From: Lepidurus packardi
Lineage: Eukaryota > Arthropoda > Branchiopoda > Notostraca > Triopsidae
DNA length: 64,000 nucleotides
Reading direction: 5' to 3'
NCBI GenBank assembly: GCA_023053545.1
Contig: JAKZAN010000071.1
Coordinates: 120,417-184,416, forward strand
Within the stretch, counting starts at the first letter, position 1. Each line of letters begins with the position of its first letter. The translations under genes were made by a program, and so were the position numbers. The notes below the pieces were generated by a model. That model ran no database searches. It saw only the letters and a program-made list of their open reading frames with translations, and had not been told where the DNA came from. Below, piece by piece: positions 1 to 64,000 of the stretch.

Positions 1-2
1 GC

Positions 3-1004
3 AACAATTCGTTTATTGTGGTTGGGGTTGAGGATCAGGATAATGAACTTTTGGGGGTCGACTTTTTTGATGACAGTAGGCTGCAGAATTTGGTGAATGC
101 TTATTTGCAAAATCCGCCTAAAATTCAGTATGAAAACGTACCATTTCCGAATCTTCCTAAGGACAAAGTGATTGGATTGGTCACTATAAAACCCAAGAAG
201 AACACTGCTTATTTCAAGAAAGGGATTCATAATATTGTTGCCAAAACTGTTTTTATCAGGCGGGGCAGCACGACAATTCCGCTTTCAGAATTTCCTGAAA
301 CTTCCAGTAAAATCAGCGACAATAATGCTGCAGTGGTGCACGATATTGAAAATAGTGCCCGAAATAGCATTGCGCATACCTTGGACGGCGTGATGGATTT
401 TATGGTGGCGCGGCACAAAGACATTAATCCGAAATACAAAGTTTTCAAGGAATTGTTTGTGATTTGTTGGGCTGGTAATCCGAAAAAAATACGCAATACC
501 ACTTTTCTTTCTCGGGTGGATATCGAATTGGTTAACGAACAAATAAAGCTTTTTTATTCTGCTCTTGACGTGGTTTCTATTGCGTTTGACGATGCGTCCT
601 TTACGATTACGGAATATGTTGCTTTGGGCTTGAATGATCAAACTAGTTTTTATCCGTTAGAACAGCAGACTATTCGCTTTTTCGATAACGGCTACTATAA
701 AATTGAGAACGAGATGCTTTTTGACCCACCACGATTTAATCGCAAAATGCTTGCTCACATTTACCAATCGAATTTAAAATTGCTGGAAAAATTCTCTGAG
801 GGCAAGGCGCCGAATTCCGCTGAAAAAAACAGCCTAAGTCAGTTGCCATCCACGTTAATGATTTGCTACTTGAACGGCTTCGAGGATGCGAAGATGCAAC
901 TTATTAAAGCCAAGGAAATTTTGAGGGCATTTCCAGAAGCATACTTGGCTTTTAAAGAAACCATGCGCATATTGCGAAAAATGAAATATAACGTGTTGGA
1001 ATAA
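3..1004 (+). CDS. Schlafen AlbA_2-domain protein, 5' end outside window
   Basis: The reading frame is open from the first bases of the window, so the N-terminus is missing; a GTG at 18 is only an internal codon. The visible start (VVGVEDQDNELLGVD) and the following segment with KDKVIGLVTIKP and FIRRGSTTIPL match the AlbA_2 (Schlafen ATPase-type, putative nucleic-acid-binding) domain, covering about the first 85 visible residues. The remaining ~240 residues are a C-terminal region I do not recognise, mostly helical, with no membrane segment. Proteins of this kind are often called putative transcriptional regulators or occur in defence contexts; nothing in this window decides which. A hairpin lies 80 bases downstream. 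Domain call fairly sure, role unknown. Confidence 0.75.
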   Translation, partial: NNSFIVVGVEDQDNELLGVDFFDDSRLQNLVNAYLQNPPKIQYENVPFPNLPKDKVIGLVTIKPKKNTAYFKKGIHNIVAKTVFIRRGSTTIPLSEFPETSSKISDNNAAVVHDIENSARNSIAHTLDGVMDFMVARHKDINPKYKVFKELFVICWAGNPKKIRNTTFLSRVDIELVNEQIKLFYSALDVVSIAFDDASFTITEYVALGLNDQTSFYPLEQQTIRFFDNGYYKIENEMLFDPPRFNRKMLAHIYQSNLKLLEKFSEGKAPNSAEKNSLSQLPSTLMICYLNGFEDAKMQLIKAKEILRAFPEAYLAFKETMRILRKMKYNVLE

Positions 1005-1083
1005 GTGCTTTCAATGAGAAGCATGAAATGGCTTCTGTATTAAGGGCGCATCCTAATAATTGCGACCGTTTGTGGCATAATAA

Positions 1084-1107
1084 AAACGGCAGCCTAAGCT
1101 GCCGTTT
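1084..1107 (-). terminator. hairpin terminator, AAACGGCAGC family
   Basis: A perfect 10-bp stem (AAACGGCAGC / GCTGCCGTTT) with a 4-base loop. On the minus strand it is followed by TTTTTA. The same stem recurs at 7513 and 8802, with variants at 3391, 4597 and 10302, always at the 3' end of minus-strand units of the island. It may also end the plus-strand gene before it. Confidence 0.7.
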
Positions 1108-1218
1108 CACCAGACCCAATTCCGTTATTCCTGGATTAAGCCGGAAGGTTGGCCCCAACCCATCTTCCGTAATTGTAGTAATGCTTAACCGTCGTGGCGT
1201 TTATTGATTGAATCCGAT
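1108..1218 (-). ncRNA. candidate small RNA between an isolated promoter and a hairpin terminator
   Basis: On the minus strand a palindrome (1257-1269) and a perfect -7 box TAGTTTTG (1225-1232) are followed by about 110 bases and then the terminator at 1084-1107. No ATG-initiated ORF of meaningful size fits in between. The segment can fold: GGTTGG pairs with CCAACC at 1147-1160, with flanking GGAA/TTCC. A short frame without an ATG ends with HYYNYGRW and could also be a peptide. Promoter and terminator are seen; the RNA itself is inferred. Confidence 0.35.
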
Positions 1219-1224
1219 TTAAAG

Positions 1225-1269
1225 CAAAACTAATGCAGGAAGGCCGGTTTTAGGTTGCGGTTTTACCGT
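1225..1269 (-). promoter_or_regulatory. promoter with GCGGT-type palindrome
   Basis: Minus-strand -7 box TAGTTTTG lies at 1225-1232. A 13-bp near-perfect palindrome, GCGGT TTT ACCGT on the plus strand, lies at 1257-1269, upstream in the minus direction. The same palindrome (GCGGT AAA ACCGC) lies upstream of the regulator gene at 2132-2144. The layout mirrors the ACACT-type operators of the island. It probably drives the short unit at 1108-1218. Confidence 0.45.
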
Positions 1270-1424
1270 ATTTTTTCTTAAATACGTAGGGTTGCCTAGT
1301 TCCGAATAAGTGTTTTACAATTAGCGCTTTAAAGAAAAAAGGAAAGAAAAGTTGCGTTTTTTACTGACTTTCATACAAGACAGTCTCGCAGTATTTCGAA
1401 TGTTTTTGCACGAAAAAACGCACA

Positions 1425-2087
1425 TTAGTCAATAAAACCCCTTTCCCGGGCAGCTTTAACAATGTCCTGACTTTCCGCGTTATTGATGCCAAAAAAGTCC
1501 TTGAGCATCATCTTCCTTTTTTCAATTGCGCTCAAAGAAAGCGGCAAGTAGTCTGGCAGGTCTTTTGTTCTGATTCCCCTTGCCAAGTGCGCAATAATCT
1601 GGCGGTTTAGGCTGTCTAAATAACGGTCTTGGTTGAGTATTGTGCTGAGGGCTTTTGTGACAGATCGAGAATAATAAGAACCTGATGTATAGGCTTGTCC
1701 AACCCCAACTTTCATTTCGGCTCCATCAAAATCACTTTTGATGAGAATTCCGGCGGGGTTGCAGTGCCTTACCAAATTATACAGCACAAAAGGCTCCGCA
1801 ATAGCCGTAACAAAAACAATTTTAATGGCAGGATTGTGATTTCGCAATAAAGGCACCAGATCTTCACCACCCTCGAGTTGTTGGCTAACAAAACCAGGAA
1901 GTTTCAAATCGATAATTGCCAAATCAAAGGACTGCAATTCCTCCGTTTGCAATAAATTATACGTTTCTTCACACGAATAAACTCCTGTGATATTATATTT
2001 TAACTTGCCGCCTCTGCGATTTAGCACGGTGCTATAACCTATAATCTGTGTGGGGTGATCATCAATTATTAAGGTGTTGATTACCAT
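1425..2087 (-). CDS. LuxR/NarL-type response regulator, orphan
   Basis: A 220-residue protein with an N-terminal receiver domain: acidic pair in LIIDDHP at ~8-10, phospho-acceptor Asp in AIIDLKLPG near residue 61, Lys in GILIKSDF near 117. A C-terminal helix-turn-helix follows from ~165 (LNRQIIAHLARGIRTKDLP ... SLSAIEKRKMMLKDFF). It is a clear paralogue of the regulator at 13222-13875, sharing the unusual GxLIKSDF and EKRK/KKRK segments. No kinase gene is adjacent, so it is an orphan or is phosphorylated by the kinase at 13918-15942. A GCGGT AAA ACCGC palindrome 45 bases upstream of its ATG suggests autoregulation. Family certain, target genes inferred. Confidence 0.9.
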   Translation of the reverse strand: MVINTLIIDDHPTQIIGYSTVLNRRGGKLKYNITGVYSCEETYNLLQTEELQSFDLAIIDLKLPGFVSQQLEGGEDLVPLLRNHNPAIKIVFVTAIAEPFVLYNLVRHCNPAGILIKSDFDGAEMKVGVGQAYTSGSYYSRSVTKALSTILNQDRYLDSLNRQIIAHLARGIRTKDLPDYLPLSLSAIEKRKMMLKDFFGINNAESQDIVKAARERGFID

Positions 2088-2131
2088 ATAAAATTTTCTG
2101 TGAAATTAACTTAATTTAAAATTTGATAGGT

Positions 2132-2144
2132 GCGGTAAAACCGC
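2132..2144 (-). promoter_or_regulatory. 13-bp palindrome upstream of orphan regulator
   Basis: GCGGT AAA ACCGC is a perfect palindrome in the intergenic region between the divergent genes at 2087 and 2272. Measured from the palindrome core, a weak -7-like TAATTTCA lies at the same distance (23 bases) as the TAGTTTTG box does in the ACACT-type operators. A second copy is at 1257-1269. Probable binding site of the regulator at 1425-2087. Confidence 0.45.
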
Positions 2145-2271
2145 CAATCTTGTTAAATTCCTTCACGGATTGCAAACCGCGTGAAAGTGCATACTTAAAA
2201 TTATGTTAGCGCCATTTAATGGTAAAATTTTATTGCCTATTTTCAGCTATTTTTGTAATAATTCAAAACAA

Positions 2272-3009
2272 ATGAAACGAACCTTTGTAATTGGCGATAT
2301 TCACGGTGGACTCCGCGCACTGGAACAAGTGCTGGCGCGCGCATCAGTAAAGAAAAAAGACCGCCTTGTTTTTCTAGGCGATTACGTCGACAGCTGGAGC
2401 GAATCGCCACAAGTGCTGGATTACCTCATCAATTTAGCCGGCACAAACGATTGCATTTTCATCCGTGGCAATCACGACGAGCTGCTTCTGCAATGGCTTC
2501 AGGGCAAGGAAAATGAGCTTTGGCACCAACACGGCGGCGCGGCGACTATGAAATCTTATTTCAGGGAAAATCAGGAAACCAAAGACCGGCACATCGCGTT
2601 TTTGCAGTCTTTACAGGACTTTTACCACGATAAAAAAAATCGGCTTTTCGTGCATGCTGGTTTCACGAATATGAACGGTGCCGCAAGCGAATATTATCCG
2701 CGGTTGTTGTACTGGGAGCGAACACTTTGGGAAACCGCGCTGGCACTCGACAAAAAGATGAAAAAATCTGATCCTTTCTACCCGAAAAGGCTGCTGGTTT
2801 ATGACGAAATTTTCATTGGCCACACACCCGTCACCAAACTCGGATTCACAACGCCACTCAACAAAGCAAACGTTTGGAACATCGACACCGGCGCCGCGTT
2901 CAAAGGTCCGCTTACGATTCTGGATGTCGACACTAAAGAATACTGGCAAAGCGACCCACTCCCCGAACTGTATCCAGGCGAATCCGGCAGAAATGGCAAC
3001 GGTTTCTAA
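2272..3009 (+). CDS. calcineurin-like serine/threonine-type phosphoesterase
   Basis: A 245-residue cytoplasmic protein of the PPP-like metallophosphoesterase family. The metal-binding motifs appear in order: GDIHGG (~7-12), GDYVDS (~37-42), GNHDE (~66-70), FVHAGF (~126) and IGHTP (~185). These are the hallmarks of bacterial PrpA/ApaH-like phosphatases, which act on phosphoproteins or dinucleoside polyphosphates; the substrate here cannot be told. The ATG at 2272 is preferred over an in-frame ATG at 2203 because GDIHGG normally lies within the first dozen residues. It is divergent from the regulator gene and followed by an intergenic repeat. Confidence 0.85.
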   Translation: MKRTFVIGDIHGGLRALEQVLARASVKKKDRLVFLGDYVDSWSESPQVLDYLINLAGTNDCIFIRGNHDELLLQWLQGKENELWHQHGGAATMKSYFRENQETKDRHIAFLQSLQDFYHDKKNRLFVHAGFTNMNGAASEYYPRLLYWERTLWETALALDKKMKKSDPFYPKRLLVYDEIFIGHTPVTKLGFTTPLNKANVWNIDTGAAFKGPLTILDVDTKEYWQSDPLPELYPGESGRNGNGF

Positions 3010-3014
3010 AGTAA

Positions 3015-3112
3015 TTTGGGCGTTCCCCGCCGAAAAAAGCGGGTCGTGCTTTCCGCTGCTATCTTTTTTCCGCTGCGCTACAAAAAGGATATCCGCTGCA
3101 ATCACTAACGCG
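3015..3112. repeat. 98-bp dispersed intergenic repeat, copy 1
   Basis: A segment beginning TTTGGGCGTTCCCCGCC and ending ATCACTAACGCG, nearly identical to 16448-16545 with only a few differences. It contains a GC-rich hairpin (CCCCGCC ... GGCGGGT type) and the core CTATCTTTTTTCCGCTGCG. Similar elements are common between genes in Flavobacterium. It carries no credible ORF. The two copies bracket the accessory island. Confidence 0.7.
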
Positions 3113-3172
3113 AGATTTCGTTCTGAAATTGGCATTCATTTGCACCAGAGCAAAAGACTGTATATCAAAAAA

Positions 3173-3196
3173 AACAACAGTTTTGAGACTATCGTT
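3173..3196 (-). terminator. hairpin terminator of the gene-less cassette
   Basis: A 9-bp stem (AACAACAGT / ACTATCGTT on the plus strand) that pairs fully in minus-strand RNA through two G-U pairs, followed there by eight U. It is a diverged relative of the terminator at 4597-4628. Confidence 0.6.
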
Positions 3197-3292
3197 TTTG
3201 TAATGCTAAAGCAAAACTTGTTTGCTACTGATTGCGAATCTAAAATAATGTTTAAATCCAATTGTCGAAAAGTAGAACAGTCGAGTAATTTG
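3197..3292 (-). ncRNA. empty cassette: promoter and terminator with no gene between
   Basis: The full constant promoter (operator 3326-3346, -7 box 3299-3306) points at a terminator only about 120 bases away (3173-3196). No ATG-initiated ORF lies in between, and the shared signal peptide is absent. It may specify a small RNA controlled like the rest of the array, or be a cassette whose gene was deleted. The transcript is inferred. Confidence 0.35.
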
Positions 3293-3298
3293 TTAGGC

Positions 3299-3346
3299 CA
3301 AAACTAAAGCAATCTTAAAACCTGATTTTACACTAAAAGTGTAAAA
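3299..3346 (-). promoter_or_regulatory. cassette promoter 1: operator palindrome, 19 nt, -7 box
   Basis: A perfect palindrome at 3326-3346 (arms TTTTACACT and AGTGTAAAA around AAA), then exactly 19 nt, then -7 box TAGTTTTG at 3299-3306 (minus strand). No -33 TTG is seen, as expected for a promoter that needs an activator bound at the palindrome. TTTAACA beyond the distal arm is also conserved between copies. Confidence 0.75.
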
Positions 3347-3390
3347 AAATGTTAAAGGTATTGTGCTGACGAATCGGGCTAAAAAAGAAA

Positions 3391-3416
3391 AAAACGACAG
3401 GTGAACCTGCCGTTTT
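3391..3416 (-). terminator. hairpin terminator after the 81-residue membrane gene
   Basis: An 11-bp stem AAAACGACAGG / CCTGCCGTTTT with a TGAA loop. The one mismatch on the plus strand becomes a G-U pair in minus-strand RNA, supporting minus-strand transcription. A T-rich tail follows. Confidence 0.7.
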
Positions 3417-3445
3417 AAATGTATTGGCATTAGAGTTACTACTAT

Positions 3446-3691
3446 TCAGTGCTGAATCTTAGATTGATTACTGCGTTTTTTACCGTAATAGTACATTACT
3501 ATAAATCCTATATCAACAATTAATGCTCTAAATGTCGAAACATATAAAAGTTTGTAAAAATTACTCTCATTTATTGCTTTTTTTTCATTTAAAAAGTAGA
3601 AATGTGACCAAACAATAAAATTAATAAAAATTGTTGTTATTATCAGTAAAAGTATTATCCCTATTTCAGTTGCTTTTTTCTTTCTATACAT
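3446..3691 (-). CDS. small two-helix membrane protein, putative immunity protein
   Basis: An 81-residue protein with two hydrophobic segments (~10-33 and ~52-70) and a basic, polar C-terminus (YYYGKKRSNQSKIQH). It matches no family I recognise. It starts 11 bases after the stop of the secreted protein gene at 3703-4419 and ends before a terminator, so the two form one transcript. Small membrane proteins directly after secreted antibacterial proteins are typical immunity proteins. The role is inferred from position only. Confidence 0.6.
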   Translation of the reverse strand: MYRKKKATEIGIILLLIITTIFINFIVWSHFYFLNEKKAINESNFYKLLYVSTFRALIVDIGFIVMYYYGKKRSNQSKIQH

Positions 3692-3702
3692 AAGATCAGA
3701 AA

Positions 3703-4419
3703 TTAATCATTCCAGTTAATATGCGCTGTCATTGATGCTCCAACTGCGCCAGAAACGGCGCCGTACAAAAAACCTGCAAGCCCGCCTACAGGGCCAGAAA
3801 CAAATAGAGCAGATAAGCCCCACGTAACCATTCCTATTCCAGCACCACAACCATCTGCGCGAACCCAACCTGGCAGTTTATCTTTACTTGAAGATCCTGC
3901 TTTTGCGTAAGCGTATTTAGATCCTAAACCAGAGCCTCCCATTTCTTTTGGATACCAAAAATTGGCAGAAGCTTTCGACGTTTCCAAAAGAACCATAATA
4001 GTATCCCAATCATTTTTTGACAAATTCTTATTTACATCTGTCTTTATCAAATCTAGCTTTTTATTTAGTTCACTAATATTTGTTGACTCATTTATTGCAT
4101 CTTCGATTTGATTAAAATATTCTGTAGCTTTAATGTTTATAAAACTATTTAATATTTCTCTTTTCATTTGATTGTAACTTTGACTTGTAAAATAATCAAA
4201 TATTTTAGCTTGTTCATCTTTTGTAATATTAGGAATTTTTACAGCTAAGAAAGCCTCCTTTGGTTCTAACTCCTTACTCATCGCATTATTTACAGACTGT
4301 AGGAGATAGTCATTGTGTAATTTTGCAAATTCTAAAGGATTCACTCTACCAGTTCCTTGTGAAAAACTTGTATTTGCAAACATAACTGTAGCAATTAAGC
4401 CAAAAATAATTTTTTTCAT
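3703..4419 (-). CDS. secreted bacteriocin-like protein with shared signal peptide and Gly-rich C-terminus
   Basis: A 238-residue protein. Residues 1-14 (MKKIIFGLIATVMF) are identical to those of the genes at 7934, 10862, 11936 and 12665, and a Sec signal peptide ends near residue 21 (FSQ). A helical, charged region follows (~25-165). The last ~50 residues are hydrophobic and very Gly/Ala-rich with GxxxG spacing (a glycine-zipper look), beginning after DGCGAG and ending HINWND. The order signal peptide / helical pro-region / short membrane-active C-terminal segment resembles bacteriocin precursors. Promoter at 4509-4556, UTR stem-loop at 4442-4464, membrane partner immediately downstream. No homologue is recognised; the antibacterial role is inference. 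Confidence 0.7.
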   Translation of the reverse strand: MKKIIFGLIATVMFANTSFSQGTGRVNPLEFAKLHNDYLLQSVNNAMSKELEPKEAFLAVKIPNITKDEQAKIFDYFTSQSYNQMKREILNSFINIKATEYFNQIEDAINESTNISELNKKLDLIKTDVNKNLSKNDWDTIMVLLETSKASANFWYPKEMGGSGLGSKYAYAKAGSSSKDKLPGWVRADGCGAGIGMVTWGLSALFVSGPVGGLAGFLYGAVSGAVGASMTAHINWND

Positions 4420-4441
4420 AATATATAAATTTTAAGGTTTT

Positions 4442-4464
4442 AAATCTGAAACCAGTTCAAATTT
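4442..4464 (-). promoter_or_regulatory. 5'-UTR stem-loop of cassette leader
   Basis: A 9-bp stem in minus-strand RNA (AAATTTGAA / TTCAGATTT) just upstream of the ATG. Compared with the other leaders the stem base change gives a U-G pair, so pairing is kept. The equivalent structures are at 8644, 11060, 12493 and 13078. Confidence 0.5.
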
Positions 4465-4508
4465 GTCTAGTTGTTGATAACAAATAATTCTCGAGTAATT
4501 TGTTAGGT

Positions 4509-4556
4509 CAAAACTAAGCCAATCTTAAAACCTGATTTTACACTAAAAGTGTAAAA
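4509..4556 (-). promoter_or_regulatory. cassette promoter 2: operator palindrome, 19 nt, -7 box
   Basis: Perfect palindrome at 4536-4556, 19-nt spacer, -7 box TAGTTTTG at 4509-4516. The palindrome centre lies 127 bases upstream of the ATG of the gene at 3703-4419; in two other cassettes this distance is 125. Confidence 0.8.
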
Positions 4557-4596
4557 AATGTTAAAGCGTGGCAAAACTCAAATTTTTTCACTCGCA

Positions 4597-4628
4597 AAAA
4601 AACGACAGTTTTGCGACTGTCGTTTTTA
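4597..4628 (-). terminator. hairpin terminator after the 80-residue membrane gene
   Basis: A perfect 9-bp stem AACGACAGT / ACTGTCGTT flanked by A and T runs that lengthen it, with a short loop. In minus-strand RNA a U-rich tail follows. Confidence 0.75.
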
Positions 4629-4687
4629 TAGTGCGAATCATGTTTACTATTGCGCTAAGCGAAAAAAAAATTTGCTTCAAGCAGCAT

Positions 4688-4930
4688 TTATACTTGGTTC
4701 CAATAAAATGAAAATATTACCGCGGATAAAGACACAAAAAATAGTAATATCCAAAGTTTTTGCTTTGGTAGCGCTTTACTTTTGTATAGCTGAAAGAAAT
4801 GATTTGTCGCAAAAACCAAAATTGGAATCAGCAGTAAAAATTTTACTGTAATGCTTAATTTAAGCAAGTTTGTCATAACAAGATAAAGTCCCAGTAATAA
4901 GAAAAGGACCATGTTGGATTGTTTTTTCAT
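4688..4930 (-). CDS. small hydrophobic membrane protein
   Basis: An 80-residue protein starting MKKQSNMVLF at 4930; an in-frame longer start at 5002 adds residues that overlap the preceding fragment and look non-coding. It has three hydrophobic stretches (~7-22, ~28-45, ~60-77) separated by basic loops (QLYKSKALPKQK). No known family. It is the last gene before a terminator in a run of small membrane-protein genes behind the secreted proteins at 5773-7400. It may be an immunity or accessory protein; the sequence does not say. Confidence 0.55.
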   Translation of the reverse strand: MKKQSNMVLFLLLGLYLVMTNLLKLSITVKFLLLIPILVFATNHFFQLYKSKALPKQKLWILLFFVSLSAVIFSFYWNQV

Positions 4931-4970
4931 AATGAAGATATTAAAGATTTGGATATTTAGTGAAACGGCC

Positions 4971-5177
4971 TTACTGTACAACACGCTTACTACCGGTGCC
5001 AACCAAAGAGATCAGAAAAGCAGCAATTGGCGTCAACAAATAGTACGGATTGTCAATACGATTATAATAGTAGCAAGCATAGAATAATAAGATAAATGGG
5101 CTGGCTATATATAAGAACACCAACAATCTATTATAAATACTGGCCGTGGTGTTCACCTTAAAAAGTACGATAATCAA
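4971..5177 (-). pseudogene. C-terminal remnant of the 162-residue membrane protein family
   Basis: The frame encodes about 67 residues similar to the last third of the protein at 10351-10839: both have FLY(I/V)A(S/A)PFIL(L/I)FY, then RIDN(P/L)YY(L/V)LTPI. There is no ATG; the frame opens at a TTG (5177) and an in-frame stop lies a few codons upstream. Only about 60 bases separate it from the next gene, so the N-terminal two thirds are deleted rather than frameshifted. A leftover of cassette recombination. Confidence 0.6.
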
Positions 5178-5238
5178 ATCGAGTTCGGGATATGTGAACT
5201 ATTTCGCCGATCACTTGAGGAAATCAATGCCAATCAAT

Positions 5239-5463
5239 TTAGTTCTGTTCCTTTTTATTGAGCGAAAACAGATAGTAAACCGAGATTAGCATCGAAGTCA
5301 TTAAAGCCACAGCTCCAAAAACTGCATACTGCATTGGCCTCGAAAACACGATTCCGCCGTTGTTTAAATGATTTTGCATACTGTCAAAAGATCCTAAATC
5401 AAGCATCATGACGATTGCGGTACAGTTTAGCAGAATGCTGAGAACGATGACGAATTTTTTCAT
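5239..5463 (-). CDS. small two-helix membrane protein
   Basis: A 74-residue protein from the ATG at 5463 (MKKFVIVLSILLNC); the longer in-frame start at 5568 would overlap the preceding gene and is unlikely. Hydrophobic segments lie at ~3-20 and ~46-66, with a short polar loop (FDSMQNHLNNGG) between and a charged tail (LNKKEQN). No family recognised. It belongs to the minus-strand operon headed by the secreted proteins at 6945-7400 and 5773-6909. Confidence 0.55.
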   Translation of the reverse strand: MKKFVIVLSILLNCTAIVMMLDLGSFDSMQNHLNNGGIVFSRPMQYAVFGAVALMTSMLISVYYLFSLNKKEQN

Positions 5464-5501
5464 GTGTAAATAATTAAGTTTAATTTTTAGGAACTGCATT
5501 A

Positions 5502-5687
5502 TTACTTCTGTCTCGAGAAATACAATATTGATCCAATCAAGGGAAAAGCAAAAACCACAAATAGCCACATGCGTTTATCGCCATCAAGAAGGGTTTCGTC
5601 GTGGTTTACTTTGTGAAGTACTGTCGCAAAAACATAGATTATGTGAATAACGAACAGCAACGGTATAACTAATAACAATAGATTCAT
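5502..5687 (-). CDS. small membrane protein with PLDc_N-like segment
   Basis: A 61-residue protein with two membrane helices (~3-22 and ~42-57). The second (RMWLFVVFAFPLIGSILYF) fits the phospholipase D N-terminal membrane domain (PLDc_N), which also occurs as a stand-alone small protein. The same motif is found in the proteins at 7697-7921 and, as a remnant, 21070-21189. It stands 85 bases after the secreted helical protein gene (5773-6909). Immunity function is inferred from its repeated association with secreted proteins. Confidence 0.6.
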   Translation of the reverse strand: MNLLLLVIPLLFVIHIIYVFATVLHKVNHDETLLDGDKRMWLFVVFAFPLIGSILYFSRQK

Positions 5688-5772
5688 GTTTAAAAAAATT
5701 TGAGGTTATTTCCCTTTCAAACAGGGGGCAATATAAGTATAATACTACAAAGAGCCGCTTCTTCCCTTTTAA

Positions 5773-6909
5773 TTAATCAAATTCGTTTAGTCCATATAAA
5801 ATCTCCTTCATTTTGGTTCCGTTCACTTCGACTGGCTTGTATGCGATATTAAATTTGTCAATTGCGACGTCTACATCAGCTTTTAATTTCTTGTATTCCA
5901 TTGGCAGTTTCGTCTCACATTGTTTTCCATTCTCGTAGCTGTTCAAAATAATTTTAAACTTTTCATAAAACTTGCCGCCCTGGTCAATAAAGTTGTTGTA
6001 TTGTGTAATGAACTGCAATAGCCGGTCAATTGGAAACTCTAAATTAACCTGCATCTTATACTGAGATGTGCCTGTTGCAGTTTTCAGTTTTGCTAAGTAC
6101 TCTTCCATTTTCTGTGTGACCGATTCCCAATCATCATTCGATCGGCAATTTTCCAATGTTGCAACGTAACCAATCGGTTTTGTATAGTCTCTAAATAGCA
6201 GTTCAATGTCAGTCTTCATTTTTGTATTACTTGTTTGTAGAAAAGCTGTTTCGAAATAAATCGTATTCAAATCATTTTGCATTCGCAAGGTGAAATCGAG
6301 AATACATTCCACGTTTCCGATCTCCTTTTCTTTCTCTTCTTTTGACAATGAAGAACTGAGCATGTTCGTAAAAGTCTGAACGACTGATACAATCGTATTC
6401 GTGCCAAGTACGGAAGTTAGGTCGAAGGCCGATTTCTTATCACGCTTGGCTGAAACAACTTCCTTCAATTTTTCATACTCTGGATACTGGTTAGGGTTTG
6501 AAATTTTGTTGATTTCATTTAATGTCCGAACAGATGCGAAATGGTGATCTAAACTTAGCACTTTTTCATACAAGATTCTGATGATCTGCAAACCTTTAAG
6601 GTACCGTATCTTAGACAATTCGCCAGAACTCTCCTTAATCATTCCTACGATTTCTGCTTTAATAAAATCTTTTTCCATCAGTAAGTCAACCTTTTGCTCC
6701 ATGCTAACTGCTTCTTTTAAAGCAGCGTTGACCTCTTGCAAGCGAAAACGCTTTTGGTCAATAAGCAAATCGTATTTATGCTGAACACGATTGACTTCGT
6801 TAAGCATCTCTTTAATAATGTCATTAGGATTGCTTTCATCACCTTTTGAAAACGCATTTGTTTTGGTAAACAAAACGATAAGTAAAACTATGTATGTCGC
6901 TGATTTCAT
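5773..6909 (-). CDS. secreted all-helical protein of unknown function
   Basis: A 378-residue protein with an N-terminal signal peptide (hydrophobic 5-16, cleavage near TNAFS). The rest is almost entirely charged helix with coiled-coil character (for example ~28-75 and ~190-235), two Cys (~200 and ~255) and a further Cys near 345. There are no membrane segments beyond the signal and no recognised domain. It lies 35 bases after the gene at 6945-7400, so the two are co-transcribed from the operator promoter at 7422-7469. It could be a larger effector, scaffold or binding partner of its neighbour. Function unknown. Confidence 0.65.
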   Translation of the reverse strand: MKSATYIVLLIVLFTKTNAFSKGDESNPNDIIKEMLNEVNRVQHKYDLLIDQKRFRLQEVNAALKEAVSMEQKVDLLMEKDFIKAEIVGMIKESSGELSKIRYLKGLQIIRILYEKVLSLDHHFASVRTLNEINKISNPNQYPEYEKLKEVVSAKRDKKSAFDLTSVLGTNTIVSVVQTFTNMLSSSLSKEEKEKEIGNVECILDFTLRMQNDLNTIYFETAFLQTSNTKMKTDIELLFRDYTKPIGYVATLENCRSNDDWESVTQKMEEYLAKLKTATGTSQYKMQVNLEFPIDRLLQFITQYNNFIDQGGKFYEKFKIILNSYENGKQCETKLPMEYKKLKADVDVAIDKFNIAYKPVEVNGTKMKEILYGLNEFD

Positions 6910-6944
6910 GGGTGGCAGTCTTTAAAATTATATGGTTCTTTGGC

Positions 6945-7400
6945 TTACCGCGTAGCAGAAAGTGTAATTGTAATTTGAATTTTGTCTTTTACTATGTTCA
7001 GCGGATAAGTACCCTTTTTCACTAACGCGTATCGGATGTCAAGATCTAGGTAAAGTAGCGTATCAATATCAAAAACAAAGTCATCGTTTTGAACAAATGT
7101 CAGCGTTTCATCATTTCCTATTTTGGCAAATTCTTTTCCAAAGATTTTATTTTGATCTTCTAGTGTTAGCGTGTTGGTATTTAATTCGAACATTACGACG
7201 TTGAAGTCCTTCTTGTAAGCTGTATATGCTTTCATAGTTGTAAATTTGTTATTCATATCGAACGGCGCCACTGTGCACAGCCCGCGACCGATGTCACATA
7301 GTTTGCCATTAAACTCTCCCTGGGTAGCTTTTCCTTTGTCTTGTGCGAAACAAATTGTAGCAGTGAGAATTACGGCCATGGTGATACTTTTATTGATCAT
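6945..7400 (-). CDS. small secreted protein, first gene of an operator-controlled operon
   Basis: 151 residues from the ATG at 7400 (MINKSITMAVILTATICFAQ, a typical signal peptide). An upstream in-frame ATG at 7436 is rejected because it would overlap the -7 box. The mature part has two Cys close together (KLCDIGRGLCTV) and a beta-rich C-terminus (DFVFDIDTLLYLDLDIRY ... IQITITLSA). No family recognised. Its signal peptide differs from the shared leader, and its promoter keeps the palindrome and the 19-nt spacing but lacks the UTR stem-loop. Confidence 0.65.
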   Translation of the reverse strand: MINKSITMAVILTATICFAQDKGKATQGEFNGKLCDIGRGLCTVAPFDMNNKFTTMKAYTAYKKDFNVVMFELNTNTLTLEDQNKIFGKEFAKIGNDETLTFVQNDDFVFDIDTLLYLDLDIRYALVKKGTYPLNIVKDKIQITITLSATR

Positions 7401-7421
7401 GATTTTAATTGTTTTAGAGTG

Positions 7422-7469
7422 TAAAGGTACTGGCAAGTTGTTACGGCTTTTTACACTAAAAGTGTAAAA
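7422..7469 (-). promoter_or_regulatory. cassette promoter 3: operator palindrome, 19 nt, variant -7 box
   Basis: Perfect palindrome at 7449-7469, 19-nt spacer of unrelated sequence, -7-like TACCTTTA at 7422-7429 (one mismatch to TAnnTTTG). The transcript would start about 15 bases before the ATG at 7400. The spacer differs from the other cassettes, so the kept spacing argues for function rather than simple duplication. Confidence 0.7.
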
Positions 7470-7512
7470 AATGTTAAAGATATTCTGCTGACGAACTGGA
7501 ATAAAAATAAAG

Positions 7513-7536
7513 AAACGGCAGCGGAAGCTGCCGTTT
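7513..7536 (-). terminator. hairpin terminator, AAACGGCAGC family
   Basis: Perfect 10-bp stem AAACGGCAGC / GCTGCCGTTT with loop GGAA, followed in minus-strand RNA by UCUUUAUUUUUAUU. It ends the operon of 7934-8623 and 7697-7921. Confidence 0.75.
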
Positions 7537-7585
7537 AGATTTAATAATTTGTCTTTTTTTCTCTATTGTGGTCTTATTATAAAGA

Positions 7586-7611
7586 GCATTTTTGGTCGTA
7601 ACCAAAAATGC
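7586..7611. terminator. inverted repeat, possible terminator
   Basis: An 11-bp perfect inverted repeat GCATTTTTGGT / ACCAAAAATGC with a 4-base loop (CGTA), 50 bases before the AAACGGCAGC hairpin and 86 bases after the membrane gene at 7697. It has no long U run in the minus direction, so it may be an RNA processing or protein-binding site instead. Confidence 0.4.
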
Positions 7612-7696
7612 GTTTTGTTTAACCTGGTTTTACAGTAATTGTAATTTATTAAATGAGTTTCTAGCTTTTGTAAAGTTCTTTAAGCTAAAAACAAAT

Positions 7697-7921
7697 CTAT
7701 AATTTCATAGAGGCCTTTTCCCGAATGAAAAATTTAACGAAATATATAAGACTTCCTATAACAGGAAAAAAAAGAGACAGTAATATCCATAAAAAAATAA
7801 AATATGATTTTTCGTTTTTTAAAATTAGGTATAGAGCTACAGCCGTACTAATTAAATAAATGCTCGCTCCTATAATAACGTCGGATGGGCTTATAATACC
7901 CAAAAAAAATGTCAGACACAT
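7697..7921 (-). CDS. small membrane protein with PLDc_N-like segment, putative immunity protein
   Basis: A 74-residue protein with two or three hydrophobic segments. The C-terminal one (FLWILLSLFFPVIGSLIYF) fits PLDc_N, like the proteins at 5502-5687 and 21070-21189. The basic tail FFIREKASMKL probably faces the cytoplasm. It starts 12 bases after the stop of the Cys-rich secreted protein gene and shares its promoter and terminator. Immunity to that neighbour is the simplest reading; not shown. Confidence 0.6.
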   Translation of the reverse strand: MCLTFFLGIISPSDVIIGASIYLISTAVALYLILKNEKSYFIFLWILLSLFFPVIGSLIYFVKFFIREKASMKL

Positions 7922-7933
7922 ATATTTACGGCT

Positions 7934-8623
7934 TTAGTTACAACAAAAGGATTGTGATGATAAACATAAGTGACTACCCCAAAGGCATGAAGTATCTACT
8001 CCTCCTAATTTTCGACAACCGCTAAGATCAGGGATGGTAAATCCGCTAGTATACGTAATTATCTCACCAGGTAAGTTAGCTGCAGCTACACTAGCACTAA
8101 TGCCAGTTGCGAATACTGCATACGTATTCCCAAATGAACATCCTAGTTCACCGTTACCACTTGCTGCCAGTTTGTCTGATTCAGGTGTTATTAATTCGTT
8201 CATAAAAAGATATAAAAGATTAAAATCTATATCATCAATATATGTGCCTCTTTTTATAAATCCTTTGTATGTTGGAGTTGTAATATATGGTTGATTTTCT
8301 AATATTGTTAATTGAAGATCAGGATTTGAACTAATTGAAATCATTCCATCCTTTAGTATAATCTTGTAGTTTTTAAAATCTGTAACTTTCCCATTTAGGA
8401 TAAACATTTGTTTTGTAACTAAATTGTATTGAGCCGTTGCTTCACTATTAGTTACCACTACTTCCACGACACCCATCTTTAAAAATAATTGTGATATTTT
8501 AGATGTTGTTTTTGAAAGAGTTACTCTTTCTTCGAGTTGATAATTCTTTTTACTTAAAATCTGCGCACTCCCAACAAATCCAAACATAACTGTGGCAATT
8601 AAGCCGAAAATAATTTTTTTCAT
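7934..8623 (-). CDS. secreted bacteriocin-like protein with shared signal peptide and Cys-rich C-terminus
   Basis: A 229-residue protein. Residues 1-21 are the shared leader (MKKIIFGLIATVMFGFVGSA plus Q), identical to those at 10862, 11936 and 12665. The middle (~25-150) is beta-rich without Cys. The final ~75 residues change character: Gly/Ala/Ser-rich (ATGISASVAAANLPG) and with six Cys, four in the last 20 residues (CLWGSHLCLSSQSFCCN). That layout suits a disulphide-stabilised C-terminal peptide behind a pro-region. Promoter at 8711-8758, stem-loop at 8644-8667, PLDc_N-like partner downstream. No homologue recognised; antibacterial role inferred. Confidence 0.7.
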   Translation of the reverse strand: MKKIIFGLIATVMFGFVGSAQILSKKNYQLEERVTLSKTTSKISQLFLKMGVVEVVVTNSEATAQYNLVTKQMFILNGKVTDFKNYKIILKDGMISISSNPDLQLTILENQPYITTPTYKGFIKRGTYIDDIDFNLLYLFMNELITPESDKLAASGNGELGCSFGNTYAVFATGISASVAAANLPGEIITYTSGFTIPDLSGCRKLGGVDTSCLWGSHLCLSSQSFCCN

Positions 8624-8643
8624 AATATAAATTTTAAGGTTTT

Positions 8644-8667
8644 AAATCTGAAACCATTTCCAGATTT
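8644..8667 (-). promoter_or_regulatory. 5'-UTR stem-loop of cassette leader
   Basis: AAATCTG pairs with CAGATTT, extended by AAA/TTT around a short loop, about 20 bases upstream of the ATG at 8623. Identical to the copies at 12493 and 13078. Confidence 0.5.
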
Positions 8668-8710
8668 ATTAGTTATTGATAACAAAAAATTCTCGAGTAA
8701 TTTGTTAGGT

Positions 8711-8758
8711 CAAAACTAAGGCAATCTTAAAACTTGATTTTACACTAAAAGTGTAAAA
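8711..8758 (-). promoter_or_regulatory. cassette promoter 4: operator palindrome, 19 nt, -7 box
   Basis: Perfect palindrome at 8738-8758, 19-nt spacer, TAGTTTTG at 8711-8718. The palindrome centre is 125 bases from the ATG at 8623. Confidence 0.8.
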
Positions 8759-8801
8759 AATGTTAAAGATATTCTGCTGACGAACTGGAATAAAAATAAA
8801 G

Positions 8802-8825
8802 AAACGGCAGCGGAAGCTGCCGTTT
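8802..8825 (-). terminator. hairpin terminator, AAACGGCAGC family
   Basis: Same 10-bp stem and GGAA loop as 7513-7536, including about 60 bases of identical flank reaching into the neighbouring operator. It ends the unit holding the small membrane genes at 8848-9210. Confidence 0.75.
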
Positions 8826-8847
8826 AGATGCGTTACGATTTAGAATA

Positions 8848-8991
8848 CTACAAGACGATTTTACCAGTTTCCTTTGTGAACTTCCACATTAGTTTGTTAT
8901 AAATCCTAAATGGAATAAAAAGCTGGATGTAAAGTATATGTTTTTCATGTTCTTGTTTTAAAAATGGATACACGTATACAAAATAGTATTT
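8848..8991 (-). pseudogene. decayed copy of the 49-residue membrane protein
   Basis: An open frame of 47 codons with no ATG (a GTG is the only usable start), containing HEKHILYIQLFIPF, which matches NHILYILLFIPY of the intact small gene at 9061-9210, and a similar FTK segment. The N-terminal hydrophobic helix is lost. Probably a tandem duplicate that has decayed. Confidence 0.5.
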
Positions 8992-9060
8992 TTATGCAAA
9001 AAGCAAAAAAACCGACTCAAGTTGTGAGACAGCTAATTTTTTATTTGATAAAAATGATTA

Positions 9061-9210
9061 TCACTTTTTTTTCATTTTTGTAAATTCATTTACTATAAAC
9101 CCCACATAAGGAATAAAAAGTAGGATATAGAGTATATGATTTTTATCTGGCAAGTATAGCAAAGAATAAATACCAAAAAGCAATAACAATATCAAAATAG
9201 TTGTTTTCAT
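9061..9210 (-). CDS. 49-residue two-helix membrane protein
   Basis: ATG at 9210, stop at 9061. The protein starts MKTTILILLLLFGIYSLLYL and has a second hydrophobic segment (HILYILLFIPYVGFIV) with a basic end (KMKKK). It is preceded by the conserved leader piece (GGTTTCAAATTTAAAGCCTTAAAA), showing that a cassette leader was placed in front of it. A decayed paralogue follows at 8848-8991, and the similarity between the two supports that it is a real gene. Function unknown; it fits the series of putative immunity proteins. Confidence 0.55.
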   Translation of the reverse strand: MKTTILILLLLFGIYSLLYLPDKNHILYILLFIPYVGFIVNEFTKMKKK

Positions 9211-9249
9211 GTGTTTTTTTCTATATTAAAAAATACAACTCAAAAGTTT

Positions 9250-9438
9250 TTAAGGCTTTAAATTTGAAACCATTTTCATCGGAACCAATACTATTTCTTT
9301 GCCATCACTTGACAACTTTTCAAGTTTAATGTGCTCATCATAAATGCCTCCTAATTTTAGTGCGAGATTGAGTTTAAATGAGGTGCATGAGCATAAAGAC
9401 GCAATGGCGGCCATCAATAAAAGTTTTTTCATTTTCAT
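9250..9438 (-). pseudogene. truncated duplicate of the TraB/GumN-like lipoprotein gene
   Basis: The first ~55 codons are nearly identical to the gene at 11144-11875 (lipobox region SLCSCTSF, then FKLNLALKLGG and KLSSDGKEIVLVP), as is the upstream flank with its terminator (9439-9485 against 11876-11920). The match stops after IVLVP, and the sequence runs directly into the constant leader piece of the next cassette. Missing are the catalytic-type motifs of the full gene, so the product is not functional as a TraB protein. Confidence 0.7.
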
Positions 9439-9450
9439 GATATCTAAATT

Positions 9451-9482
9451 AAAACATCACTCAAAAACTCAGGTGATGTTTT
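9451..9482 (-). terminator. hairpin between lipoprotein gene and TraB remnant
   Basis: AAAACATCAC pairs with GTGATGTTTT (10 bp, 12-base loop), 12 bases after the stop at 9494. Duplicated at 11889-11918 in the same position relative to the TraB gene. Confidence 0.6.
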
Positions 9483-9493
9483 GTGTTTTGTCG

Positions 9494-10099
9494 CTATCGA
9501 TTAACGGCGCTTCGGTCTTTCCGACGAGCTTTCGTATCTGTCCACCACTTTTGTTTATCCGCGTTCAGTAAAATGTAGTTCACCTTGAGACCGTCTTGCC
9601 TAAGCTTTTGCACTGTTTTAACCCACTCAGACGTGTTTTCATTTAATTCTCCAATCCATTTTGCCCAAATAACAACGACAGTCATGTCTGGCTCAGCAAA
9701 TTGGTTTAGCACAGATATCGGCTGAATTAAAGAAAGTACTGCCTCCAATTTAATTTTTTCGCTTGCTTGCCTACTATCAATAGAAGCCAGGTCATCTAAA
9801 AGTTTCGAAACATTACGAGGGCAAGAGTGCGCCGTTTCTTGGTATTCCACATAGAGCCCGTCATGGTTAAAAAACATAGCGCTTGGAATTACAAACCCTT
9901 TCAATTTACTATGGCGAATCATGGCATCTTGTGAAGAAAAGACATATAAATTTGTACTGTCAATTTTACTCTTTAACAAATATTTTTTAACCGATAATGC
10001 ATCTTCATCTTTAGGCGTTTTGATTTTATACATTTTCTTAGCTACGATGCCGCAAGATGAAAATGTGATTAATAGTAAAATATAGCAAAAATTTTTCAT
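9494..10099 (-). CDS. lipoprotein, possible thioredoxin-like fold without CxxC
   Basis: 201 residues from the ATG at 10099 (MKNFCYILLLITFSSCG, lipobox Cys at ~16); a TTG two codons upstream is not needed. The C-terminal half (DMTVVVIWAKWIGELN ... VNYILLNADKQKWW) has the strand-helix rhythm and VIWAKW segment of thioredoxin-like proteins, but the redox CxxC is absent. The only other Cys lies near residue 90 (HSCPRN). Promoter at 10217-10264; the next gene downstream is the truncated TraB copy. Could be an envelope sensor or an immunity lipoprotein; family uncertain. Confidence 0.6.
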   Translation of the reverse strand: MKNFCYILLLITFSSCGIVAKKMYKIKTPKDEDALSVKKYLLKSKIDSTNLYVFSSQDAMIRHSKLKGFVIPSAMFFNHDGLYVEYQETAHSCPRNVSKLLDDLASIDSRQASEKIKLEAVLSLIQPISVLNQFAEPDMTVVVIWAKWIGELNENTSEWVKTVQKLRQDGLKVNYILLNADKQKWWTDTKARRKDRSAVNR

Positions 10100-10216
10100 A
10101 ATCAATTTTTAAAATACAGAGCAATCGCACACTTCTATGGAATTGCCCTGTTAATCCTTTAAATTATTTTAACATACTATCTACTTGCACTTTAATTCTC
10201 GAGTAATTTGTTAGGT

Positions 10217-10264
10217 CAAAACTACACCAACCTTAAAACCTGATTTTACACTAAAAGTGTAAAA
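10217..10264 (-). promoter_or_regulatory. cassette promoter 5: operator palindrome, 19 nt, -7 box
   Basis: Perfect palindrome at 10244-10264, 19-nt spacer, TAGTTTTG at 10217-10224. It drives the lipoprotein gene at 9494-10099 through a leader different from the MKKIIFGL type. Confidence 0.75.
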
Positions 10265-10301
10265 AATGTTAAAAATATCTATTGACAACCTGGGCTAAAA
10301 A

Positions 10302-10325
10302 AAACCGCAGGTGAAGCTGCCGTTT
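10302..10325 (-). terminator. degenerate AAACGGCAGC-family hairpin
   Basis: AAACCGCAGG / GCTGCCGTTT with a C-C mismatch inside the stem; position and flank equal those at 8802 and 7513. It follows the membrane gene at 10351-10839. Confidence 0.5.
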
Positions 10326-10350
10326 GTAATTAAATATCAGATTATTAAGA

Positions 10351-10839
10351 CTAAGACTGCTTACTTTTACTTAAATAAAGTAGCCCGATTAACAAGGAAA
10401 AAATAGGTGTAAGCACGTAGTATAAATTATCAATTCGATCACTATTGTAACTCACATAAAAAATTAAAATGAATGGAGCGGCAACATATAACCATACAAT
10501 CAAACTGATTAAAAATAAATCAGTCTTGACATTTATTTTTAAAAATACAATCGTGAAATACAAAGCCATGAATAGAAAATAGAACGGTGATTTCGCAAGC
10601 AATAGTGGAAAAGATCCTATGGCAGTTAAAAGCATAAGTAAAAAAAGAATCGTTTTTCTTTTAAAAGAAAAAATTTCACAAGATCCAATCAGCAGCACGT
10701 TTATAACTAGAGGTATAACTAAAGAGATTATTATTGACTGCAATAAATTGTTTATAATTTTCGTCAGCGTTATAAAAACAATAAGGTTTACTGCGAGCAT
10801 TAAAACGATTTTCCCGGGTTTGGTATTTAAACTAAGCAT
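10351..10839 (-). CDS. multi-helix membrane protein, putative immunity protein of the 55-residue peptide
   Basis: A 162-residue, strongly hydrophobic protein with about five membrane helices (~12-28, ~33-52, ~62-80, ~84-100, ~110-150) and a short basic tail (LSKSKQS). No family recognised. A deleted relative of its C-terminal third lies at 4971-5177. It starts 22 bases after the stop of the 55-residue secreted peptide gene, the same order as the other secreted/membrane pairs. Role inferred. Confidence 0.6.
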   Translation of the reverse strand: MLSLNTKPGKIVLMLAVNLIVFITLTKIINNLLQSIIISLVIPLVINVLLIGSCEIFSFKRKTILFLLMLLTAIGSFPLLLAKSPFYFLFMALYFTIVFLKINVKTDLFLISLIVWLYVAAPFILIFYVSYNSDRIDNLYYVLTPIFSLLIGLLYLSKSKQS

Positions 10840-10861
10840 CTGGCTATTTAGTAATGGTTAT

Positions 10862-11029
10862 TTAATTATTAGGCGCAAAGCATCGACCACTTATTTTGTT
10901 AAGAAGAACTAAGTTGGAGTCCACTAACTCTTTGTCTTTTTTATAATTCCCAGTTTCTTTTATAACCTGCGCACTCCCAACAAATCCAAACATAACGGTG
11001 GCGATTAAGCCAAAAATAATTTTTTTCAT
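10862..11029 (-). CDS. 55-residue secreted peptide with shared signal peptide
   Basis: ATG at 11029, TAA at 10862. The first 21 residues equal the shared leader; the predicted mature peptide is only 34 residues (VIKETGNYKKDKELVDSNL ... CFAPNN), charged, with one Cys near the end. It keeps a UTR stem-loop (11060-11082), but the -7 box and operator are gone: the leader is cut at about 11124 and joined to the 3' end of the TraB-like gene. It may be a genuine small peptide, or a truncated cassette gene read through from upstream. Confidence 0.55.
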   Translation of the reverse strand: MKKIIFGLIATVMFGFVGSAQVIKETGNYKKDKELVDSNLVLLNKISGRCFAPNN

Positions 11030-11059
11030 AATAATAATTTTTTTAAAATTGGTTTTTTA

Positions 11060-11082
11060 AAATCTGGATCTCTTCCAGATTT
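11060..11082 (-). promoter_or_regulatory. 5'-UTR stem-loop, divergent sequence
   Basis: A 9-bp perfect stem AAATCTGGA / TCCAGATTT with loop TCTCT. The loop and inner stem differ from the other leaders, yet the structure and its place before the ATG are kept. Confidence 0.5.
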
Positions 11083-11143
11083 CGGTTTAAATTGTTTTTA
11101 CTAACAAAAAATTCTCGAATAATTTACACATTTAGATTTACAA

Positions 11144-11875
11144 TTAAAAAATTTGCTTATAACCCGATTTCTGGAGTTCAACTCGGATCCCTCTAAAATG
11201 TTCCTTTCCGTAAATCAGGATTACTTTACTGCGTTTTTCGCCTAATAACTCCTTAATAATATGATTGTTACGAAAGCTTACGATTATTTCCCTTCTTCTA
11301 GCCTTGTCTATTGGTGCATCTGGGCAGATAGTTTTCTGATATAGCGTTGTTTTGAAATCGCAGTCATTGAGTTGTATTTCGCCATATACGCGTTCATACT
11401 CCGTGATTAAATCTAGCATTTTCAAATCCACATTTTTGCTCAGTTGTGCATTCACCCCCAATTCAGTATATTTCGGTTGATTGATAAGTTTCTTTTTGTA
11501 TTTAAAATTGGGATACAAAGAATCGAAAACGCTGAGATATCCTGAATTGTTCTTTGAGAAAGGTAGTCCTTGCAGCTTTTTCATTTTATAAATCAATAAA
11601 GAGTCTGTAACATTTCCAGAAATACTTTCATAATAACTGATGTACCCTAGATTTTGTAGCGAATCCACTTTTTTGGCAACATCGCGATAAAAATTCTCTG
11701 TTCCAATATGATTTATCGGAACCAATACTATTTCCTTGCCATCACTTGACAACTTTTGAAGTTTAATGTGCTCATCATAAACACCTCCTAATTTTAGTGC
11801 GAGATTGAGTTTAAATGAGGTGCATGAGCATAAAGTCGCAATAGTGGCCACCAATAAAAGTTTTTTCGTTTTCAT
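11144..11875 (-). CDS. TraB/PrgY/GumN-like lipoprotein
   Basis: 243 residues. A lipoprotein signal with ATLCSC (Cys ~18) is followed by a TraB-type layout: LVPINHIGTENFYRDVAKKV (the GxxH-like N-terminal motif, His ~55), ISYYESISG (acidic motif ~80) and LIYGKEHFRGI near residue 225, which matches the C-terminal G-x-x-H motif. TraB/GumN proteins are thought to be metal-dependent peptidases; PrgY of enterococci lowers peptide-pheromone activity, so a peptide-handling role next to secreted peptides is attractive. That link is inference. A duplicate of its 5' end is at 9250-9438. Confidence 0.65.
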   Translation of the reverse strand: MKTKKLLLVATIATLCSCTSFKLNLALKLGGVYDEHIKLQKLSSDGKEIVLVPINHIGTENFYRDVAKKVDSLQNLGYISYYESISGNVTDSLLIYKMKKLQGLPFSKNNSGYLSVFDSLYPNFKYKKKLINQPKYTELGVNAQLSKNVDLKMLDLITEYERVYGEIQLNDCDFKTTLYQKTICPDAPIDKARRREIIVSFRNNHIIKELLGEKRSKVILIYGKEHFRGIRVELQKSGYKQIF

Positions 11876-11888
11876 GATATCTAAATTA

Positions 11889-11918
11889 AAACATCACTCA
11901 AAAATTCAAGTGATGTTT
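11889..11918 (-). terminator. hairpin between secreted-protein gene and TraB-like gene
   Basis: AAACATCACT / AGTGATGTTT, 10 bp, 10-base loop, 17 bases after the stop at 11936 and 13 bases before the next ATG. No promoter fits between hairpin and ATG, so the TraB-like gene probably depends on read-through. Confidence 0.6.
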
Positions 11919-11935
11919 CGTGTTTCTTTTTAAAA

Positions 11936-12472
11936 TTATGGTAAGATTAGGGAGACAATCAAAGTGTATAAAGCTGTAAGTATAGCAGTCCCTCCAGTAT
12001 CTCCAAAAATTTGATTAAGCCAACACGCCACTTGATACCATCTGCATGGTGATTCTTTGCCTTGAATATTCGCCGAAAAAGGGTTAAAATCGCCTGTTGT
12101 ACCTCCAAATAATTCGCTTCCATCTGACTTGGGATTAATCTTGTGCTGTTTATCGATGTACAAACATGCTGCAGCCATTTCTGAGCCTGAATATTCAGAT
12201 AAAATCTGCTTTCTAGAAGTTTGCTTTACCGTGTACTCGTACACTTTTTTTATCAGCGCCCTGCCTTCGGCTGTGTTTTTAGCATTTCCAATTAATGCTT
12301 TCTCAAATTCTTCGAATGTAGCTCCACTTTTGTAAGCCGGTCTTAAAGCCTCAACCAATGAGGCTATGCCTTCTGACAAAGTATATCTCACACTTTCTTT
12401 ATTTGCACTTTGCGCACTCCCAACAAATCCAAACATAACTGTAGCAATTAAGCCAAAAATAATTTTTTTCAT
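11936..12472 (-). CDS. secreted bacteriocin-like protein with shared signal peptide and hydrophobic C-terminus
   Basis: 178 residues: the shared leader (1-21), a helical region (~30-115, with ATFEEFEKAL comparable to NTFEEMKLDV in the protein at 16884), then a C-terminal part starting near SPCRWYQVACWLNQIFG (two Cys) and ending in a hydrophobic helix (AILTALYTLIVSLILP). This again looks like a pro-region plus membrane-active segment. Unlike its neighbours, it is followed not by a small membrane gene but by the TraB-like lipoprotein. Its promoter keeps the -7 box but lost the palindrome. Confidence 0.7.
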   Translation of the reverse strand: MKKIIFGLIATVMFGFVGSAQSANKESVRYTLSEGIASLVEALRPAYKSGATFEEFEKALIGNAKNTAEGRALIKKVYEYTVKQTSRKQILSEYSGSEMAAACLYIDKQHKINPKSDGSELFGGTTGDFNPFSANIQGKESPCRWYQVACWLNQIFGDTGGTAILTALYTLIVSLILP

Positions 12473-12492
12473 AATATAAATTTTAAGGTTTT

Positions 12493-12516
12493 AAATCTGA
12501 AACCATTTCCAGATTT
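12493..12516 (-). promoter_or_regulatory. 5'-UTR stem-loop of cassette leader
   Basis: AAATCTG / CAGATTT stem extended by AAA/TTT, identical to 8644-8667, upstream of the ATG at 12472. Confidence 0.5.
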
Positions 12517-12559
12517 ATTAGTTATTGATAACAAAAAATTCTCGAGTAATTTGTTAGGT

Positions 12560-12590
12560 CAAAACTAAAGCAACACTAAAAGGTATTTGT
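12560..12590 (-). promoter_or_regulatory. cassette promoter with deleted operator
   Basis: TAGTTTTG is intact at 12560-12567, but a deletion within the spacer brings a half-site (ACACTAAAAG, 12573-12582) to within a few bases. No palindrome lies at the 19-nt position. The gene at 11936-12472 is therefore expected to have lost activation. Confidence 0.55.
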
Positions 12591-12624
12591 ATTAGCTAAA
12601 ACCATAAATTGAAGATATAAAAAT

Positions 12625-12649
12625 GCCCTAAAACATTCTATTTTAGGGC
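12625..12649 (-). terminator. hairpin terminator after the Thr/Val-rich secreted gene
   Basis: GCCCTAAAA pairs with TTTTAGGGC (9-10 bp) with a short loop, followed by ATTTTTATA in minus-strand RNA. Sequence unrelated to the AAACGGCAGC family. Confidence 0.7.
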
Positions 12650-12664
12650 TTTTTAATATGATTA

Positions 12665-13057
12665 TTAACCTCCAGCCATAGCAATAAGTTGTGCTCTTAA
12701 TTTTTTACCTGTAGCAACGGCTCCATCACAAGAAGTGGTAATACTGCCAGTTACTGTTACTGATGTTGATCCTCCTGCTACCCCAACAGATGCTTCAATA
12801 GTTACTGTTACTGACATTTCAATGGTTACAGTACACGCATCAGCATCAGCTAATGCTCTTTGTGCATCAGCAACTGTTTGCTCAACAATTTTATCTGATT
12901 GCGCATTAAAATCTTTTAATGTTGTGTATTTATAACTTACAACTTCTTTATTCGCTTTTGTAGTAATACTCGCGCTTTTAAAAGTTGTTTTCTCTTGCGC
13001 ACTGCCTACAAATCCAAACATAACTGTAGCAATTAAGCCAAAAATAATTTTTTTCAT
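12665..13057 (-). CDS. small secreted protein with shared signal peptide, Thr/Val-rich
   Basis: 130 residues: the shared leader (1-21), a short charged region (~22-65), then an alternating Val/Thr/Ser segment typical of beta strands (TVTIEMSVTVTIEASVGVAG) with two Cys (~74 and ~109), ending MAGG. Unlike the other cassette products it has no hydrophobic helix. No membrane gene follows; a terminator comes 16 bases after the stop. It is the cassette nearest to the regulator genes and carries a full operator promoter. Unknown function; could be a different class of secreted product, such as a signal or surface protein. Confidence 0.65.
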   Translation of the reverse strand: MKKIIFGLIATVMFGFVGSAQEKTTFKSASITTKANKEVVSYKYTTLKDFNAQSDKIVEQTVADAQRALADADACTVTIEMSVTVTIEASVGVAGGSTSVTVTGSITTSCDGAVATGKKLRAQLIAMAGG

Positions 13058-13077
13058 AATATAAATTTTAAGGTTTT

Positions 13078-13101
13078 AAATCTGAAACCATTTCCAGATT
13101 T
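13078..13101 (-). promoter_or_regulatory. 5'-UTR stem-loop of cassette leader
   Basis: Identical AAATCTG / CAGATTT stem-loop upstream of the ATG at 13057. Confidence 0.5.
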
Positions 13102-13144
13102 ATTAGTTATTGATAACAAAAAATTCTCGAATAATTTGTTAGGT

Positions 13145-13192
13145 CAAAACTAAAGCAATCTTAAAACCTGATTTTACACTAAAAGTGTAAAA
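13145..13192 (-). promoter_or_regulatory. cassette promoter 6: operator palindrome, 19 nt, -7 box
   Basis: Perfect palindrome at 13172-13192, 19-nt spacer, TAGTTTTG at 13145-13152. The centre is 125 bases from the ATG at 13057. It lies directly after the stop of the response regulator gene. Confidence 0.8.
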
Positions 13193-13221
13193 AATGTTAA
13201 ATGCGAGATTTTGTGAATTTT

Positions 13222-13875
13222 TCAGAGTAAGCCATTGGCACGACACTGTCTTATTATATCTTCATCATTACCCTTCTCTAATTCAAGTAGATCTTTAATT
13301 CGGCTCTTTCTCTTCTTAATCGTGTCTTCAGAAACATTCAGCTGATTGGCTATAGACTTAATCTGGCAGCCATCTGCAATAAAAGTGATAATTTGGCGGT
13401 CTAATGTGTCTAGTAATCCTTGCGAAAGCAAGCGCTCTTTAATACGTTCATGTACAAGTGGCGAATAATAAATAGCGCCCTCAAGTACCGAATTGAAAAT
13501 TTCTATTAATTGTGCCGGTTGGAAATCGCTCTTAATCAGCAAGCCATCTGGCTGCACGCGTTTCACGATTGAGTATAATTTTATCGAATCGAAGTGCGCG
13601 GTTACAATAATAATCTTAGTTCTTGGCATAAACCTTCGGACCAATACTGCTAAATCTTCACCCGAGCTAATCTTTTCTGCCCGATAAGCAGGCAAACTGT
13701 AATCCAAGAAGGCCAGTTCGAAAGCATCCGCATTTTCAGGATTGGTAATCACTTTAAACGCGCTTTCGCAGTCATGGCAGTCTACTGTCTCAATGCTATG
13801 TCTACTGTCTAGCGACAAAACCGATTTATAACCTTCAATCATCATTTGATGATCATCTACCATCAGTATTTTCAT
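13222..13875 (-). CDS. LuxR/NarL-type response regulator of the cassette island
   Basis: 217 residues. Receiver domain: MVDDHQ (Asp pair ~6-7), acceptor Asp in AFLDYSLPA near 59, Lys in GLLIKSDF near 113. HTH domain from ~155: LDRQIITFIADGCQIKSIANQ, VSEDTIKKRKSRIKDLLEL. It follows the sensor kinase gene by 42 bases on the same strand, so it is the cognate partner. LuxR-type regulators bind short palindromes as dimers, and a matching palindrome stands before seven transcription units here, including its own operon. I infer it activates them. Family and pairing sure; target assignment inferred. Confidence 0.92.
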   Translation of the reverse strand: MKILMVDDHQMMIEGYKSVLSLDSRHSIETVDCHDCESAFKVITNPENADAFELAFLDYSLPAYRAEKISSGEDLAVLVRRFMPRTKIIIVTAHFDSIKLYSIVKRVQPDGLLIKSDFQPAQLIEIFNSVLEGAIYYSPLVHERIKERLLSQGLLDTLDRQIITFIADGCQIKSIANQLNVSEDTIKKRKSRIKDLLELEKGNDEDIIRQCRANGLL

Positions 13876-13917
13876 AACAATATAATGTTAAATTTTTATA
13901 TTGTGAAAAGTACTAAA

Positions 13918-15942
13918 CTAAACTGGAACGGTCAAATTAATTTTAGTCCCTTGGCCTATTGTAGATTCAATTGCAAAAGTTCCAGACAATTCTTCCATGC
14001 GCGTCGTCATATTCTTCAAACCAATTCCGGCTCTAGCATCCTTAGTATTAAAGCCTATTCCGTCATCTGCAATACAAACATGGATGCGGCTGTCCACTTT
14101 CTTCATTGCAACCGAAACCGCATTAGCAGCAGCATATTTTTGAATATTTTGAAGCGCTTCTTGTAAAATCCTGAACAAATTAACTTGCGTATCAACGCCA
14201 ACTGAGTTCCAGTTGATTGTTTCATCAACTAATAAATCGAATTCAAGAGTAGAATGACTTTCGATGTTGGCAAACAATTCCTTAACAATATCAATAAAAC
14301 CCCTATTATTCGAAAAAATACTGCTGCTCAAGTCATGCGTGATATTCCTAATTTCCTCTTCTACTGATTTTATATCATCCAACTGCCTGCTAAAATCCTC
14401 CTGATTGGCCACGCCCGATTTCACAAATAAGACATAGAGATTCATGCGCACGCTAGACAACCGACCCATAACACCATCGTGAAGCTCCAACGAAATGCGT
14501 TGCTTTTCACGGTGCTTGCCCTCTTGGATTTTTTGATGCTGGTTCAACATCAGCTGATAAATCTCTTCGTTTGCATTTTGTTGTTCTTGCTTTAAGAGCA
14601 ATTCTCTATTTCTGCCAGACTGCAACTTGTTTTTATAGGAAAAGTAAAGCAGCAATAGCAGCATAGATGAAAATCCGGCAATCAGCCACCGCTGCATCGA
14701 CACTTGATCGTTTTCTATCCTTAAGCTATCTTTCTCGGCCGTAATTTCATCCGTTTCAAAGGCAATTCGCGCAAATTTATCGCGGGCAGCGCGTTCCACA
14801 TTTTGTAGACTGTCGCTGAGTTGGATGTAACGGTTAGCATATATGGTGCCTTGTCTTGGATTGGCTTCTGCTAATAGCTGCAAAATTTTTAATTCGTCCT
14901 CGAAAAATTGGGTTTTATGCGCGAGGACTTGCGCGGAATTTAAGTAACCTAATGCAGTTACAGTATCTTTTTCCGCTAAGTAATATTCTCCTAAGTAATG
15001 CTTCGAGGTGATTTGAATTGGAATTAATTGCAACCTATCGGCTATTCTTAAAGCTTCTTGAAACTTTAAGGAGGAATTCTTTTGTCCCAATTTAAATTGT
15101 GAATAACCAAGATTATTTGTAAGGTAACAGTAGTTCCTTGGGTCATCAGTCCTAAAGTTTTTCACAGCCAAGCCCTTCTTACACAGTAGAATTGCATTTT
15201 TATAATTGTTCTCGCTTTGACTAGCAACCGCCAGGTAATTATAAGCTGCAGCTTCAAGATTTGATCTAGGATTAAACTTCAAATAACTTTTACTAACCGC
15301 AAGTGCAGTTTGAAAATATTCAGTTGCTTTCGGATAATTACTGAGTCCGCATAAAGAATTTCCAAGCGTTATATAGCAATTATACATAACCTCATAATTC
15401 TTTCTTTTTTTTGCAATTTTCAGTGCCTGAATAGCGAGTTTCTCCGCGCTAATAAAATCTTTCTTAAAAGAAAGAATATCTGCTTTAGTGCCGATAGAGA
15501 TCGCTTGATAATCCAAATTATTAGTGATTTCAAAGCTTTTCTGCGCAATTGAATGGTATTTGAACGCCTTTTCATAATCCGCAACGTAACTATAATAATA
15601 ATTCCCTAATATAAAATTACAAAAAGCGACTTCAAAATGGTTAATTGGGTTCCGTATATCCGACAAAAGGACATTACAAAGCTTGACATACTTGAGGTTT
15701 TCTAGCGATAAATAAATCTCAATTAATCGGATATACCTCTTACGTGTAATCGGGTTCATTTCGTCCCCTTTAATTTTACCGTATACTGATTCTGCAATTT
15801 TTAATTTTGCCTCGCGCCCTTCTGTTTCTTTTGCCGCAATAAGCATATTATCAATTTCGTGGTCTGTATAGTATATTGTATTCTCCTTTTTACAGCTAAA
15901 AAAGAGAATACAACATAAACTAAAAACTACCGCTATTCGCAA
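13918..15942 (-). CDS. TPR sensor histidine kinase, HisKA_3 type
   Basis: 674 residues. An N-terminal signal with a lipobox-like FFSC (~16) is followed by tetratricopeptide repeats (~40-380) expected outside the inner membrane, one membrane helix (~414-431), a coiled coil, then HisKA_3 with the phospho-acceptor His in ISLELHDGVMGRLSS near 486. The HATPase domain has its N-box at ~585-600, DDGIGF ~628 and GIGLKNM ~642. This is the NarX/DesK-like class that pairs with LuxR-type regulators. A periplasmic TPR sensor suggests a peptide or protein ligand. First lies the lipoprotein gene at 15978, then this, then the regulator: one operon, with an operator-like palindrome in front, so probably self-amplifying. 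Confidence 0.93.
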   Translation of the reverse strand: MRIAVVFSLCCILFFSCKKENTIYYTDHEIDNMLIAAKETEGREAKLKIAESVYGKIKGDEMNPITRKRYIRLIEIYLSLENLKYVKLCNVLLSDIRNPINHFEVAFCNFILGNYYYSYVADYEKAFKYHSIAQKSFEITNNLDYQAISIGTKADILSFKKDFISAEKLAIQALKIAKKRKNYEVMYNCYITLGNSLCGLSNYPKATEYFQTALAVSKSYLKFNPRSNLEAAAYNYLAVASQSENNYKNAILLCKKGLAVKNFRTDDPRNYCYLTNNLGYSQFKLGQKNSSLKFQEALRIADRLQLIPIQITSKHYLGEYYLAEKDTVTALGYLNSAQVLAHKTQFFEDELKILQLLAEANPRQGTIYANRYIQLSDSLQNVERAARDKFARIAFETDEITAEKDSLRIENDQVSMQRWLIAGFSSMLLLLLYFSYKNKLQSGRNRELLLKQEQQNANEEIYQLMLNQHQKIQEGKHREKQRISLELHDGVMGRLSSVRMNLYVLFVKSGVANQEDFSRQLDDIKSVEEEIRNITHDLSSSIFSNNRGFIDIVKELFANIESHSTLEFDLLVDETINWNSVGVDTQVNLFRILQEALQNIQKYAAANAVSVAMKKVDSRIHVCIADDGIGFNTKDARAGIGLKNMTTRMEELSGTFAIESTIGQGTKINLTVPV

Positions 15943-15977
15943 AACATCAGATTTTTCCCAAATATATAAAAATTAAA

Positions 15978-16238
15978 TTATGGAACAATCGGCGTTGATG
16001 GTACTCTCGACGGCGGATCAGTATCGCCATCCTTCGCAAATGTCGCAACGCTATCTTGCTGTTGCTCATCATAGTTCTGAAATTGTTGCGATCCCAAATA
16101 CGTAGGGATTTCGCGTTTTCCTTCTGATGGAATTTCATCGACCGTGCAGGAAGTGAAAACCGAAGATAAAAACATTGCTGCAAAAAATAAGGCGCTTGAT
16201 GTGAGGTGATTTGTTTTTGAAGGTGTGTTAATTTTCAT
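15978..16238 (-). CDS. small lipoprotein heading the kinase/regulator operon
   Basis: 86 residues. A long signal segment with lipobox VFTSC puts the lipidated Cys near residue 31, leaving about 55 polar residues that are acidic and end Pro-rich (SRVPSTPIVP). No known domain. It precedes the sensor kinase by 35 bases and shares its promoter (16349-16396). It might modulate the kinase or serve as its signal, as small exported proteins beside kinases often do; the sequence cannot show this. Confidence 0.6.
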   Translation of the reverse strand: MKINTPSKTNHLTSSALFFAAMFLSSVFTSCTVDEIPSEGKREIPTYLGSQQFQNYDEQQQDSVATFAKDGDTDPPSRVPSTPIVP

Positions 16239-16348
16239 GGTAGAATATTAAAAGTGAGACAATAATTTCCTGTGCAGCGCTGTTCAAAACATTGTGCTGC
16301 AGTTTGTTAAAAAAAATTTCGGAATTCCCTACTTGTAATATTACAGCA

Positions 16349-16396
16349 CAAAACTACCACTGTGCCACGCGTCGATTTTACGCTAAAAGGATAAAA
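16349..16396 (-). promoter_or_regulatory. promoter of the kinase operon: imperfect operator, 19 nt, -7 box
   Basis: TAGTTTTG at 16349-16356, a 19-nt spacer unrelated to the other cassettes, then TTTTACGCT AAA AGGATAAAA at 16376-16396, an imperfect version of the palindrome, followed by the conserved TGTTAAA. Position and spacing equal those of the cassette promoters. It suggests weaker autoregulation. Confidence 0.65.
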
Positions 16397-16447
16397 AATG
16401 TTAAAATTTTGAAGTTATAAGCACCTGATCTATAGCCAGAATAATTG

Positions 16448-16545
16448 TTTGGGCGTTCCCCGCCGAAAAAAGCGGGTCGTGCTTTCCGCTACTATCTTTT
16501 TTCCGCTGCGCTGCAAAAAGGATATTCGCTGCAATCACTAACGCG
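16448..16545. repeat. 98-bp dispersed intergenic repeat, copy 2
   Basis: Nearly identical to 3015-3112. The remainder of 16239-16652 holds only the kinase promoter, this repeat and a terminator; I see no gene there. Confidence 0.7.
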
Positions 16546-16607
16546 CATTAGTATGCTGCTTGAAGTTTTATCGTACTTTCTACTTCGGCAGTTTCTTAAA
16601 ATAAAAA

Positions 16608-16633
16608 AAAGCCCTCAGTTTCCTGAAGGCTTT
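16608..16633 (-). terminator. hairpin terminator after the 68-residue membrane gene
   Basis: AAAGCCCTCAG / CTGAAGGCTTT with loop TTTC and one mismatch; part of the ~250-bp duplication with 18242-18498. Confidence 0.65.
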
Positions 16634-16652
16634 TGATTATGGTAGTGGAAAT

Positions 16653-16859
16653 CTATTGATTTTTGATTCGCGTAAAAAACTGAATACACAATCCAGAAAC
16701 AATCAGTACCCCAATGACTACTTGTGCTGTTATACTTCGATACAGATCGGAATCCCTTGTGCTATAGAGTATAAAGAGACCAGCTAAAGCGATTAAGGTG
16801 CGGACATATCTTTGGTGCCAAACACATTGGAACGTATATAAAGAAAACGGTTTTTTCAT
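16653..16859 (-). CDS. 68-residue membrane protein, putative immunity protein, copy 1
   Basis: Two hydrophobic helices (~21-36 and ~46-62) between a conserved N-terminus (MKKPFSLYTFQCVWHQRYVR) and the tail FFTRIKNQ. It is about 70% identical to the protein at 18290-18496, with both ends fully conserved. It starts 24 bases after the Cys-rich secreted gene at 16884, the same order as in the 3-13 kb cassettes, hence the immunity guess. Confidence 0.6.
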   Translation of the reverse strand: MKKPFSLYTFQCVWHQRYVRTLIALAGLFILYSTRDSDLYRSITAQVVIGVLIVSGLCIQFFTRIKNQ

Positions 16860-16883
16860 TGGAAATGCTTTTATTTATAAAGT

Positions 16884-17542
16884 CTATGCTGGACAACCTG
16901 CAATACATTCATTCAAAGCATAAACTGCATCTTCCAAGCAACGATTGTGCAAAATCCAACCGCCAGCCATACTGACAGCAGCTCCGAAAATTCCACTTGT
17001 AGCCGATCCCATTGCGACGAGGCTTGTGTATGCCATATCACAAGTATCCATAGATCTACACGCTATATTTATGCATTCATTAACACAATTATTCGATCCT
17101 GTAGCAAGTTTGCTAAATTGTTTAATATTTTGCTGTCGTATTAATTCACGTAGTTCCGTTTTATGTTCCGCAGCTGTAGAAAAAAACATTGAATTTTGTT
17201 CCACAACATTTATCGACAGTATTTCATATCTATCGAACAATTCATCAACTTCTTTAGCGTCTTTAAATCCTGTATAACTTAAATTTTCTTTGACGTCTAA
17301 CTTCATCTCTTCAAAAGTATTGTAAGATGAAAAATTAAAATCCCCTAATTTAGCCGTGATATCAAGGGATGTTTTTGTAAATTCCTGATATGAGAGAGAA
17401 TTAATCATTTCGTTATATAAAATAGAAAAATCAGTTGATTCATTTCGTTGCGCAGCATTTTTCTGTGTATGATCTATTTCAGAATTTGCGCACGACCGAT
17501 TATTAAAGCAAGGATAAAAAAAGGATAATAAAAAAATTTCAT
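16884..17542 (-). pseudogene. Cys-rich secreted bacteriocin-like protein gene, frame broken after the signal peptide
   Basis: The main frame (ATG at 17408, 174 residues) is open further upstream, but its upstream part has no ATG. A second frame, 17474-17542, encodes a good signal peptide (MKFFYYPFFILALIIGRAQ) and stops a few codons later. A one-base indel in a short A run near the cleavage site would join them, giving about 219 residues. The mature part has a helical region (NTFEEMKLDV) and a C-terminal ~70 residues with seven Cys flanking a Gly/Ala-rich hydrophobic stretch (ATSGIFGAAVSMAGGWIL), somewhat like halocin-C8-type peptides. The break may be a sequencing error. Confidence 0.55.
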
Positions 17543-17635
17543 TTTGTTTAATTTAGAAGTTATTTAAAAGTGAATAATATATATACATCGGTTAGTGTTT
17601 TTAGATAACAATCAATGTTTTTGTATATCTGACTG

Positions 17636-18097
17636 TTATTTTTCTCTCGACCTAATTACTTCGAGATTTAGCTTATAATCAAAATAAGAATATTCAATAG
17701 AATCGTCTGGATTAGTATATTTCGTAAACCCTATCTTTCTGCCCTTTGAATAAAATAGATGAAACCGATTGAACGCATTATTTTTTTTCGTTGCTACGTT
17801 CTCATCAAATTGCAACAACACTTCATCAATAGCATTACTGTTCGTGTAGTCGCGCGCTACGAAAGATATTTTATATATTTTGCCATTATGTACGTACACC
17901 TGTAAATCTTTTACATACCCAACTTCAGCTGATAAGTTGCAATTTTTAAGATGGTACGTGTCTTGCCCCACAAACTGAAGATCCTTTGTTTTTTCAATTA
18001 GCTGAAAATTTGATCCAATTAAAAATTGCCCAAAACCGACAAAATCTCCAGTAGCAAGATTAGTCAAGTGGAAAATAATTAGTATTAATGCTTTCAT
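17636..18097 (-). CDS. secreted protein of unknown function
   Basis: 153 residues with a short N-terminal hydrophobic segment (MKALILIIFHLTNLATG) that may act as a signal peptide. The rest is beta-rich and soluble (VQ-rich strands such as LQVYVHNGKIYKISFVARD), with one Cys near residue 52. No family recognised. It has its own standard -7 box (18150-18157) and no operator palindrome. It sits between the duplicated membrane genes, so it may belong to the second secreted/immunity locus. Confidence 0.5.
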   Translation of the reverse strand: MKALILIIFHLTNLATGDFVGFGQFLIGSNFQLIEKTKDLQFVGQDTYHLKNCNLSAEVGYVKDLQVYVHNGKIYKISFVARDYTNSNAIDEVLLQFDENVATKKNNAFNRFHLFYSKGRKIGFTKYTNPDDSIEYSYFDYKLNLEVIRSREK

Positions 18098-18149
18098 AGT
18101 TTCAATCTTAATAGAAAATTAAATAGCAAAAACAACACTTATTGTTCTG

Positions 18150-18157
18150 CAAATATA
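18150..18157 (-). promoter_or_regulatory. -7 promoter box
   Basis: TATATTTG on the minus strand, a full match to the Bacteroidetes TAnnTTTG box, 53 bases before the ATG at 18097. No clear -33 element. Confidence 0.4.
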
Positions 18158-18244
18158 TAGATCATAAATGCATCCCGTAATATTTTTGTAGTATTTTTTT
18201 TATAATATTGGCAATTTCTTGCAACTGAATGATATGTAAGCAAA

Positions 18245-18270
18245 AAAGCCCTCAGTTTCCTGAAGGCTTT
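18245..18270 (-). terminator. hairpin terminator after the second membrane gene copy
   Basis: Same hairpin as 16608-16633 (AAAGCCCTCAG / CTGAAGGCTTT, loop TTTC). Confidence 0.65.
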
Positions 18271-18289
18271 TGATTATGGTAGTGGAAAT

Positions 18290-18496
18290 CTATTGATTTT
18301 TGATCCGAGTAAAAAACTGAATACAGAATCCAGAAACAACCATCACCCCAATGCAAACTTTCGCTGTTATAATTCGATACTGATCGGAATACCATGTGCC
18401 GAAGATTATCGACATACAAACTAACGCGATTAAGGTGCGGATGTATCTTTGGTGCCAAACACATTGGAACGTATACAAACAAAACGGTTTTTTCAT
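18290..18496 (-). CDS. 68-residue membrane protein, putative immunity protein, copy 2
   Basis: A paralogue of 16653-16859: same length, same N-terminus (MKKPFCLYTFQCVWHQRY) and tail (FFTRIKNQ), with a divergent first helix. No secreted gene lies directly upstream; the next gene on that side is the aldehyde dehydrogenase with its own terminator. It may be a stand-alone immunity gene against a related product, or a remnant of a lost cassette. Confidence 0.55.
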   Translation of the reverse strand: MKKPFCLYTFQCVWHQRYIRTLIALVCMSIIFGTWYSDQYRIITAKVCIGVMVVSGFCIQFFTRIKNQ

Positions 18497-18511
18497 TAGT
18501 GTATTTTTAAA

Positions 18512-18535
18512 AAACCCTCAGTTTCCTGAGGGTTT
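18512..18535 (-). terminator. terminator of the aldehyde dehydrogenase gene
   Basis: Perfect stem AAACCCTCAG / CTGAGGGTTT, loop TTTC, followed by a T run in minus-strand RNA, 20 bases after the stop at 18555. The stem and loop resemble those of the two duplicated hairpins. Confidence 0.8.
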
Positions 18536-18554
18536 ACAATAAATTTATTGTTTG

Positions 18555-20099
18555 CTACAAATCAAATTTGATTCCTTGCGCTAATGGCAAGCTGGTGGTG
18601 TAGTTGATTGTGTTGGTTTGTCGGCGCATGTAAATTTTCCAAGCATCAGAACCTGATTCGCGGCCACCGCCTGTTTCTTTTTCGCCACCAAAAGCACCGC
18701 CAATTTCGGCACCAGAAGTTCCGATGTTCACATTGGCAATTCCGCAATCTGATCCCGCAACCGAAAGGAATCTTTCAGCCTCACGCAAGTTGTTGGTCAT
18801 AATCGCAGATGAAAGTCCTTGCGCCACGCCGTTTTGAACGTCGATTGCGTTTTCGACATCACCGGCATACTTTAACAAGTATAAAACTGGTGCAAATGTT
18901 TCATGTTGCACGATTGCAAAACTGTTGTCGGCTTCTGCAATGGCAGGCTTCACGTAGCAACCGCTTTCGTAACCTTCGCCAGACAAAACGCCGCCTTCAA
19001 CAAGCAATTTTCCGCCTTGCGCCACAACTGCTTGCAACGCATTTTGGTAGGCTTCCACAGCGCCCGTATCAATTAGTGGTCCAACGTGATTTTTTTGATC
19101 CAATGGATTTCCAATTTTCAATTGGCCATAAGCCGAAACGATTGCATCTTTCACTTTATCATAAATGCTTTCGTGTATAATCAAACGTCTGGTCGATGTG
19201 CAACGCTGGCCTGCAGTTCCAACTGCGCCAAATACCGCACCTATTACAGTCATCTTGATATCCGCGTCTGGTGTTACAATAATTGCGTTGTTTCCGCCCA
19301 ATTCCAACAAAGATTTCCCGAGACGACCAGCCACAGCTTGCGCTACGATTTTGCCCATTCTAGTTGATCCTGTTGCCGAAACTAATGGTACACGTTTGTC
19401 GTGCGTCATCAATTCGCCAATCGTGTAATCACCATTGATTAAGCATGAAATTCCTTCTGGAAGGTTATTTTCTTTGATTACTTCTGCAATAATATTTTGG
19501 CATGCGATGCCACACAAAGGTGTTTTTTCTGAAGGTTTCCAAACGCAAACATCGCCTGCAATCCACGCCAATGCTGTGTTCCAAGCCCAAACCGCCACTG
19601 GAAAGTTAAAAGCCGAGATGATTCCGACTACGCCAAGCGGATGGTATTGCTCATACATTCTGTGGCCTGGGCGTTCAGAGTGCATGGTTAGTCCGTGCAA
19701 TTGTCTTGACAAACCAACAGCGAAATCGCAGATGTCGATCATTTCTTGAACCTCGCCATAACCTTCTTGCAAAGATTTACCCATTTCATAAGAAACAAGT
19801 TTCCCCAAAGCTTCTTTGTTTTTTCTTAGTTTTTCGCCAAACTGGCGTACGATTTCACCACGTTGTGGCGCTGGCATTAAACGAAATGTTTTGAAAGCCT
19901 CAGTCGCTTTGGTCATGACGTGCTCGTAATCTTCCTTAGTGGACATTCGCACTTTTCCAATCAATTGGCCGTCTACTGGCGAATGTGATTCTAGGATGGC
20001 ACCTGATGAAAAGTTTTCTTGACCGGTTGATGTTCCTTCGTTAATATCTTTGATTCCCAATTGTTTCAATGCCTCATGCATTCCGAAATTGTCTGCCAT
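18555..20099 (-). CDS. amaB: aldehyde dehydrogenase, ALDH7/AmaB-like
   Basis: 514 residues of the NAD-dependent aldehyde dehydrogenase superfamily. Visible are the Rossmann region (IISAFNFPVAVWAWNTALA, VWKPSEKTPL), the general-base Glu in LLELGGNNA (~269) and the catalytic Cys in AGQRCTSTRR (~303). The long GQRCTSTRRLIIHE motif and N-terminal layout fit the ALDH7 (antiquitin / alpha-aminoadipate semialdehyde dehydrogenase) branch used in lysine breakdown, so the gene name is a best guess. Single gene with its own terminator. Superfamily certain, substrate probable. Confidence 0.85.
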   Translation of the reverse strand: MADNFGMHEALKQLGIKDINEGTSTGQENFSSGAILESHSPVDGQLIGKVRMSTKEDYEHVMTKATEAFKTFRLMPAPQRGEIVRQFGEKLRKNKEALGKLVSYEMGKSLQEGYGEVQEMIDICDFAVGLSRQLHGLTMHSERPGHRMYEQYHPLGVVGIISAFNFPVAVWAWNTALAWIAGDVCVWKPSEKTPLCGIACQNIIAEVIKENNLPEGISCLINGDYTIGELMTHDKRVPLVSATGSTRMGKIVAQAVAGRLGKSLLELGGNNAIIVTPDADIKMTVIGAVFGAVGTAGQRCTSTRRLIIHESIYDKVKDAIVSAYGQLKIGNPLDQKNHVGPLIDTGAVEAYQNALQAVVAQGGKLLVEGGVLSGEGYESGCYVKPAIAEADNSFAIVQHETFAPVLYLLKYAGDVENAIDVQNGVAQGLSSAIMTNNLREAERFLSVAGSDCGIANVNIGTSGAEIGGAFGGEKETGGGRESGSDAWKIYMRRQTNTINYTTSLPLAQGIKFDL

Positions 20100-20235
20100 A
20101 ATATTTGTTTATGTTGTGATTTTGATGTTTTTACAATGTGACGCAAATGTATTACTATTTTCTTTAGTCGTAAAGACAAAAGTCGCAATGTCCTGGCTTA
20201 GTAAACATATTCCGCAATCGCTTTCGGATCTTAAA

Positions 20236-20670
20236 GAAATCAAAATTCCAAAAAAACTAAATTCCAAAAACCAAACGTAACCGGTTCAAAGTCACAGGAA
20301 AAAATCAAATTCCAAAAAATCAAATTCCAAAAACCAACCGTAACCGGTTCAAAGTCACAGGAAAAAATCAAAGTCCAAAAAATCAAAGTCCAAAAACCAA
20401 CCGTAACCGGTTCAAAGTCACAGGAAAAAATCAAATTCCAAAAAATCAAATTCCAAAAACCAACCGTAACCGGTTCAAAGTCAGTAGAGGTAAAAAGCAA
20501 TTTTTGTTCATGTTATCGGGGGAAAGATCAAATTCCAAAAAACTAAATTCCAAAAACCAAACGTAACCGGTTCAAAGTCATTAGAGATAACAAGCAGCTT
20601 TCGTTCAGGTTAACGGGGAAAAAAAATTCCAAAAACTAAATTCCAAAAACCAAAGCTTTATCCGGTTTCA
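20236..20670. repeat. minisatellite of ~62-bp and ~95-bp units
   Basis: Four tandem units of about 62 bp, each with AAATTCCAAAAA, a second AAATTCCAAAAACCAA, CGTAACCGGTTCAAAGTCA and CAGGAAAAAATC, then longer units in which the last part is replaced by TAACAAGCAGCTTTCGTTCAGG. Related arrays are at 21614-21735 and 22605-22955. An open frame of 86 codons across it is a by-product of the repeat length. The rest of 20100-20736 holds no gene. Confidence 0.8.
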
Positions 20671-20736
20671 AGTACTCAGACACTAGGACGGAGTCGGCAC
20701 GAGCAGGATGGACGCGCTGGCTGCGTTTTACCGCAA

Positions 20737-21045
20737 TTACATCATTGAAAACAAGTGTCTAGCTGCGAATACAATTGAAAAAAACACTAAGACCTTATTC
20801 GACTTTTTCTTTATTAGTAGAAAACTACATATTGCTAAACATAAAAAAAGAAACACATCTATTATTTGAGGTGTTGAACTATAAAGCGGTCTAATCAAAT
20901 TTGGCAATGTCTTAATATATTTCTCTTTCAATAAAAGAAAATTTGATTGCGATTGAGAAAAATTATTTTGCCAAAAATAGATCCAGTATATTAAATCTAA
21001 AAGGCTAGATAGTACAAGTGCTACGGTTATATATTTTATTTTCAT
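20737..21045 (-). CDS. small membrane protein
   Basis: 102 residues with an N-terminal hydrophobic helix (~5-25), a polar stretch, a second helix (~62-80) and a third segment (~84-100, VLVFFSIVFAARHLFSMM). No family recognised. It is the last open gene of a minus-strand group of small membrane genes preceded by an ACACT-type operator promoter at 21503-21550. Probably another putative immunity gene that lost its secreted partner. Confidence 0.5.
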   Translation of the reverse strand: MKIKYITVALVLSSLLDLIYWIYFWQNNFSQSQSNFLLLKEKYIKTLPNLIRPLYSSTPQIIDVFLFLCLAICSFLLIKKKSNKVLVFFSIVFAARHLFSMM

Positions 21046-21069
21046 ATTTAAAAAAAAATTTCTATTGTT

Positions 21070-21189
21070 TTATTTTGCACTGCTATTGGCTTTATTGGCA
21101 TAATATTTACGTTTTGTTCCAAAATAAATTAGAGAGCCCAAAAATGGCAAAGCACATATTAAAAAATAATAATTGGCCTTATTTCCTCT
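21070..21189 (-). pseudogene. remnant of a PLDc_N-like small membrane protein
   Basis: An open frame of 39 codons without ATG, starting just after an in-frame TGA and containing ICALPFLGSLIYFGTKRK. This matches the FPVIGSLIYF / FPLIGSILYF segment of the proteins at 7697 and 5502. The first helix is missing. Confidence 0.5.
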
Positions 21190-21237
21190 TCATTGAATTA
21201 GCAACAACATAACGGTAATTAAACCGAAGGATATCGA

Positions 21238-21438
21238 CTATTTCCATTTCTGCTTAATCTTGAGAATAAAAAAAAGAAAAAAACCTAATGTTATAAAAAA
21301 CCCAAGTGCTGCAAAAATCAATCTCCATATTTCTCTATCGAAAAAATATCTGTTTACCGATTTATAAAGAACAATGGAAGCAAATACGTTAATTAATATC
21401 AAACTAACAAAAACTGCAATATACTTTTTCTCTAACAT
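21238..21438 (-). CDS. 66-residue two-helix membrane protein
   Basis: Hydrophobic segments at ~8-25 and ~40-60 with a charged loop (NRYFFDREIWR) between and a basic end (KIKQKWK). No family recognised. It is the first gene after the operator promoter at 21503-21550, with no secreted protein gene before it, so this is a membrane-only version of the cassettes. Confidence 0.55.
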   Translation of the reverse strand: MLEKKYIAVFVSLILINVFASIVLYKSVNRYFFDREIWRLIFAALGFFITLGFFLFFILKIKQKWK

Positions 21439-21502
21439 CTCTTTTTGCTCTTCCCTTTATGATCGGTTTCAATCACTGTGAAACCTCGAGTATTTGTTCG
21501 TC

Positions 21503-21550
21503 CAAAACTAATTCAAACTCAAAGTTTAACTTTACATTAAAAGTGTAAAA
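21503..21550 (-). promoter_or_regulatory. cassette promoter 7: near-perfect operator, 19 nt, -7 box
   Basis: TAGTTTTG at 21503-21510, 19-nt spacer, palindrome CTTTACATT AAA AGTGTAAAA at 21530-21550 (two differences in the proximal arm), then TGTTAAA. CTCGAG downstream is kept too. It lies 5 kb beyond the kinase operon, outside the main array. Confidence 0.7.
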
Positions 21551-21613
21551 AATGTTAAATGTTGGCGTCTCGGAGTAAGGTGAGAATTGTGCGGAGTGGG
21601 CACGAGCGGCGGA

Positions 21614-21735
21614 AAAACAAATTCCAAAAAACTAAATTCCAAAAACCAAAACGTAATCAGGTTTCAAGTCACAGGAAAAAATCAAATTCCAATAAACTAA
21701 ATTCCAAAAACCAAACGTTATCCGGTTTCAAGCAA
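21614..21735. repeat. two units of the AAATTCC minisatellite
   Basis: Two units with AAATTCCAAAAAACTAAATT and ATCCGGTTTCAAG, related to the arrays on both sides. Together with 22605-22955 they flank the Fic gene. I see no gene in the rest of 21551-21913. Confidence 0.7.
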
Positions 21736-21913
21736 CTTTATATTCAATGTAAATTAGTAGTTTATGATAGTTTACAACTTTGCGGCGGAATTTAGAATTT
21801 AGGCTTCGCTACGTTCGCCTTTCAGGCTCGGGTGGAATTTGTTTATTGCTTTTTGGAATTTAAAATTTCAATATTGAAGTTTGTAATTCCTTTGTTGAAA
21901 TTTCACTTTCAAG

Positions 21914-22471
21914 TCATTCTTTGTCATCTTCTCTTCTGTAACCTTCGTAGTAGTAAGATTGTTCAATTCCTTTGAAGATTACTTCCCTATTGTCTATTTC
22001 TTCAGTCAGATTTTGACTTAAAAGCGTACGAAGTTCCAGATCATTTATTGGGCTTCTTTCCATTGCTTGCAAGTAAAGTGCTTTATCGACAAATTGCCAG
22101 TTTACTAATTTTTTAAGCTTAAACTTTAGAATCATGTCAAGCCAGATTCGCATCGATCTGCCGTTTCCTTCCAGAAATGGGTGGGCTATATTCATTTCAA
22201 CGTACTTGGCTATTATCTCCTCAAAGGTGCCTTCTGGCATTTGTTCGATCTTGACCAAAATCTCGTTTAGATATAAAGCGTTTGCAAATCTGAAACCTCC
22301 CTTTGAGATGTTTAGCGTTCTAACTTTTCCAGCAAAATCATATAAGCCATTAAAGAGATAACTATGAATGTCTTGTAACCCTTTTGTGGTGCCTACTTCG
22401 ATGCTGTCGATGTCATTCGATTCAAACAAGTTGAAGGCTTTTTCAAGGCCTTTTCCATCGATATTTTTCAT
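21914..22471 (-). CDS. Fic family protein (AMP-transferase fold)
   Basis: 185 residues from the ATG at 22471 ([18 protein letters not shown]). Longer in-frame starts exist up to 22630 but run into repeat sequence. The Fic motif [12 protein letters not shown] is intact near residues 110-121, with the usual upstream segment [11 protein letters not shown] and downstream [11 protein letters not shown]. Fic proteins transfer AMP (sometimes other groups) from a nucleotide to hydroxyl side chains of target proteins; stand-alone short forms are often toxins of Fic/antitoxin pairs or housekeeping modifiers. No antitoxin gene is adjacent. It stands between two repeat arrays, which suggests it was moved as a unit. 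Confidence 0.88.
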
Positions 22472-22604
22472 AATGCTAGCAGGTAGAGTCAACTTCAAAA
22501 GTACTTGAAAATTTTGAATTGGGGACGACTTTTTTGATTGGGATTTCCGGCCATCAATTTCGCTGGGCATTTTGTCAGACAGTATTTCGCGTAGCGGCAG
22601 AAAA

Positions 22605-22955
22605 ACAAATTCCAAGCAACTAAATTCCAAAAACCAAAACGTTATCCGGTTTCAACTTATTACGAGATAACAAGCAACTTTCGCTCAGGTTAACGGGGGA
22701 AAGATTAAATTCCAAAAAGTTAAATTCCAAAAACCAAACGTTATCCGGTTTCAACTTATTACGAGATAACAAGCAACTTTCGTTCAGGTTAACGGGGAAA
22801 GATCAAATTCCAAGCAACTAAATTCCAAAAACCAAAACGTTATCCGGTTTCAACTTATTACGAGATAACAAGCAACTTTCGCTCAGGTTAACGGGGGAAA
22901 GATTAAATTCCAAAAAGTTAAATTCCAAAAACCAAACGTTATCCGGTTTCAACAA
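22605..22955. repeat. higher-order tandem repeat, two ~197-bp periods
   Basis: Units A (AAATTCCAAGCAACTAAATT) and B (AAATTCCAAAAAGTTAAATT), each followed by GTTATCCGGTTTCAACTT and AACAAGCAACTTTCG, alternate A-B-A-B with very high identity between the two periods. The last unit is cut. The rest of 22956-23194 shows no gene. Confidence 0.8.
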
Positions 22956-23194
22956 GCAACTTTTTATCCAATGTAAATTGTTAGTTTACGATAGTTTACC
23001 ACTTTGCGCGCTTTGTATTATAAGTAATTTTGCGCTCGGGGTCGTTTTTTGCTTTTGTCCAATCTACTAAAGGCTTAAATTTAAAATATTCACCTAAATG
23101 CCCTAGCCCTGATGGAAGCGGCATCCTTTTGAACGCGGCGGCAGCAAGCGGACAAAAGATAGAGCGGACAGCAGGAAATAGCTCCTGAAAAAAT

Positions 23195-23731
23195 TTAATT
23201 GCCTACGAATTTGGGGTCGGTTGGCATGATGGTGCCACAGCTTTTGCAGGTGCGTAAATCTTCGGAATTGTAAAAATGTTTGTAGTGCGGCAGGAAATCT
23301 TGTTCGATGTCATTCAATTCGAAATAGATTTCGTGGAGTTTGTGGTTGCAGTTGTCGCAAAACCACAGCAAACCGTCTGTGAATCCTTTGCCAGCGCGTT
23401 TGCGTTCGATGACGAGTCCAATAGAATTTTCGGATCTTACGGGTGAATGCGGCATTTTTGCGGGATGCAAATACATGTCGCCGGCGTTGAGTTTCATGGC
23501 TTTTTTTTCGCCGTCCTCTTGAACATAGACGGTGATTTCGCCTTCGAGCTGGTAGAAAAGTTCTTCGGTTTCGTTGAAGTGGTAGTCTTTGCGGGCGTTT
23601 GGTCCGGCCACAATCATCACTATATAATCTTCAGATTCGACGTAGATGTTTTTATTGCCAACGGGTGGTTTTAGTAAATGTCTATTTTCGTCGATCCACT
23701 TGTTTAGGTTGAAAGGTTTCAGGGCTGCCAT
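23195..23731 (-). CDS. haaO: 3-hydroxyanthranilate 3,4-dioxygenase
   Basis: 178 residues, usual length for the bacterial enzyme. It is a cupin that opens the ring of 3-hydroxyanthranilate with O2 in the kynurenine pathway, giving the precursor of quinolinate. The iron-binding motif appears as YHFNETEELFYQ (His ~51, Glu ~57) with the second His in LHPAKMPHSP (~94). The substrate-binding Arg/Glu region is VRSENSIGLVIERKR. The C-terminal rubredoxin-like site has CDNC (~125-128) and CKSC (~162-165). No other kynurenine gene is beside it here. Confident. Confidence 0.93.
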   Translation of the reverse strand: MAALKPFNLNKWIDENRHLLKPPVGNKNIYVESEDYIVMIVAGPNARKDYHFNETEELFYQLEGEITVYVQEDGEKKAMKLNAGDMYLHPAKMPHSPVRSENSIGLVIERKRAGKGFTDGLLWFCDNCNHKLHEIYFELNDIEQDFLPHYKHFYNSEDLRTCKSCGTIMPTDPKFVGN

Positions 23732-23762
23732 TTTATTGTTTTTAGTAAAATTACGAAATAAA

Positions 23763-23789
23763 AAAAGGCTGGCGAAACACCAGCCTTTT
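23763..23789 (-). terminator. terminator of the nuclease/phosphatase-family gene
   Basis: AAAAGGCTGG / CCAGCCTTTT, 10-bp stem, 7-base loop, with A/T runs on both sides; 5 bases after the stop at 23795. Confidence 0.75.
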
Positions 23790-23794
23790 GAAAA

Positions 23795-24907
23795 TTATTT
23801 TTTCTCTTTTATAAGGTAAACATATACTGGAAAGTGGTCGCTGTATCCCACTTCTGTTAGCGAGTGTCGCAAGGGATAGCCTTTGTATTGCCCGACGTTC
23901 GTGATCATGAACGGTTTGTTGAAAATGCCTGCTTCCCAATACCTAAACGAAGAGTAGTCTTTTTGACGGATTAATGGTTCGGTTAGCATGATGATGTCGA
24001 AAATATCCCACGCATCGCGGTATGCAATGGTTCCCATGCCTTTGTTTGCCATTTTTTCGAATGGGTTGTAAATGCCTTTTGGCTCCACTTCTGTGCGTTG
24101 TCCTTTAGCGCCTACTTCAACTTTCACGCTTTTGTTGAAACTGCCGTCGTTCAAATCGCCCAGTACGATCACTTTTGCGTCTGGGTTTATGGTTTGCAGC
24201 GAGTCTACTATTTTTCGGCTAAGTCGTGCGGCAGCTTCACGGAGTGGTGCGCTTTTCTTTTCGCCTCCAGAACGTGATGGCCAGTGACACACTAGAACGC
24301 TCACTTCTTCGCCGTCTAGCAGGCCTGTAACCAACAACTGATCCCGCGTGAAAATGCGGCGTGAAGCTTTGTCGGCTTCGGTTTTGTCATCGGTTGCTTC
24401 TTCTGACTCCTTCTTTTTCGATGTGCCAGCATCGTCGTTGCGGTAGATCATCAACGGTATGTTTTTATAGGCTATCGGTCTGAAGTGCTTTTTTTGATAA
24501 AGTAAGGCCACATCGATTCCTCTTTTATCTGGTGAATCGAAATGCACGATTCCATAGTCCTTACTAGCCAGTTTTGGTGCTTTGACAAGATCCTCAAGCA
24601 CGTGTATATTTTCGATTTCTGAACCACCAAGTAGGGTGGGCATGTTTGGGTTTTTGTCGCCTACGCCTATCTGTGAAATTACTGTCGAAAGGTTTTCGAT
24701 TTTTTTCTTGTATCGTTCTGACGTCCAGTTCTGTGCGCCTCTTGGCGTCCATTCATCATCGTTAATCTTCGGGTCGTTAATGGTGTCAAAGAGGTTTTCG
24801 AGGTTATAGAATGCTACAGTATGAATTATAAATTTTTTTTCCTGCGCTTTTGCACTTGTAAATGCGAATACCGCAACAGAAAGGGCAATTAAGTTTCTAA
24901 TGTTCAT
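23795..24907 (-). CDS. secreted endonuclease/exonuclease/phosphatase-family protein
   Basis: 370 residues from the ATG at 24907 (MNIRNLIALSVAVFAFTSAKAQ, a signal peptide ending at AKA); a longer start at 24958 would lie on the promoter. The EEP fold motifs are present: YNLENLFD (~32-39), the Mg-binding Glu in GGSEIEN (~90), DKRGIDVALLY, HWPSRSGG (~222), LGDLND (~265) and the C-terminal SDHFPV (~360). The likely activity is hydrolysis of nucleic acids or phosphodiesters outside the cytoplasm. It is divergent from a TonB-dependent receptor and DUF5689 lipoprotein, suggesting a nutrient (perhaps phosphate or nucleic acid) acquisition group. Confidence 0.85.
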   Translation of the reverse strand: MNIRNLIALSVAVFAFTSAKAQEKKFIIHTVAFYNLENLFDTINDPKINDDEWTPRGAQNWTSERYKKKIENLSTVISQIGVGDKNPNMPTLLGGSEIENIHVLEDLVKAPKLASKDYGIVHFDSPDKRGIDVALLYQKKHFRPIAYKNIPLMIYRNDDAGTSKKKESEEATDDKTEADKASRRIFTRDQLLVTGLLDGEEVSVLVCHWPSRSGGEKKSAPLREAAARLSRKIVDSLQTINPDAKVIVLGDLNDGSFNKSVKVEVGAKGQRTEVEPKGIYNPFEKMANKGMGTIAYRDAWDIFDIIMLTEPLIRQKDYSSFRYWEAGIFNKPFMITNVGQYKGYPLRHSLTEVGYSDHFPVYVYLIKEKK

Positions 24908-24955
24908 AAAAAGGTAAATATTAAATTTCGGTAAATATTGATTCAAAACCTGCGC

Positions 24956-24992
24956 CAAAAGTAGATAATATTATTAAATGGTGTACATTTGC
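24956..24992. promoter_or_regulatory. divergent -7 boxes between nuclease-family gene and receptor gene
   Basis: Minus strand TACTTTTG at 24956-24963 and plus strand TACATTTGC at 24984-24992, both full matches to TAnnTTTG, pointing away from each other and 50 bases from their ATGs. Shared control is likely. Confidence 0.5.
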
Positions 24993-25041
24993 CGGCTGTT
25001 AAGTTTTAATTAACAATTGTAGAAATAACTTATTTTTATTT

Positions 25042-27924
25042 ATGAGAAAATTTTTTGTCAGTACTTTGTTTGTAATGCAAGCCTTAGTTGCTTTCGCACA
25101 ATCTGGCGCCGGTATTTCTGGCCGCGTGGTTGATTCGAAAACACAAAAGCCATTGCAAAATGTGCTCGTGAGCATTCAAAACACGAATTACACCCAGATT
25201 ACGAATATGATGGGACAATTCCAATTTGAAAATGTAGATGCGGGCAAGCAACTTGTGCGCATTAAAAGTGCGGGCTACAAAGACCAACTACTTCCCGTTG
25301 AAGTGATTCGCGGAAAAAACATTGATCTTGGAGCCGTTATCCTAGAAGAAGACATTGCGTCTGAACAGGAATTGAGTTTGGTTACCATCACCGAAAATGA
25401 TTTGGGCGATGATAACAGTGGATCTGAAAGCACTTCAGGATTGCTTCAAGCCTCTAGAGATGCTTTCCAACAAGCAGCTGCTTTTAACTGGGGTCAGGCG
25501 CGTTTCAGAATTCGCGGTTTGGACAGTGAATATGGCACAACCATGATTAATGGCGTTGTGATGAACAAAATTTATGATGGCAGACCACAATGGGGAAACT
25601 GGGGCGGATTGAATGACGCAACGAGAAACCAAGAGTTCACAATGGGTTCTGCACCATCAGATTATACGTTTGGAGGGATTCTTGGAACACAAGAAATTAA
25701 CACGCGTGCATCTATCTATAGACCAGGAACTAGAATCTCATTTGCTTCTACAAACACCAATTATAACTACCGAATGATGGGTACGCACGTATCTGGCATG
25801 GATAAAGATGGTTGGGCCTACGTGATTTCAGCAGGAAGACGCTGGGCGGTTGAAGGGTATTTTGAAGGAACTGACTACAGCGCCAACTCTTTGTTTGCAA
25901 GTGTTGAAAAGAAATTTAACGATCACCACTCTCTAAATTTAACTTCAATCTACGCGCAAAACAGCCGTGGAAAAAACTCTCCTAATACCAACGAAGTTTC
26001 AAACCTTGCAGGCATTAAATACAACTCGTTCTGGGGTTGGCAAGATGGCAAGAAAAGAAATTCTAGAGATAAAGACGTTGAAGAGCCAATTGCAATGTTG
26101 ACACACTACTGGAAAATATCAGATAAAACCAACCTAAACACAACTGTTTCTTATCAATTGGGAAGCATCGGAAATAGCCGTTTGGACTTTAATGGGGTGA
26201 GCAATCCTGACCCTACTTATTACAGAAATTTACCTAGTTACTTCCTTTCTCAGTATAACACATATGAAGATTATGTAACCTTAAACAACCCAGCTGCATA
26301 TCAGCCAGGCGGTTTGGGTGGAATCTGGACGCCAAATTATGCTGCTGCTGCGAATCCGTTGATGGCTACCTTTTTAGGCCAACGTCAAATTGATTGGACA
26401 GCCATGTATAGAGCAAACACAACACCAATTATCGAAAACGGACAGGAAATTGGTCGTGCGCCAGGTGAAAGTAAATATGTTTTGTATGAAGACCGCACAG
26501 ACGATAAATTATTCACAGCCAATACTGTTTTCAACAGCCAAGTTGCAGATAATATCTTGATGAATGGAAGTGTTACCTACAGACGTCTAAAATCACATAA
26601 CTTCCAGAATCTATTGGATTTGTTGGGCGGTGCATACTTCAATGATGTGGACGTTTTTGGGACAGGAAGTCAGCAATATCCTGACGTGAACAATCCAAAC
26701 AGACAAGTGGTTGAAGGCGATAGCTATGGTTATAACTACAACTTGCTTGCCAATACGATAGACGCTTTTACACAATTTAAGTTTACTTATAGAAAAGTAG
26801 ATTTCTATCTTGCACAGTCTTTCACAAGAAGCGATTATGAGCGTGAAGGTTTATACAGAAACGGCTATTACCCAACAAACTCTTTCGGGAAAAGCGGTAA
26901 TTTGGTTTTCAACAATTACGGTTTCAAAGGAGGCGCAACATTAAAAATCACAGGGCAGCAAATGCTTACCTTTAATGCTGTATCGATGACCAAAGCGCCA
27001 TCAATGCGTAATGTGTTTCCAAATGCACGATTGAACAACAATACTACAATTGGAATTGACAGCGAAGAAATTAGCAGTGCCGATATAAGCTACATCATTA
27101 GAGCACCTAAATTTAAAGCACGTTTAACGGGTTACTATTCAAAAATTCTAAACGCAACTGAAACTTCATTTTTCTTTGCAGAAGGCATTTTGGACGACGA
27201 CGGAACAGGATCAGACACGAACGCTTTCGTAGCAGAAACGGTTACAAACATTGCCAAAAAACAAATTGGAGCTGAGCTTGGGTTGGAATACCAAATCACA
27301 TCAACCATCAAATTGACTGGTAATGCTGCTTACGGACAGTATACATACGACAACAATCCAAATGTGAGCCTCAATAGAGATGCTTATGCAACCGCAACAA
27401 ACACCAATCCTATTATCGATTTCGGAACATCGAAAATGAAAAACTACAAGTTGCCAGGTTCGCCGCAACAAGCATATTCTTTCGGAGTTGAATACAGAGA
27501 TCCTAAGTTCTGGTGGGTTGGCGCAAATGCAAATTACTTGGCAGACAATTATTTAGATATTGCGCCATTGCTAAGAACAAGCAATTTCTACAGCAACCCA
27601 AAAGATTTCGACGGAAACGCATTCTCAGAAGCTACTGAAGCGAGAGGACGCGAATTATTGAAGCAAGAGCGTTTTTCTGACTTAACTTTAGTAAATTTGA
27701 GTGGTGGAAAATCTTGGAAAATAAAAGGAAACACCGTTGGTCTTTTTGCAACCGTAAACAACGTGTTGGATGTAACCTATAAAACCGGTGGTTTCGAACA
27801 AGCGCGTAACGCCACTTACCGCGAATTAAACCAGGACAGATCTTCAGGATCACCTGCATTTGGCAATAAATATTTCTATGGTTACGGACGCACATATTTC
27901 GTTAACCTTTATATCAATTTCTAA
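25042..27924 (+). CDS. TonB-dependent receptor with carboxypeptidase-like regulatory domain
   Basis: 960 residues. Signal peptide 1-19 (ending AFA), a CarboxypepD_reg-like domain at ~24-105 (GRVVDSKTQKPLQNVLVSIQ ... FENVDAG), a plug-like region at ~130-230 (FRIRGLDSEYGTTMINGVVM) and a 22-strand-type barrel ending with the aromatic YINF. It imports a ligand across the outer membrane using TonB energy. It is followed 11 bases later by a DUF5689 lipoprotein gene, as SusC/SusD-like pairs are, although the lipoprotein is not of SusD type. The substrate is unknown; the divergent EEP enzyme hints at phosphorus compounds or nucleic acid. Confidence 0.9.
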   Translation: MRKFFVSTLFVMQALVAFAQSGAGISGRVVDSKTQKPLQNVLVSIQNTNYTQITNMMGQFQFENVDAGKQLVRIKSAGYKDQLLPVEVIRGKNIDLGAVILEEDIASEQELSLVTITENDLGDDNSGSESTSGLLQASRDAFQQAAAFNWGQARFRIRGLDSEYGTTMINGVVMNKIYDGRPQWGNWGGLNDATRNQEFTMGSAPSDYTFGGILGTQEINTRASIYRPGTRISFASTNTNYNYRMMGTHVSGMDKDGWAYVISAGRRWAVEGYFEGTDYSANSLFASVEKKFNDHHSLNLTSIYAQNSRGKNSPNTNEVSNLAGIKYNSFWGWQDGKKRNSRDKDVEEPIAMLTHYWKISDKTNLNTTVSYQLGSIGNSRLDFNGVSNPDPTYYRNLPSYFLSQYNTYEDYVTLNNPAAYQPGGLGGIWTPNYAAAANPLMATFLGQRQIDWTAMYRANTTPIIENGQEIGRAPGESKYVLYEDRTDDKLFTANTVFNSQVADNILMNGSVTYRRLKSHNFQNLLDLLGGAYFNDVDVFGTGSQQYPDVNNPNRQVVEGDSYGYNYNLLANTIDAFTQFKFTYRKVDFYLAQSFTRSDYEREGLYRNGYYPTNSFGKSGNLVFNNYGFKGGATLKITGQQMLTFNAVSMTKAPSMRNVFPNARLNNNTTIGIDSEEISSADISYIIRAPKFKARLTGYYSKILNATETSFFFAEGILDDDGTGSDTNAFVAETVTNIAKKQIGAELGLEYQITSTIKLTGNAAYGQYTYDNNPNVSLNRDAYATATNTNPIIDFGTSKMKNYKLPGSPQQAYSFGVEYRDPKFWWVGANANYLADNYLDIAPLLRTSNFYSNPKDFDGNAFSEATEARGRELLKQERFSDLTLVNLSGGKSWKIKGNTVGLFATVNNVLDVTYKTGGFEQARNATYRELNQDRSSGSPAFGNKYFYGYGRTYFVNLYINF

Positions 27925-27935
27925 TAAAATATATC

Positions 27936-29264
27936 ATGAAAACAAGTATTTTAAAATCAGTTTTATTCACAACAATATCAGCGGGATTGTTCTTTAGCTG
28001 TGTTACAGACGACGATTATACAACTCCAGAACTAGTTAGCTGTACAGAAACTTCATTGGTAAAAAACAGAGAAGTATCACAAATTACTGCTTCTTCAACT
28101 GTTGCAGCGCACCAAAATATCGAAACTGGTGTGGCGGATATAATCGAAGCTTATGTTACATCAAGTGACATTGGTGGAAATTTCTTCAAGTCAATCTCAT
28201 TAATGAGCACAGACGGAACAAGAGCTTTCAGCATTCCAGTTGATGCTGCAAACTTGTTCTTGAACTATGAGCCAGGCAGAAAAGTACTCATCAACATGAC
28301 AGGTCTATACAAAGACATCAAATATGGTGGCATGAGAATTGGCGGATTATACGGAAATTCATCAGGAGGTGCAGAAGTTGGCCGTATGGATTTGGCTACT
28401 TTTAGAACTTCAGTTCAGAGATCATGCACAATCATGAGAGAAGATGATATCGTTCAACACGTATCAATTGCAAACGCAAAAAGCGATTCATATCTAAACA
28501 AATTGATCGAACTTGACATGGTTCAATTTCCAGCAAACGCAATTACTTCTACTTATTATAATCCAGCAAATGATTTGGGTGGCGCAACAAACTACAACAT
28601 TCAAGACATCAACGGAAACAGCGTAATCTTCAGAACAAGTTCATATGCTAACTTCGCGTCAAAACCGGTTGCAACTGGAAGCGGAAGCATCAGAGGTGTA
28701 ATGACAAAATACAACAACGATTACCAATTCATGGTGCGTTCAGAAAACGACATCAAATTAACAGGAGAACGTTTTGCACCACTTTTAAACGAAGGATTCG
28801 ATGCTGGAATGGGCGCATTCACACAAGTAAGCGCTACAGGTGCTGAAATCTGGACATACAGCTCAACTTTTGGAAACCCAGGAGGAATGATGAAAATGTC
28901 AGGATACAACACCACAAACCGCCTAAACGATGATTACCTAATTACGCCACGTCAGGATCTATCCCGATTAAACAACGCAACGTTAACTTTCGACAACGCT
29001 TATAAATTTACAGGTGCGCCAATAAAAGTATACATCTCAAATACATACAGCGGAACAGGCGCAATCGATTTGACACAATGGACAGAACTAACAGGTTTTG
29101 CACTATCAAGCGGAAACTACGTTTGGCAAAACTCGGGTGCCTTAAACATCAATGCGTTCACAGGAACAGGAAATGCAAATGTCTACATCGCATTCAGATA
29201 CCAATCTAGCACAACAGCTGCTTCAACTTGGGAAATCGATAACGTAAAGATTGCTACAAACTAA
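27936..29264 (+). CDS. DUF5689 lipoprotein with choice-of-anchor J-like C-terminus
   Basis: 442 residues. A signal with lipobox LFFSC puts the lipid-carrying Cys at ~22. The DUF5689 region (~45-250) contains VLINMTGLYKDIKYGGMRIGG and GSGSIRGVMTKYNNDYQFMVR. The C-terminal ~170 residues (LNEGFDAGMGAFTQVS ... STWEIDNVKI) form a beta-sandwich of the choice-of-anchor J type. Expected at the cell surface, partner of the receptor 11 bases upstream. A terminator follows. Role in binding a nucleic-acid or carbohydrate ligand is inferred. Confidence 0.85.
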   Translation: MKTSILKSVLFTTISAGLFFSCVTDDDYTTPELVSCTETSLVKNREVSQITASSTVAAHQNIETGVADIIEAYVTSSDIGGNFFKSISLMSTDGTRAFSIPVDAANLFLNYEPGRKVLINMTGLYKDIKYGGMRIGGLYGNSSGGAEVGRMDLATFRTSVQRSCTIMREDDIVQHVSIANAKSDSYLNKLIELDMVQFPANAITSTYYNPANDLGGATNYNIQDINGNSVIFRTSSYANFASKPVATGSGSIRGVMTKYNNDYQFMVRSENDIKLTGERFAPLLNEGFDAGMGAFTQVSATGAEIWTYSSTFGNPGGMMKMSGYNTTNRLNDDYLITPRQDLSRLNNATLTFDNAYKFTGAPIKVYISNTYSGTGAIDLTQWTELTGFALSSGNYVWQNSGALNINAFTGTGNANVYIAFRYQSSTTAASTWEIDNVKIATN

Positions 29265-29282
29265 TCGTTACCCATAAAATTC

Positions 29283-29313
29283 AAAAGCCGTTCAGAAATG
29301 AGCGGCTTTTTTT
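29283..29313 (+). terminator. terminator of the receptor/lipoprotein operon
   Basis: AAAAGCCG / CGGCTTTT with extra inner pairing, followed by a T run on the plus strand, 19 bases after the stop. Confidence 0.8.
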
Positions 29314-29354
29314 ATGCTAGATTATTATCTAAAGGTGTTCTAAAATCGATTTAA

Positions 29355-29431
29355 GGAGCTATTTCCGGCTGTTCGCTCTATCTTTTGCGTCGTTGCCTCC
29401 CGCAAAAGGATGCCGCTGCCATCCGGGCTAG
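29355..29431. repeat. Flavobacterium-type intergenic repeat, second family
   Basis: GGAGCTATTTCCGGCTGTTC ... CTATCTTTTGCG ... CGCAAAAGGATGCCGCTGCC ... CCGGGCTAG. It shares the CTATCTTTT and AAAAGGAT-CCGCTGC cores with 3015-3112 but differs at the ends. Not coding. Confidence 0.6.
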
Positions 29432-29459
29432 AAAGTGCCTCAAAAACTACATTCCCAAA

Positions 29460-29837
29460 CTAAACTTCAGCCTCAACTAAATCGTCGTCATCATCTGCAA
29501 AAACAAACTCGTTTTCAGAGAAATCCAAAAATTCCGCATTCGCAATCGCATTAGTCATCTGCGCAATGCCCTTCTGCAACATCAACTCCGTCGAAAACTT
29601 CCGACTATTAGCCAGCACAAACCCATCCTTCGACAATCGGAAAAAAAATTTATTGCCCGATTTCTTAATGGAAGTAATCAAAAACTGATCAAAATTAATT
29701 CGCATCGCGTCAATCATTTGCTCGCAATCTGATTTCTGCTTACAACTAATACTCGTAAATATTGTCTTGCCACGTCGTGTCGCAAAAATGAATTTAAAAC
29801 TACCGTCGAAACGCTTACTTATAACAAAAGTCCCCAT
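29460..29837 (-). CDS. DUF1508 (YegP-like) protein
   Basis: 125 residues, cytoplasmic. It starts MGTFVISKRFDGSFKFIFAT, the typical beginning of YegP-family repeats, followed by GKTIFTSISCKQKSDCEQMI. The second repeat (~62-100: FFRLSKDGFVLANSRKFSTE ... LQKGIAQM) is more diverged, and an acidic tail follows (DDDDDLVEAEV). Function of the family is unknown. Stand-alone gene. Confidence 0.8.
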   Translation of the reverse strand: MGTFVISKRFDGSFKFIFATRRGKTIFTSISCKQKSDCEQMIDAMRINFDQFLITSIKKSGNKFFFRLSKDGFVLANSRKFSTELMLQKGIAQMTNAIANAEFLDFSENEFVFADDDDDLVEAEV

Positions 29838-29975
29838 ATCTATCTAACATTCAAGAAACAACCCCGAGCCTACCGCGGGGATTGCTGCAAACCAAAAATA
29901 GGCAATTCTAAAAGCAACTTTACAACTTCAATTGCAACTTGTCGCAATGTTATCAACTTAAAAAAATAAGCATAA

Positions 29976-30001
29976 AAAAACCCGAACAAAGTCCGGGTTT
30001 C
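29976..30001 (-). terminator. terminator of the PorE-like/PorP/adhesin operon
   Basis: AAACCCG ... CGGGTTT stem (AAACCCGGAC / TTCGGGTTT in minus RNA) followed by a U7 run, 20 bases after the stop at 30021. Confidence 0.8.
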
Positions 30002-30020
30002 TTTATAATAATAAGTTATA

Positions 30021-31886
30021 CTATTTCACAATTAGGAATTCAGATCTTCTGTTCTGAGCGTGTTCCGCCTCAGTACATTTGCCGCCACACAATACTTTCG
30101 GCTCACTCTCGCCCATTCCTTTGCTTGACAATCTAGAAGCGGAAATGCCTTTAGATTTTAAGTACTGAACAGTCGACAATGCTCTTCTCTCAGACAAACC
30201 TTGGTTAAAAGACACATCGCCACGACTATCCGTATGCGAACGCACTAAAATCACCATATCAGAGTAAGAATTCATAACCTGCACGAGCTTATCCAATTCT
30301 AAGGCGCCCTCTTGCGTGATGTTATGCTTGTTGAATTCGAAGAAAATCGGATTCAAAATAACCTCTTTTTCCGTAATAACAACCTCAATCGGCTGCAATG
30401 GCGCGTCTACTTGCTTTTGTCCGGCATATTGACCAGCAACCGCAAAGACGCCTCTTTCGAATCCTTCTTTAGAAGCCTGTATACTGTAGTTTTTATCACA
30501 TTCCAATCGGAACGAAACCATTCCCTTCGCATCAGCAGTTTCAGTCGATATCACATTATTTTTGGCGTCCAAAATGCTAACTTTAGCACCAGCCAAAATT
30601 GCGCCAGTTTTTGCATTGGTCACAATACTTCTAAAGTCGACACCGCAAACAGGCGCTGCACCAAAAATATCATCGTTACCATTTCGGTTACTAGAGAAAA
30701 ATCCGATGTTCTTTTCTGTATTGAAACTAAATGCAAAATCGTCCTTTTCTGTATTAACTGGCTTTCCAAGGTTGTTAATGGTTCCATCTAGCAAATTAGC
30801 GCTGAATACATCCAGACCGCCAAATCCTTGTTTCCCATTCGATGAGAAAAACAATGTGGAATTGTCATCACTAATAAATGGGAAGCTGTCAGTACCTTCA
30901 GAGTTTACACTAGGGCCTAGATTTACCGGTGCGCCAAATGTCCCGTCCGCGTTTACTGCGACTTTCCAAATATCAACACCGCCAATACCGCCGGGCATAT
31001 CAGAAGAGAAATAAAGCGTCTTGCCATCACGTGTCACACTTGGGTTTGCAAAAGAAGAAACCGCATTATTGAAAGGCAATCTGCTAATTGCAGTCCAAGT
31101 CTCGCCGTCCTTGCGAGCACTGTATAAATTATTCTTACCAAACTTCAAGTGGTTCTTTTTGTCTTTTTCAGAATCGCCTTCTCTAAAACTGTCGCTAGAA
31201 AAATATATTGTAGTACCATCGGCCGTAATAGACTGCGGCCCATCATGATATTTAGAGTTAAGTGCCTTTACGGGCATTGCATTCGTAATGGTTCCATCAG
31301 CATTATAATCTGCTTTGTAAATGTCTAAAAATGGCTCATTAGACCCTCCATAAGTCTTCCGAGCTGCATTGCGTGCGCTTGCAAAATAAAACGAATTTCC
31401 TGTCAACACTGCGCCAAATTCCGACTTATCGCTGTTCACTTCTAAGCTCTTAACATCATATAGCTTCTCCTTAGAGAGCAATTTCGGAACATAATTCGGA
31501 TCTTGCATAAAACTAATGGCACGTTGGTCGGCCGGTAGTAATTTGCTAAATTTCTTCATTTGCTCATTGGATTCAGCATACTTCCCTTCGCTTTTAAGCA
31601 TTTGTGCATATCGGAAATAGGTTTCGGCATCTTGCTTACCTTCAACTGCTTTGGCATACCAAGCAACTGCTTCCTTACTATTAAACATGTTGTAGTAGCT
31701 ATCGGCTAATTGCTTGTAAACATAAGCATCGCCTTTTCCTGCATCGGCTAACTTCTTATAGGAATCTGCCGCGTCAAAATATTCGTATCTCGCAAATAAT
31801 TTATCCGCCTTTTCGGTTGCTTTGTTTTGCGCGTGAATACTGCCACTTGCAATCACAAAACTAAGTGCTATATATAATTTTTTCAT
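30021..31886 (-). CDS. PorE-like OmpA-family protein (TPR, PD40 propeller, OmpA)
   Basis: 621 residues. Signal peptide 1-19, tetratricopeptide repeats ~20-130 (YEYFDAADSYKKLADAGKG), PD40/WD40-like propeller blades ~150-410 (repeated TLYFSSDMPGG, TLFFSSNGKQGFGG), a carboxypeptidase-regulatory-like domain ~415-490, and a C-terminal OmpA peptidoglycan-binding domain ~505-620 (SHTDSRGD, LSERRALSTVQYL, NRRSEF). This order is that of PorE of the type IX secretion system. It lies 18 bases after the PorP/SprF gene and in one operon with the adhesin. It is likely a peptidoglycan anchor for that partner rather than necessarily the core PorE. Confidence 0.88.
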   Translation of the reverse strand: MKKLYIALSFVIASGSIHAQNKATEKADKLFARYEYFDAADSYKKLADAGKGDAYVYKQLADSYYNMFNSKEAVAWYAKAVEGKQDAETYFRYAQMLKSEGKYAESNEQMKKFSKLLPADQRAISFMQDPNYVPKLLSKEKLYDVKSLEVNSDKSEFGAVLTGNSFYFASARNAARKTYGGSNEPFLDIYKADYNADGTITNAMPVKALNSKYHDGPQSITADGTTIYFSSDSFREGDSEKDKKNHLKFGKNNLYSARKDGETWTAISRLPFNNAVSSFANPSVTRDGKTLYFSSDMPGGIGGVDIWKVAVNADGTFGAPVNLGPSVNSEGTDSFPFISDDNSTLFFSSNGKQGFGGLDVFSANLLDGTINNLGKPVNTEKDDFAFSFNTEKNIGFFSSNRNGNDDIFGAAPVCGVDFRSIVTNAKTGAILAGAKVSILDAKNNVISTETADAKGMVSFRLECDKNYSIQASKEGFERGVFAVAGQYAGQKQVDAPLQPIEVVITEKEVILNPIFFEFNKHNITQEGALELDKLVQVMNSYSDMVILVRSHTDSRGDVSFNQGLSERRALSTVQYLKSKGISASRLSSKGMGESEPKVLCGGKCTEAEHAQNRRSEFLIVK

Positions 31887-31904
31887 TTTAATGGTTACGT
31901 TATG

Positions 31905-32825
31905 TTAGAAAAACCTAGGTGATTGTGAAACTTTCTTGTATAAATTAAATTCATACAACAACATGAATTCATGCGAAGATGGTGTTGCAATCTTAAGATC
32001 CGAAACTACATGATCATATGCATAACCAATTCTTAGCTGGGGCGTAAGGGCATAATTTACCATAGCACCAAACGAATCTTCTAAACGATATGTAGCACCC
32101 AATTCAAATTTTTGATGGAATAAGAAATTCGCAGAAACATCAACAGATGTTGGCGTATTGAATGCCGACTTAATCATTGTTGAAGGTTTAAAGCGTACAG
32201 ACTCATTAATATCAAAAACATATCCTCCAGTAAGGAAATAATGCGAAACTTCAGAGCCATAAGCTGCACCATTATAATCAAGATATTTTGATTTAAGCAT
32301 GTTAGGAACAGACAAAGCCACATAATATTTTTCAGTATAATAGAAAACACCTGATCCAAGGTTGAAACGACTACTACTTGGATTGGCTTGCCCAAACACA
32401 CCATCATTCACATCAGGCAAAGTTGGGTAAATTCTTGCGAAATCGATTTTATGCATCGTTAAGCCTCCTTTCAAACCAAACGCCAACTTATGTTCGCCAC
32501 CTAAATTTAAAGTATACGAGAAATCTGCGAACACATTGTTCTCTTCAACGGGTCCAATCTTATCGGACACAACCGAAAGACCAAGTCCTACGTTTTTGCC
32601 AACAGGACTGTGAATAAAGAAAGTACCAGTTGTTGGTGCGTCTTCGATCTCCACCCATTGCTTTCTATACAGCAAGCCAGATGAGATTGCGTCTTTAGAA
32701 CCTGCATAAGCGGGATTCATGACATTCATGTTATACATATACTGCGTATAATGCGGATCTTGTTGAGAATATCCTGCTGAAATCATCATCATGACCAATA
32801 GCGCCGAAAAATATATTTTTTTCAT
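31905..32825 (-). CDS. PorP/SprF-family type IX secretion outer-membrane protein
   Basis: 306 residues. A signal peptide ending GYS is followed by the family signature QDPHYTQYMYNMNVMNPAYAG and SGLLYRKQWV, then the amphipathic strands of an outer-membrane barrel (LNLGGEHKLAFGLKGG). SprF-like proteins are needed to export and attach partners with a type B C-terminal sorting domain. Such a partner, the giant adhesin, is encoded immediately upstream (60 bases), and the OmpA protein follows 18 bases later. Confident. Confidence 0.92.
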   Translation of the reverse strand: MKKIYFSALLVMMMISAGYSQQDPHYTQYMYNMNVMNPAYAGSKDAISSGLLYRKQWVEIEDAPTTGTFFIHSPVGKNVGLGLSVVSDKIGPVEENNVFADFSYTLNLGGEHKLAFGLKGGLTMHKIDFARIYPTLPDVNDGVFGQANPSSSRFNLGSGVFYYTEKYYVALSVPNMLKSKYLDYNGAAYGSEVSHYFLTGGYVFDINESVRFKPSTMIKSAFNTPTSVDVSANFLFHQKFELGATYRLEDSFGAMVNYALTPQLRIGYAYDHVVSDLKIATPSSHEFMLLYEFNLYKKVSQSPRFF

Positions 32826-32884
32826 TTTTATAATATTTGATTAAAGTTTGCTGCCCAAAGAAAGGGCAGCAATTCTCTTGGTCT

Positions 32885-35800
32885 TTAGTTTTGTTTACGG
32901 TTAAGGTATATCCAGCCTGTAAGCGATTCGCCATCTGCGCGCTCAATTACATAATAGTAAGTCCCATCAGGAAGTTCTTCGCCTTTGTCTGATTGTCCAT
33001 ACCATTCATTGCTGTAGTTCTTGCGTGCATAAACTTTCATTCCGTATCGGTTAAAAATTTGCAACTGCTTTACATTCTGACCTTCTAGATCAAAATTATC
33101 ATTGTCACCATCATTATTTGCAGAAACTCCTTTTTGAATCGTACATCTTGCATTTAGCACATCAATATTCATCGGTACAGACGAACAGCCATTTGAACTA
33201 ACCACTACGGTATACTGACCCGCAGTAGAAACCATCACAGTACTGCCTGATGTTGATCCTTGAATTGTGCCACCATTTGAAGCAGTCCATTCATAAGTAG
33301 CATTCTCTGGATTAAAACTGTTTGTGGTAGCCGCTGCTTCAATTTTGTAGATTGAACCTGCGCAACCCGCTGTTAAGGCAATAGTAGGTACAGTTGAAAT
33401 GGTAATCGAGAAACTTTCTTGAGACGTACATGCATTTGATCCTGAACCACTCTGCGCAAACATGTAGACAGTTTGATTGCTTGTAATTACCGTTCCTGCT
33501 GGCAACATGGTGCCACCGCCGTTTGGCGCTGAATAATAATTTCCTACTGAAATTGCAGGCAAAGTATAAGATCCTCCACATTGGGTAACATCCGCAATGT
33601 CAGCAACAACTGGAACAGTAAGAATGTTTATCATGAAGCTAGATTCCGCGGTACAATTTGGCGATGTGTTTGTTTGTGCATAAACATATACCATTTGCGA
33701 AGAGGTAATGCTTTGCCCTGCTGCAAGCATCGTTCCGGTTCCTCCTGCTGCTGTGTAATAATTTCCAACCGTTATTGCCGGTAATTGATATCTCGTACAA
33801 GCTGTAACGGTGCTAACTGGCGCTAAAACTGGCGTCTGATTTACTGTCACAGTAAATGAATCCTGTGCTGTACATGGTTGCTGTACTGCATACACATAAA
33901 TGAGCTGAGTTGAAGTAACCGTCTGTCCTGCAGACAATTGCGTTCCCGTTCCTGCGGCTCCTGTATAATAATTTCCAACTGAAAGCGCAGGAAGTATATA
34001 TTGTCCACATACTGTCTGATTTCCAGGGGTTGTAACACTTAGTGAACCAATTGTAACTGTGAAGCTACTGCTCGCTGTGCAATTTGGAACCGTGCCCGTC
34101 TCTGCATAAACGTAAACAGTTTGGTTCGAACAAATCTGTGTTCCTGCAGCGATCTGCGTGCCCCCTCCATTTGCTTCGGTGTAATAATTTCCTACTGTTA
34201 ACGCCGGAAGTGTATAGCAACCGCAAGAGCTTATGGCACTAACCGGAGCCAAAACAGGCGTTTGGTTTATTGTAACAGTAAATGAATCCTGTGCTGTGCA
34301 TGGTTGCTGTACTGCATACACATAAATGAGCTGAGTTGAAGTAACCATCTGTCCTGCCGACAATTGCGTTCCCGTTCCTGCGGCTCCTGTATAATAATTT
34401 CCAACTGAAAGCGCAGGAAGTATATATTGTCCACATACTGTCTGATTTCCAGGAGTTGTAACACTTAGCGAACCAATTGTAACTGTGAAGCTACTACTCG
34501 CTGTGCAATTTGGAACCGTGCCCGTCTCTGCATAAACGTAAACAGTTTGGTTCGAACAAATCTGTGTTCCCGCAGCAATCTGCGTGCCTCCCCCATTTGC
34601 TTCTGTGTAATAATTTCCTACTGTTAACGCCGGAAGTGTATAGCAACCGCAAGAGCTTATAGCACTAACGGGAGCCAAAACAGGTGTTTGATTTATTGTA
34701 ACAGTAAATGAATCCTGTGCTGTACACGCGCCTAATTGTGCGTAAACATAAATTAACTGTGTTGCAGTTATTGATTGTCCAGCATTTAGCTGTGTACCAG
34801 TTCCCAATGGGCCAGTGAAATAGTTTCCAGAAGTTAATGCTGGTAATGTATAACTACCGCATAACGTCTGATTTCCTGGTGTAGCCACAGATACTGGCGT
34901 GATATTCACTCTAAAACTCCCTTGATTCGTGCAAACACCATTTGTAGCATATACGTATATTGTTTGGGTAGTGGTTATTTCCGTCCCTGCAGGAATCATT
35001 GTGCCAGCGCCATTTGGCTGAGTATAATAATTTCCTTGCGTTAAAACCGGTAAAACATAACTAGTACATTCTGTAACGTCTTGTAAAGTGCCGAAGTTGT
35101 AATTTGGCGTAATTGTTACGGTAAATGTTTCTTGATCGTTACACCCGCCGTTTTGTGCTACTGCATACGCATAAAGGGTTTGAGTGCTAGTTATAACAGA
35201 GCCCGCAGGTAATTGCGTTCCTGTGCCCAATGGGCCCGTAAAATAATTGCCAAGTGGTAAAGCAGGCAAAGTATAAGAATCACATCTGGTGACATCTGCT
35301 ATTGGCGCAACATCAACCCCATTAACCCTAACCAATACGGTAGCCGTTGTGGTAGTTTGAACACCACCACATCCCGTATAAATTGCACGCGCCGTCATAG
35401 TGGTTGGCGCTGTAACACAAATATTAATATTTGGACTAGTGCTAACTACAGTACCATCGCGTAGCCATGAAAAAGCAACGTTCGATGGTCCAGCCGGAAC
35501 AAAACGATATGCCTCATCTCGGGCGGTCCATTGACCTGAGTTTCTTCCTGGAGGGACATGAGCAATAGTTCCAGCTTCATTTTGAATACCTATTACACCT
35601 AAACCACCGTTCCAAGTTGTGCAAGATGTTCTGTCTTTTATATAGATCTCTATAACATTAGAAGTTTCATATAAAACAATCTGACTTGTTTGCAAGCCCA
35701 CACTAGTACCACAACTGAACTGCCCGATATTCAAATAATTAACAACAAATGTTCTACAAGGAGCCGTTCCTAAAACCTGATAACTGATGCTTCTATTAAT

Positions 35801-36763
35801 AGGCGCAGTATTAACGGCAGGATTAATATCTTGATATACACCATAAATCGCATTTCTAATTGGAAATCCTGTATTAGGAATAGTGGTAGTATACTGCCAC
35901 GGACAATTTGTTCCACCTGGTGTAAAGGTTACCACCCCGTTTGACCCTACTTGAATTGAAGAATAATTTGTTCCATAAAAGCAGAAGTTGAACGGCAATG
36001 TGAAGGCAGGAGACCAAACGTCATCTGTGGTTATTGATAGCTGCGTTCCGCCTGTAAATGGAAAAGGTGGTGTGAAGGGAATTGGCAAGACATTGTAAGT
36101 TGAAGTAGAACCAAACTGCGTAAAAGTTGCAGCAAGATCAACACAATTATCAGCTGGGCAAAGGTCTATCACGCCAGGCGTCGTTGTCTGTACTGCGAGT
36201 TGCACTCCTGCGCAGGCATTACCTTGCGCATAAATTCCAAAATTTTGTGGTCCGCTTATTATGCTTAAATCATTTGGCCCGCACAGTGCTTGAACATAGA
36301 ACACATAAAATCCAGGTGTAATTCCAGCCGGTGTTGTATATGTATTTGTGTTCACAACAACCCCAGTTCCTGGAGTTGGTGCTGCTGCACCTGTTGGTGT
36401 ATAATAGACCATCCATTGAGTTGCGCTTCCCGCTTCTGTCCATGACAAGGTTGCCGAACTTGAACTAGCGGTAGTAACCACTAAATTTGTTGGCCTCGGA
36501 CATGTTGGTGGCGTTGTAAAACTAGTTGAAACTGATGACCAAAGACTGCTATCTGATGAACTACATACTGCGCGAACGTAAAAAACATACGTTCTATCTG
36601 GCAATAAACCAGTAATCGTAAATGGATTAGTAGTGGTTGTGGTTGTTGGAACTGTTCCTGCGACTGGCGCTGGAGAACCTACAAGTACCGCATAAATTTG
36701 CCAAAAGTGGCGGTGTTGGACCGGCTTGGGTCCATCCCAATGTTGCAGTAGTTGTTGTAACAT
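32885..36763 (-). CDS. giant adhesin, C-terminal part with nine repeats and type B sorting domain
   Basis: About 1,280 residues that continue the frame-broken gene at 36773-39013; the ATG at 36763 lies in shifted sequence and is not a real start. Order: fibronectin type III-like domains (~20-170), a domain with TFTPGGTNCPWQYTTTIPN (~215-430), then nine ~70-residue repeats (~480-1120) of the pattern CxxYxLPAL, GNYYT, GTGT, AG, QxIYVYA, SFTVTI, an Ig-like domain, and a C-terminal gliding/type B sorting domain (NDGDNDNFDLEGQ, IFNRYGMKVY, ELPDGTYYYVI, GWIYLNR). Secreted by the type IX system and attached at the surface. Next in the operon: PorP/SprF protein, then OmpA protein. Confidence 0.85.
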   Translation of the reverse strand: MLQQLLQHWDGPKPVQHRHFWQIYAVLVGSPAPVAGTVPTTTTTTNPFTITGLLPDRTYVFYVRAVCSSSDSSLWSSVSTSFTTPPTCPRPTNLVVTTASSSSATLSWTEAGSATQWMVYYTPTGAAAPTPGTGVVVNTNTYTTPAGITPGFYVFYVQALCGPNDLSIISGPQNFGIYAQGNACAGVQLAVQTTTPGVIDLCPADNCVDLAATFTQFGSTSTYNVLPIPFTPPFPFTGGTQLSITTDDVWSPAFTLPFNFCFYGTNYSSIQVGSNGVVTFTPGGTNCPWQYTTTIPNTGFPIRNAIYGVYQDINPAVNTAPINRSISYQVLGTAPCRTFVVNYLNIGQFSCGTSVGLQTSQIVLYETSNVIEIYIKDRTSCTTWNGGLGVIGIQNEAGTIAHVPPGRNSGQWTARDEAYRFVPAGPSNVAFSWLRDGTVVSTSPNINICVTAPTTMTARAIYTGCGGVQTTTTATVLVRVNGVDVAPIADVTRCDSYTLPALPLGNYFTGPLGTGTQLPAGSVITSTQTLYAYAVAQNGGCNDQETFTVTITPNYNFGTLQDVTECTSYVLPVLTQGNYYTQPNGAGTMIPAGTEITTTQTIYVYATNGVCTNQGSFRVNITPVSVATPGNQTLCGSYTLPALTSGNYFTGPLGTGTQLNAGQSITATQLIYVYAQLGACTAQDSFTVTINQTPVLAPVSAISSCGCYTLPALTVGNYYTEANGGGTQIAAGTQICSNQTVYVYAETGTVPNCTASSSFTVTIGSLSVTTPGNQTVCGQYILPALSVGNYYTGAAGTGTQLSAGQMVTSTQLIYVYAVQQPCTAQDSFTVTINQTPVLAPVSAISSCGCYTLPALTVGNYYTEANGGGTQIAAGTQICSNQTVYVYAETGTVPNCTASSSFTVTIGSLSVTTPGNQTVCGQYILPALSVGNYYTGAAGTGTQLSAGQTVTSTQLIYVYAVQQPCTAQDSFTVTVNQTPVLAPVSTVTACTRYQLPAITVGNYYTAAGGTGTMLAAGQSITSSQMVYVYAQTNTSPNCTAESSFMINILTVPVVADIADVTQCGGSYTLPAISVGNYYSAPNGGGTMLPAGTVITSNQTVYMFAQSGSGSNACTSQESFSITISTVPTIALTAGCAGSIYKIEAAATTNSFNPENATYEWTASNGGTIQGSTSGSTVMVSTAGQYTVVVSSNGCSSVPMNIDVLNARCTIQKGVSANNDGDNDNFDLEGQNVKQLQIFNRYGMKVYARKNYSNEWYGQSDKGEELPDGTYYYVIERADGESLTGWIYLNRKQN
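33813..34664 (-). repeat. two near-identical 426-bp copies within the adhesin gene
   Basis: Repeats 4-5 and 6-7 of the adhesin are copies of each other (offset 426 bp, 142 codons), identical over most of their length. A recent in-frame duplication, or a spot where assembly could collapse or expand the array. Confidence 0.8.
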
Positions 36764-36772
36764 TTGTTACTG

Positions 36773-39013
36773 TTAAGGCTGTTGGTCTCGGGACATGTAG
36801 CCAGGTGTCAAGAACGGCGATGAGGCCGCTGACCATGGACTGGTCGATGTCGAACTACAAACTGCACTAATATAGTAAACGTAATTAGTTTCAGGATTTA
36901 GTCCAGTTATGATAGCTGGCGAACCTGAGACCGTTAGGGTTGGCACTGTTGCAGCCGTGGGCGCAGGTGCTGTTGGCGCAACTGCGTATATATTCCAAGA
37001 AACTGCTGGTCCGCTTGCAGTCCAAGTTAAGGTAGAACCAAAGGCTGTGATATTAGAGACCACTAAAGCTGTTGGAGCTAAACAAGCTGGCGTTAAACAA
37101 TCTGCAACACCTGAATACAAAGTTGCATTTCTTGTGCCAGATCCTGGTGCCTTCGTATACATTGTCTGGTTGAATGGATTAATTATGGCAACACCAACTT
37201 CCCCAGGGAACTGTCCGCCATTATTCCAAAATAACGAATATGGTCCGGCACATAATGGCACTTGCACATTGAAAGGCCCTGCACCCGACGTGAATGTTGA
37301 TCCTATGGTGGCAACTGTAATTCCGTTTTGAACAACGTTCATCGTGTTTCCGTTCCATCCATCTGAATTCGAATCGGTCAATCTAAATGTATACAAACAA
37401 GGATTGGCGCAAGTGTTCGTTCCAAAAATAAATGGCCCAGACCATACACTAAATGTTCCATTGCCACAATCCGATCTCACCCAATATTGGTATGTCGCAA
37501 GTGCTAAATTTGTACCTGTCGCCGTTAACGTGGAAACAGAGAAGTTAACGTTTGTGTTCGCTGTTGTTCCAGCCGTCGTTGGAACTGTTCCACCAAGTGG
37601 TTGCACAAAAACTTCCCATGATGTAGCGGTCCCTGGACTATCCCAACTTAAATTAGCTGAATGAATCCCTCCGGTTACACCAGTCGGAACTGCATTTAAG
37701 TTGGTTGGTGAGGCACAATTTAATTGCTGAATATTTAAATTATATCCAACACTTCCGGCAGTACTACTCGAAATTACAATAATATATTGTTGTCCCGCAA
37801 TCACATTCAAACTTGGAATTACTCGGATGGAACCTCCAGTGTTTGCAACACCTGCCAAACAGCTTACGCCAACATTTGCACATCCTTGGTAAACAAAAAT
37901 ACCTGAATTAGGGCCCGTTGGTGTCATTGCAATAGAAATTGCACCGGTTGTTGTGGGTGTATAAGAATAGAATACGTCGTTACCAATCATATAATTTGTA
38001 GTCGAATTGGCACAAGCTTGCGGCTGTGCCGTACTTAAGGTATTCCCATAGTTAGCAGTTGTATCTGTTGTGATATAAGGCAAAGACGGAACAGCGATTG
38101 GAGCCGAACAGTTTATTCCAGGAGTTGTTGTTGCAAAAGGGAATGGACCAGCCCATTGACTCGTCGTGCTGTATATACCAGAACCACATCTTGCTCGTAC
38201 ATAATATTTATATTGTGTTGTAGCGGTTAGTGCAACGCCTGCAGGCAATGTTGTTGTGGCTAAGTACGGATTCGTATTAACAACAACTCCAACCCCAGTT
38301 GGCGTAGCAGCTGCAGGAATAAGTTCGACCTCCCATGAAGACGCCCCAGATGGATTCGCCCATCCGATCGTTGCAGAATTTTGTGTAATTAGATTTACTG
38401 TTAAACCAGTTGGCGTTAAACACGGTGCGCTTACTTGCACATTATCTAGCAGCCATCTGTCGCCAGCAAGCCCAGTTCCGGGTTGTGTGAACTCCATCAT
38501 GAACGCAATATAAATTTGCTGTCCAGCGTAAGCACTTAAGCTTATCACCTTTTCTTCATAAACATCAAAGGTAGTAGAGAGCTGGTCTTCCGTATACTGT
38601 TGAATTAAGTTATATGATGAAGGCTCGGTCTGAATTCCTGTTGCCGAAGCAACCATAATCTTATAGACTGTTCCTTGCGCGCCACTAACCGTAGTCCTGG
38701 CCCAAAAACGAAGTTCTCCGTTTAGTGGCACCGTAATGAGCGGCGTTGCTAAATAATCTCGGGAAGTATTTCCAAGTCCAATATTTTCACGGGTCATGTA
38801 GGCTGCGTTTACTCCAGCATATGCGTTGGAATTAATTCCCCAACTATTATTTGTACCTACGCCGTTATCAAAAACGCCCCAGATCCCCGAGTCCAATGTC
38901 CATTGCTGCGTGCTCAAGTCAGGGCCCGTTGTGTTTTCGAAGCCCTCAAAAAATTGAGCGTGCCCAACTAACGAAATTAAAAGCGTTAAAATTAAAAAGG
39001 TAATTTTTTTCAT
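36773..39013 (-). CDS. giant adhesin, N-terminal part (frame lost near 36.7-36.8 kb)
   Basis: 746 residues. Signal peptide 1-19 (ending GHA), then a choice-of-anchor J-like domain (FFEGFENTTGP ... DRWLLDNVQV, to ~200), fibronectin type III domains (~200-290, ~430-530, ~660-735) and an intervening domain with CANSTTNYMIGNDVFYSYTP. The frame ends in PGYMSRDQQP, not at a domain boundary. A third frame (36627-36836) supplies the missing link (PRPTALTVTNVTTTTATLGW), and the gene continues at 32885-36763. Three small indels within about 100 bases explain the break. The whole would be about 2,040 residues. Confidence 0.8.
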   Translation of the reverse strand: MKKITFLILTLLISLVGHAQFFEGFENTTGPDLSTQQWTLDSGIWGVFDNGVGTNNSWGINSNAYAGVNAAYMTRENIGLGNTSRDYLATPLITVPLNGELRFWARTTVSGAQGTVYKIMVASATGIQTEPSSYNLIQQYTEDQLSTTFDVYEEKVISLSAYAGQQIYIAFMMEFTQPGTGLAGDRWLLDNVQVSAPCLTPTGLTVNLITQNSATIGWANPSGASSWEVELIPAAATPTGVGVVVNTNPYLATTTLPAGVALTATTQYKYYVRARCGSGIYSTTSQWAGPFPFATTTPGINCSAPIAVPSLPYITTDTTANYGNTLSTAQPQACANSTTNYMIGNDVFYSYTPTTTGAISIAMTPTGPNSGIFVYQGCANVGVSCLAGVANTGGSIRVIPSLNVIAGQQYIIVISSSTAGSVGYNLNIQQLNCASPTNLNAVPTGVTGGIHSANLSWDSPGTATSWEVFVQPLGGTVPTTAGTTANTNVNFSVSTLTATGTNLALATYQYWVRSDCGNGTFSVWSGPFIFGTNTCANPCLYTFRLTDSNSDGWNGNTMNVVQNGITVATIGSTFTSGAGPFNVQVPLCAGPYSLFWNNGGQFPGEVGVAIINPFNQTMYTKAPGSGTRNATLYSGVADCLTPACLAPTALVVSNITAFGSTLTWTASGPAVSWNIYAVAPTAPAPTAATVPTLTVSGSPAIITGLNPETNYVYYISAVCSSTSTSPWSAASSPFLTPGYMSRDQQP

Positions 39014-39164
39014 GAAGAAAACTTTTTATAGTTATAAATCTTAGGTCTCAAATTTAACAAAATTTATAGAATTGTTACAACAATACAAAATTTTAACGGA
39101 ATATGAAGAAAGGCTGTATCAAATCTTTGCATTTTTAAGTGAAATCATTGTCCTTTAAAAGTCG

Positions 39165-39173
39165 TAAATTTGC
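39165..39173 (+). promoter_or_regulatory. -7 box of hflX
   Basis: TAAATTTGC, a full match to TAnnTTTGC, 21 bases before the ATG at 39195. No clear -33 TTG at the ideal distance. Confidence 0.45.
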
Positions 39174-39194
39174 ATTAAATACAAAAATTAAACA

Positions 39195-40427
39195 ATGCTC
39201 GAAAAAGACAATCATAAATTGGAAAAGGCTGTGGTCGTAGGAATTATAACACAAAACCAGCCTGAAGAAAAGCTGAAAGAATATCTTGACGAATTAGAAT
39301 TTTTGACTTTTACGGCCGGCGGCGAAGTGGTAAAAAGATTTTTTCAAAAAATGGACAAACCCAATCCAAAAACTTTTGTTGGGACCGGAAAAATGGAAGA
39401 AATCAACCTATATATTCGTGCAAATGGCATTTCGACAGTAATTTTTGACGACGAATTGTCGCCGTCTCAGCAAAAAAACATCGGAAAAATACTAGAATGC
39501 AAAGTTCTCGATCGCACAAACCTCATCTTGGATATTTTTGCGCAGCGTGCTGAAACTTCATATGCAAGAACCCAAGTCGAATTGGCCCAATGTCAATACT
39601 TGCTACCAAGATTATCTGGTATGTGGACGCACTTAGAAAGACAAAAAGGGGGAATCGGAATGCGCGGGCCTGGAGAAACGGAGATCGAAACAGACAGGCG
39701 AATTGTACGCGACAGAATTGCCCTACTTAAGGACAAAATCAAATTAATAGACAAACAAATGTCTATCCAACGAAGCAATCGAAGCGCCATGGTTCGCGTT
39801 GCTTTGGTAGGTTATACGAACGTTGGGAAATCAACATTAATGAATGTGATTAGCAAAAGCGAAGTATTTGTAGAGAATAAACTTTTTGCCACATTGGATA
39901 CTACTGTTAGGAAAGTAGTGATTAAGAATTTGCCTTTCCTACTATCTGATACGGTTGGATTTATTAGAAAATTACCGACTCAGTTGGTCGATTCTTTCAA
40001 AAGTACACTAGATGAAGTTCGCGAAGCGGATTTGCTTTTACATGTGGTTGACATTTCGCACCCGGAGTTCGAAGAGCATATCGAATCTGTGACTCAAACT
40101 TTAGCCGACATTAAAAGCAGCAAAAAACCCATTATCATGGTTTTTAATAAAATTGACGCCTACCAGCATCTGGTTATTGAACACGACGATCTGATGACCG
40201 AAAGAACTAAGCGGCATAATACGTTAGAAGAATGGAAACAGACTTGGATGGCTAACGTGGGTGAGAAAAATGCTTTGTTTATTTCAGCAACCAACAAAGA
40301 AAATTTTGAAGAGTTTAGGGAGCGTGTTTATGAAGCTGTTCGACAAATTCACATCACACGCTTCCCGTATAACAACTTTCTATATCCAGATTATAAGGAC
40401 GCTGTCGATAAAGACGAGGAAGTCTAA
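39195..40427 (+). CDS. hflX: GTPase HflX
   Basis: 410 residues. The N-terminal HflX domain (to ~195) includes GTGKMEEI, the LDRTNLILDIFAQRA segment and RGPGETEIETDRR. The G domain has GYTNVGKST (~206-214), DTVGF (~252), NKID (~320) and the C-terminal ISATN. HflX binds the large ribosomal subunit and rescues or splits stalled ribosomes, especially after heat stress. Single gene; its end overlaps the convergent DUF3078 gene by 4 bases. Confident. Confidence 0.96.
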   Translation: MLEKDNHKLEKAVVVGIITQNQPEEKLKEYLDELEFLTFTAGGEVVKRFFQKMDKPNPKTFVGTGKMEEINLYIRANGISTVIFDDELSPSQQKNIGKILECKVLDRTNLILDIFAQRAETSYARTQVELAQCQYLLPRLSGMWTHLERQKGGIGMRGPGETEIETDRRIVRDRIALLKDKIKLIDKQMSIQRSNRSAMVRVALVGYTNVGKSTLMNVISKSEVFVENKLFATLDTTVRKVVIKNLPFLLSDTVGFIRKLPTQLVDSFKSTLDEVREADLLLHVVDISHPEFEEHIESVTQTLADIKSSKKPIIMVFNKIDAYQHLVIEHDDLMTERTKRHNTLEEWKQTWMANVGEKNALFISATNKENFEEFRERVYEAVRQIHITRFPYNNFLYPDYKDAVDKDEEV

Positions 40428-41299
40428 AATCCGTAATTAGCAGCTACTCCAAAGACCTGTCTAACCTGAAAACCCTTAAAGGCATTATCATCATAGATTG
40501 TCTGGAAATTGATATTTGTAGTTAAATGTCTGTTGATTTTCATTACGACATTTAGTTGGTAATCAATATCAACGTTTTCAGGTTTTTGAAGATAGTTCGA
40601 GTACAAATTAAGAATGTTTTCTAAAGATACATTTGCAACCAAGCCAAATTTATAATACGCTGCTGCATTAAATCCTAGCTCATATCGCATGGATTCCCCT
40701 TCGTCAACTCCAAAATAAGCGGCGTTAGGCAGGGTTAGTGTTTTATCAACAATCGTTATTTTTGATGTAAGCGGCGAAACGTTGAATTTCAAGTTTTCGT
40801 CTTTCTTCCAAAGCATTCCAGGGCCAAAAGACAAGTATGCTGGCGAAAGTAGATTTGTATAAGGCGTGCGCACTTCAGCTCCTGCTGCGTCTCTGCTATA
40901 CACATAACCCTTTGTGAATTGCGTTCTAAAATTCAAAAAAGCAGAATAAGACCAAAAAGAACCTGCTTTTGTTTTCTTTCCTAGTAAGGAATTCAATTCA
41001 AAACGGTCATCGGTCTTTTTTGGAAATGAACTGGTTTTGGTTTTAACGATACCGTAAGAAGCAATAATCTTATTGTCCCAATTCCAGTCGTCTTTTAAAT
41101 AATTAATGTCGTAGTTTATGCCTATGTTCCCAGAAATGTTATTTTCTCCTCCGGCAAGCCAGTTGTTAAAAGTAGATTGATTAAACAATAAGCTGGCATT
41201 TCCCTTCGCGGTCCAGTGCTTCACAGAGTCTGTTGCTACTTGCGCATTTGCTGTTGCTAATCCTGCTGCGAGGGCTAGTGCTAAAAAATAATTTTTCAT
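40424..41299 (-). CDS. DUF3078 outer-membrane-type protein
   Basis: 291 residues from the ATG at 41299 (MKNYFLALALAAGLATANAQ, signal peptide); an upstream in-frame ATG overlaps the preceding gene. The DUF3078 signature is visible: HWTAKGNASLLFNQSTFNNW and GGENNISGNIGINYDINYLK. The rest is a series of amphipathic strands as in a barrel, ending VFGVAANYGF. Function unknown; conserved in Bacteroidetes. Last gene of the SUF-side operon. Confidence 0.85.
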   Translation of the reverse strand: MKNYFLALALAAGLATANAQVATDSVKHWTAKGNASLLFNQSTFNNWLAGGENNISGNIGINYDINYLKDDWNWDNKIIASYGIVKTKTSSFPKKTDDRFELNSLLGKKTKAGSFWSYSAFLNFRTQFTKGYVYSRDAAGAEVRTPYTNLLSPAYLSFGPGMLWKKDENLKFNVSPLTSKITIVDKTLTLPNAAYFGVDEGESMRYELGFNAAAYYKFGLVANVSLENILNLYSNYLQKPENVDIDYQLNVVMKINRHLTTNINFQTIYDDNAFKGFQVRQVFGVAANYGF

Positions 41300-41312
41300 A
41301 ATAATAAATCGT

Positions 41313-41825
41313 TTAATATTTACTTCGTTTATAAAGCGGTACTGCAGAACAAGCCTCGCCATACATGATGCTTCTTGCTACTTGTTGTAGCTTCTGAGCT
41401 GCGATCACATAAGCGATTTCAGGAACTGGCTTCTTCGAACACCCTTTAATGATTACTGCTTTATCAGCGAAGCAAATGTAATCAATTTCCGACAATAATT
41501 CAATATAAAGTACTTCATCAAGATATGAAAGTGATCCTGAAACAATTTTTTTCGCGTACGGTGCGGCATACATTGTTACTAAGATACTGGCCCAAGCGGG
41601 TAAAATAGCATCTGGCGTAGCATTAATGGCCACATACACATCTTTATATTGCGTCCAATCGTGGTTCTTTAAGGATTCCCTAAATGTTTTTTCTTTCAAA
41701 ACGACACCACCCTCAAGCCATTGTGCGAGCTCTATTTGCACACGGGGGCCTGCCGGATAGTGGTCTTCCAAATCAAAAACCATCAAGGAACTTTCTGCTA
41801 CCTTATTTATAATTTCACCTTCCAT
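41313..41825 (-). CDS. DUF2480 protein
   Basis: 170 residues, cytoplasmic. Recognised by MEGEIINKVAESSLMVFDLEDHYP and INATPDAILPAWASILV, typical of DUF2480, a Bacteroidetes family of unknown function that regularly accompanies the SUF genes. It has Cys residues near 137, 146 and 160 (ICFADKA, KGCSKKP, GEACSAV) that might bind a metal or cluster. It lies 11 bases after the MIP18-like gene. Confidence 0.85.
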   Translation of the reverse strand: MEGEIINKVAESSLMVFDLEDHYPAGPRVQIELAQWLEGGVVLKEKTFRESLKNHDWTQYKDVYVAINATPDAILPAWASILVTMYAAPYAKKIVSGSLSYLDEVLYIELLSEIDYICFADKAVIIKGCSKKPVPEIAYVIAAQKLQQVARSIMYGEACSAVPLYKRSKY

Positions 41826-41836
41826 ATCAAGTGGGA

Positions 41837-42160
41837 TTATAGCATACCAAGCTCTAACTTTGCTTCTTCACTCATCAGATCCTTGCTCCAAGGCGGATCA
41901 AAAGTAATTTCTACCTCTACATCTTTAACATTCTCAACCGTTTTCACTTTATCCTTAACTTCTTGCGGCAATGATTCTGCTACAGGACAGTTTGGTGATG
42001 TTAAGGTCATCAAGATTTTCACTTCATAATCGGTGTTAACCATTACGTCATAAATAAGGCCAAGCTCATAAATATCTACTGGTATTTCGGGATCGTAGAT
42101 GCTTTTCAGTACTTTAACTATTTGTTCTCCGAGTTGTGTTGTGTCGATATCTTGTTCCAT
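41837..42160 (-). CDS. MIP18/DUF59 Fe-S assembly protein (SufT/PaaD-like)
   Basis: 107 residues. The DUF59 fold is visible as KSIYDPEIPVDIYELGLIYDV (~20-40), ILMTLTSPNCPVAESLP (~52-68, with the conserved Cys) and VEITFDPPWSKDLMSEEAK (~82-100). The family helps mature Fe-S proteins and commonly sits in SUF operons. It starts 2 bases after the sufE stop, so the two are translationally close. Confidence 0.92.
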   Translation of the reverse strand: MEQDIDTTQLGEQIVKVLKSIYDPEIPVDIYELGLIYDVMVNTDYEVKILMTLTSPNCPVAESLPQEVKDKVKTVENVKDVEVEITFDPPWSKDLMSEEAKLELGML

Positions 42161-42162
42161 AA

Positions 42163-42585
42163 TTAGTTGTTTTTAGCTTTAAATGCCAATGCGTACATTT
42201 TAATTTGTTTAATCATTGAAACCAATCCATTTGCGCGGGTTGGCGACAAGTGTTCTTTTAATCCTATTTGTTCTATAAAATCAGTATTTGCAGCCAGTAT
42301 CTCATCTGGATTGTGGTTGCTGAACACCCGAATTAATATTGCAATAATTCCCTTTGTTATAATGGCATCGCTGTCTGCAGTGAAAACCACGACGCCATCG
42401 TGTTGTGCGGCATGCAACCAAACTTTCGATTGGCAACCCTTAATGGTGTTGTCATCCGTTTTATATTCCTCTGCAATGATTGGCAATCCTTTTCCTAAAT
42501 CGATCACATACTGAAATCTTTCATCCCAGTCATCAAACATTGAAAATTCTTCAATAATATCTTCTTGAATCTCGCTAATTCTCAT
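42163..42585 (-). CDS. sufE: SufE, sulfur-accepting cysteine desulfurase partner
   Basis: 140 residues. The active Cys is in DNTIKGCQSKVWLHA (~51). The N-terminus DIIEEFSMFDDWDERFQYVIDLGKGLP is typical. SufE accepts persulfide sulfur from SufS (encoded at 43034) and passes it to the SufBCD scaffold. It overlaps the preceding gene by 11 bases. Confident. Confidence 0.95.
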   Translation of the reverse strand: MRISEIQEDIIEEFSMFDDWDERFQYVIDLGKGLPIIAEEYKTDDNTIKGCQSKVWLHAAQHDGVVVFTADSDAIITKGIIAILIRVFSNHNPDEILAANTDFIEQIGLKEHLSPTRANGLVSMIKQIKMYALAFKAKNN

Positions 42586-43021
42586 CTTCTATTTTTTCAA
42601 ATGACACAATTTTATTGACCAGCTCTGCAATCGCAGTTGGTGGATTTCCGTGGTCGAACGTGACACTTTTATATGTTTTATCGCCTTTCAAAACTGTTAG
42701 CTCAGCCATTGCAGCACCATCGTGCAATCTTTTTGCGGAGGGCGGCTTCAAGGTGCTGATGTCCTCCAGCTTAATCTTGGTGTAAGCATCGATTAGCGCA
42801 TTCCAATCGCGGTTTGAAATCTTTGTCATTACAGGAATCTCCGCTCCACTTCGATCGCGTATAATAACAATCGACTGATCTCGGATGGTCATCTTTCGAT
42901 AAAAACCGCGCGAATTTGCTGTATATTCTATTACTGTTTCTCGCACTTCTTGCGCTTTTTTATCTTCACACTTTCCGCCTTGCAACAAAAACGAAAGCAT
43001 TATCATGGTTAGCATTTTCAT
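42575..43021 (-). CDS. hypothetical protein between sufS and sufE
   Basis: 148 residues with a short N-terminal hydrophobic segment (MKMLTMIMLSFLLQGGKCE) that is probably a signal, possibly of lipoprotein type (Cys ~18). The rest is soluble: RDQSIVIIRDRSGAEIPVM, TKISNRDWNALIDAYTKIKL and a final acidic part. No family recognised. It is embedded in the SUF operon (13 bases after sufS, overlapping sufE), but nothing in it suggests Fe-S work. Confidence 0.7.
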   Translation of the reverse strand: MKMLTMIMLSFLLQGGKCEDKKAQEVRETVIEYTANSRGFYRKMTIRDQSIVIIRDRSGAEIPVMTKISNRDWNALIDAYTKIKLEDISTLKPPSAKRLHDGAAMAELTVLKGDKTYKSVTFDHGNPPTAIAELVNKIVSFEKIEDEN

Positions 43022-43033
43022 AGTTTATAATTT

Positions 43034-44248
43034 TTAAGATAACATCAATTTAGCCTTATTTAAGGCAATTACCAAAGCATCTATCTCTTCTTTTGTGTTA
43101 TAGAATGAAAACGATGCTCGAACCGTGCCCACAATCTGACAAAAATTCATAATGGGCTGCGCGCAATGGTGGCCAGTGCGGACTGCAATTCCCATTTTAT
43201 CAACTATTGTTCCAATGTCGTATGGGTGAATATTCCCAATGTTAAAAGAGATTACGCTTGCCTTGTTCGCAGAAGTACCCCATATTTTTAAACCTTCTAT
43301 CGATAATAGTTGTGTGGTAGCATATGCCAACAATTCTTGTTCGTAAAGGGCAATATTATCAAATCCGATGGAATTTAAGTAATCAATTGCTGTTCCCAAT
43401 GCAATTCCATCAGCAATATTTGGGGTTCCAGCTTCAAATTTATGTGGCAAATCAGCATAAGTAGATTTTTCGAAAGAAACCTCCTTGATCATTTCGCCCC
43501 CACCCTGATAAGGCGGCAATTTATTCAACCATTCTTCCTTTCCATATAAAACACCAACACCCGTTGGGCCGCACATTTTGTGGCCAGAAAACACATAAAA
43601 ATCGCAATCCAAATCCTGAACATTTGGCCGAAGGTGCGGCACTGCTTGAGCGCCATCAATTAGCACCGCAGCACCAACTTTGTGCGATTCTGAAATTATA
43701 TATTTTATGGGATTTACCGTTCCCAAAGCATTTGAAATGTGGTTCACGGCAACAATTTTGGTTTTCTCCGAAAGCAGTTGGTCAAACTGATCCATCATGA
43801 GCTCCCCTTCCAAATTCATTGGAATTACTTTCAGGGTTGCGCCAGTTCGTTCACACAAAAACTGCCATGGAACGATATTTGAATGGTGCTCTAGCGCTGA
43901 AACCAGAACCTCATCGCCTGCTTTTAATAGCGAAGCGAATCCTGAAGCAATCATGTTCACGCCATGCGTTGTGCCTGAGGTAAAAATTACTTCGTATGAT
44001 TGTTTCGCGTTGATGTGATTTTGCACTTTCAGCCGGGCTTGTTCGTAGGCATCTGTTGCCAATTGACTGAGTGTATGCACACCGCGGTGAATGTTTGCGT
44101 TGATGGTCTCGTAATAATTTGATATGGCGTCAATTACTACTTGGGGCTTCTGCCCTGTTGCGCCATTATCAAAATAAACTAATGGTTTGCCATGTACCTT
44201 TTGAGAAAGAATAGGGAAATCTGATCGTATCTTTTTTATGTCCAGCAT
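43034..44248 (-). CDS. sufS: cysteine desulfurase SufS
   Basis: 404 residues, group II cysteine desulfurase. Motifs: YFDNGATGQKPQ near the start, HHSNIVPWQ (~123), DGAQAVPH (~200), the PLP-binding Lys in FSGHKMCGPTG (~225) and the catalytic Cys in RTGHHCAQP (~362). It releases sulfur from cysteine for Fe-S clusters. It is separated from sufBCD by two membrane-protein genes on the same strand. Confidence 0.96.
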   Translation of the reverse strand: MLDIKKIRSDFPILSQKVHGKPLVYFDNGATGQKPQVVIDAISNYYETINANIHRGVHTLSQLATDAYEQARLKVQNHINAKQSYEVIFTSGTTHGVNMIASGFASLLKAGDEVLVSALEHHSNIVPWQFLCERTGATLKVIPMNLEGELMMDQFDQLLSEKTKIVAVNHISNALGTVNPIKYIISESHKVGAAVLIDGAQAVPHLRPNVQDLDCDFYVFSGHKMCGPTGVGVLYGKEEWLNKLPPYQGGGEMIKEVSFEKSTYADLPHKFEAGTPNIADGIALGTAIDYLNSIGFDNIALYEQELLAYATTQLLSIEGLKIWGTSANKASVISFNIGNIHPYDIGTIVDKMGIAVRTGHHCAQPIMNFCQIVGTVRASFSFYNTKEEIDALVIALNKAKLMLS

Positions 44249-44333
44249 CTTGTTTCAAGTTTACATACAAAAGTAGTAAACCTACAGCTGAAAATAGCAA
44301 ATATATCGGTTTTGTTAACGGCTAGCTGTAACC

Positions 44334-45485
44334 TTAAAAACTGCCACCGCCGCCACCGCCACTAAATCCGCCACCGCCCATTTCCTGTGGGCTTTCGGTA
44401 AGGTCATCAGCCTTAATTCCAGTGTGCGAATTTACGATTATGGCTTGTGCATAAGCAAAAAATTCTTCGTCCGTATAGCGGTCTTTTTCAGAAGTTAGTC
44501 CAGATGTTTTTCCTTTCAGCTTCTGCATCGCAAAATATCCTATGCCCACTAATGCCAGTCCGCCCAAGATCAAGCCGATTTCTACTGGAAGGATTTGGTA
44601 ATAGTAACGGATTGAGTAGAACCCAAATGCCAGCGTAACCATTCCGATTAGCAAAAGCGTGCGGTGCTTGGATTTGATGCCATAAAAAATATACAGCAAT
44701 GGAATTGCAAACGTCGTAATATAAAAAACATACGAAAATGCAATTTCGCCTGTTGACGAAAGAAGCATCTCTGATAAATACCTTACAACGAGGTAATTGA
44801 CGGATAAATATACAATTAATAGCGACGAAACTTCTAATATTTTTACTGTGTTTTTATAAATGTCAATCGTTGATTTTTGGTATAATTTTCGATATAAAAA
44901 GTACATTCCGGCGCCAACAAAAAACATTGCAAACGACAAAAACTGCTTGGGGAGCACGTGATATTCTATCACTAAATTAATAACCAATGCATTAACCCCG
45001 AAGATGGAAATAATGGCTGATGCCGTGTTCACATAATAAATGCAGCAAACAAGCCCAAGAATTGCCATTGTGATGAAAACTGATACGCTATTTTCGAAAA
45101 TAAGTCCTATTGCACCCGTTAGTATCAGCTGAGACGAAAATATAAAAGCATCATCTAGACCAAATCGGTAATAATGATTTTTTCTAACCAAAACTTCGGT
45201 CATCGCGAAAGCTAAAATTGCATAAATAAACAGCAAAGTAAGATAACTATCTGCTAGAAATGGCAGGCACAACATTGAAATTACGCCAGCAATAGATGAG
45301 AATACAAAGAAACCGAGAATACTAAATCCAAAACGAAATATAAAATTCGAATTTGTTTTTGGAGTCGGAATGGTTTTGTCTAAATGATTGAATTGTTGCT
45401 CCGATATAAAACCTGCGTTTTTCAATTTGTTTGCTTCAGATAACAGCTGCAAGTTGCGAATCAAATTGGGTGCTATAGCGGTCAT
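44334..45485 (-). CDS. multi-helix membrane protein with Gly-rich C-terminus
   Basis: 383 residues. A soluble start (LIRNLQLLSEANKLKNAGFI) is followed by about ten hydrophobic helices (~50-330), then a soluble tail (AYAQAIIVNSHTGIKADD) ending in GGGGFSGGGGGGSF. The extreme Gly-rich end resembles TPM-type or YgcG-like proteins and DUF2157-type membrane proteins. It overlaps the upstream gene by 4 bases (ATGA), so the two are translationally coupled. Function unknown. Confidence 0.7.
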   Translation of the reverse strand: MTAIAPNLIRNLQLLSEANKLKNAGFISEQQFNHLDKTIPTPKTNSNFIFRFGFSILGFFVFSSIAGVISMLCLPFLADSYLTLLFIYAILAFAMTEVLVRKNHYYRFGLDDAFIFSSQLILTGAIGLIFENSVSVFITMAILGLVCCIYYVNTASAIISIFGVNALVINLVIEYHVLPKQFLSFAMFFVGAGMYFLYRKLYQKSTIDIYKNTVKILEVSSLLIVYLSVNYLVVRYLSEMLLSSTGEIAFSYVFYITTFAIPLLYIFYGIKSKHRTLLLIGMVTLAFGFYSIRYYYQILPVEIGLILGGLALVGIGYFAMQKLKGKTSGLTSEKDRYTDEEFFAYAQAIIVNSHTGIKADDLTESPQEMGGGGFSGGGGGGSF

Positions 45486-46462
45486 ACTTGTCTTTTAAAT
45501 TTTTTAAGCGCCATTATAAACAGAACGATCGACCCAATTAAATAGAGTGGCAGCGCCGTTGTGATAGCAAAATAGAATTCTGAAAAATGAAAATTTACGC
45601 TCATTTTAAACAGCAATACATTAAATCCAATATAGGCATAAATCAATGTGAAAGCGAAAAGCGATAATGATTTCAAGGAAATGCTTTTATGCCAGAAATA
45701 CACCGTTAAACAGCCAAGAATTGCGACGTAAACAGGCCAATAGGTCGAATATAAACCGCCAATGGAGCAAATGCTCATTAAATGCAATCCGAAGGTCGCA
45801 ATTACAATATCAAAGTGGCTTTTGATTGCCATCTTTTTGCTGTATTCCAACCAAATCAACAACAAAACCGCGAGCAAAATGCCGTAATAAATAATCGCTT
45901 CGCCTTGAAAAAAATTGGAAAACAAAACTGATTTTGGCGCAATACTGATGCCGACCGCCGCACACAAGGCGGTAATGCCAATAGTTAAGCAGCTTCTACT
46001 GTCAAAATAATAAGCAGATAATAAAGCAACCGTCGCACATAAGTAGGCTGCAATACCAAAACTACTTCCCAGTATTTTGTATTGAATTTGGAAATAATTT
46101 ATAAAGATACAGGCCAACAAAACTGCTGCGAGCACTACATAATCAAAAATTTTGTTCTCGAAAAACACCGCTTCTTTTCTAAATCCCTTTGCGTATTTAA
46201 TACTAAAATAAAATGCCGTGGCCGTTAATGCTAAAAGGGCAGCAAGTATTAAATCATGGCCAACGGAGTCAATATTGTCATAAATGAGGATACCCACGCC
46301 TGAGGTAAACATTAATACGCCAAAATAAAGCAAGAAAAGGAACTCATTTCGCAATGAAAACAAGTTTAACGACTGGTAGTTTTGGAGCGCTTTGTGTTGC
46401 TCCTCAAGTATATAGCCTTTTGAAAAGAGGTCGTTTGATATTCGGTTTTTAAACTGATTCAT
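45482..46462 (-). CDS. DUF2157-like multi-helix membrane protein
   Basis: 326 residues, with an N-terminal soluble helix (FSKGYILEEQHKALQNYQSL) and about nine or ten membrane helices with few charges. It is similar in layout to its downstream neighbour (44334-45485), and both look like DUF2157-family proteins, which have this N-terminal segment before the helices. Function unknown. It follows the sufD end by about 100 bases, with a probable terminator between, so it is likely transcribed separately from sufBCD. Confidence 0.7.
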   Translation of the reverse strand: MNQFKNRISNDLFSKGYILEEQHKALQNYQSLNLFSLRNEFLFLLYFGVLMFTSGVGILIYDNIDSVGHDLILAALLALTATAFYFSIKYAKGFRKEAVFFENKIFDYVVLAAVLLACIFINYFQIQYKILGSSFGIAAYLCATVALLSAYYFDSRSCLTIGITALCAAVGISIAPKSVLFSNFFQGEAIIYYGILLAVLLLIWLEYSKKMAIKSHFDIVIATFGLHLMSICSIGGLYSTYWPVYVAILGCLTVYFWHKSISLKSLSLFAFTLIYAYIGFNVLLFKMSVNFHFSEFYFAITTALPLYLIGSIVLFIMALKKFKRQV

Positions 46463-46515
46463 AATCGAAATGTTGGACCAAATATAGTAACTTATTTGAG
46501 ATTGCTTTCAAAAAA

Positions 46516-46543
46516 AAATGCCCCACATTTCTGCAGAGCATTT
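46516..46543 (-). terminator. probable terminator after sufD
   Basis: AAATGC / GCATTT outer stem with an extended GC-containing loop, followed in minus RNA by nine U, 21 bases after the sufD stop. Confidence 0.55.
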
Positions 46544-46563
46544 GTATAATTTGAAGTGGGTCG

Positions 46564-47879
46564 TTATAAATCAAAACCCATTTTCACGCCCAATTTGGTC
46601 GCTATAATTTTAGTAATTCTGTTTTTTAATTCAGGAATCTTAATGCTTTCAATGACACCATTAGAAAAAGCATACATCAGTAGCGCCTTCGCTTCTTTTC
46701 GCGGAATTCCACGAGATTGCATATAAAACATAGCCCTTTCATCCAACTGCCCAATCGTGCATCCGTGCGAACACTTTACATCATCTGCAAAAATTTCCAA
46801 TTGCGGTTTTGCATTAATTGTAGCCTTATCGCTTAGCAAAATATTGTTGTTTTGCTGGAATGCATCTGTTTTTTGCGCTTCTTTCTCAACAAAAATCTTT
46901 CCGTTAAAAACCCCTGTAGCACTATCTGCAAAAATACCTTTATAGTTTTGATGACTTTCACAGTTTGGTGCCGCATGGCGCACTAAAGTATGGTGGTCCA
47001 CATGCTGTTTGTCGCCAATAATAGTGATTCCCTTTAAAGTGCTTTCGATGTGCTCGCCTTGGTGAAAGAAGTTTAAATTGTTTCTTGTGATGTTTCCGCC
47101 AAACGAAAAAGTATGCACAGATACGTTTGATTGTTCCTTTTGTGCGATATAGGTATTGTCTATAAGTGAGGCTTCTAGACGGTCATTTTGAATTTTATAA
47201 TAATCTACGACGGCACGTTTTTGAGCAAAAATCTCTGTAACTGAGTTCGTCAGTACCGGATTACCGTTCAAACTCTGATGACGTTCGATTATTTGCACAT
47301 GCGCGTTTTCATTAACAATAACCAGATTCCGTGGCTGCACCATCAAAGCAGATTCAATTCCAGTTGAAAAGTATATAATTTCGATTGGCTTATCTGCAAC
47401 CTTACTTTTCGGAATATTGATGTATGCACCTTCACTTGCAAAAGCAGTATTTAATGCTGTCAAGCTTTCGTTTGCGACTGCGATTTTATTGAAGTATTCG
47501 TCAATAATTTCTTTGTATTTAGGCTTATTTAATGCTGAAGACATCAAACAAACGTCGATACCTTCGTGCGTTGTGGCAGATAGAAACGAACTGAAAATAC
47601 CATCAATAAACACTACTTTATGAGAATCAATTTCATGCAGAAAGTACTTTTTTACGTCTGCAAATTCGATTGTGTTTTCCGATTTCGGGAATACAGAAAA
47701 GTCATTTTTTAAAACCGAATTCAGGGACGTATATTTCCAAGCTTCCTCTTTTTTGAAGGAAAACCTTGGTGTTCAAAATTTTTAATCGCTTCAGTTCGAA
47801 TGGTATGTAATTCTGTGTTTACATCCACTTTCTCCTCAAAAGCCATAAACGAAGCAAGCAATTTATCTTTTAAATCCAT
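46564..47879 (-). CDS. sufD: SufD, frameshifted in this sequence
   Basis: The start MDLKDKLLASFMAFEEKV at 47879 runs into a stop about 45 codons later. The rest is open in another frame (from 47613 by ATG, 349 residues) and holds the SufB/SufD core: FHQGEHIESTLKG, HHTLVRHAAPNCESHQNYKG, GKIFVEKEAQKTDAFQQN and SHGCTIGQLDE. An A run near 47750 has one base too few. Corrected length would be 438 residues, normal for SufD. SufD forms the SufBC2D scaffold for Fe-S assembly and iron entry. Since SUF is the only Fe-S system seen, a sequencing error is likelier than a real mutation. Confidence 0.9.
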
Positions 47880-47946
47880 TTTTTATTTTGTTTCACTTTA
47901 GAAATAGACGATTCTAAAATAGGGTTGGCGGTGAATGTTTTGCGTA

Positions 47947-48702
47947 TTAAACGGGTGCGTTTTCGCTCTTAATCCAGTCGTATCCTTTTTCTTCTAATTC
48001 TAAGGCAAGTTCCTTTCCGCCTGATTTTACGATTTTTCCGTTGTATAAAACATGAACAAAATCAGGAACAATATAGTCCAAAAGTCTTTGATAGTGCGTG
48101 ATTACGATTACAGCATTCTTTTCACTTTTCAGCTTGTTCACACCATTTGCAACAATGCGAAGCGCATCAATGTCCAATCCAGAATCTGTTTCGTCCAGAA
48201 TAGCCAATTTTGGCTCTAGCATCGCCATCTGAAAAATTTCATTACGCTTTTTCTCGCCACCAGAAAAGCCTTCGTTAAGGGAACGCGATAAAAATTTGCG
48301 GTCAATTTCCAACAACTCAGATTTTTCACGGATCACTTTCAGCATTTCGTTCGCAGGCATTTCTTCCAATCCGCGGGCTTTTCGGCTTTCATTAATCGCA
48401 GTGCGCATAAAATTTGTAACAGAAACACCTGGAATTTCAACTGGGTACTGAAACGACAGGAAAACCCCTTTGTGTGCGCGTTCTTCGGGCGCTAAATCTG
48501 CCAAATCCTCTCCTTCAAGATAGACACTTCCGTCGGTTACTTCATAATTTTCATTGCCGGCAATTACAGCAGAAAGCGTGCTTTTTCCAGATCCGTTTGG
48601 ACCCATAATGGCATGCACTTCTCCTGCTTTTACTTCAAGATTGATTCCTTTTAGAATGTCTTTGCCTTCAATACCGGCGTGTAAATTTTTTATTGATAAC
48701 AT
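47947..48702 (-). CDS. sufC: SufC ATPase
   Basis: 251 residues, ABC-type ATPase of the SufBC2D complex. Walker A GPNGSGKST (~35-43), signature FSGGEKKRNE (~148), Walker B LAILDETDSGLDID (~165-178), switch His in VITHYQRLL (~206). Complete, unlike its two neighbours. Its ATP hydrolysis drives the conformational change of SufBD needed for cluster assembly. Confidence 0.97.
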   Translation of the reverse strand: MLSIKNLHAGIEGKDILKGINLEVKAGEVHAIMGPNGSGKSTLSAVIAGNENYEVTDGSVYLEGEDLADLAPEERAHKGVFLSFQYPVEIPGVSVTNFMRTAINESRKARGLEEMPANEMLKVIREKSELLEIDRKFLSRSLNEGFSGGEKKRNEIFQMAMLEPKLAILDETDSGLDIDALRIVANGVNKLKSEKNAVIVITHYQRLLDYIVPDFVHVLYNGKIVKSGGKELALELEEKGYDWIKSENAPV

Positions 48703-48803
48703 CGCTTTTTGTTTATAATTTAAAGTTGAAACTGCCTGGTTAATACATACAAAATCAACACTTTAAAATCTTTTATATTTGTTTATAATAAAATTAATTT
48801 CCT

Positions 48804-50253
48804 TTATCCTACCGAACCTTCTAATGAAATCTCAAGTAATTTTTGAGCTTCCACCGCAAATTCCATTGGCAGTTTATTCAGTACATCCTTACTGAAACCG
48901 TTGACGATTAATGCAATTGCTTTTTCGGTTGGAATTCCCCTTTGGTTGCAATAAAATACTTGATCTTCACCAATTTTACTTGTTGTTGCTTCGTGTTCAA
49001 TTTGTGCTGAAGGATTTTTACTTTCGATGTATGGGAAAGTATGTGCACCGCAATTGTTGCCCATTAACAACGAATCGCATTGCGAAAAATTACGGGCATT
49101 TTCTGCACGAGGACCAATTTGAACCAGTCCGCGATAGCTATTTTGCGATTTTCCAGCAGAAATTCCTTTTGATATAATGGTCGACTTGGTGTTTTTACCA
49201 AGGTGAATCATTTTGGTTCCAGTATCGGCCTGTTGGTGGTTGTTTGTCACTGCAATCGAATAGAATTCGCCAACTGAATTGTCGCCTTTCAAGACACAAG
49301 ACGGGTATTTCCAAGTTACAGCAGAACCAGTTTCAACTTGCGTCCACGAAATTTTTGCGTTCTTTTCGCACAATCCACGTTTGGTTACAAAATTATAAAC
49401 CCCGCCTTTTCCTTCTTTATTGCCCGGATACCAGTTTTGAACCGTCGAATACTTAATTTCAGCATCATCCAAAGCAATTAATTCAACCACAGCTGCATGC
49501 AACTGATTCTCATCCCGACTTGGCGCCGTGCAACCTTCTAAGTACGAAACATAACTGCCTTCATCAGCAATAACCAATGTTCTTTCAAATTGACCTGTTC
49601 CGGCTTGGTTAATTCTAAAATACGTCGACAACTCCATTGGGCAACGAACGCCTTTTGGAATATAACAAAATGATCCGTCTGAAAACACAGCCGAATTTAA
49701 TGCTGCATAAAAATTGTCTTTCTGCGGCACGATTGTTCCAAGGTGCTTGCGAACCAGTTCTGGATATTCACGAATTGCATCTGAAATCGAGCAGAAAATA
49801 ATGCCTTTTTCGCCAAGTGTTTTTTTGAATGTTGTTGCAACCGAAACAGAATCGACCACAATATCCATTGCAACACCAGAAAGCATTTTTTGTTCGTCTA
49901 GCGATATCCCAAGCTTTTTGAAAGTTTCCAAAAGTTCAGGATCAACCTCGTCTAAACTGGCATATTTATCTTTCTTTTTTGGCGCCGAATAATAAGCAAT
50001 TGCTTGAAAGTCAGGTTTTTCATAATGAACGTTTGCCCATTCCGGCTCAGTCATTTCTTGCCAGGGCCCGAAATGCTTCCAACCGCCATTCCGTCATCCA
50101 TTCTGGCTCTTCCTTTTTTAGGGAAATCGCCCGAACTATATCTTCGTTGAGTCCGATTGCAAATGTGTCGGATTCAATATCTGTATAAAAACCATATTCG
50201 TACTCTTTGGTTTCGAGTTCGATTTTAAGTTCTTCTTCTGTGTATTTTGACAT
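48804..50253 (-). CDS. sufB: SufB, frameshifted in this sequence
   Basis: The first 65 codons ([20 protein letters not shown] ... [10 protein letters not shown]) are in one frame. The rest, from [16 protein letters not shown], is in another and contains the SufB core ([59 protein letters not shown]). One extra C in GGGCCC near 50056-50061 causes the break; without it the protein would have 482 residues, normal for SufB. It is the scaffold subunit on which clusters are built. A sequencing error is likely. Confidence 0.93.
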
Positions 50254-50528
50254 AATTTTATCTAAGAAATAAAAAAATCTAAAATGTATAAAATCTACAA
50301 GGGCAACATTGCTATTGCGCTTTTTAAATCTTAATTATTTCGATTTTCGGGATTCGATTTATTCTGTTTTTCTAAATTCTTTAAATACTTTTTTTAAAAA
50401 GCTTTTATACATTCGCCTACCAGTCCTTTTGAAAAGTATGAAATACACTTCAGCCCAAATTATTGCGCTTTTTTATAAACTTCCGTTTCTTCAAATGGAT
50501 TGTATTTCGCCATTCTTTTGATTTTTAA

Positions 50529-50859
50529 TTATAACGAAAACGATTCTCCACATCCACAAGTTCTTGATGCATTGGGGTTGTTGAACACGAAGCCCTTTCC
50601 GTTTAACCCCCCCTGAGAATTCCAAAACAGTGCCTGCCAAGTATAAAAAACTCTTCTTTTCAACTGCAATTTTTACGTCGTTATCTTCAAAAACCTTATC
50701 GTTTTCGCCGATGGCATTGTCAAACTTCAATTCGTATGACAATCCAGAGCAACCGCCGCTTTTCACGCCAACGCGCACATAATCTTTTGACGCATCAAAA
50801 CCATCGTCGGCCATCATGTCGATGATTCTCTTTCTGGCAATATCAGAAACCTTTATCAT
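50529..50859 (-). CDS. A-type Fe-S carrier (HesB/IscA family), frameshifted
   Basis: The frame starts [20 protein letters not shown] and has the first conserved Cys in [13 protein letters not shown] (~36). A run of seven G near 50611-50617, one more than needed, shifts the frame before the C-terminal end, so the last two Cys of the family's CxC motif (coded at about 50541-50549) are read out of frame. With six G the protein would be 109 residues ending just after CGCGESF, the normal form. It delivers Fe-S clusters to target proteins; first gene of the SUF group. Confidence 0.88.
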
Positions 50860-51013
50860 AGCTTATATTGATTTTGTCTAAATAAGCGCAAAGATATATC
50901 ATAAATCTCTTTTTACCTTAGTACATCCCGAATTTTATAACGAATGCTTTTATAATAATAATCTATTGCCAACGGGGAATTTTGCTAATTTGCGCACTTT
51001 AATTAAAAATAAA

Positions 51014-51874
51014 ATGAAATTATACCCAATTGAAAGCGGAAACTTCAAGCTTGATGGCGGCGCAATGTTTGGCGTTGTGCCAAAAACAATATGGCATAAA
51101 ACCAATCCCGCAGACCAAAACAACCTGATTGACATTGCTGCACGATGCCTTTTGATTGAGGACGGGAATCGGCTAATTTTGATTGATACGGGAATGGGCA
51201 ACAAACAATCGGAAAAGTTTTTTGGCTATTATTCACTTTGGGGAACTCATTCTTTAGACAAATCGCTGGCAAATTTTGGATTCAATCGAGACGATATTAC
51301 GGATGTTTTTATGACACACCTGCATTTTGATCATTGTGGCGGAAGTGTTCAGTGGAATTCAGATCGAACGGGCTACGAAGTAGCATTCAAAAACGCGAAA
51401 TTCTGGACAAACGAGAATCATTGGAACTGGGCAATCCGACCAAACCCTCGCGAAAAGGCATCGTTTTTATCCGAAAACATCTTACCCATGCAAGAAAGCG
51501 GTCAGCTGCAATTCATCAATAGACCTGACGGTGATTTACTCACAAATAGCGAGCTGGGTTTCGACCTGTTTTTTGCAGACGGACATACCGAGAAAATGAT
51601 GATCCCACAAATTCACCATAAAGGCAAAACCATTTGTTTTATGGCAGACTTATTGCCAACTGCCGGACATTTGCCATTGCCGTATGTGATGGGATATGAT
51701 ACGCGACCGCTTTTGACGTTGCCAGAAAAAGAAAAATTTCTCAGAATAGCGGCTGAACAAAACCATTATCTATTTTTGGAACACGATGCGCATAACGAAA
51801 TTATCACAGTAGAGATGACCGAAAAAGGTGTGCGATTAAAAGAAGTTTTTACGTGTGCTGAAATCCTAAGCTAA
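51014..51874 (+). CDS. MBL-fold metallo-hydrolase
   Basis: 286 residues from the ATG at 51014 (MKLYPIESGNFKLDGGAMFG); an earlier in-frame ATG at 50966 lies on the promoter region. Zn-binding motif THLHFDHCGG (~103-112), upstream Asp in LIDTGMGNKQ (~62), later His in FFADGHTEKMM (~196) and the C-terminal EHDAHNE. It resembles quorum-quenching and metal-dependent hydrolases of the metallo-beta-lactamase superfamily (AHL lactonase-like group); the substrate is not evident. Single gene before the peptidase pair. Confidence 0.87.
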   Translation: MKLYPIESGNFKLDGGAMFGVVPKTIWHKTNPADQNNLIDIAARCLLIEDGNRLILIDTGMGNKQSEKFFGYYSLWGTHSLDKSLANFGFNRDDITDVFMTHLHFDHCGGSVQWNSDRTGYEVAFKNAKFWTNENHWNWAIRPNPREKASFLSENILPMQESGQLQFINRPDGDLLTNSELGFDLFFADGHTEKMMIPQIHHKGKTICFMADLLPTAGHLPLPYVMGYDTRPLLTLPEKEKFLRIAAEQNHYLFLEHDAHNEIITVEMTEKGVRLKEVFTCAEILS

Positions 51875-51948
51875 AGTTAACAAAAACATCGGCTGTAACA
51901 AAAACATATATTTTAGACCAATTTTTAGAACCTTAAACCATTGTATAA

Positions 51949-53562
51949 ATGAATCTATTTCGAAAATTATCGCTAATAACACTAATGGCATTTGCTTGTT
52001 CTGGAGTCGTTGCGCAGAAAAAAGCTGTCAAAACCGACTTAAATAAATTACCGGCAAGAACCACCGAGCTGAAAGAAAAGGACCTGCAGCGCTGGAGTCA
52101 TCTCGATTTAGCAACCGACACAATTCCTGGAATGAGTGTTGACAAAGCATATGCTTTCCTAAAAAACAAAAAGGGTAAAAAAGTGATTGTGGCGGTTATC
52201 GATTCTGGTGTGGATATTGAGCACGAAGATCTAAAATCGGTAATTTGGACTAACAATAAAGAAATTGCTGGAAATGGCATCGACGACGATGGAAATGGCT
52301 ATATTGATGACATTCATGGCTGGAATTTTCTAGGAGAATCGACAAATGAAAACTTGGAACTGGTGCGCATCCTGAAAAAAGGTGACGATGGTTCTGAAAC
52401 TTTCAAAGCGGCGCAGGCAGAATATCAGAAAAAGCTAGCCGAGGCCATGAGCGGAAAACAACAAGTGGATTTTATTTTCAAAGCACACAACGCAATGAAA
52501 ATGCACTTCAATAAAGAAAATTATACTGCTGCGGAATTAGCCGCGTTTAATCCAAAAGACGCCGAATTATCCCGATCAAAAATGGTTATGACGAGTGTTA
52601 TAGGTCAAATTGGCGACAACTTCTTAGACGAAATCAATGCGTTCAAGAAACAAACCGACGACATGGTCAACTACAACCTCAACTTAGAATACAACGGCCG
52701 TAAAATAGTTGGCGATAACCCAGAAGACATTAACGATCGCAAATATGGCAACAATAATGTGATGGGTCCAGACAAAAATGAGGCCCTTCACGGAACACAT
52801 GTCGCAGGAATTATTGCGCAATCGAGAAACAACGGAATAGGGGGCGACGGTGTGGCTAATTTAGCAGAAATTATGGCAATTCGCGCAGTCCCAAACGGCG
52901 ATGAATATGACAAAGATATCGCGCTAGCCATCCGATATGCTGTAGATAATGGCGCAAAAGTCATTAATGGCAGCTTCGGAAAAAGTTTCTCGCCAAACAA
53001 AGAATGGGTTTATGATGCAATTAAATATGCTGCTTCAAAAGACGTGCTTTTTGTGCATGCTGCAGGAAACGACGGCCACGATATTGACAAAAACGAATAT
53101 GCAAATTTCCCAAATGATTCTGCAGACAATAAAACAGAATTTGCGGACAACATGCTAACAGTTGGTGCCTTAGACAACACATTCAGCAGTGGATTAGTAG
53201 CTGGCTTCTCTAATTATGGCTCATTCAATGTTGACGTTTATGCACCGGGAATGAAAATTTATGCAACGGTTCCAAACAATAAATACTTATACGAACAAGG
53301 AACGTCGATGGCATCGCCAAATGTTGCTGGTGTGGCAGCGTTAGTGCGTTCATACTATCCGTCATTAACGGCAAAACAAGTAAAACAAATCCTAATGGAA
53401 TCAGGAACCGCAATTACAAAACAGGTTAAATTAGGGGAGAATGGCGAAACCAGAAATTTCAATAAAGCTTCTAAATCGGGTCGCATCGTAAATGCTTACA
53501 ATGCATTAGTGATGGCAGAACAAATGGCAAAAAAATCGCCTACAAAAAAACTGAAAGGATAA
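51949..53562 (+). CDS. S8 family serine peptidase (subtilisin-like)
   Basis: 537 residues. Signal peptide to about 22 (GVVAQ). Catalytic triad: Asp in VIDSGVD (~85), His in HGTHVAGI (~284), Ser in GTSMASPNVAG (~453). The Asp-to-His distance (about 200 residues) is much longer than in subtilisin because of a charged, helical insert (~135-265: KKGDDGSETFKAAQAEYQKK), typical of this Bacteroidetes subgroup. There is no visible C-terminal sorting domain. The stop overlaps the next ATG (TAATG), so it is coupled to the M1 peptidase; both act in the envelope. Confidence 0.92.
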   Translation: MNLFRKLSLITLMAFACSGVVAQKKAVKTDLNKLPARTTELKEKDLQRWSHLDLATDTIPGMSVDKAYAFLKNKKGKKVIVAVIDSGVDIEHEDLKSVIWTNNKEIAGNGIDDDGNGYIDDIHGWNFLGESTNENLELVRILKKGDDGSETFKAAQAEYQKKLAEAMSGKQQVDFIFKAHNAMKMHFNKENYTAAELAAFNPKDAELSRSKMVMTSVIGQIGDNFLDEINAFKKQTDDMVNYNLNLEYNGRKIVGDNPEDINDRKYGNNNVMGPDKNEALHGTHVAGIIAQSRNNGIGGDGVANLAEIMAIRAVPNGDEYDKDIALAIRYAVDNGAKVINGSFGKSFSPNKEWVYDAIKYAASKDVLFVHAAGNDGHDIDKNEYANFPNDSADNKTEFADNMLTVGALDNTFSSGLVAGFSNYGSFNVDVYAPGMKIYATVPNNKYLYEQGTSMASPNVAGVAALVRSYYPSLTAKQVKQILMESGTAITKQVKLGENGETRNFNKASKSGRIVNAYNALVMAEQMAKKSPTKKLKG

Positions 53563-55433
53563 TGAAAAAACAATTTTTTATTGCTGCGTTACTAATCAAT
53601 TCAGCAATTTCGTGGTCGCAATCTAGCTATTGGCAACAGCACGTTGATTATAAAATGGACGTGAAAATGGACGTGAATAACTACCGATATGCTGGAACGC
53701 AACAGCTGGTTTATACTAACAATTCGCCAGACACTTTGCGCAAAGTATTTTATCATTTGTATCCAAACGCTTTTCAGCCTGGAAGCGAAATGGATATGCG
53801 CGTTAGAACCATAAAAGATCCAGATGCGCGAATGGTGAGAAAGACCAAGTTTGATGGAAAAGAAATAAAAGAAAGCAGGATCAAAAACCTAAAACCAGAC
53901 GAAATTGGGTATTTGCATATTGCTAATTTAAAGCAAGACGGCGTTATTGTGGCGTCAAAAGAGGTTGAAACTATTCTAGAAGTGACATTAGCCAAGCCAA
54001 TGCTGCCGGGTGCCAAGACAACTTTTACACTCGATTTCGAAGGGCAACTTCCAATTCAAATTCGGCGTTCAGGCCGAAACAATTCAGAAGGTGTTGCGCT
54101 TTCAATGACCCAATGGTATCCAAAATTAGCGGAATTCGATTTTGAAGGATGGCACGCAGACCCCTATATAGCAAGAGAATTTCATGGGGTTTGGGGCAAT
54201 TTCGATGTAAAAATTACAATCGACAAAAGCTATGTTTTGGGCGGTTCAGGATACTTGCAGAACAAAAATGAAATAGGTTTTGGCTATCAAGACAAAGACG
54301 TAGTTGTGAAGCACGATAAGAAATCGAAAACTTTAACTTGGCATTTTATTGCGCCAAATGTGCACGATTTTACATGGGCTGCTGATAAAGATTATTTGCA
54401 TGATACGGCACAAGTTCCCGGCGGTGCAACACTTCACTTCTTGTATAAAAACAATCCGAAGATCATAGACAATTGGAAAAAACTGCAACCCAAAACAGTC
54501 CAATTGATGCAGTTTTACAATGAAACAATAGGCAAGTACCCATACGAGCAATATTCTGTCATTCAGGGCGGCGATGGCGGCATGGAATATGCCATGTGTA
54601 CGCTAATTTTAGGCGGTGGCACCTTCGAGGGCTTGCTGGGCGTAACTGCACATGAAATGGGTCATTCTTGGTTCCAACACGTATTGGCAACAAATGAATC
54701 AAAGCATGGCTGGATGGATGAAGGTTTTACTTCGTTTATTGAAGATCTTGGCATGAACCATATTTCTGATAATAAGCAAGACAATCCGTTCGAGGGGGCC
54801 TATAAAGGTTATATTTCAATGGTGAATTCTGGCAAAGAACTTCCGCAAACTACACACGCCGACCGATTTGATGAAAACCGGGTTTATAGCATCTCCTCTT
54901 ATAGCAAGGGCGAATTATTTGTGACCCAATTGGCATACTTGGTTGGATGGGACAATACCTTCAAAATCATGAAAAGATATTATGCCGATTTCAAGATGAA
55001 ACACCCAACGCCAAACGACTTTAAGCGTGTGGCCGAAAAAGTGTCTGGAGCACAACTTGACTGGTATTTAACAGACTGGACTCAGACCACAAACACAATT
55101 GATTACGGCATTAAAAGCGTAGCAGAAAACGGGAAAAAATCGACGATTTCGTTAGAAAGAATAGGCCGCATGCCAATGCCAATTGATTTGCTGGTTGAAT
55201 ATCAGGACGGGAGCAAGGAGACTTTCTACATTCCTTTGCGAATGATGGCATTTGAGAAAGAAAACCCAAACCCGCAAACCAAAAGAACAGTTTTGAATGA
55301 TTGGGCTTGGGGAAATCCAAACTATGAATTCACAATCGAAAAATCAAAGTCCGATATCAAAAAGATCACAATTGATCCAAGCAGTCTAATGGCCGATGTG
55401 AAAAAAGAAAACAACTTTTTTGATAATAAATAG
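53562..55433 (+). CDS. M1 family metallopeptidase
   Basis: 623 residues with signal peptide (MKKQFFIAALLINSAISWSQ). The zinc site is HEMGHSWFQH (~364-368) with the second Glu in MDEGFTSF 19 residues on. The substrate-binding GGMEYA motif (GGDGGMEYAMCTL) lies before it (~338). A beta-rich N-terminal domain (~25-250) precedes the thermolysin-like core. It removes N-terminal residues from peptides, probably in the periplasm, together with the S8 peptidase whose gene it overlaps by one base. A terminator follows. Confidence 0.93.
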   Translation: MKKQFFIAALLINSAISWSQSSYWQQHVDYKMDVKMDVNNYRYAGTQQLVYTNNSPDTLRKVFYHLYPNAFQPGSEMDMRVRTIKDPDARMVRKTKFDGKEIKESRIKNLKPDEIGYLHIANLKQDGVIVASKEVETILEVTLAKPMLPGAKTTFTLDFEGQLPIQIRRSGRNNSEGVALSMTQWYPKLAEFDFEGWHADPYIAREFHGVWGNFDVKITIDKSYVLGGSGYLQNKNEIGFGYQDKDVVVKHDKKSKTLTWHFIAPNVHDFTWAADKDYLHDTAQVPGGATLHFLYKNNPKIIDNWKKLQPKTVQLMQFYNETIGKYPYEQYSVIQGGDGGMEYAMCTLILGGGTFEGLLGVTAHEMGHSWFQHVLATNESKHGWMDEGFTSFIEDLGMNHISDNKQDNPFEGAYKGYISMVNSGKELPQTTHADRFDENRVYSISSYSKGELFVTQLAYLVGWDNTFKIMKRYYADFKMKHPTPNDFKRVAEKVSGAQLDWYLTDWTQTTNTIDYGIKSVAENGKKSTISLERIGRMPMPIDLLVEYQDGSKETFYIPLRMMAFEKENPNPQTKRTVLNDWAWGNPNYEFTIEKSKSDIKKITIDPSSLMADVKKENNFFDNK

Positions 55434-55466
55434 CCATTGATTGCCATATCGATATGACATCACAAG

Positions 55467-55496
55467 AACCCTTTCGAACAAAATTGCGAAAGGGTT
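55467..55496 (+). terminator. terminator of the peptidase operon
   Basis: AACCCTTTCG / CGAAAGGGTT, 10-bp stem with 10-base loop, followed by TATTGTAT. Confidence 0.7.
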
Positions 55497-55559
55497 TATT
55501 GTATAAAAAAATCGTAAAATCTTAACAAAGAAGCCTTTACGTCATAAATACTTTTTAGA

Positions 55560-55568
55560 TAACTTTGC
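55560..55568 (+). promoter_or_regulatory. -7 box of rnpA
   Basis: TAACTTTGC, a full TAnnTTTGC match, 12 bases before the ATG at 55581. Confidence 0.45.
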
Positions 55569-55580
55569 GTTTTATATAAG

Positions 55581-55973
55581 ATGAATTATACCTATCCAGC
55601 AGCAGAGAAACTAAAAAGCCGTAAAACAATAGATTTATTATTTACGAACGGCAAATCCGTTTCAAAATATCCGTTGCGACTGGCCTTCGTAGCTTTGGAA
55701 AATAATGCCGCAGAACCAAAATTTCAGATGGGTGTTTCTGTTTCAAAAAAATATTTCAAAAAGGCCGTCGACCGCAATTATTTTAAGCGCGTTTTGCGAG
55801 AAGTTTACCGTCATAATAAAGCAATGCTGCATGAAAACTTGCAGCACGAATATGCCTTTATGCTTTTGTATCAAACCAAAGACAGGCTAAACTATGAAGA
55901 AATTAATGCCAAAACAATTCAGTTGTTTGAAAAATTTAAACAAACCATTTCGACACCAATTGCAAGTGAATAA
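55581..55973 (+). CDS. rnpA: ribonuclease P protein component
   Basis: 130 residues, a basic protein. The family motif is KKAVDRNYFKRVLREVYR (~61-78; RNR replaced by RNY), and the N-terminal LKSRKTIDLLFTNGKSVSKYPLRL is typical. It assists the catalytic RNase P RNA in maturing tRNA 5' ends. The usual rpmH neighbour is absent; the S41 peptidase gene follows 33 bases later. Confidence 0.93.
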   Translation: MNYTYPAAEKLKSRKTIDLLFTNGKSVSKYPLRLAFVALENNAAEPKFQMGVSVSKKYFKKAVDRNYFKRVLREVYRHNKAMLHENLQHEYAFMLLYQTKDRLNYEEINAKTIQLFEKFKQTISTPIASE

Positions 55974-56006
55974 TTGTTTACATTGGTCGGACTAAACCAA
56001 GATCCT

Positions 56007-57644
56007 ATGAAGAATCGTTTTAAGAAAAGATACATCATTCCAGTTATAGCAAGCGGTTTACTGTTTATTAGTGCCGGATTTCAAGAGGATTTTTTTGAAG
56101 TTGCAAAGCAAATTGAGATTTTCACGAACTTATACAAAGCCGTTAATCAAAATTATGTGGACGAAACAAATCCTGCGGAGCTAATGGATAAAGCAATCAA
56201 GAGCATGCTCGCTGATTTGGACCCGTATACCGTTTATTTTAATGAGCAAGATGTTGTGAAATTTAAGATTAACAACACAGGCGAATATACCGGAATTGGC
56301 GCTATGATTACGCGTCGCGAAGGAACCCTGATTATTAAAGAACCTTATAAAAGCTATCCTGCGGACAAAGCCGGATTGAAAGCGGGCGACGAAATTATTC
56401 AAATTGGCGACGTTAGTTTAGAAAATTTTAAAGAGGATGCTGGACAATTGCTCAAAGGTGCTAAAAACGCTAAAATCGATATTAAATTCCGGCGCCAAGG
56501 CAAAATACTCACTGCCCAAATTGTATTAGACGAAGTCGAATTGAAAGCAGTGCCTTTTTTCGCAAAAGCTGATTCAAAAACTGGATATATTGTGCTATCA
56601 CAATTCAATCGCAAAGCAACTCAGGAAACAAAAGAGGCTTTAGAGCAATTGAAAAGGGAAGGAGCAGAGCGCATTATCCTGGACCTTCGCGGAAATCCTG
56701 GCGGACTTTTAGGAGAAGCAGTAAATATTTGCAACTTGTTTGTGCCAAAAAATGAAATTATCGTAACCACAAAATCGAAAATTGAGAAGCACAATAATGT
56801 TTACAAAACGAATAAAGAGCCAATTGATACTGAAATTCCGCTCGTAATCTTAGTGGATGGTCGAAGTGCTTCGGCATCAGAAATCGTGGCTGGTGCGCTT
56901 CAAGATTTAGACCGCGCCGTGGTCGTGGGTAGTCGAAGTTTTGGAAAAGGCTTGGTGCAGCGTCCGGTTGATTTGACTTATGGCACGCAACTAAAAGTGA
57001 CCATTTCAAGATACTATACGCCATCTGGTCGTTGCATCCAAGCATTGGATTATGCCCACAAAGATAAAAACGGCAAAGCAACGCGAACTGACGCCGCAAA
57101 ATATAACGCATTCAAAACCCGTAAAGGCCGCACGGTATATGATGGCGGCGGCATTTTGCCAGATATCGAATTACAAGAAACGAAGTTGAGTCCGATTACG
57201 GAAGCAGTTGTAAAAAACGATGGTATTTTTAACTACGTAACGGCTTATTATTATAAAAATCCTGCGCTTGGCGATAAAATTCCCGTGGTTACAGATGCTG
57301 ACTTTCTAGAATTTAAATCATTTTTGAAGAAAACAAATTTTTCATTTGATACAGAAACTGAATTGGCACTTAAAAACACATTGGTAGCCGCTAAAAAAGA
57401 AAAAATCGACGCTAGCATAACTGCAGAATATCAATCATTGTTGACTTCTTTGCAAAAAAGCGAGGAGACTCAATTAAACAACAGTCAGAAAGAAATCAAG
57501 AACCTGATTTTAGATGAAATTATAAAACGATACCAATACAAGGAAGGGCTCTATAATTATTACATCAAAAACAATATGGAGATAAAGAAGGCGATTGCAG
57601 TTCTAGAAAATTCGGTCGAGTATAATAAGATTTTGAAGTTGTAA
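56007..57644 (+). CDS. S41 family peptidase (CtpA/Prc-like)
   Basis: 545 residues from the ATG at 56007 (MKNRFKKRYIIPVIASGLLF, membrane anchor or signal); an in-frame start 33 bases earlier is less likely. PDZ domain at ~80-165 (GIGAMITRREGTLIIKEPY, GLKAGDEIIQIG). The catalytic Ser is in GRSASASEIVAG (~288) and Lys in GSRSFGKGLVQ (~313). The C-terminal ~140 residues form a charged helical tail. It trims C-termini of envelope proteins. It sits 3 bases before the OmpA-like gene. Confidence 0.93.
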   Translation: MKNRFKKRYIIPVIASGLLFISAGFQEDFFEVAKQIEIFTNLYKAVNQNYVDETNPAELMDKAIKSMLADLDPYTVYFNEQDVVKFKINNTGEYTGIGAMITRREGTLIIKEPYKSYPADKAGLKAGDEIIQIGDVSLENFKEDAGQLLKGAKNAKIDIKFRRQGKILTAQIVLDEVELKAVPFFAKADSKTGYIVLSQFNRKATQETKEALEQLKREGAERIILDLRGNPGGLLGEAVNICNLFVPKNEIIVTTKSKIEKHNNVYKTNKEPIDTEIPLVILVDGRSASASEIVAGALQDLDRAVVVGSRSFGKGLVQRPVDLTYGTQLKVTISRYYTPSGRCIQALDYAHKDKNGKATRTDAAKYNAFKTRKGRTVYDGGGILPDIELQETKLSPITEAVVKNDGIFNYVTAYYYKNPALGDKIPVVTDADFLEFKSFLKKTNFSFDTETELALKNTLVAAKKEKIDASITAEYQSLLTSLQKSEETQLNNSQKEIKNLILDEIIKRYQYKEGLYNYYIKNNMEIKKAIAVLENSVEYNKILKL

Positions 57645-57647
57645 AAC

Positions 57648-58464
57648 ATGAAATTCATTTGGAAATATTTACCGCTATTTTTTATCGCGAATGTATTTGG
57701 TCAGGAGCAGTCTGTGCAGTCTGTCTATTTTGAATTTGACAAATTTAACCTTACTGATTCCCAATCGAAAGCGGTGATCGATTATATCAAAGCAACAGAT
57801 TCTTCTCGAGTAGAATCAATCGAAATATTTGGCTATACAGACGATATTGGCAAAGAGGCTTACAATTATAAATTGTCGACCAAACGAGCCAATACAATCA
57901 GGGAAGCGCTCCTCACCAATGGCATAAAAAATAAAATCATTGTAACAATTGAAGGAAAAGGCCGGATTATGATTGATGATGATGTGCTGGAAAATCTTCC
58001 TGAAAAAAGATCTAAAAATAGGAGAGTGGATGTGCTAATTAACTTGCGGCCATTGCCAAAAATTGAATTGCCAGGGTTTTTTATGAGCGTTCAGAAAAAG
58101 CACATAGTGGGCGATCATATCTACTTGGAAAATTTGCTTTTTGAACGTGGAAGCAGCAAACTTACCATTAAGGCAAAAAATCAGTTGGATGCCATTGCGC
58201 GGATTTTACTGCGTCAAAAAAAACCTTTGTTTCGAAATTCAGGGGCACATTTGCTGCACGCCAAGTTTCCAGAAAGAGGCGATTGATATTGATACTCGAA
58301 AACGACATTTATCCATTAACCGCGCAGAATCTGTCTATAAATACCTTTTGCTGCGTCAAATTCCGAAAGAACGCATGACTTACAAAGGCTATGGAAATAC
58401 CGTTCCGTTGGGAAAAGGCACCGATTATGACCGACGTGTCGAATTGGTTATTACTAAAATTTAG
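57648..58464 (+). CDS. double OmpA-domain protein, frameshifted
   Basis: Signal peptide (MKFIWKYLPLFFIANVFG), then a first OmpA-like domain (~22-130: SVYFEFDKFNLTDSQ, GYTDDIGKEAYNYKLSTKRA, NRRVDVLI) and a second (~155-270: LLFERGSSKLTIKAKNQLDA, INRAESVYKYLL, GYGNTVPLG, RRVELVI). A run of eight A near 58217-58224 shifts the frame inside the second domain, so the first frame ends at 58286 and the remainder is read in another to 58464. With seven A the protein would be 271 residues. Binds peptidoglycan. Sequencing error or slippage. Confidence 0.8.
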
Positions 58465-58907
58465 ACTTTTTGCATCTGGATATGCGGAATATCATCTTCT
58501 AAATACATTTCGCCAATTGCGATAAAGCCATGCGATTCATAAAACTTCTTCAAGTATAATTGAGCCGAAATCGTGATATCTGTAGTGTTAAATTGCATCT
58601 GAACAGCCGATATTGCTTCGCGCATTAAGTCATGACCAAATTTTTGGTGGCGTTCGCTTTCGCGTACAATTACCCTTCCAATAGAAGCATTTTCGAAATA
58701 ATCGCCAGCATCAAACAATCTTGCGTAAGCGACCAACTTGCCATTTATTTCCCCAAGAAGATGCATTGAAAGCTGGTCTTTGTAATCAATGTCCTGATAG
58801 ACGCAATTTTGCTCCACTACAAAGACTTCACTCCGCAATTGAAGCAAACTATATAGTTCAGGTGCAGAAAGTTCGTTAAATCGCTTAATTTTCCAATTTA
58901 AGGGCAT
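58461..58907 (-). CDS. elaA: ElaA-like GNAT acetyltransferase
   Basis: 148 residues. The ElaA signature is clear: LYSLLQLRSEVFVVEQNCVYQ (~19-39), with the acetyl-CoA-binding segment IGRVIVRESERHQKFGHDLM (~75-95) and a C-terminal YESHGFIAIGEMYLEDDIPH. It transfers an acetyl group from acetyl-CoA to an unknown substrate. Its start overlaps the end of the DUF4837 gene by 23 bases, and its end overlaps the convergent OmpA gene by 4. Confidence 0.88.
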   Translation of the reverse strand: MPLNWKIKRFNELSAPELYSLLQLRSEVFVVEQNCVYQDIDYKDQLSMHLLGEINGKLVAYARLFDAGDYFENASIGRVIVRESERHQKFGHDLMREAISAVQMQFNTTDITISAQLYLKKFYESHGFIAIGEMYLEDDIPHIQMQKV

Positions 58908-59884
58908 CTGGTTTCGGTTTTAAAAATTTAATGGATTTAATTATCGCTTCAAGCTCGTGAATAAGATCGCGGGTTTCTTTTGATGGCACATAGCAAAAAC
59001 CCTCCAAAACTAGGATTCGGTTGCTTTCAGGGTCTGTAATAGTATAATTTATAAATGGCCCCGACATAAAATCATCTTTCATTTCCCATGTCCCACGTGC
59101 TTCTAACGCTTTTCGGTTTTCCAGAGAAAGATAGGAAAGATAAGGGGAATAGGCTTGCTCGGTTATCATCTTACTGCCTGGAACTGTTCCGTGAATGTAT
59201 GCGTCGCCAATTGAATCCCGAATTCTGACAATGTTTTCAATGCCTAAAACGGGCGACTTTTGCGCAATAAAAGGGAGCTCGTATATAATAATATTGGTGT
59301 TTCCGCTAATGACTTCGCGCTTTAGCCATAAAAATCCAGGTTTGTCCAAAACGTATTTGTAACCTATCGGGATTTTTAAGGAAACCCCAAATTTCCGAAT
59401 TATCGCGGCATCGCTAATTCGAGCCGTATCGATTCTCTTTTGTGTTTCTAGAATTTCAGTATTCTTCATGAGCCTTATAATTGATGGCCCTTTTTGATCT
59501 AAAATAGCAATTAATTCACCTACCGTGCGTCCAGAAATGTGCACAATATTTTGAGATGCTTTATTTTTTGTAATTCGAAATCCTGCCTGCTCTTCTTGTT
59601 TCACCACAATTATGTTCCGAGAATTTGAAGTAAATCCTTCCAAAAGTTTAACGGGGTATTGATTAATCGTGAACAACGGCTCTTCTTGGGGAAGTCCCAC
59701 AACAGGTGATGCAAACTTATTTCGGATGCTGTCGCCCATTTCACCATTCCAAAGTTGGTCGTCGATAATAACAGAAATGTGGTTGATGGCGCTACTATTT
59801 TCGTCGGCGGAATTTCGCGTGTTGTTCATGCAAGAGCAACAAAGCACGGAAAATGTGATCGCAAAAAAAAAGGGCTTTAATCAT
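58885..59884 (-). CDS. DUF4837 lipoprotein, frameshifted in the signal peptide
   Basis: The long frame (to a GTG at 59847, 320 residues) shows DUF4837 features: ISVIIDDQLWNGEMGDSIRN, LPQEEPLFTINQYP, GTWEMKDDFMSGPFINY. It lacks a proper start. The ATG at 59884 (MIKALFF) is in another frame; a run of nine T (A on the plus strand, 59864-59872) has one base too many. With eight, a normal lipoprotein signal with VLCCSC follows. Corrected length would be 332 residues. Function of the family unknown; conserved in Bacteroidetes. Confidence 0.82.
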
Positions 59885-59937
59885 CCTATTAAGTTATGAA
59901 TTAAAGCCCAAAGTTACTGTAAAAAATATTTTTCGAA

Positions 59938-61921
59938 TTAGCCGTTTATTTTTAATTTCATTCCCGGCCTGATACTTTCGTTTGTTTTGATATCATTCCA
60001 TTTTCGAATATCGTTAATTGTCACGTTATATTTCTGTGCGATTTTGAATAATGAGTCTCCCTTTGTAACCTTATGCTCCTTATTTTCGCCCGCTTTGGTA
60101 AGTGCTTTTTCTCTCTTATCTATCTTGTTGTTTGCAGCAATTTTAGTACTACTTTCATCAGGTCTGGAAACAATCAATTTTGTTCCGGCCACCACAAAAT
60201 TATCCTGCAAATTATTCCATTCCTTAATTTGCGCAAGTGTGATGTTGTTTTGCTTTGCAATAAACCCTAAAAATTCACCCTTTTTAACGATGTACTCCGT
60301 CGGTTTTATTTCTGACGTGCTAACCTCATCTGTATTTTCGGTCGCGTTAGTTCTAGCCACAATAATTTTCGATCCCAATAATAAATTACTGTCCTCTATA
60401 TTGTTCCACTCTTTGAGTTCTGCTACTGAAACATTATGCTTCTTAGCAACTTGGGTAAGATTATCGCCAGACTGCACTACATAAGTAGCAGCAACATCCG
60501 CCTCTGCAGTAGGTTTTACTAGCGCTGCGGCCACCGTTTCAGCTTTGACTGCAACAGATTTATCATGCTTCTTAACAGCTGCAACACGATCAGTAGTAAT
60601 AATTTTTAAGCTTCTGCCAACTGCAACTTTATTGGATTTAAGGCTGTTCCATTGCTTTATCTGACCAATTGAAACTGCATATTTATTAGCAATTTCGGAC
60701 AGACTTTCTCCTTTTCTAAAAGTGTGTCTTTTTGTTGTTGTGCTTATGTTTGTATCGCGCTCCTTTGAGGCATACATATATTGCGAAGAATATGGTCGTT
60801 CTCTTTTGCTTGATTCGTAGTCCGCATAAGCATAAACTTTTTCTTCGTTAGACGAAAACAAGGCGATTTTTTCTTGCGGAAGTCTCAGAAAATGCATTTT
60901 ATCCTTGTATGCTGGGACGGTCTTTAGTTTGTATGATGGGTTCAGCATTTCCAATTGCGCCACCGGTATGTCTAAAAGGTCTGAAATCTGTTTGAAAGTC
61001 AGCTGTTTTCGAACTGCGATAGTGTCAGTTGCAAAGTGTTTCACGATTGCTCTTTCTGGCTTAATGCCGTGTTCCTTATGGTATTCATAGATATACATCG
61101 TAGCTAAAAATGCTGGAACATATCCTTGTGTTTCCTGCGGTAAAAACTTTCTGATATTCCAGTAATTTTGCATGCCGCCTGAACGTCTAATTGCTTTTGC
61201 AACATTTCCAGGGCCTGAATTGTATGAGGCCAAAACCAAATCCCAGTCGCCAAAAATTCTGTACATGTTGCTCATATACTGCGCGGCAGCCTGACTTGCT
61301 TTTAAGGGGTCGCTCCGTTCATCAACGTATGAATCAATGTTTAAATTGTACTGCTTCCCGGTTTGATACATGAATTGCCACAAGCCTGTTGCGCCAACCC
61401 TAGAAACTGCTTTCGGGTTTAATGCTGATTCGACGGACTGCTAAGTATTTAATTTCCAACGGAACATTCTGGCGGGCTAGAGCCTCTTCAAAAACAGGGA
61501 AATAATACTCTGAAATTGCCATCAATCTTTCGTAGGCGCGCTTTCTGTTTTTCAAAAACGACTTGATGATGTTTTCTAGACCTTGGTTGTATTCTATATT
61601 GAAAGGCGACTTTGCGTCCATTGCCTTCAGCCTTTGTTTTAGTAGCTCCGTAGGCAATTCATAGTTCACACTTTCATCTAGATTGATGTTTTTGATGTCT
61701 GCTGAAATGTTATTGTATAAATCCAAACTCGTCATTTCCTTCAGCCATAAACTGTCTACGCAAGATGCCATTGCGTCTCTAACAAAAGTAGATTTTATGG
61801 AGTCTAAGTAGAAGTTTTTGGATTCGCGTCTAAAGACAGGGTCTTTTTGAACTGATTCTTGCGCAGATGCTGCAACAAAAAATAATAAAAACAGAAAGTG
61901 TGCGGTATTTTTTAAATTCAT
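59938..61921 (-). CDS. mltD: MltD-like lytic transglycosylase with four LysM repeats, frameshifted
   Basis: The first part (ATG at 61921, MNLKNTAHFLFLLFFVAASA signal peptide) runs to PLEIKYLAV and then leaves frame because of one extra base in CC near 61434-61440. The remaining 481 codons (to 59938) continue the SLT domain (LWQFMYQTG, ASYNSGPGNVAKAIRRSGG). The catalytic Glu codon lies right at the break. Four LysM repeats follow (~410-660: KGESLSEIANKYAVSIGQIK, SGDNLTQVAKKHNVSVAELK, KGEFLGFIAKQNNITLAQIK, KGDSLFKIAQKYNVTINDIR). It cleaves peptidoglycan glycan strands. Corrected length about 660 residues; probably intact in reality. Confidence 0.85.
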
Positions 61922-62105
61922 AACTGCGTTTTTATATGCTCTTTCTAGTATCAAAACAGGTACTAACGAGCTTTAATTTCATCGTCATTTTATAACAATT
62001 CGCTATTGTTCAAATCGTTATATATTGCAAACATAGCAATTCTGCAACTAAATCTGATAATTCAATAACCAAAAAAAATTATAAATATTGCTTTTGAACG
62101 GTATT

Positions 62106-63293
62106 TTACTGCATTATAGCCGCGATGCCAGGAAGTGTTTTACCTTCTAACATTTCAAGCATAGCGCCGCCACCCGTGGAAACATAGCTCATTTCATCTT
62201 CTAGCCCAAACTGCTTCACTGCCGAAACAGAGTCGCCGCCACCAACTAAAGAGAAAGCGCCGTTTCTAGTTGATTCTGCGATATATTTACCAAGAGAAAT
62301 CGTACCGTTGGCAAACTGAGGCATTTCAAAAACCCCCAAAGGACCGTTCCATAAAATCGTTTTTGATTCCATTATTACAGATTTGAACGCTAAAAGTGAC
62401 TTTGGACCTGCGTCGAGGCCTTGCCATCCGTCCGGAATTTCAAAAACGTCGCAAACTTGAGTACTTGCATCATTGCTAAACTTATCGGCAGCAATAACAT
62501 CAAGTGGCAAATGAATCTGAACATTCTTAGCCTTAGCCATTTCCATAATTTCCAGTGCCAATGCCATTTTATCGTCTTCGCATATGCTGTCGCCAACTTT
62601 GCCTCCCATTGCTTTTATGAACGTAAATGTCATCCCCCCGCCAATTATCATATGGTCAATTTTATCCAACACGTTTTCAATAACTGTAATTTTAGACGAT
62701 ACTTTTGAACCACCTAATACTGCTGTTACTGGCTTTGTACTGTTTTTTAGAACCCGTTCGAGGCTCTCAATTTCCTTCGATAATAACAATCCAAACGTTT
62801 TTGCTTCAGGAAAAAACTGTGCAATAATGGTAGTGGATGCATGTGCCCTATGTGCAGTTCCAAAGGCATCGTTTACATAAATATCTGCTAGTTCAGAAAG
62901 CTCCTTAGCATAGGCAACATCTCCAGCTTCCTCCTCAGAATAATATCGTAAATTTTCTAAAAGCAAAATCTCGCCCGCTTGCAAATTTGAAGCTGCATTT
63001 TTGGCTAAATCTCCGCGTGAATCAGGGCAAAAAATTACCTTCCTTCCAGTTTTTTCAGACACCGTTCGCACGATATGCGCTAAAGAATATTTTTCTTCCT
63101 TGGCCTTTGGTCTGCCTAAATGGGACATTAAAATAACGCTTCCGCCTCCAGCTATAACTGTTTCAATTGTTGGCACAGCAGCTTCAATCCGGGTTGCGTC
63201 TAATACTTGGAAATTTTCGTCTAACGGTACATTGAAATCAACCCTAATTAATACTTTCTTATTTTGAAAATCGAAGTCATTTAGTGTCTTCAT
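62106..63293 (-). CDS. pgk: phosphoglycerate kinase
   Basis: 395 residues, full length. Substrate-binding RVDFNVPL (~17-24) and SHLGRPK (~58-64), LLLENLRYY (~112), the nucleotide-binding GGSKVSSK (~195) and the C-terminal LVGGGDSVSAV and STGGGAMLE. It makes ATP and 3-phosphoglycerate from 1,3-bisphosphoglycerate in glycolysis. Divergent from the DNA polymerase gene; a -7 box lies 38 bases upstream. Intact, unlike several neighbours. Confidence 0.98.
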   Translation of the reverse strand: MKTLNDFDFQNKKVLIRVDFNVPLDENFQVLDATRIEAAVPTIETVIAGGGSVILMSHLGRPKAKEEKYSLAHIVRTVSEKTGRKVIFCPDSRGDLAKNAASNLQAGEILLLENLRYYSEEEAGDVAYAKELSELADIYVNDAFGTAHRAHASTTIIAQFFPEAKTFGLLLSKEIESLERVLKNSTKPVTAVLGGSKVSSKITVIENVLDKIDHMIIGGGMTFTFIKAMGGKVGDSICEDDKMALALEIMEMAKAKNVQIHLPLDVIAADKFSNDASTQVCDVFEIPDGWQGLDAGPKSLLAFKSVIMESKTILWNGPLGVFEMPQFANGTISLGKYIAESTRNGAFSLVGGGDSVSAVKQFGLEDEMSYVSTGGGAMLEMLEGKTLPGIAAIMQ

Positions 63294-63330
63294 GGTAATA
63301 ATTTGTTTGTATTTTTATTGCTATAGTTGA

Positions 63331-63338
63331 CAAATATA
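63331..63338 (-). promoter_or_regulatory. -7 box of pgk
   Basis: TATATTTG on the minus strand, a full TAnnTTTG match, 38 bases before the ATG at 63293. Confidence 0.45.
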
Positions 63339-63480
63339 GTAAGATTCAGACTTTTGAGCGGTCTTACTTCCCAACAAAATGCCACTTTTCCTATTGAAAT
63401 GGTCGTAAATGAATGATTTTTAAATTTATTAATATTTGTTTCTTTGTAAAATCGGTCGTTTTCATTTTGGTTAATTCGTT

Positions 63481-63488
63481 TATATTTG
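63481..63488 (+). promoter_or_regulatory. -7 box at the DNA polymerase delta-prime gene
   Basis: TATATTTG only 4 bases before the ATG at 63493. If used, the transcript would begin at or next to the start codon (leaderless). Confidence 0.35.
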
Positions 63489-63492
63489 TGCC

Positions 63493-64000
63493 ATGCAGTT
63501 TCATTCAATTTTAGGACAAGATTTCATTAAAAATCATCTCAAAACTAGCGTTTCGCAAGGCAGAATACCACATGCTCAGCTATTTGTTGGCGCAGAAGGA
63601 ACGGGCGCGCTTCCGGCGGCAATTGCCTATTCGCAATATATTCTCTGTGGGAATATTGGGGATGATAACAGCGGCGGAAATGAAAGTTGCAACCTCAAAT
63701 TCAAGACCTTTCAGCATCCAGATTTGCATTTTGTATACCCTACAGTTACTACCGAGGATGTAAAAACAAAGCCAAAAAGCACTGACTTTCTCCCTGATTG
63801 GCGAAAATTTCTTGAGCAAAATCCGTATGGGGGTTTGCCCGATTGGTACAGCTTGATTGGGGTTGCAAACAAACAAGGATTGATTAGGGTGGAGGATGCT
63901 TCCGATGTGCTTAGGTCATTAGCCCTGAAATCTTATGAAGGCGGTTATAAGATTATGATTGTTTGGATGGCCGAAAAAATGAATGTTGAGGCATCGAATA
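63493..64000 (+). CDS. holB: DNA polymerase III delta-prime-type subunit, 3' end outside window
   Basis: ATG at 63493; 169 codons are visible without a stop. It starts MQFHSILGQDFIKNHLKTSV and GRIPHAQLFVGAEGTGALP, the P-loop region degenerate as in delta-prime. Then come a Cys pair (YILCGN, NESCNLKF), HPDLHFVYPTVTTEDVKTKP, GLIRVEDASDVLRSLALKSY and KIMIVWMAEKMN. These match the clamp-loader subunit of Flavobacteria closely. Divergent from pgk. Confidence 0.9.
   Translation, partial: MQFHSILGQDFIKNHLKTSVSQGRIPHAQLFVGAEGTGALPAAIAYSQYILCGNIGDDNSGGNESCNLKFKTFQHPDLHFVYPTVTTEDVKTKPKSTDFLPDWRKFLEQNPYGGLPDWYSLIGVANKQGLIRVEDASDVLRSLALKSYEGGYKIMIVWMAEKMNVEASN

Follow-up and report, generated by a model that had tools for sequence, protein, structure and literature searches.

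A constant leader module precedes unrelated secreted proteins at a putative multi-bacteriocin locus of Flavobacterium

Introduction

A Sec-type signal peptide needs no exact sequence, yet the one described here is near-constant over 27 unrelated families of mature proteins, which raises the question of why it is kept so uniform. The window, i.e., the stretch of 64,000 nucleotides analyzed in this study, belongs to contig C60 of an assembly of 108.6 Mb in 344 contigs. The five-gene array on it is carried by Flavobacterium, and all five open reading frames lie on the minus strand exactly where the first-pass annotation had placed them (Table 1). Because the contig is found inside an assembly of this size and contig number, it is probably a contaminant or an associate of a eukaryote.

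Results

The constant module

The first-pass annotation had described five genes with a common 5' module and different mature parts, and this was confirmed when the open reading frames, leader, repeat, and hairpin were checked. The open reading frame 10862..11029 is real and encodes 55 residues only, and the gene is possibly a remnant. Four of the five genes share the 21-residue leader MKKIIFGLIATVMFGFVGSAQ, while 3703..4419 shares its first 14 residues and differs thereafter, in agreement with the 14 to 21 common residues noted earlier. As also proposed, a hydrophobic, signal-type leader of the Sec kind takes the place of the double-glycine leader of blp loci, to which the window leader does not conform; among the 57 leader-sharing proteins compared, residue 20 is Ala in 53 and residue 21 is Gln in 52. 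The leader precursors are 104 to at least 258 amino acids long, except for the 55-residue product of 10862.

The leader, untranslated region (UTR), promoter, and operator are covered by a 206-nt repeat family of four copies; identity to the reference copy is 72%, 87%, and 97% for the other three. This is the longest repeat found for the leader copies, and the earlier figure of up to ~250 nearly identical bases is thus too high. The common promoter is present in four copies and lost, together with the palindrome, in copy 11029; copy 12472 keeps the promoter with a partial palindrome, i.e., an intact regulator site is missing in two of the five copies. The upstream module of the four copies with a promoter is 69 to 82% identical to that of related Flavobacterium, whereas the adjacent regulator gene is less conserved (60 to 63%), and in related genomes the module also stands before other genes. 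A relaxed leader pattern was found in nine stretches of genome contigs. In the same assembly as the window, two further leader matches are located on contigs C51 and C55, and an operator with one mismatch led to a further cassette on C51, which contains a hairpin and a leader gene, the latter followed after 6 nt by a membrane gene.

The proposed 5'-UTR stem-loop is present before all five window genes and before 7 of 12 leader genes of other genomes (shuffle frequencies of ≤0.045); of these 12, L044 14446 and 15680, L083, and L035 have no clear hairpin, and that of L095 is marginal. In nine related sequences, with arms picked by eye, 85 of 90 cells are paired, compared with a mean of 79.8 for shuffled 3' arms, and 24 of 5,000 shuffles reach as high a count, which is supportive of a conserved hairpin but not proof. 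The MAFFT alignment, in which two 5' arms are one column off, was left out of this counting.

Operator and regulatory operon

The 19-bp palindrome TTTACACTTTTAGTGTAAA has six exact copies in the 108.6-Mb assembly, all in this locus. A chance repeat is excluded, because the palindrome is confined to the locus and the module is common to several species. The copy at 3327..3345 is followed by a terminator-like repeat, and this module may be an empty cassette or a small RNA. The operator at 21531..21549 precedes membrane genes alone. The kinase and regulator genes are adjacent, and the small lipoprotein gene that opens their operon is a candidate for the signal. Across loci, the helix classes of the regulators agree with the operator classes; one relative, L080, has a pair of regulators, and behind each of them lies an operator of the corresponding type.

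Table 1. Positions of the features of the locus in the window
Feature	Position	Strand	Basis
Operator palindrome + promoter-like stretch, no gene seen	3327..3345	.	repeat inspection
81-aa small membrane protein, starting 11 nt past leader gene 5	3446..3691	-	TM count
Leader gene 5, 238 aa, Gly-rich C-terminus, leader differs after residue 14	3703..4419	-	ORF
5'-UTR hairpin, leader gene 5	4442..4464	-	shuffle test
Operator palindrome, before leader gene 5	4537..4555	.	assembly-wide palindrome search
Small membrane protein without leader gene, PLDc_N match	5502..5687	-	Pfam
378-aa secreted protein, modelled all-helical	5773..6909	-	structure model
Small secreted protein with GKLCDIGRGLC motif, own operator	6945..7400	-	locus comparison
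Operator palindrome, before 6945-5773	7450..7468	.	assembly-wide palindrome search
Small membrane protein, 74 aa, PLDc_N match, 12 nt after leader gene 4	7697..7921	-	Pfam
Leader gene 4, 229 aa, Cys-rich C-terminus	7934..8623	-	ORF
5'-UTR hairpin, leader gene 4	8643..8668	-	shuffle test
Operator palindrome, before leader gene 4	8739..8757	.	assembly-wide palindrome search
62-aa ORF repeating start of 11144-11875 (214-nt repeat, 94%)	9250..9438	-	repeat search
Lipoprotein-like gene behind intact operator/promoter	9494..10099	-	locus comparison
Operator palindrome, before 9494	10245..10263	.	assembly-wide palindrome search
162-aa polytopic membrane protein, starting 22 nt past leader gene 3	10351..10839	-	TM count
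Leader gene 3, 55 aa, without operator and promoter	10862..11029	-	ORF
5'-UTR hairpin, leader gene 3	11059..11083	-	shuffle test
Lipoprotein-like partner of 178-aa family, 60 nt downstream	11144..11875	-	locus comparison
Leader gene 2, 178 aa, helical body + hydrophobic C-terminal helix (CRWYQ..CWLNQIFG)	11936..12472	-	ORF
5'-UTR hairpin, leader gene 2	12492..12517	-	shuffle test
Leader gene 1, 130 aa, mature part Thr/Val/Gly-rich	12665..13057	-	ORF
5'-UTR hairpin, leader gene 1	13077..13102	-	shuffle test
Operator palindrome TTTACACTTTTAGTGTAAA, before leader gene 1	13173..13191	.	assembly-wide palindrome search
LuxR-type response regulator	13222..13875	-	Pfam scan
Histidine kinase with TPR sensor part	13918..15942	-	Pfam scan
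Small lipoprotein-like gene (SCTVDE .. AKDGD .. PP), first in kinase operon	15978..16238	-	sequence
Degenerate operator, 3 mismatches, before lipoprotein-kinase-regulator operon	16377..16395	.	sequence match
102-aa membrane protein	20737..21045	-	operator search
66-aa membrane protein behind operator, no leader gene seen	21238..21438	-	operator search
Operator, 1 mismatch, before membrane genes 21238-21438 + 20737-21045	21531..21549	.	palindrome search

Mature parts and partner genes

Past the leader, comparisons of coding DNA between window copies score 0.03 to 0.44, about the shuffled level of 0.28, and the mature parts are unrelated, as had been claimed. Clustering of the 57 leader-sharing proteins yields 27 mature families. 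That of leader gene 1, downstream of which no partner gene was found, also contains P0202. Conserved mature parts, which the first-pass annotation had held to speak against its own reading, are seen for leader gene 2, with a lipoprotein gene next to it, and this is one of the five genes only: its product belongs to a conserved Flavobacterium family, with 65 proteins aligned over at least 87% of the query, and homologues of the lipoprotein-like protein 11144..11875, which may resemble TraB/PrgY, follow this family in loci of six relatives. Genes like 9494..10099 are found after the leader gene of L046 (17361) and within the L049 locus.

The small membrane genes said to follow several leader genes at 11 to 25 nt are located 11, 12, and 22 nt downstream in three of the five cases. 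Among genes starting no more than 25 nt downstream, at least two transmembrane (TM) segments are predicted in 7 of 8 leader cases, compared with 58 of 222 other gene pairs from the same loci (Fisher p 7e-4). One tightly coupled partner, in the relative L046 only, is a CPBP/CAAX protein (PF02517, E 6e-14). Close coupling to membrane proteins, including the CPBP protein, would fit immunity-type cassettes, and the window proteins 10351..10839, 7697..7921, and 3446..3691 are candidate immunity genes.

Leader proteins (n=39) have a median of 3 cysteines, compared with 2 for 92 other secreted-type open reading frames from the same loci (p 2e-6, for rows that are not independent). The longest charge-free stretch is equal in leader proteins and control frames (median of 15 in both), and hydrophobic tails are thus unsupported as a general property. 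Three of the 55 leader-sharing proteins scanned at E 0.001, namely P0213, P0220, and P0224, match the fulvocin C-related bacteriocin model NF033852 with 70.1, 70.3, and 61.7 bits (cut-off of 35). These three come from outside the window, i.e., the fulvocin matches, like the CPBP match, are confined to relatives. The window proteins 3703, 7934, 11936, and 12665 have no NF033852 match at E up to 1, and no toxin family of NCBIfam or Pfam was matched by their mature parts. P0208, P0216, and P0221 match choice-of-anchor X, one of them above the cut-off, and P0219 matches SelT/W/H below the cut-off; neither is a toxin model. A Pfam scan of 20 window proteins revealed no ABC transporter with a C39 peptidase, and no outer-membrane exporter was identified in this analysis.

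The locus in relatives

In related species, the locus recurs with a constant part, consisting of the lipoprotein/TPR-kinase/LuxR-regulator operon and the gene pair 6945-5773, and with cassettes whose content varies. The different genes expected behind the module in relatives are therefore seen, as a comparison of species with species; variable cassettes at one locus, as in blp-type loci, are likewise found between species. The isolate Flavobacterium sp. SUN046 is among the carriers of the locus (L033/L047). The protein 6945..7400 pairs with 5773..6909 in many relatives, and homologues of the latter occur in 47 of 398 Flavobacterium genomes, with 57 to 79% identity for near-full-length matches. 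L035 has a leader gene with a TM partner, the window-class operator and a clear hairpin are not seen there, and its genome (G004) has no 5773 match. In L049 and L083, thioredoxin-like WCxxC motifs were recognized by eye in genes downstream of leader genes; aspartyl-protease-like lipoproteins come after other leader genes, including many of the approximately 137-aa members.

Discussion

We consider it likely that these genes form a blp-type multi-bacteriocin locus that uses the Sec pathway, and the array probably encodes bacteriocin-like toxins paired with protection genes. The bacteriocin/immunity reading of the first-pass annotation is supported because of the NF033852 matches, the TM and CPBP partners coupled to leader genes, and the variable content in relatives, while the conserved 11936 with its lipoprotein partner sits less well with it, as do the thioredoxin-like or protease-like genes found behind some leader genes.

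In the arrangement that we propose, a two-component system of TPR kinase and LuxR-type regulator, following the small lipoprotein, would bind the palindrome before each cassette and also before its own operon, and would thereby switch on a set of secreted proteins jointly. Each product would carry the same Sec-type signal peptide, ending before Gln, and a body of its own, with the toxic activity in a Cys-rich, Gly-rich, or hydrophobic C-terminal part. The producer would be protected by the partner, which may be a small polytopic membrane protein or a CPBP protein in tightly coupled cassettes and a lipoprotein in the 178-aa family, and the pair 6945-5773 may serve the whole set, perhaps in delivery. 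With an operator-promoter-leader unit in front and similar terminators behind, cassettes have constant ends at which homologous recombination could exchange them, leaving partners or modules without a toxin gene. A bolder version, which we regard as doubtful, is that Flavobacterium maintains a stock of cassettes, each with a Sec-exported protoxin and its immunity gene, whose ends are constant (operator, promoter, UTR hairpin, and signal peptide ahead, a similar terminator after), that homologous recombination at these ends brings unrelated toxins into a recurrent, pheromone-controlled expression site, and that 6945-5773 provides shared outer-membrane delivery of any protein bearing the leader.

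An envelope stress regulon, in which the two-component system induces proteins of the periplasm or cell surface for envelope repair or coating, the leader is part of a duplicated good unit for expression and export, and the membrane genes encode co-regulated envelope proteins, would account for the thioredoxin-like (by eye) and protease-like partners, the conserved core 6945-5773 and 178-aa family, the lack of a toxin match in the window, and choice-of-anchor X in three leader-sharing proteins (one above the cut-off). We find it unlikely in view of the 27 mature families behind one leader, the changing cassette content of a recurrent site, partner genes that stand without leader genes along with one truncated copy, and the fulvocin C-related members and CPBP partner. 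The protease-like lipoproteins after many of the approximately 137-aa members, and the small lipoprotein at the head of the kinase operon, also suit a battery of secreted signals, i.e., pheromone pro-peptides cut by the adjacent lipoproteins and sensed by the TPR kinases of kin. The bodies, at ~100 to 240 residues and with several cysteines, would make large pheromones, however, and in the window one regulator class is shared by many unrelated products, which makes such a battery very improbable. A secreted pore system, with 5773 as its alpha-pore-forming protein, the leader proteins as variable partners or specificity subunits, and bacteria or eukaryotic predators as targets, is also quite improbable.

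Several known systems come close to the preferred multi-bacteriocin reading. In Bacillus, the pro-protein SdpC is exported through Sec and has its toxicity in a C-terminal piece, with SdpI as the membrane immunity protein; export and immunity are akin to those proposed for the cassettes, but SdpC/SdpI is not known to form an array. PMC4860687 describes the pneumococcal blp locus as a histidine kinase and response regulator with conserved leaders and many variable bacteriocin/immunity genes, the immunity genes being short membrane proteins or CAAX proteases, and report leader recombination between bacteriocin genes. The locus in the window likewise has a kinase and regulator, a common leader, and content that varies between species, with small membrane genes as candidate immunity partners. 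Each blp peptide carries a double-glycine leader and leaves through an ABC exporter (PMC4860687); the present locus belongs to a Gram-negative host, encodes longer precursors that begin with a Sec-type signal peptide, and includes a further two secreted proteins that are conserved. The analogy drawn earlier stands for regulation and layout and fails for the double-glycine leader, and the locus is most suitably classed with blp-like multi-bacteriocin loci, as a variant that relies on Sec export.

Bacteroidetocins, as described in PMC6671954, are Cys-containing secreted peptides of Bacteroidota with a thiol oxidoreductase and a TM gene in the region. Their GG leaders are 15 to 16 aa and their mature peptides 42 aa long, an ABC transporter/peptidase goes with them, and no immunity protein was found for them there. 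The window shares the phylum and the Cys-containing secreted proteins, but has a Sec-type leader and long precursors rather than a short GG leader. The Cdz system of Caulobacter, as described in PMC5380434, comprises two Gram-negative bacteriocins of 84 and 86 amino acids with glycine-rich segments, Type I secretion, and a small inner-membrane immunity protein. It resembles the window in the Gram-negative host, the glycine-rich segment, and small membrane partner genes, and differs in having no array on a common module. Fulvocins are mentioned in PMC8708641; the fulvocin C-related matches (P0213, P0220, and P0224) represent one of the 27 families, and the four window proteins scanned do not match that model.

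If the proposed reading is true, Flavobacterium holds a commonly regulated multi-toxin arsenal, of which no description was found in the literature searched, and leader plus operator form a sequence handle for dozens of toxin and immunity candidates. Cargo of phages or plasmids was rejected on the basis of viral contigs with 0 stretches of the leader pattern and 72,556 plasmid records with no match to the 206-nt module. A defense system is rejected as well, since nine locus proteins have no PADLOC match at E 0.01. The tenth protein submitted to PADLOC, the product of a Fic gene outside the locus, matches the PDC-S04 models best and PDC-S72 weakly.

A candidate multi-bacteriocin locus

Judged from its sequence and by analogy with known systems, the locus is probably a variant form, a Sec-leader, module-based multi-bacteriocin locus of Flavobacterium. 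Its anatomy rests on sequence, and we infer toxicity, immunity, regulator binding and the export of the leader proteins. In its working it would resemble the pneumococcal blp locus, which the first-pass annotation had named as the nearest parallel, but by its leader it is not a member; neither is it a bacteroidetocin locus, and it differs from Cdz by its leader and by precursor size. A literature search, with most subscription journals outside its scope, returned no recognised description of such a Flavobacterium locus.

Leader genes and the constant module

The peptide MKKIIFGLIATVMFGFVGSAQ, a Sec-type signal peptide (leader), opens five window genes as previously reported, with only its first 14 residues present in 4419-3703. 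In Bacteroidota, signal peptides are typically followed by a Gln. The repeated 5' stretch is real, and the longest repeat of the leader copies is 206 nt rather than the up to ~250 nt first estimated; it contains, in order, the palindrome TTTACACTTTTAGTGTAAA (operator), a TTTTGACC..TAACAAATTACTCGAGAATT stretch, a hairpin and the leader. The 5'-UTR stem-loop was recovered as a hairpin of 9-11 bp located 19-29 nt upstream of the ATG. Copy 11029 lacks both palindrome and promoter, and copy 12472 has only part of the palindrome. Six exact copies of the palindrome occur in the whole assembly, all at the window locus, and the one-mismatch copies include window 21531 and one on C51, another contig of this assembly.

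Features of the locus in the window
Feature	Coordinates	Strand	Basis or remark
Leader genes	4419-3703, 8623-7934, 11029-10862, 12472-11936, 13057-12665	minus	between 3.3 and 13.2 kb
Small membrane gene without leader gene	5502-5687		PLDc_N match
Small membrane genes without leader gene, behind operator	21238-21438, 20737-21045		
Repeated start of lipoprotein gene	9250-9438		repeat search
Small lipoprotein-like gene, TPR kinase and LuxR-type regulator	16238-13222		

The locus is flanked by two Flavo-1 RNAs (window 3038-3116 and 16471-16553), which lie in a 98-nt repeat whose copies are 97% identical; two more are at 23101 and 29358. A 256-nt direct repeat (16605-16860 and 18242-18497, 88% identical) lies around 17636-18097. 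The Fic-domain protein at 21914-22630 matches the PADLOC candidate system PDC-S04.

Mature parts of the leader-sharing proteins

After the leader, the window copies are unrelated to one another, as had been claimed; however, the 178-aa protein of 11936-12472 belongs to a family with 65 relatives that align over at least 87% of its length. In six loci of other genomes (L047, L082, L089, L091, L100 and L106), a homologue of the window lipoprotein-like gene 11144 comes after such a relative. L087, L088 and L111 hold a more distant relative, with an aspartyl-protease-like gene in that place.

The leader-region search gave 45 proteins, the query counted among them, and 44 proteins from this search and from that for relatives of the 178-aa protein were clustered together with the five genes of the window and eight copies from loci (n = 57; near-duplicates, e.g., P0074/P0075, retained). 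These 57 proteins form 27 mature families (E < 1e-3; 53 of 1596 pairs similar), and their mean leader identity of 84% is by selection, because the set was gathered by leader. The recurring types are a helical family with a C-terminal hydrophobic helix, two families with the motifs GRxSxxCxGxGIC and CxGCxxGCxP, proteins in which an HN-containing helical region precedes Gly-rich segments (order reversed in P0225 and L037), and proteins related to fulvocin C, for which a curated bacteriocin model exists. In a profile scan of 55 proteins, two of them without leader (window 16884 and L083 8540), three matched the fulvocin C-related model (P0213, 70.1 bits; P0220, 70.3; P0224, 61.7; cut-off 35). At E 0.001, choice-of-anchor X matched P0208 (28.1 bits, cut-off 25) and, below cut-off, P0221 and P0216, and SelT/W/H matched P0219 below cut-off; folK, AimP, Rdx and BrxB gave single weak matches. 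The fulvocin-related family has matches in 8 of 199 Flavobacterium genomes, 6 of them above cut-off. The 174-aa ORF at window 16884-17408, which has a Cys- and Gly-rich end and apparently no working leader upstream, resembles by eye the leader-sharing P0218.

Downstream partner genes

The membrane gene noted close behind several leader genes was borne out when leader genes were defined by at least 11 of 21 leader residues, partners by a start within 25 nt, and transmembrane segments by a hydropathy rule: at least two such segments were predicted in 7/8 partners vs 58/222 other same-locus pairs (Fisher p = 7e-4). The eighth partner, in L100, is a lipoprotein; of the seven, one sits behind the 55-aa ORF 10862, and one is a CPBP/CAAX protein (PF02517, E 6e-14), a class listed with the blp-locus immunity genes (PMC4860687). 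Across wider gaps, leader genes are followed by lipoproteins, aspartyl-protease-like lipoproteins or genes in which thioredoxin-like motifs were recognised by eye; PF13650 is above cut-off in the aspartyl-protease-like genes of L046, L084 and L088 and just below it in L083. At L047 7757-8945, a Cys-rich-ended leader protein is followed by a lipoprotein resembling its body minus that end (by eye), possibly a decoy immunity protein.

In window 3120-3345, an operator (3327) with a promoter-like stretch is followed by ~120 nt and a terminator-like repeat; no gene was seen behind this operator within the stretch, which possibly encodes a small RNA. The leaderless membrane genes, the repeated gene start and this empty operator would be the debris expected of a turning-over cassette locus.

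Regulation

Of 15 loci searched, nine have a small lipoprotein like that of the kinase operon. In four of these nine (window, L045, L046 and L047), it is preceded by an operator-like site with 2-3 mismatches, and the best sites in the other five have 5-7 mismatches. A motif search, which missed the regulators of L032 and L034, gave 16 regulators, 12 with an operator by the first pattern; that of L047, 34 nt after the gene, was found by the second table only. S[EQ]DT[IV]KKRK helices pair with TACACTTT[TA]AGTG[TC]A in 5/5 cases, LS[DA]SA[IV]EKRK helices with TACGGN5CCGTA in 4/4, and LTESAVEKRK helices with TGCGGAAAAACCACA in 3/4, no operator being found for the L092 regulator. Among three SLSAIEKRK regulators, L084 has a TATGGGAAAACCACA operator, and none was found for L104 or window 1425. 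L080 has two regulators, and behind each lies an operator of its own type. This pairing of classes, including that within L080, makes it likely that the operator is bound by the adjacent regulator. Near the locus, window 1425-2087 encodes another response regulator, of a different helix class; no kinase was seen among the neighbouring ORFs inspected.

The conserved protein 5773-6909

Homologues of the secreted protein encoded by 5773-6909 occur in 47 of 398 Flavobacterium genomes and number 1221 among database proteins (E 0.001); the protein has no Pfam match above cut-off. Its structure model is all helical save a few residues near the C-terminus; there is only a hint of a relation to alpha-pore formers. 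It is present in all four genomes of the sample with the strict leader pattern, and absent from G004 and G007, which have relaxed leaders. In five of nine more distant loci inspected (L098, L101, L107, L109 and L110), a homologue comes after a small secreted-type protein and a lipoprotein carrying an [FL]DTG motif or close variant (by eye), and these five adjoin a metallophosphatase gene like window 2203-3009, as does L047. L114 has the pair without a metallophosphatase in view, and L097, L102 and L106 are arranged differently (by eye). Two relatives hold a set that looks RiPP-like within the same locus: at L080 8721-6119 and L095 4313-7127, genes of approximately 390 and 450 aa come after a 70-aa peptide with a DCHCTV end.

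Origin and spread of the module

The window belongs to an assembly of 344 contigs and 108.6 Mb, which makes it probable that the bacterial contig is a contaminant or associate. Where named, relatives of the locus genes are from Flavobacterium, Flavobacteriaceae or Flavobacteriales. The back-translated leader pattern matched nine stretches in species genomes (seven labelled Flavobacterium/Flavobacteriaceae, one Bacteroidetes bacterium and one Chitinophaga pinensis MAG), and a stricter pattern matched 4 of 398 Flavobacterium genomes. Over the 130 nt before the leader genes, the four promoter-bearing window copies share 79-82% identity with L047 and L034, 75-78% with L046, 72-75% with L049 and 69-74% with L044; for copy 11029 the values are 61-67%. 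The corresponding DNA identities are 68-92% for the leader, 60-63% for the regulator (L047, L032, L034 and L049) and 71-73% for 5773 (L047, L044 and L049). On these identities, the regulator gene is judged to evolve faster than the module, but the same is not clear for 5773.

The one-mismatch operator on C51 precedes a 226-aa gene that has the leader MRKVIFGLIATM, a C-terminus rich in Cys and Gly and, by eye, a hairpin in its UTR, and an 84-aa membrane gene lies 6 nt downstream. A second leader match is on contig C55 of the same assembly.
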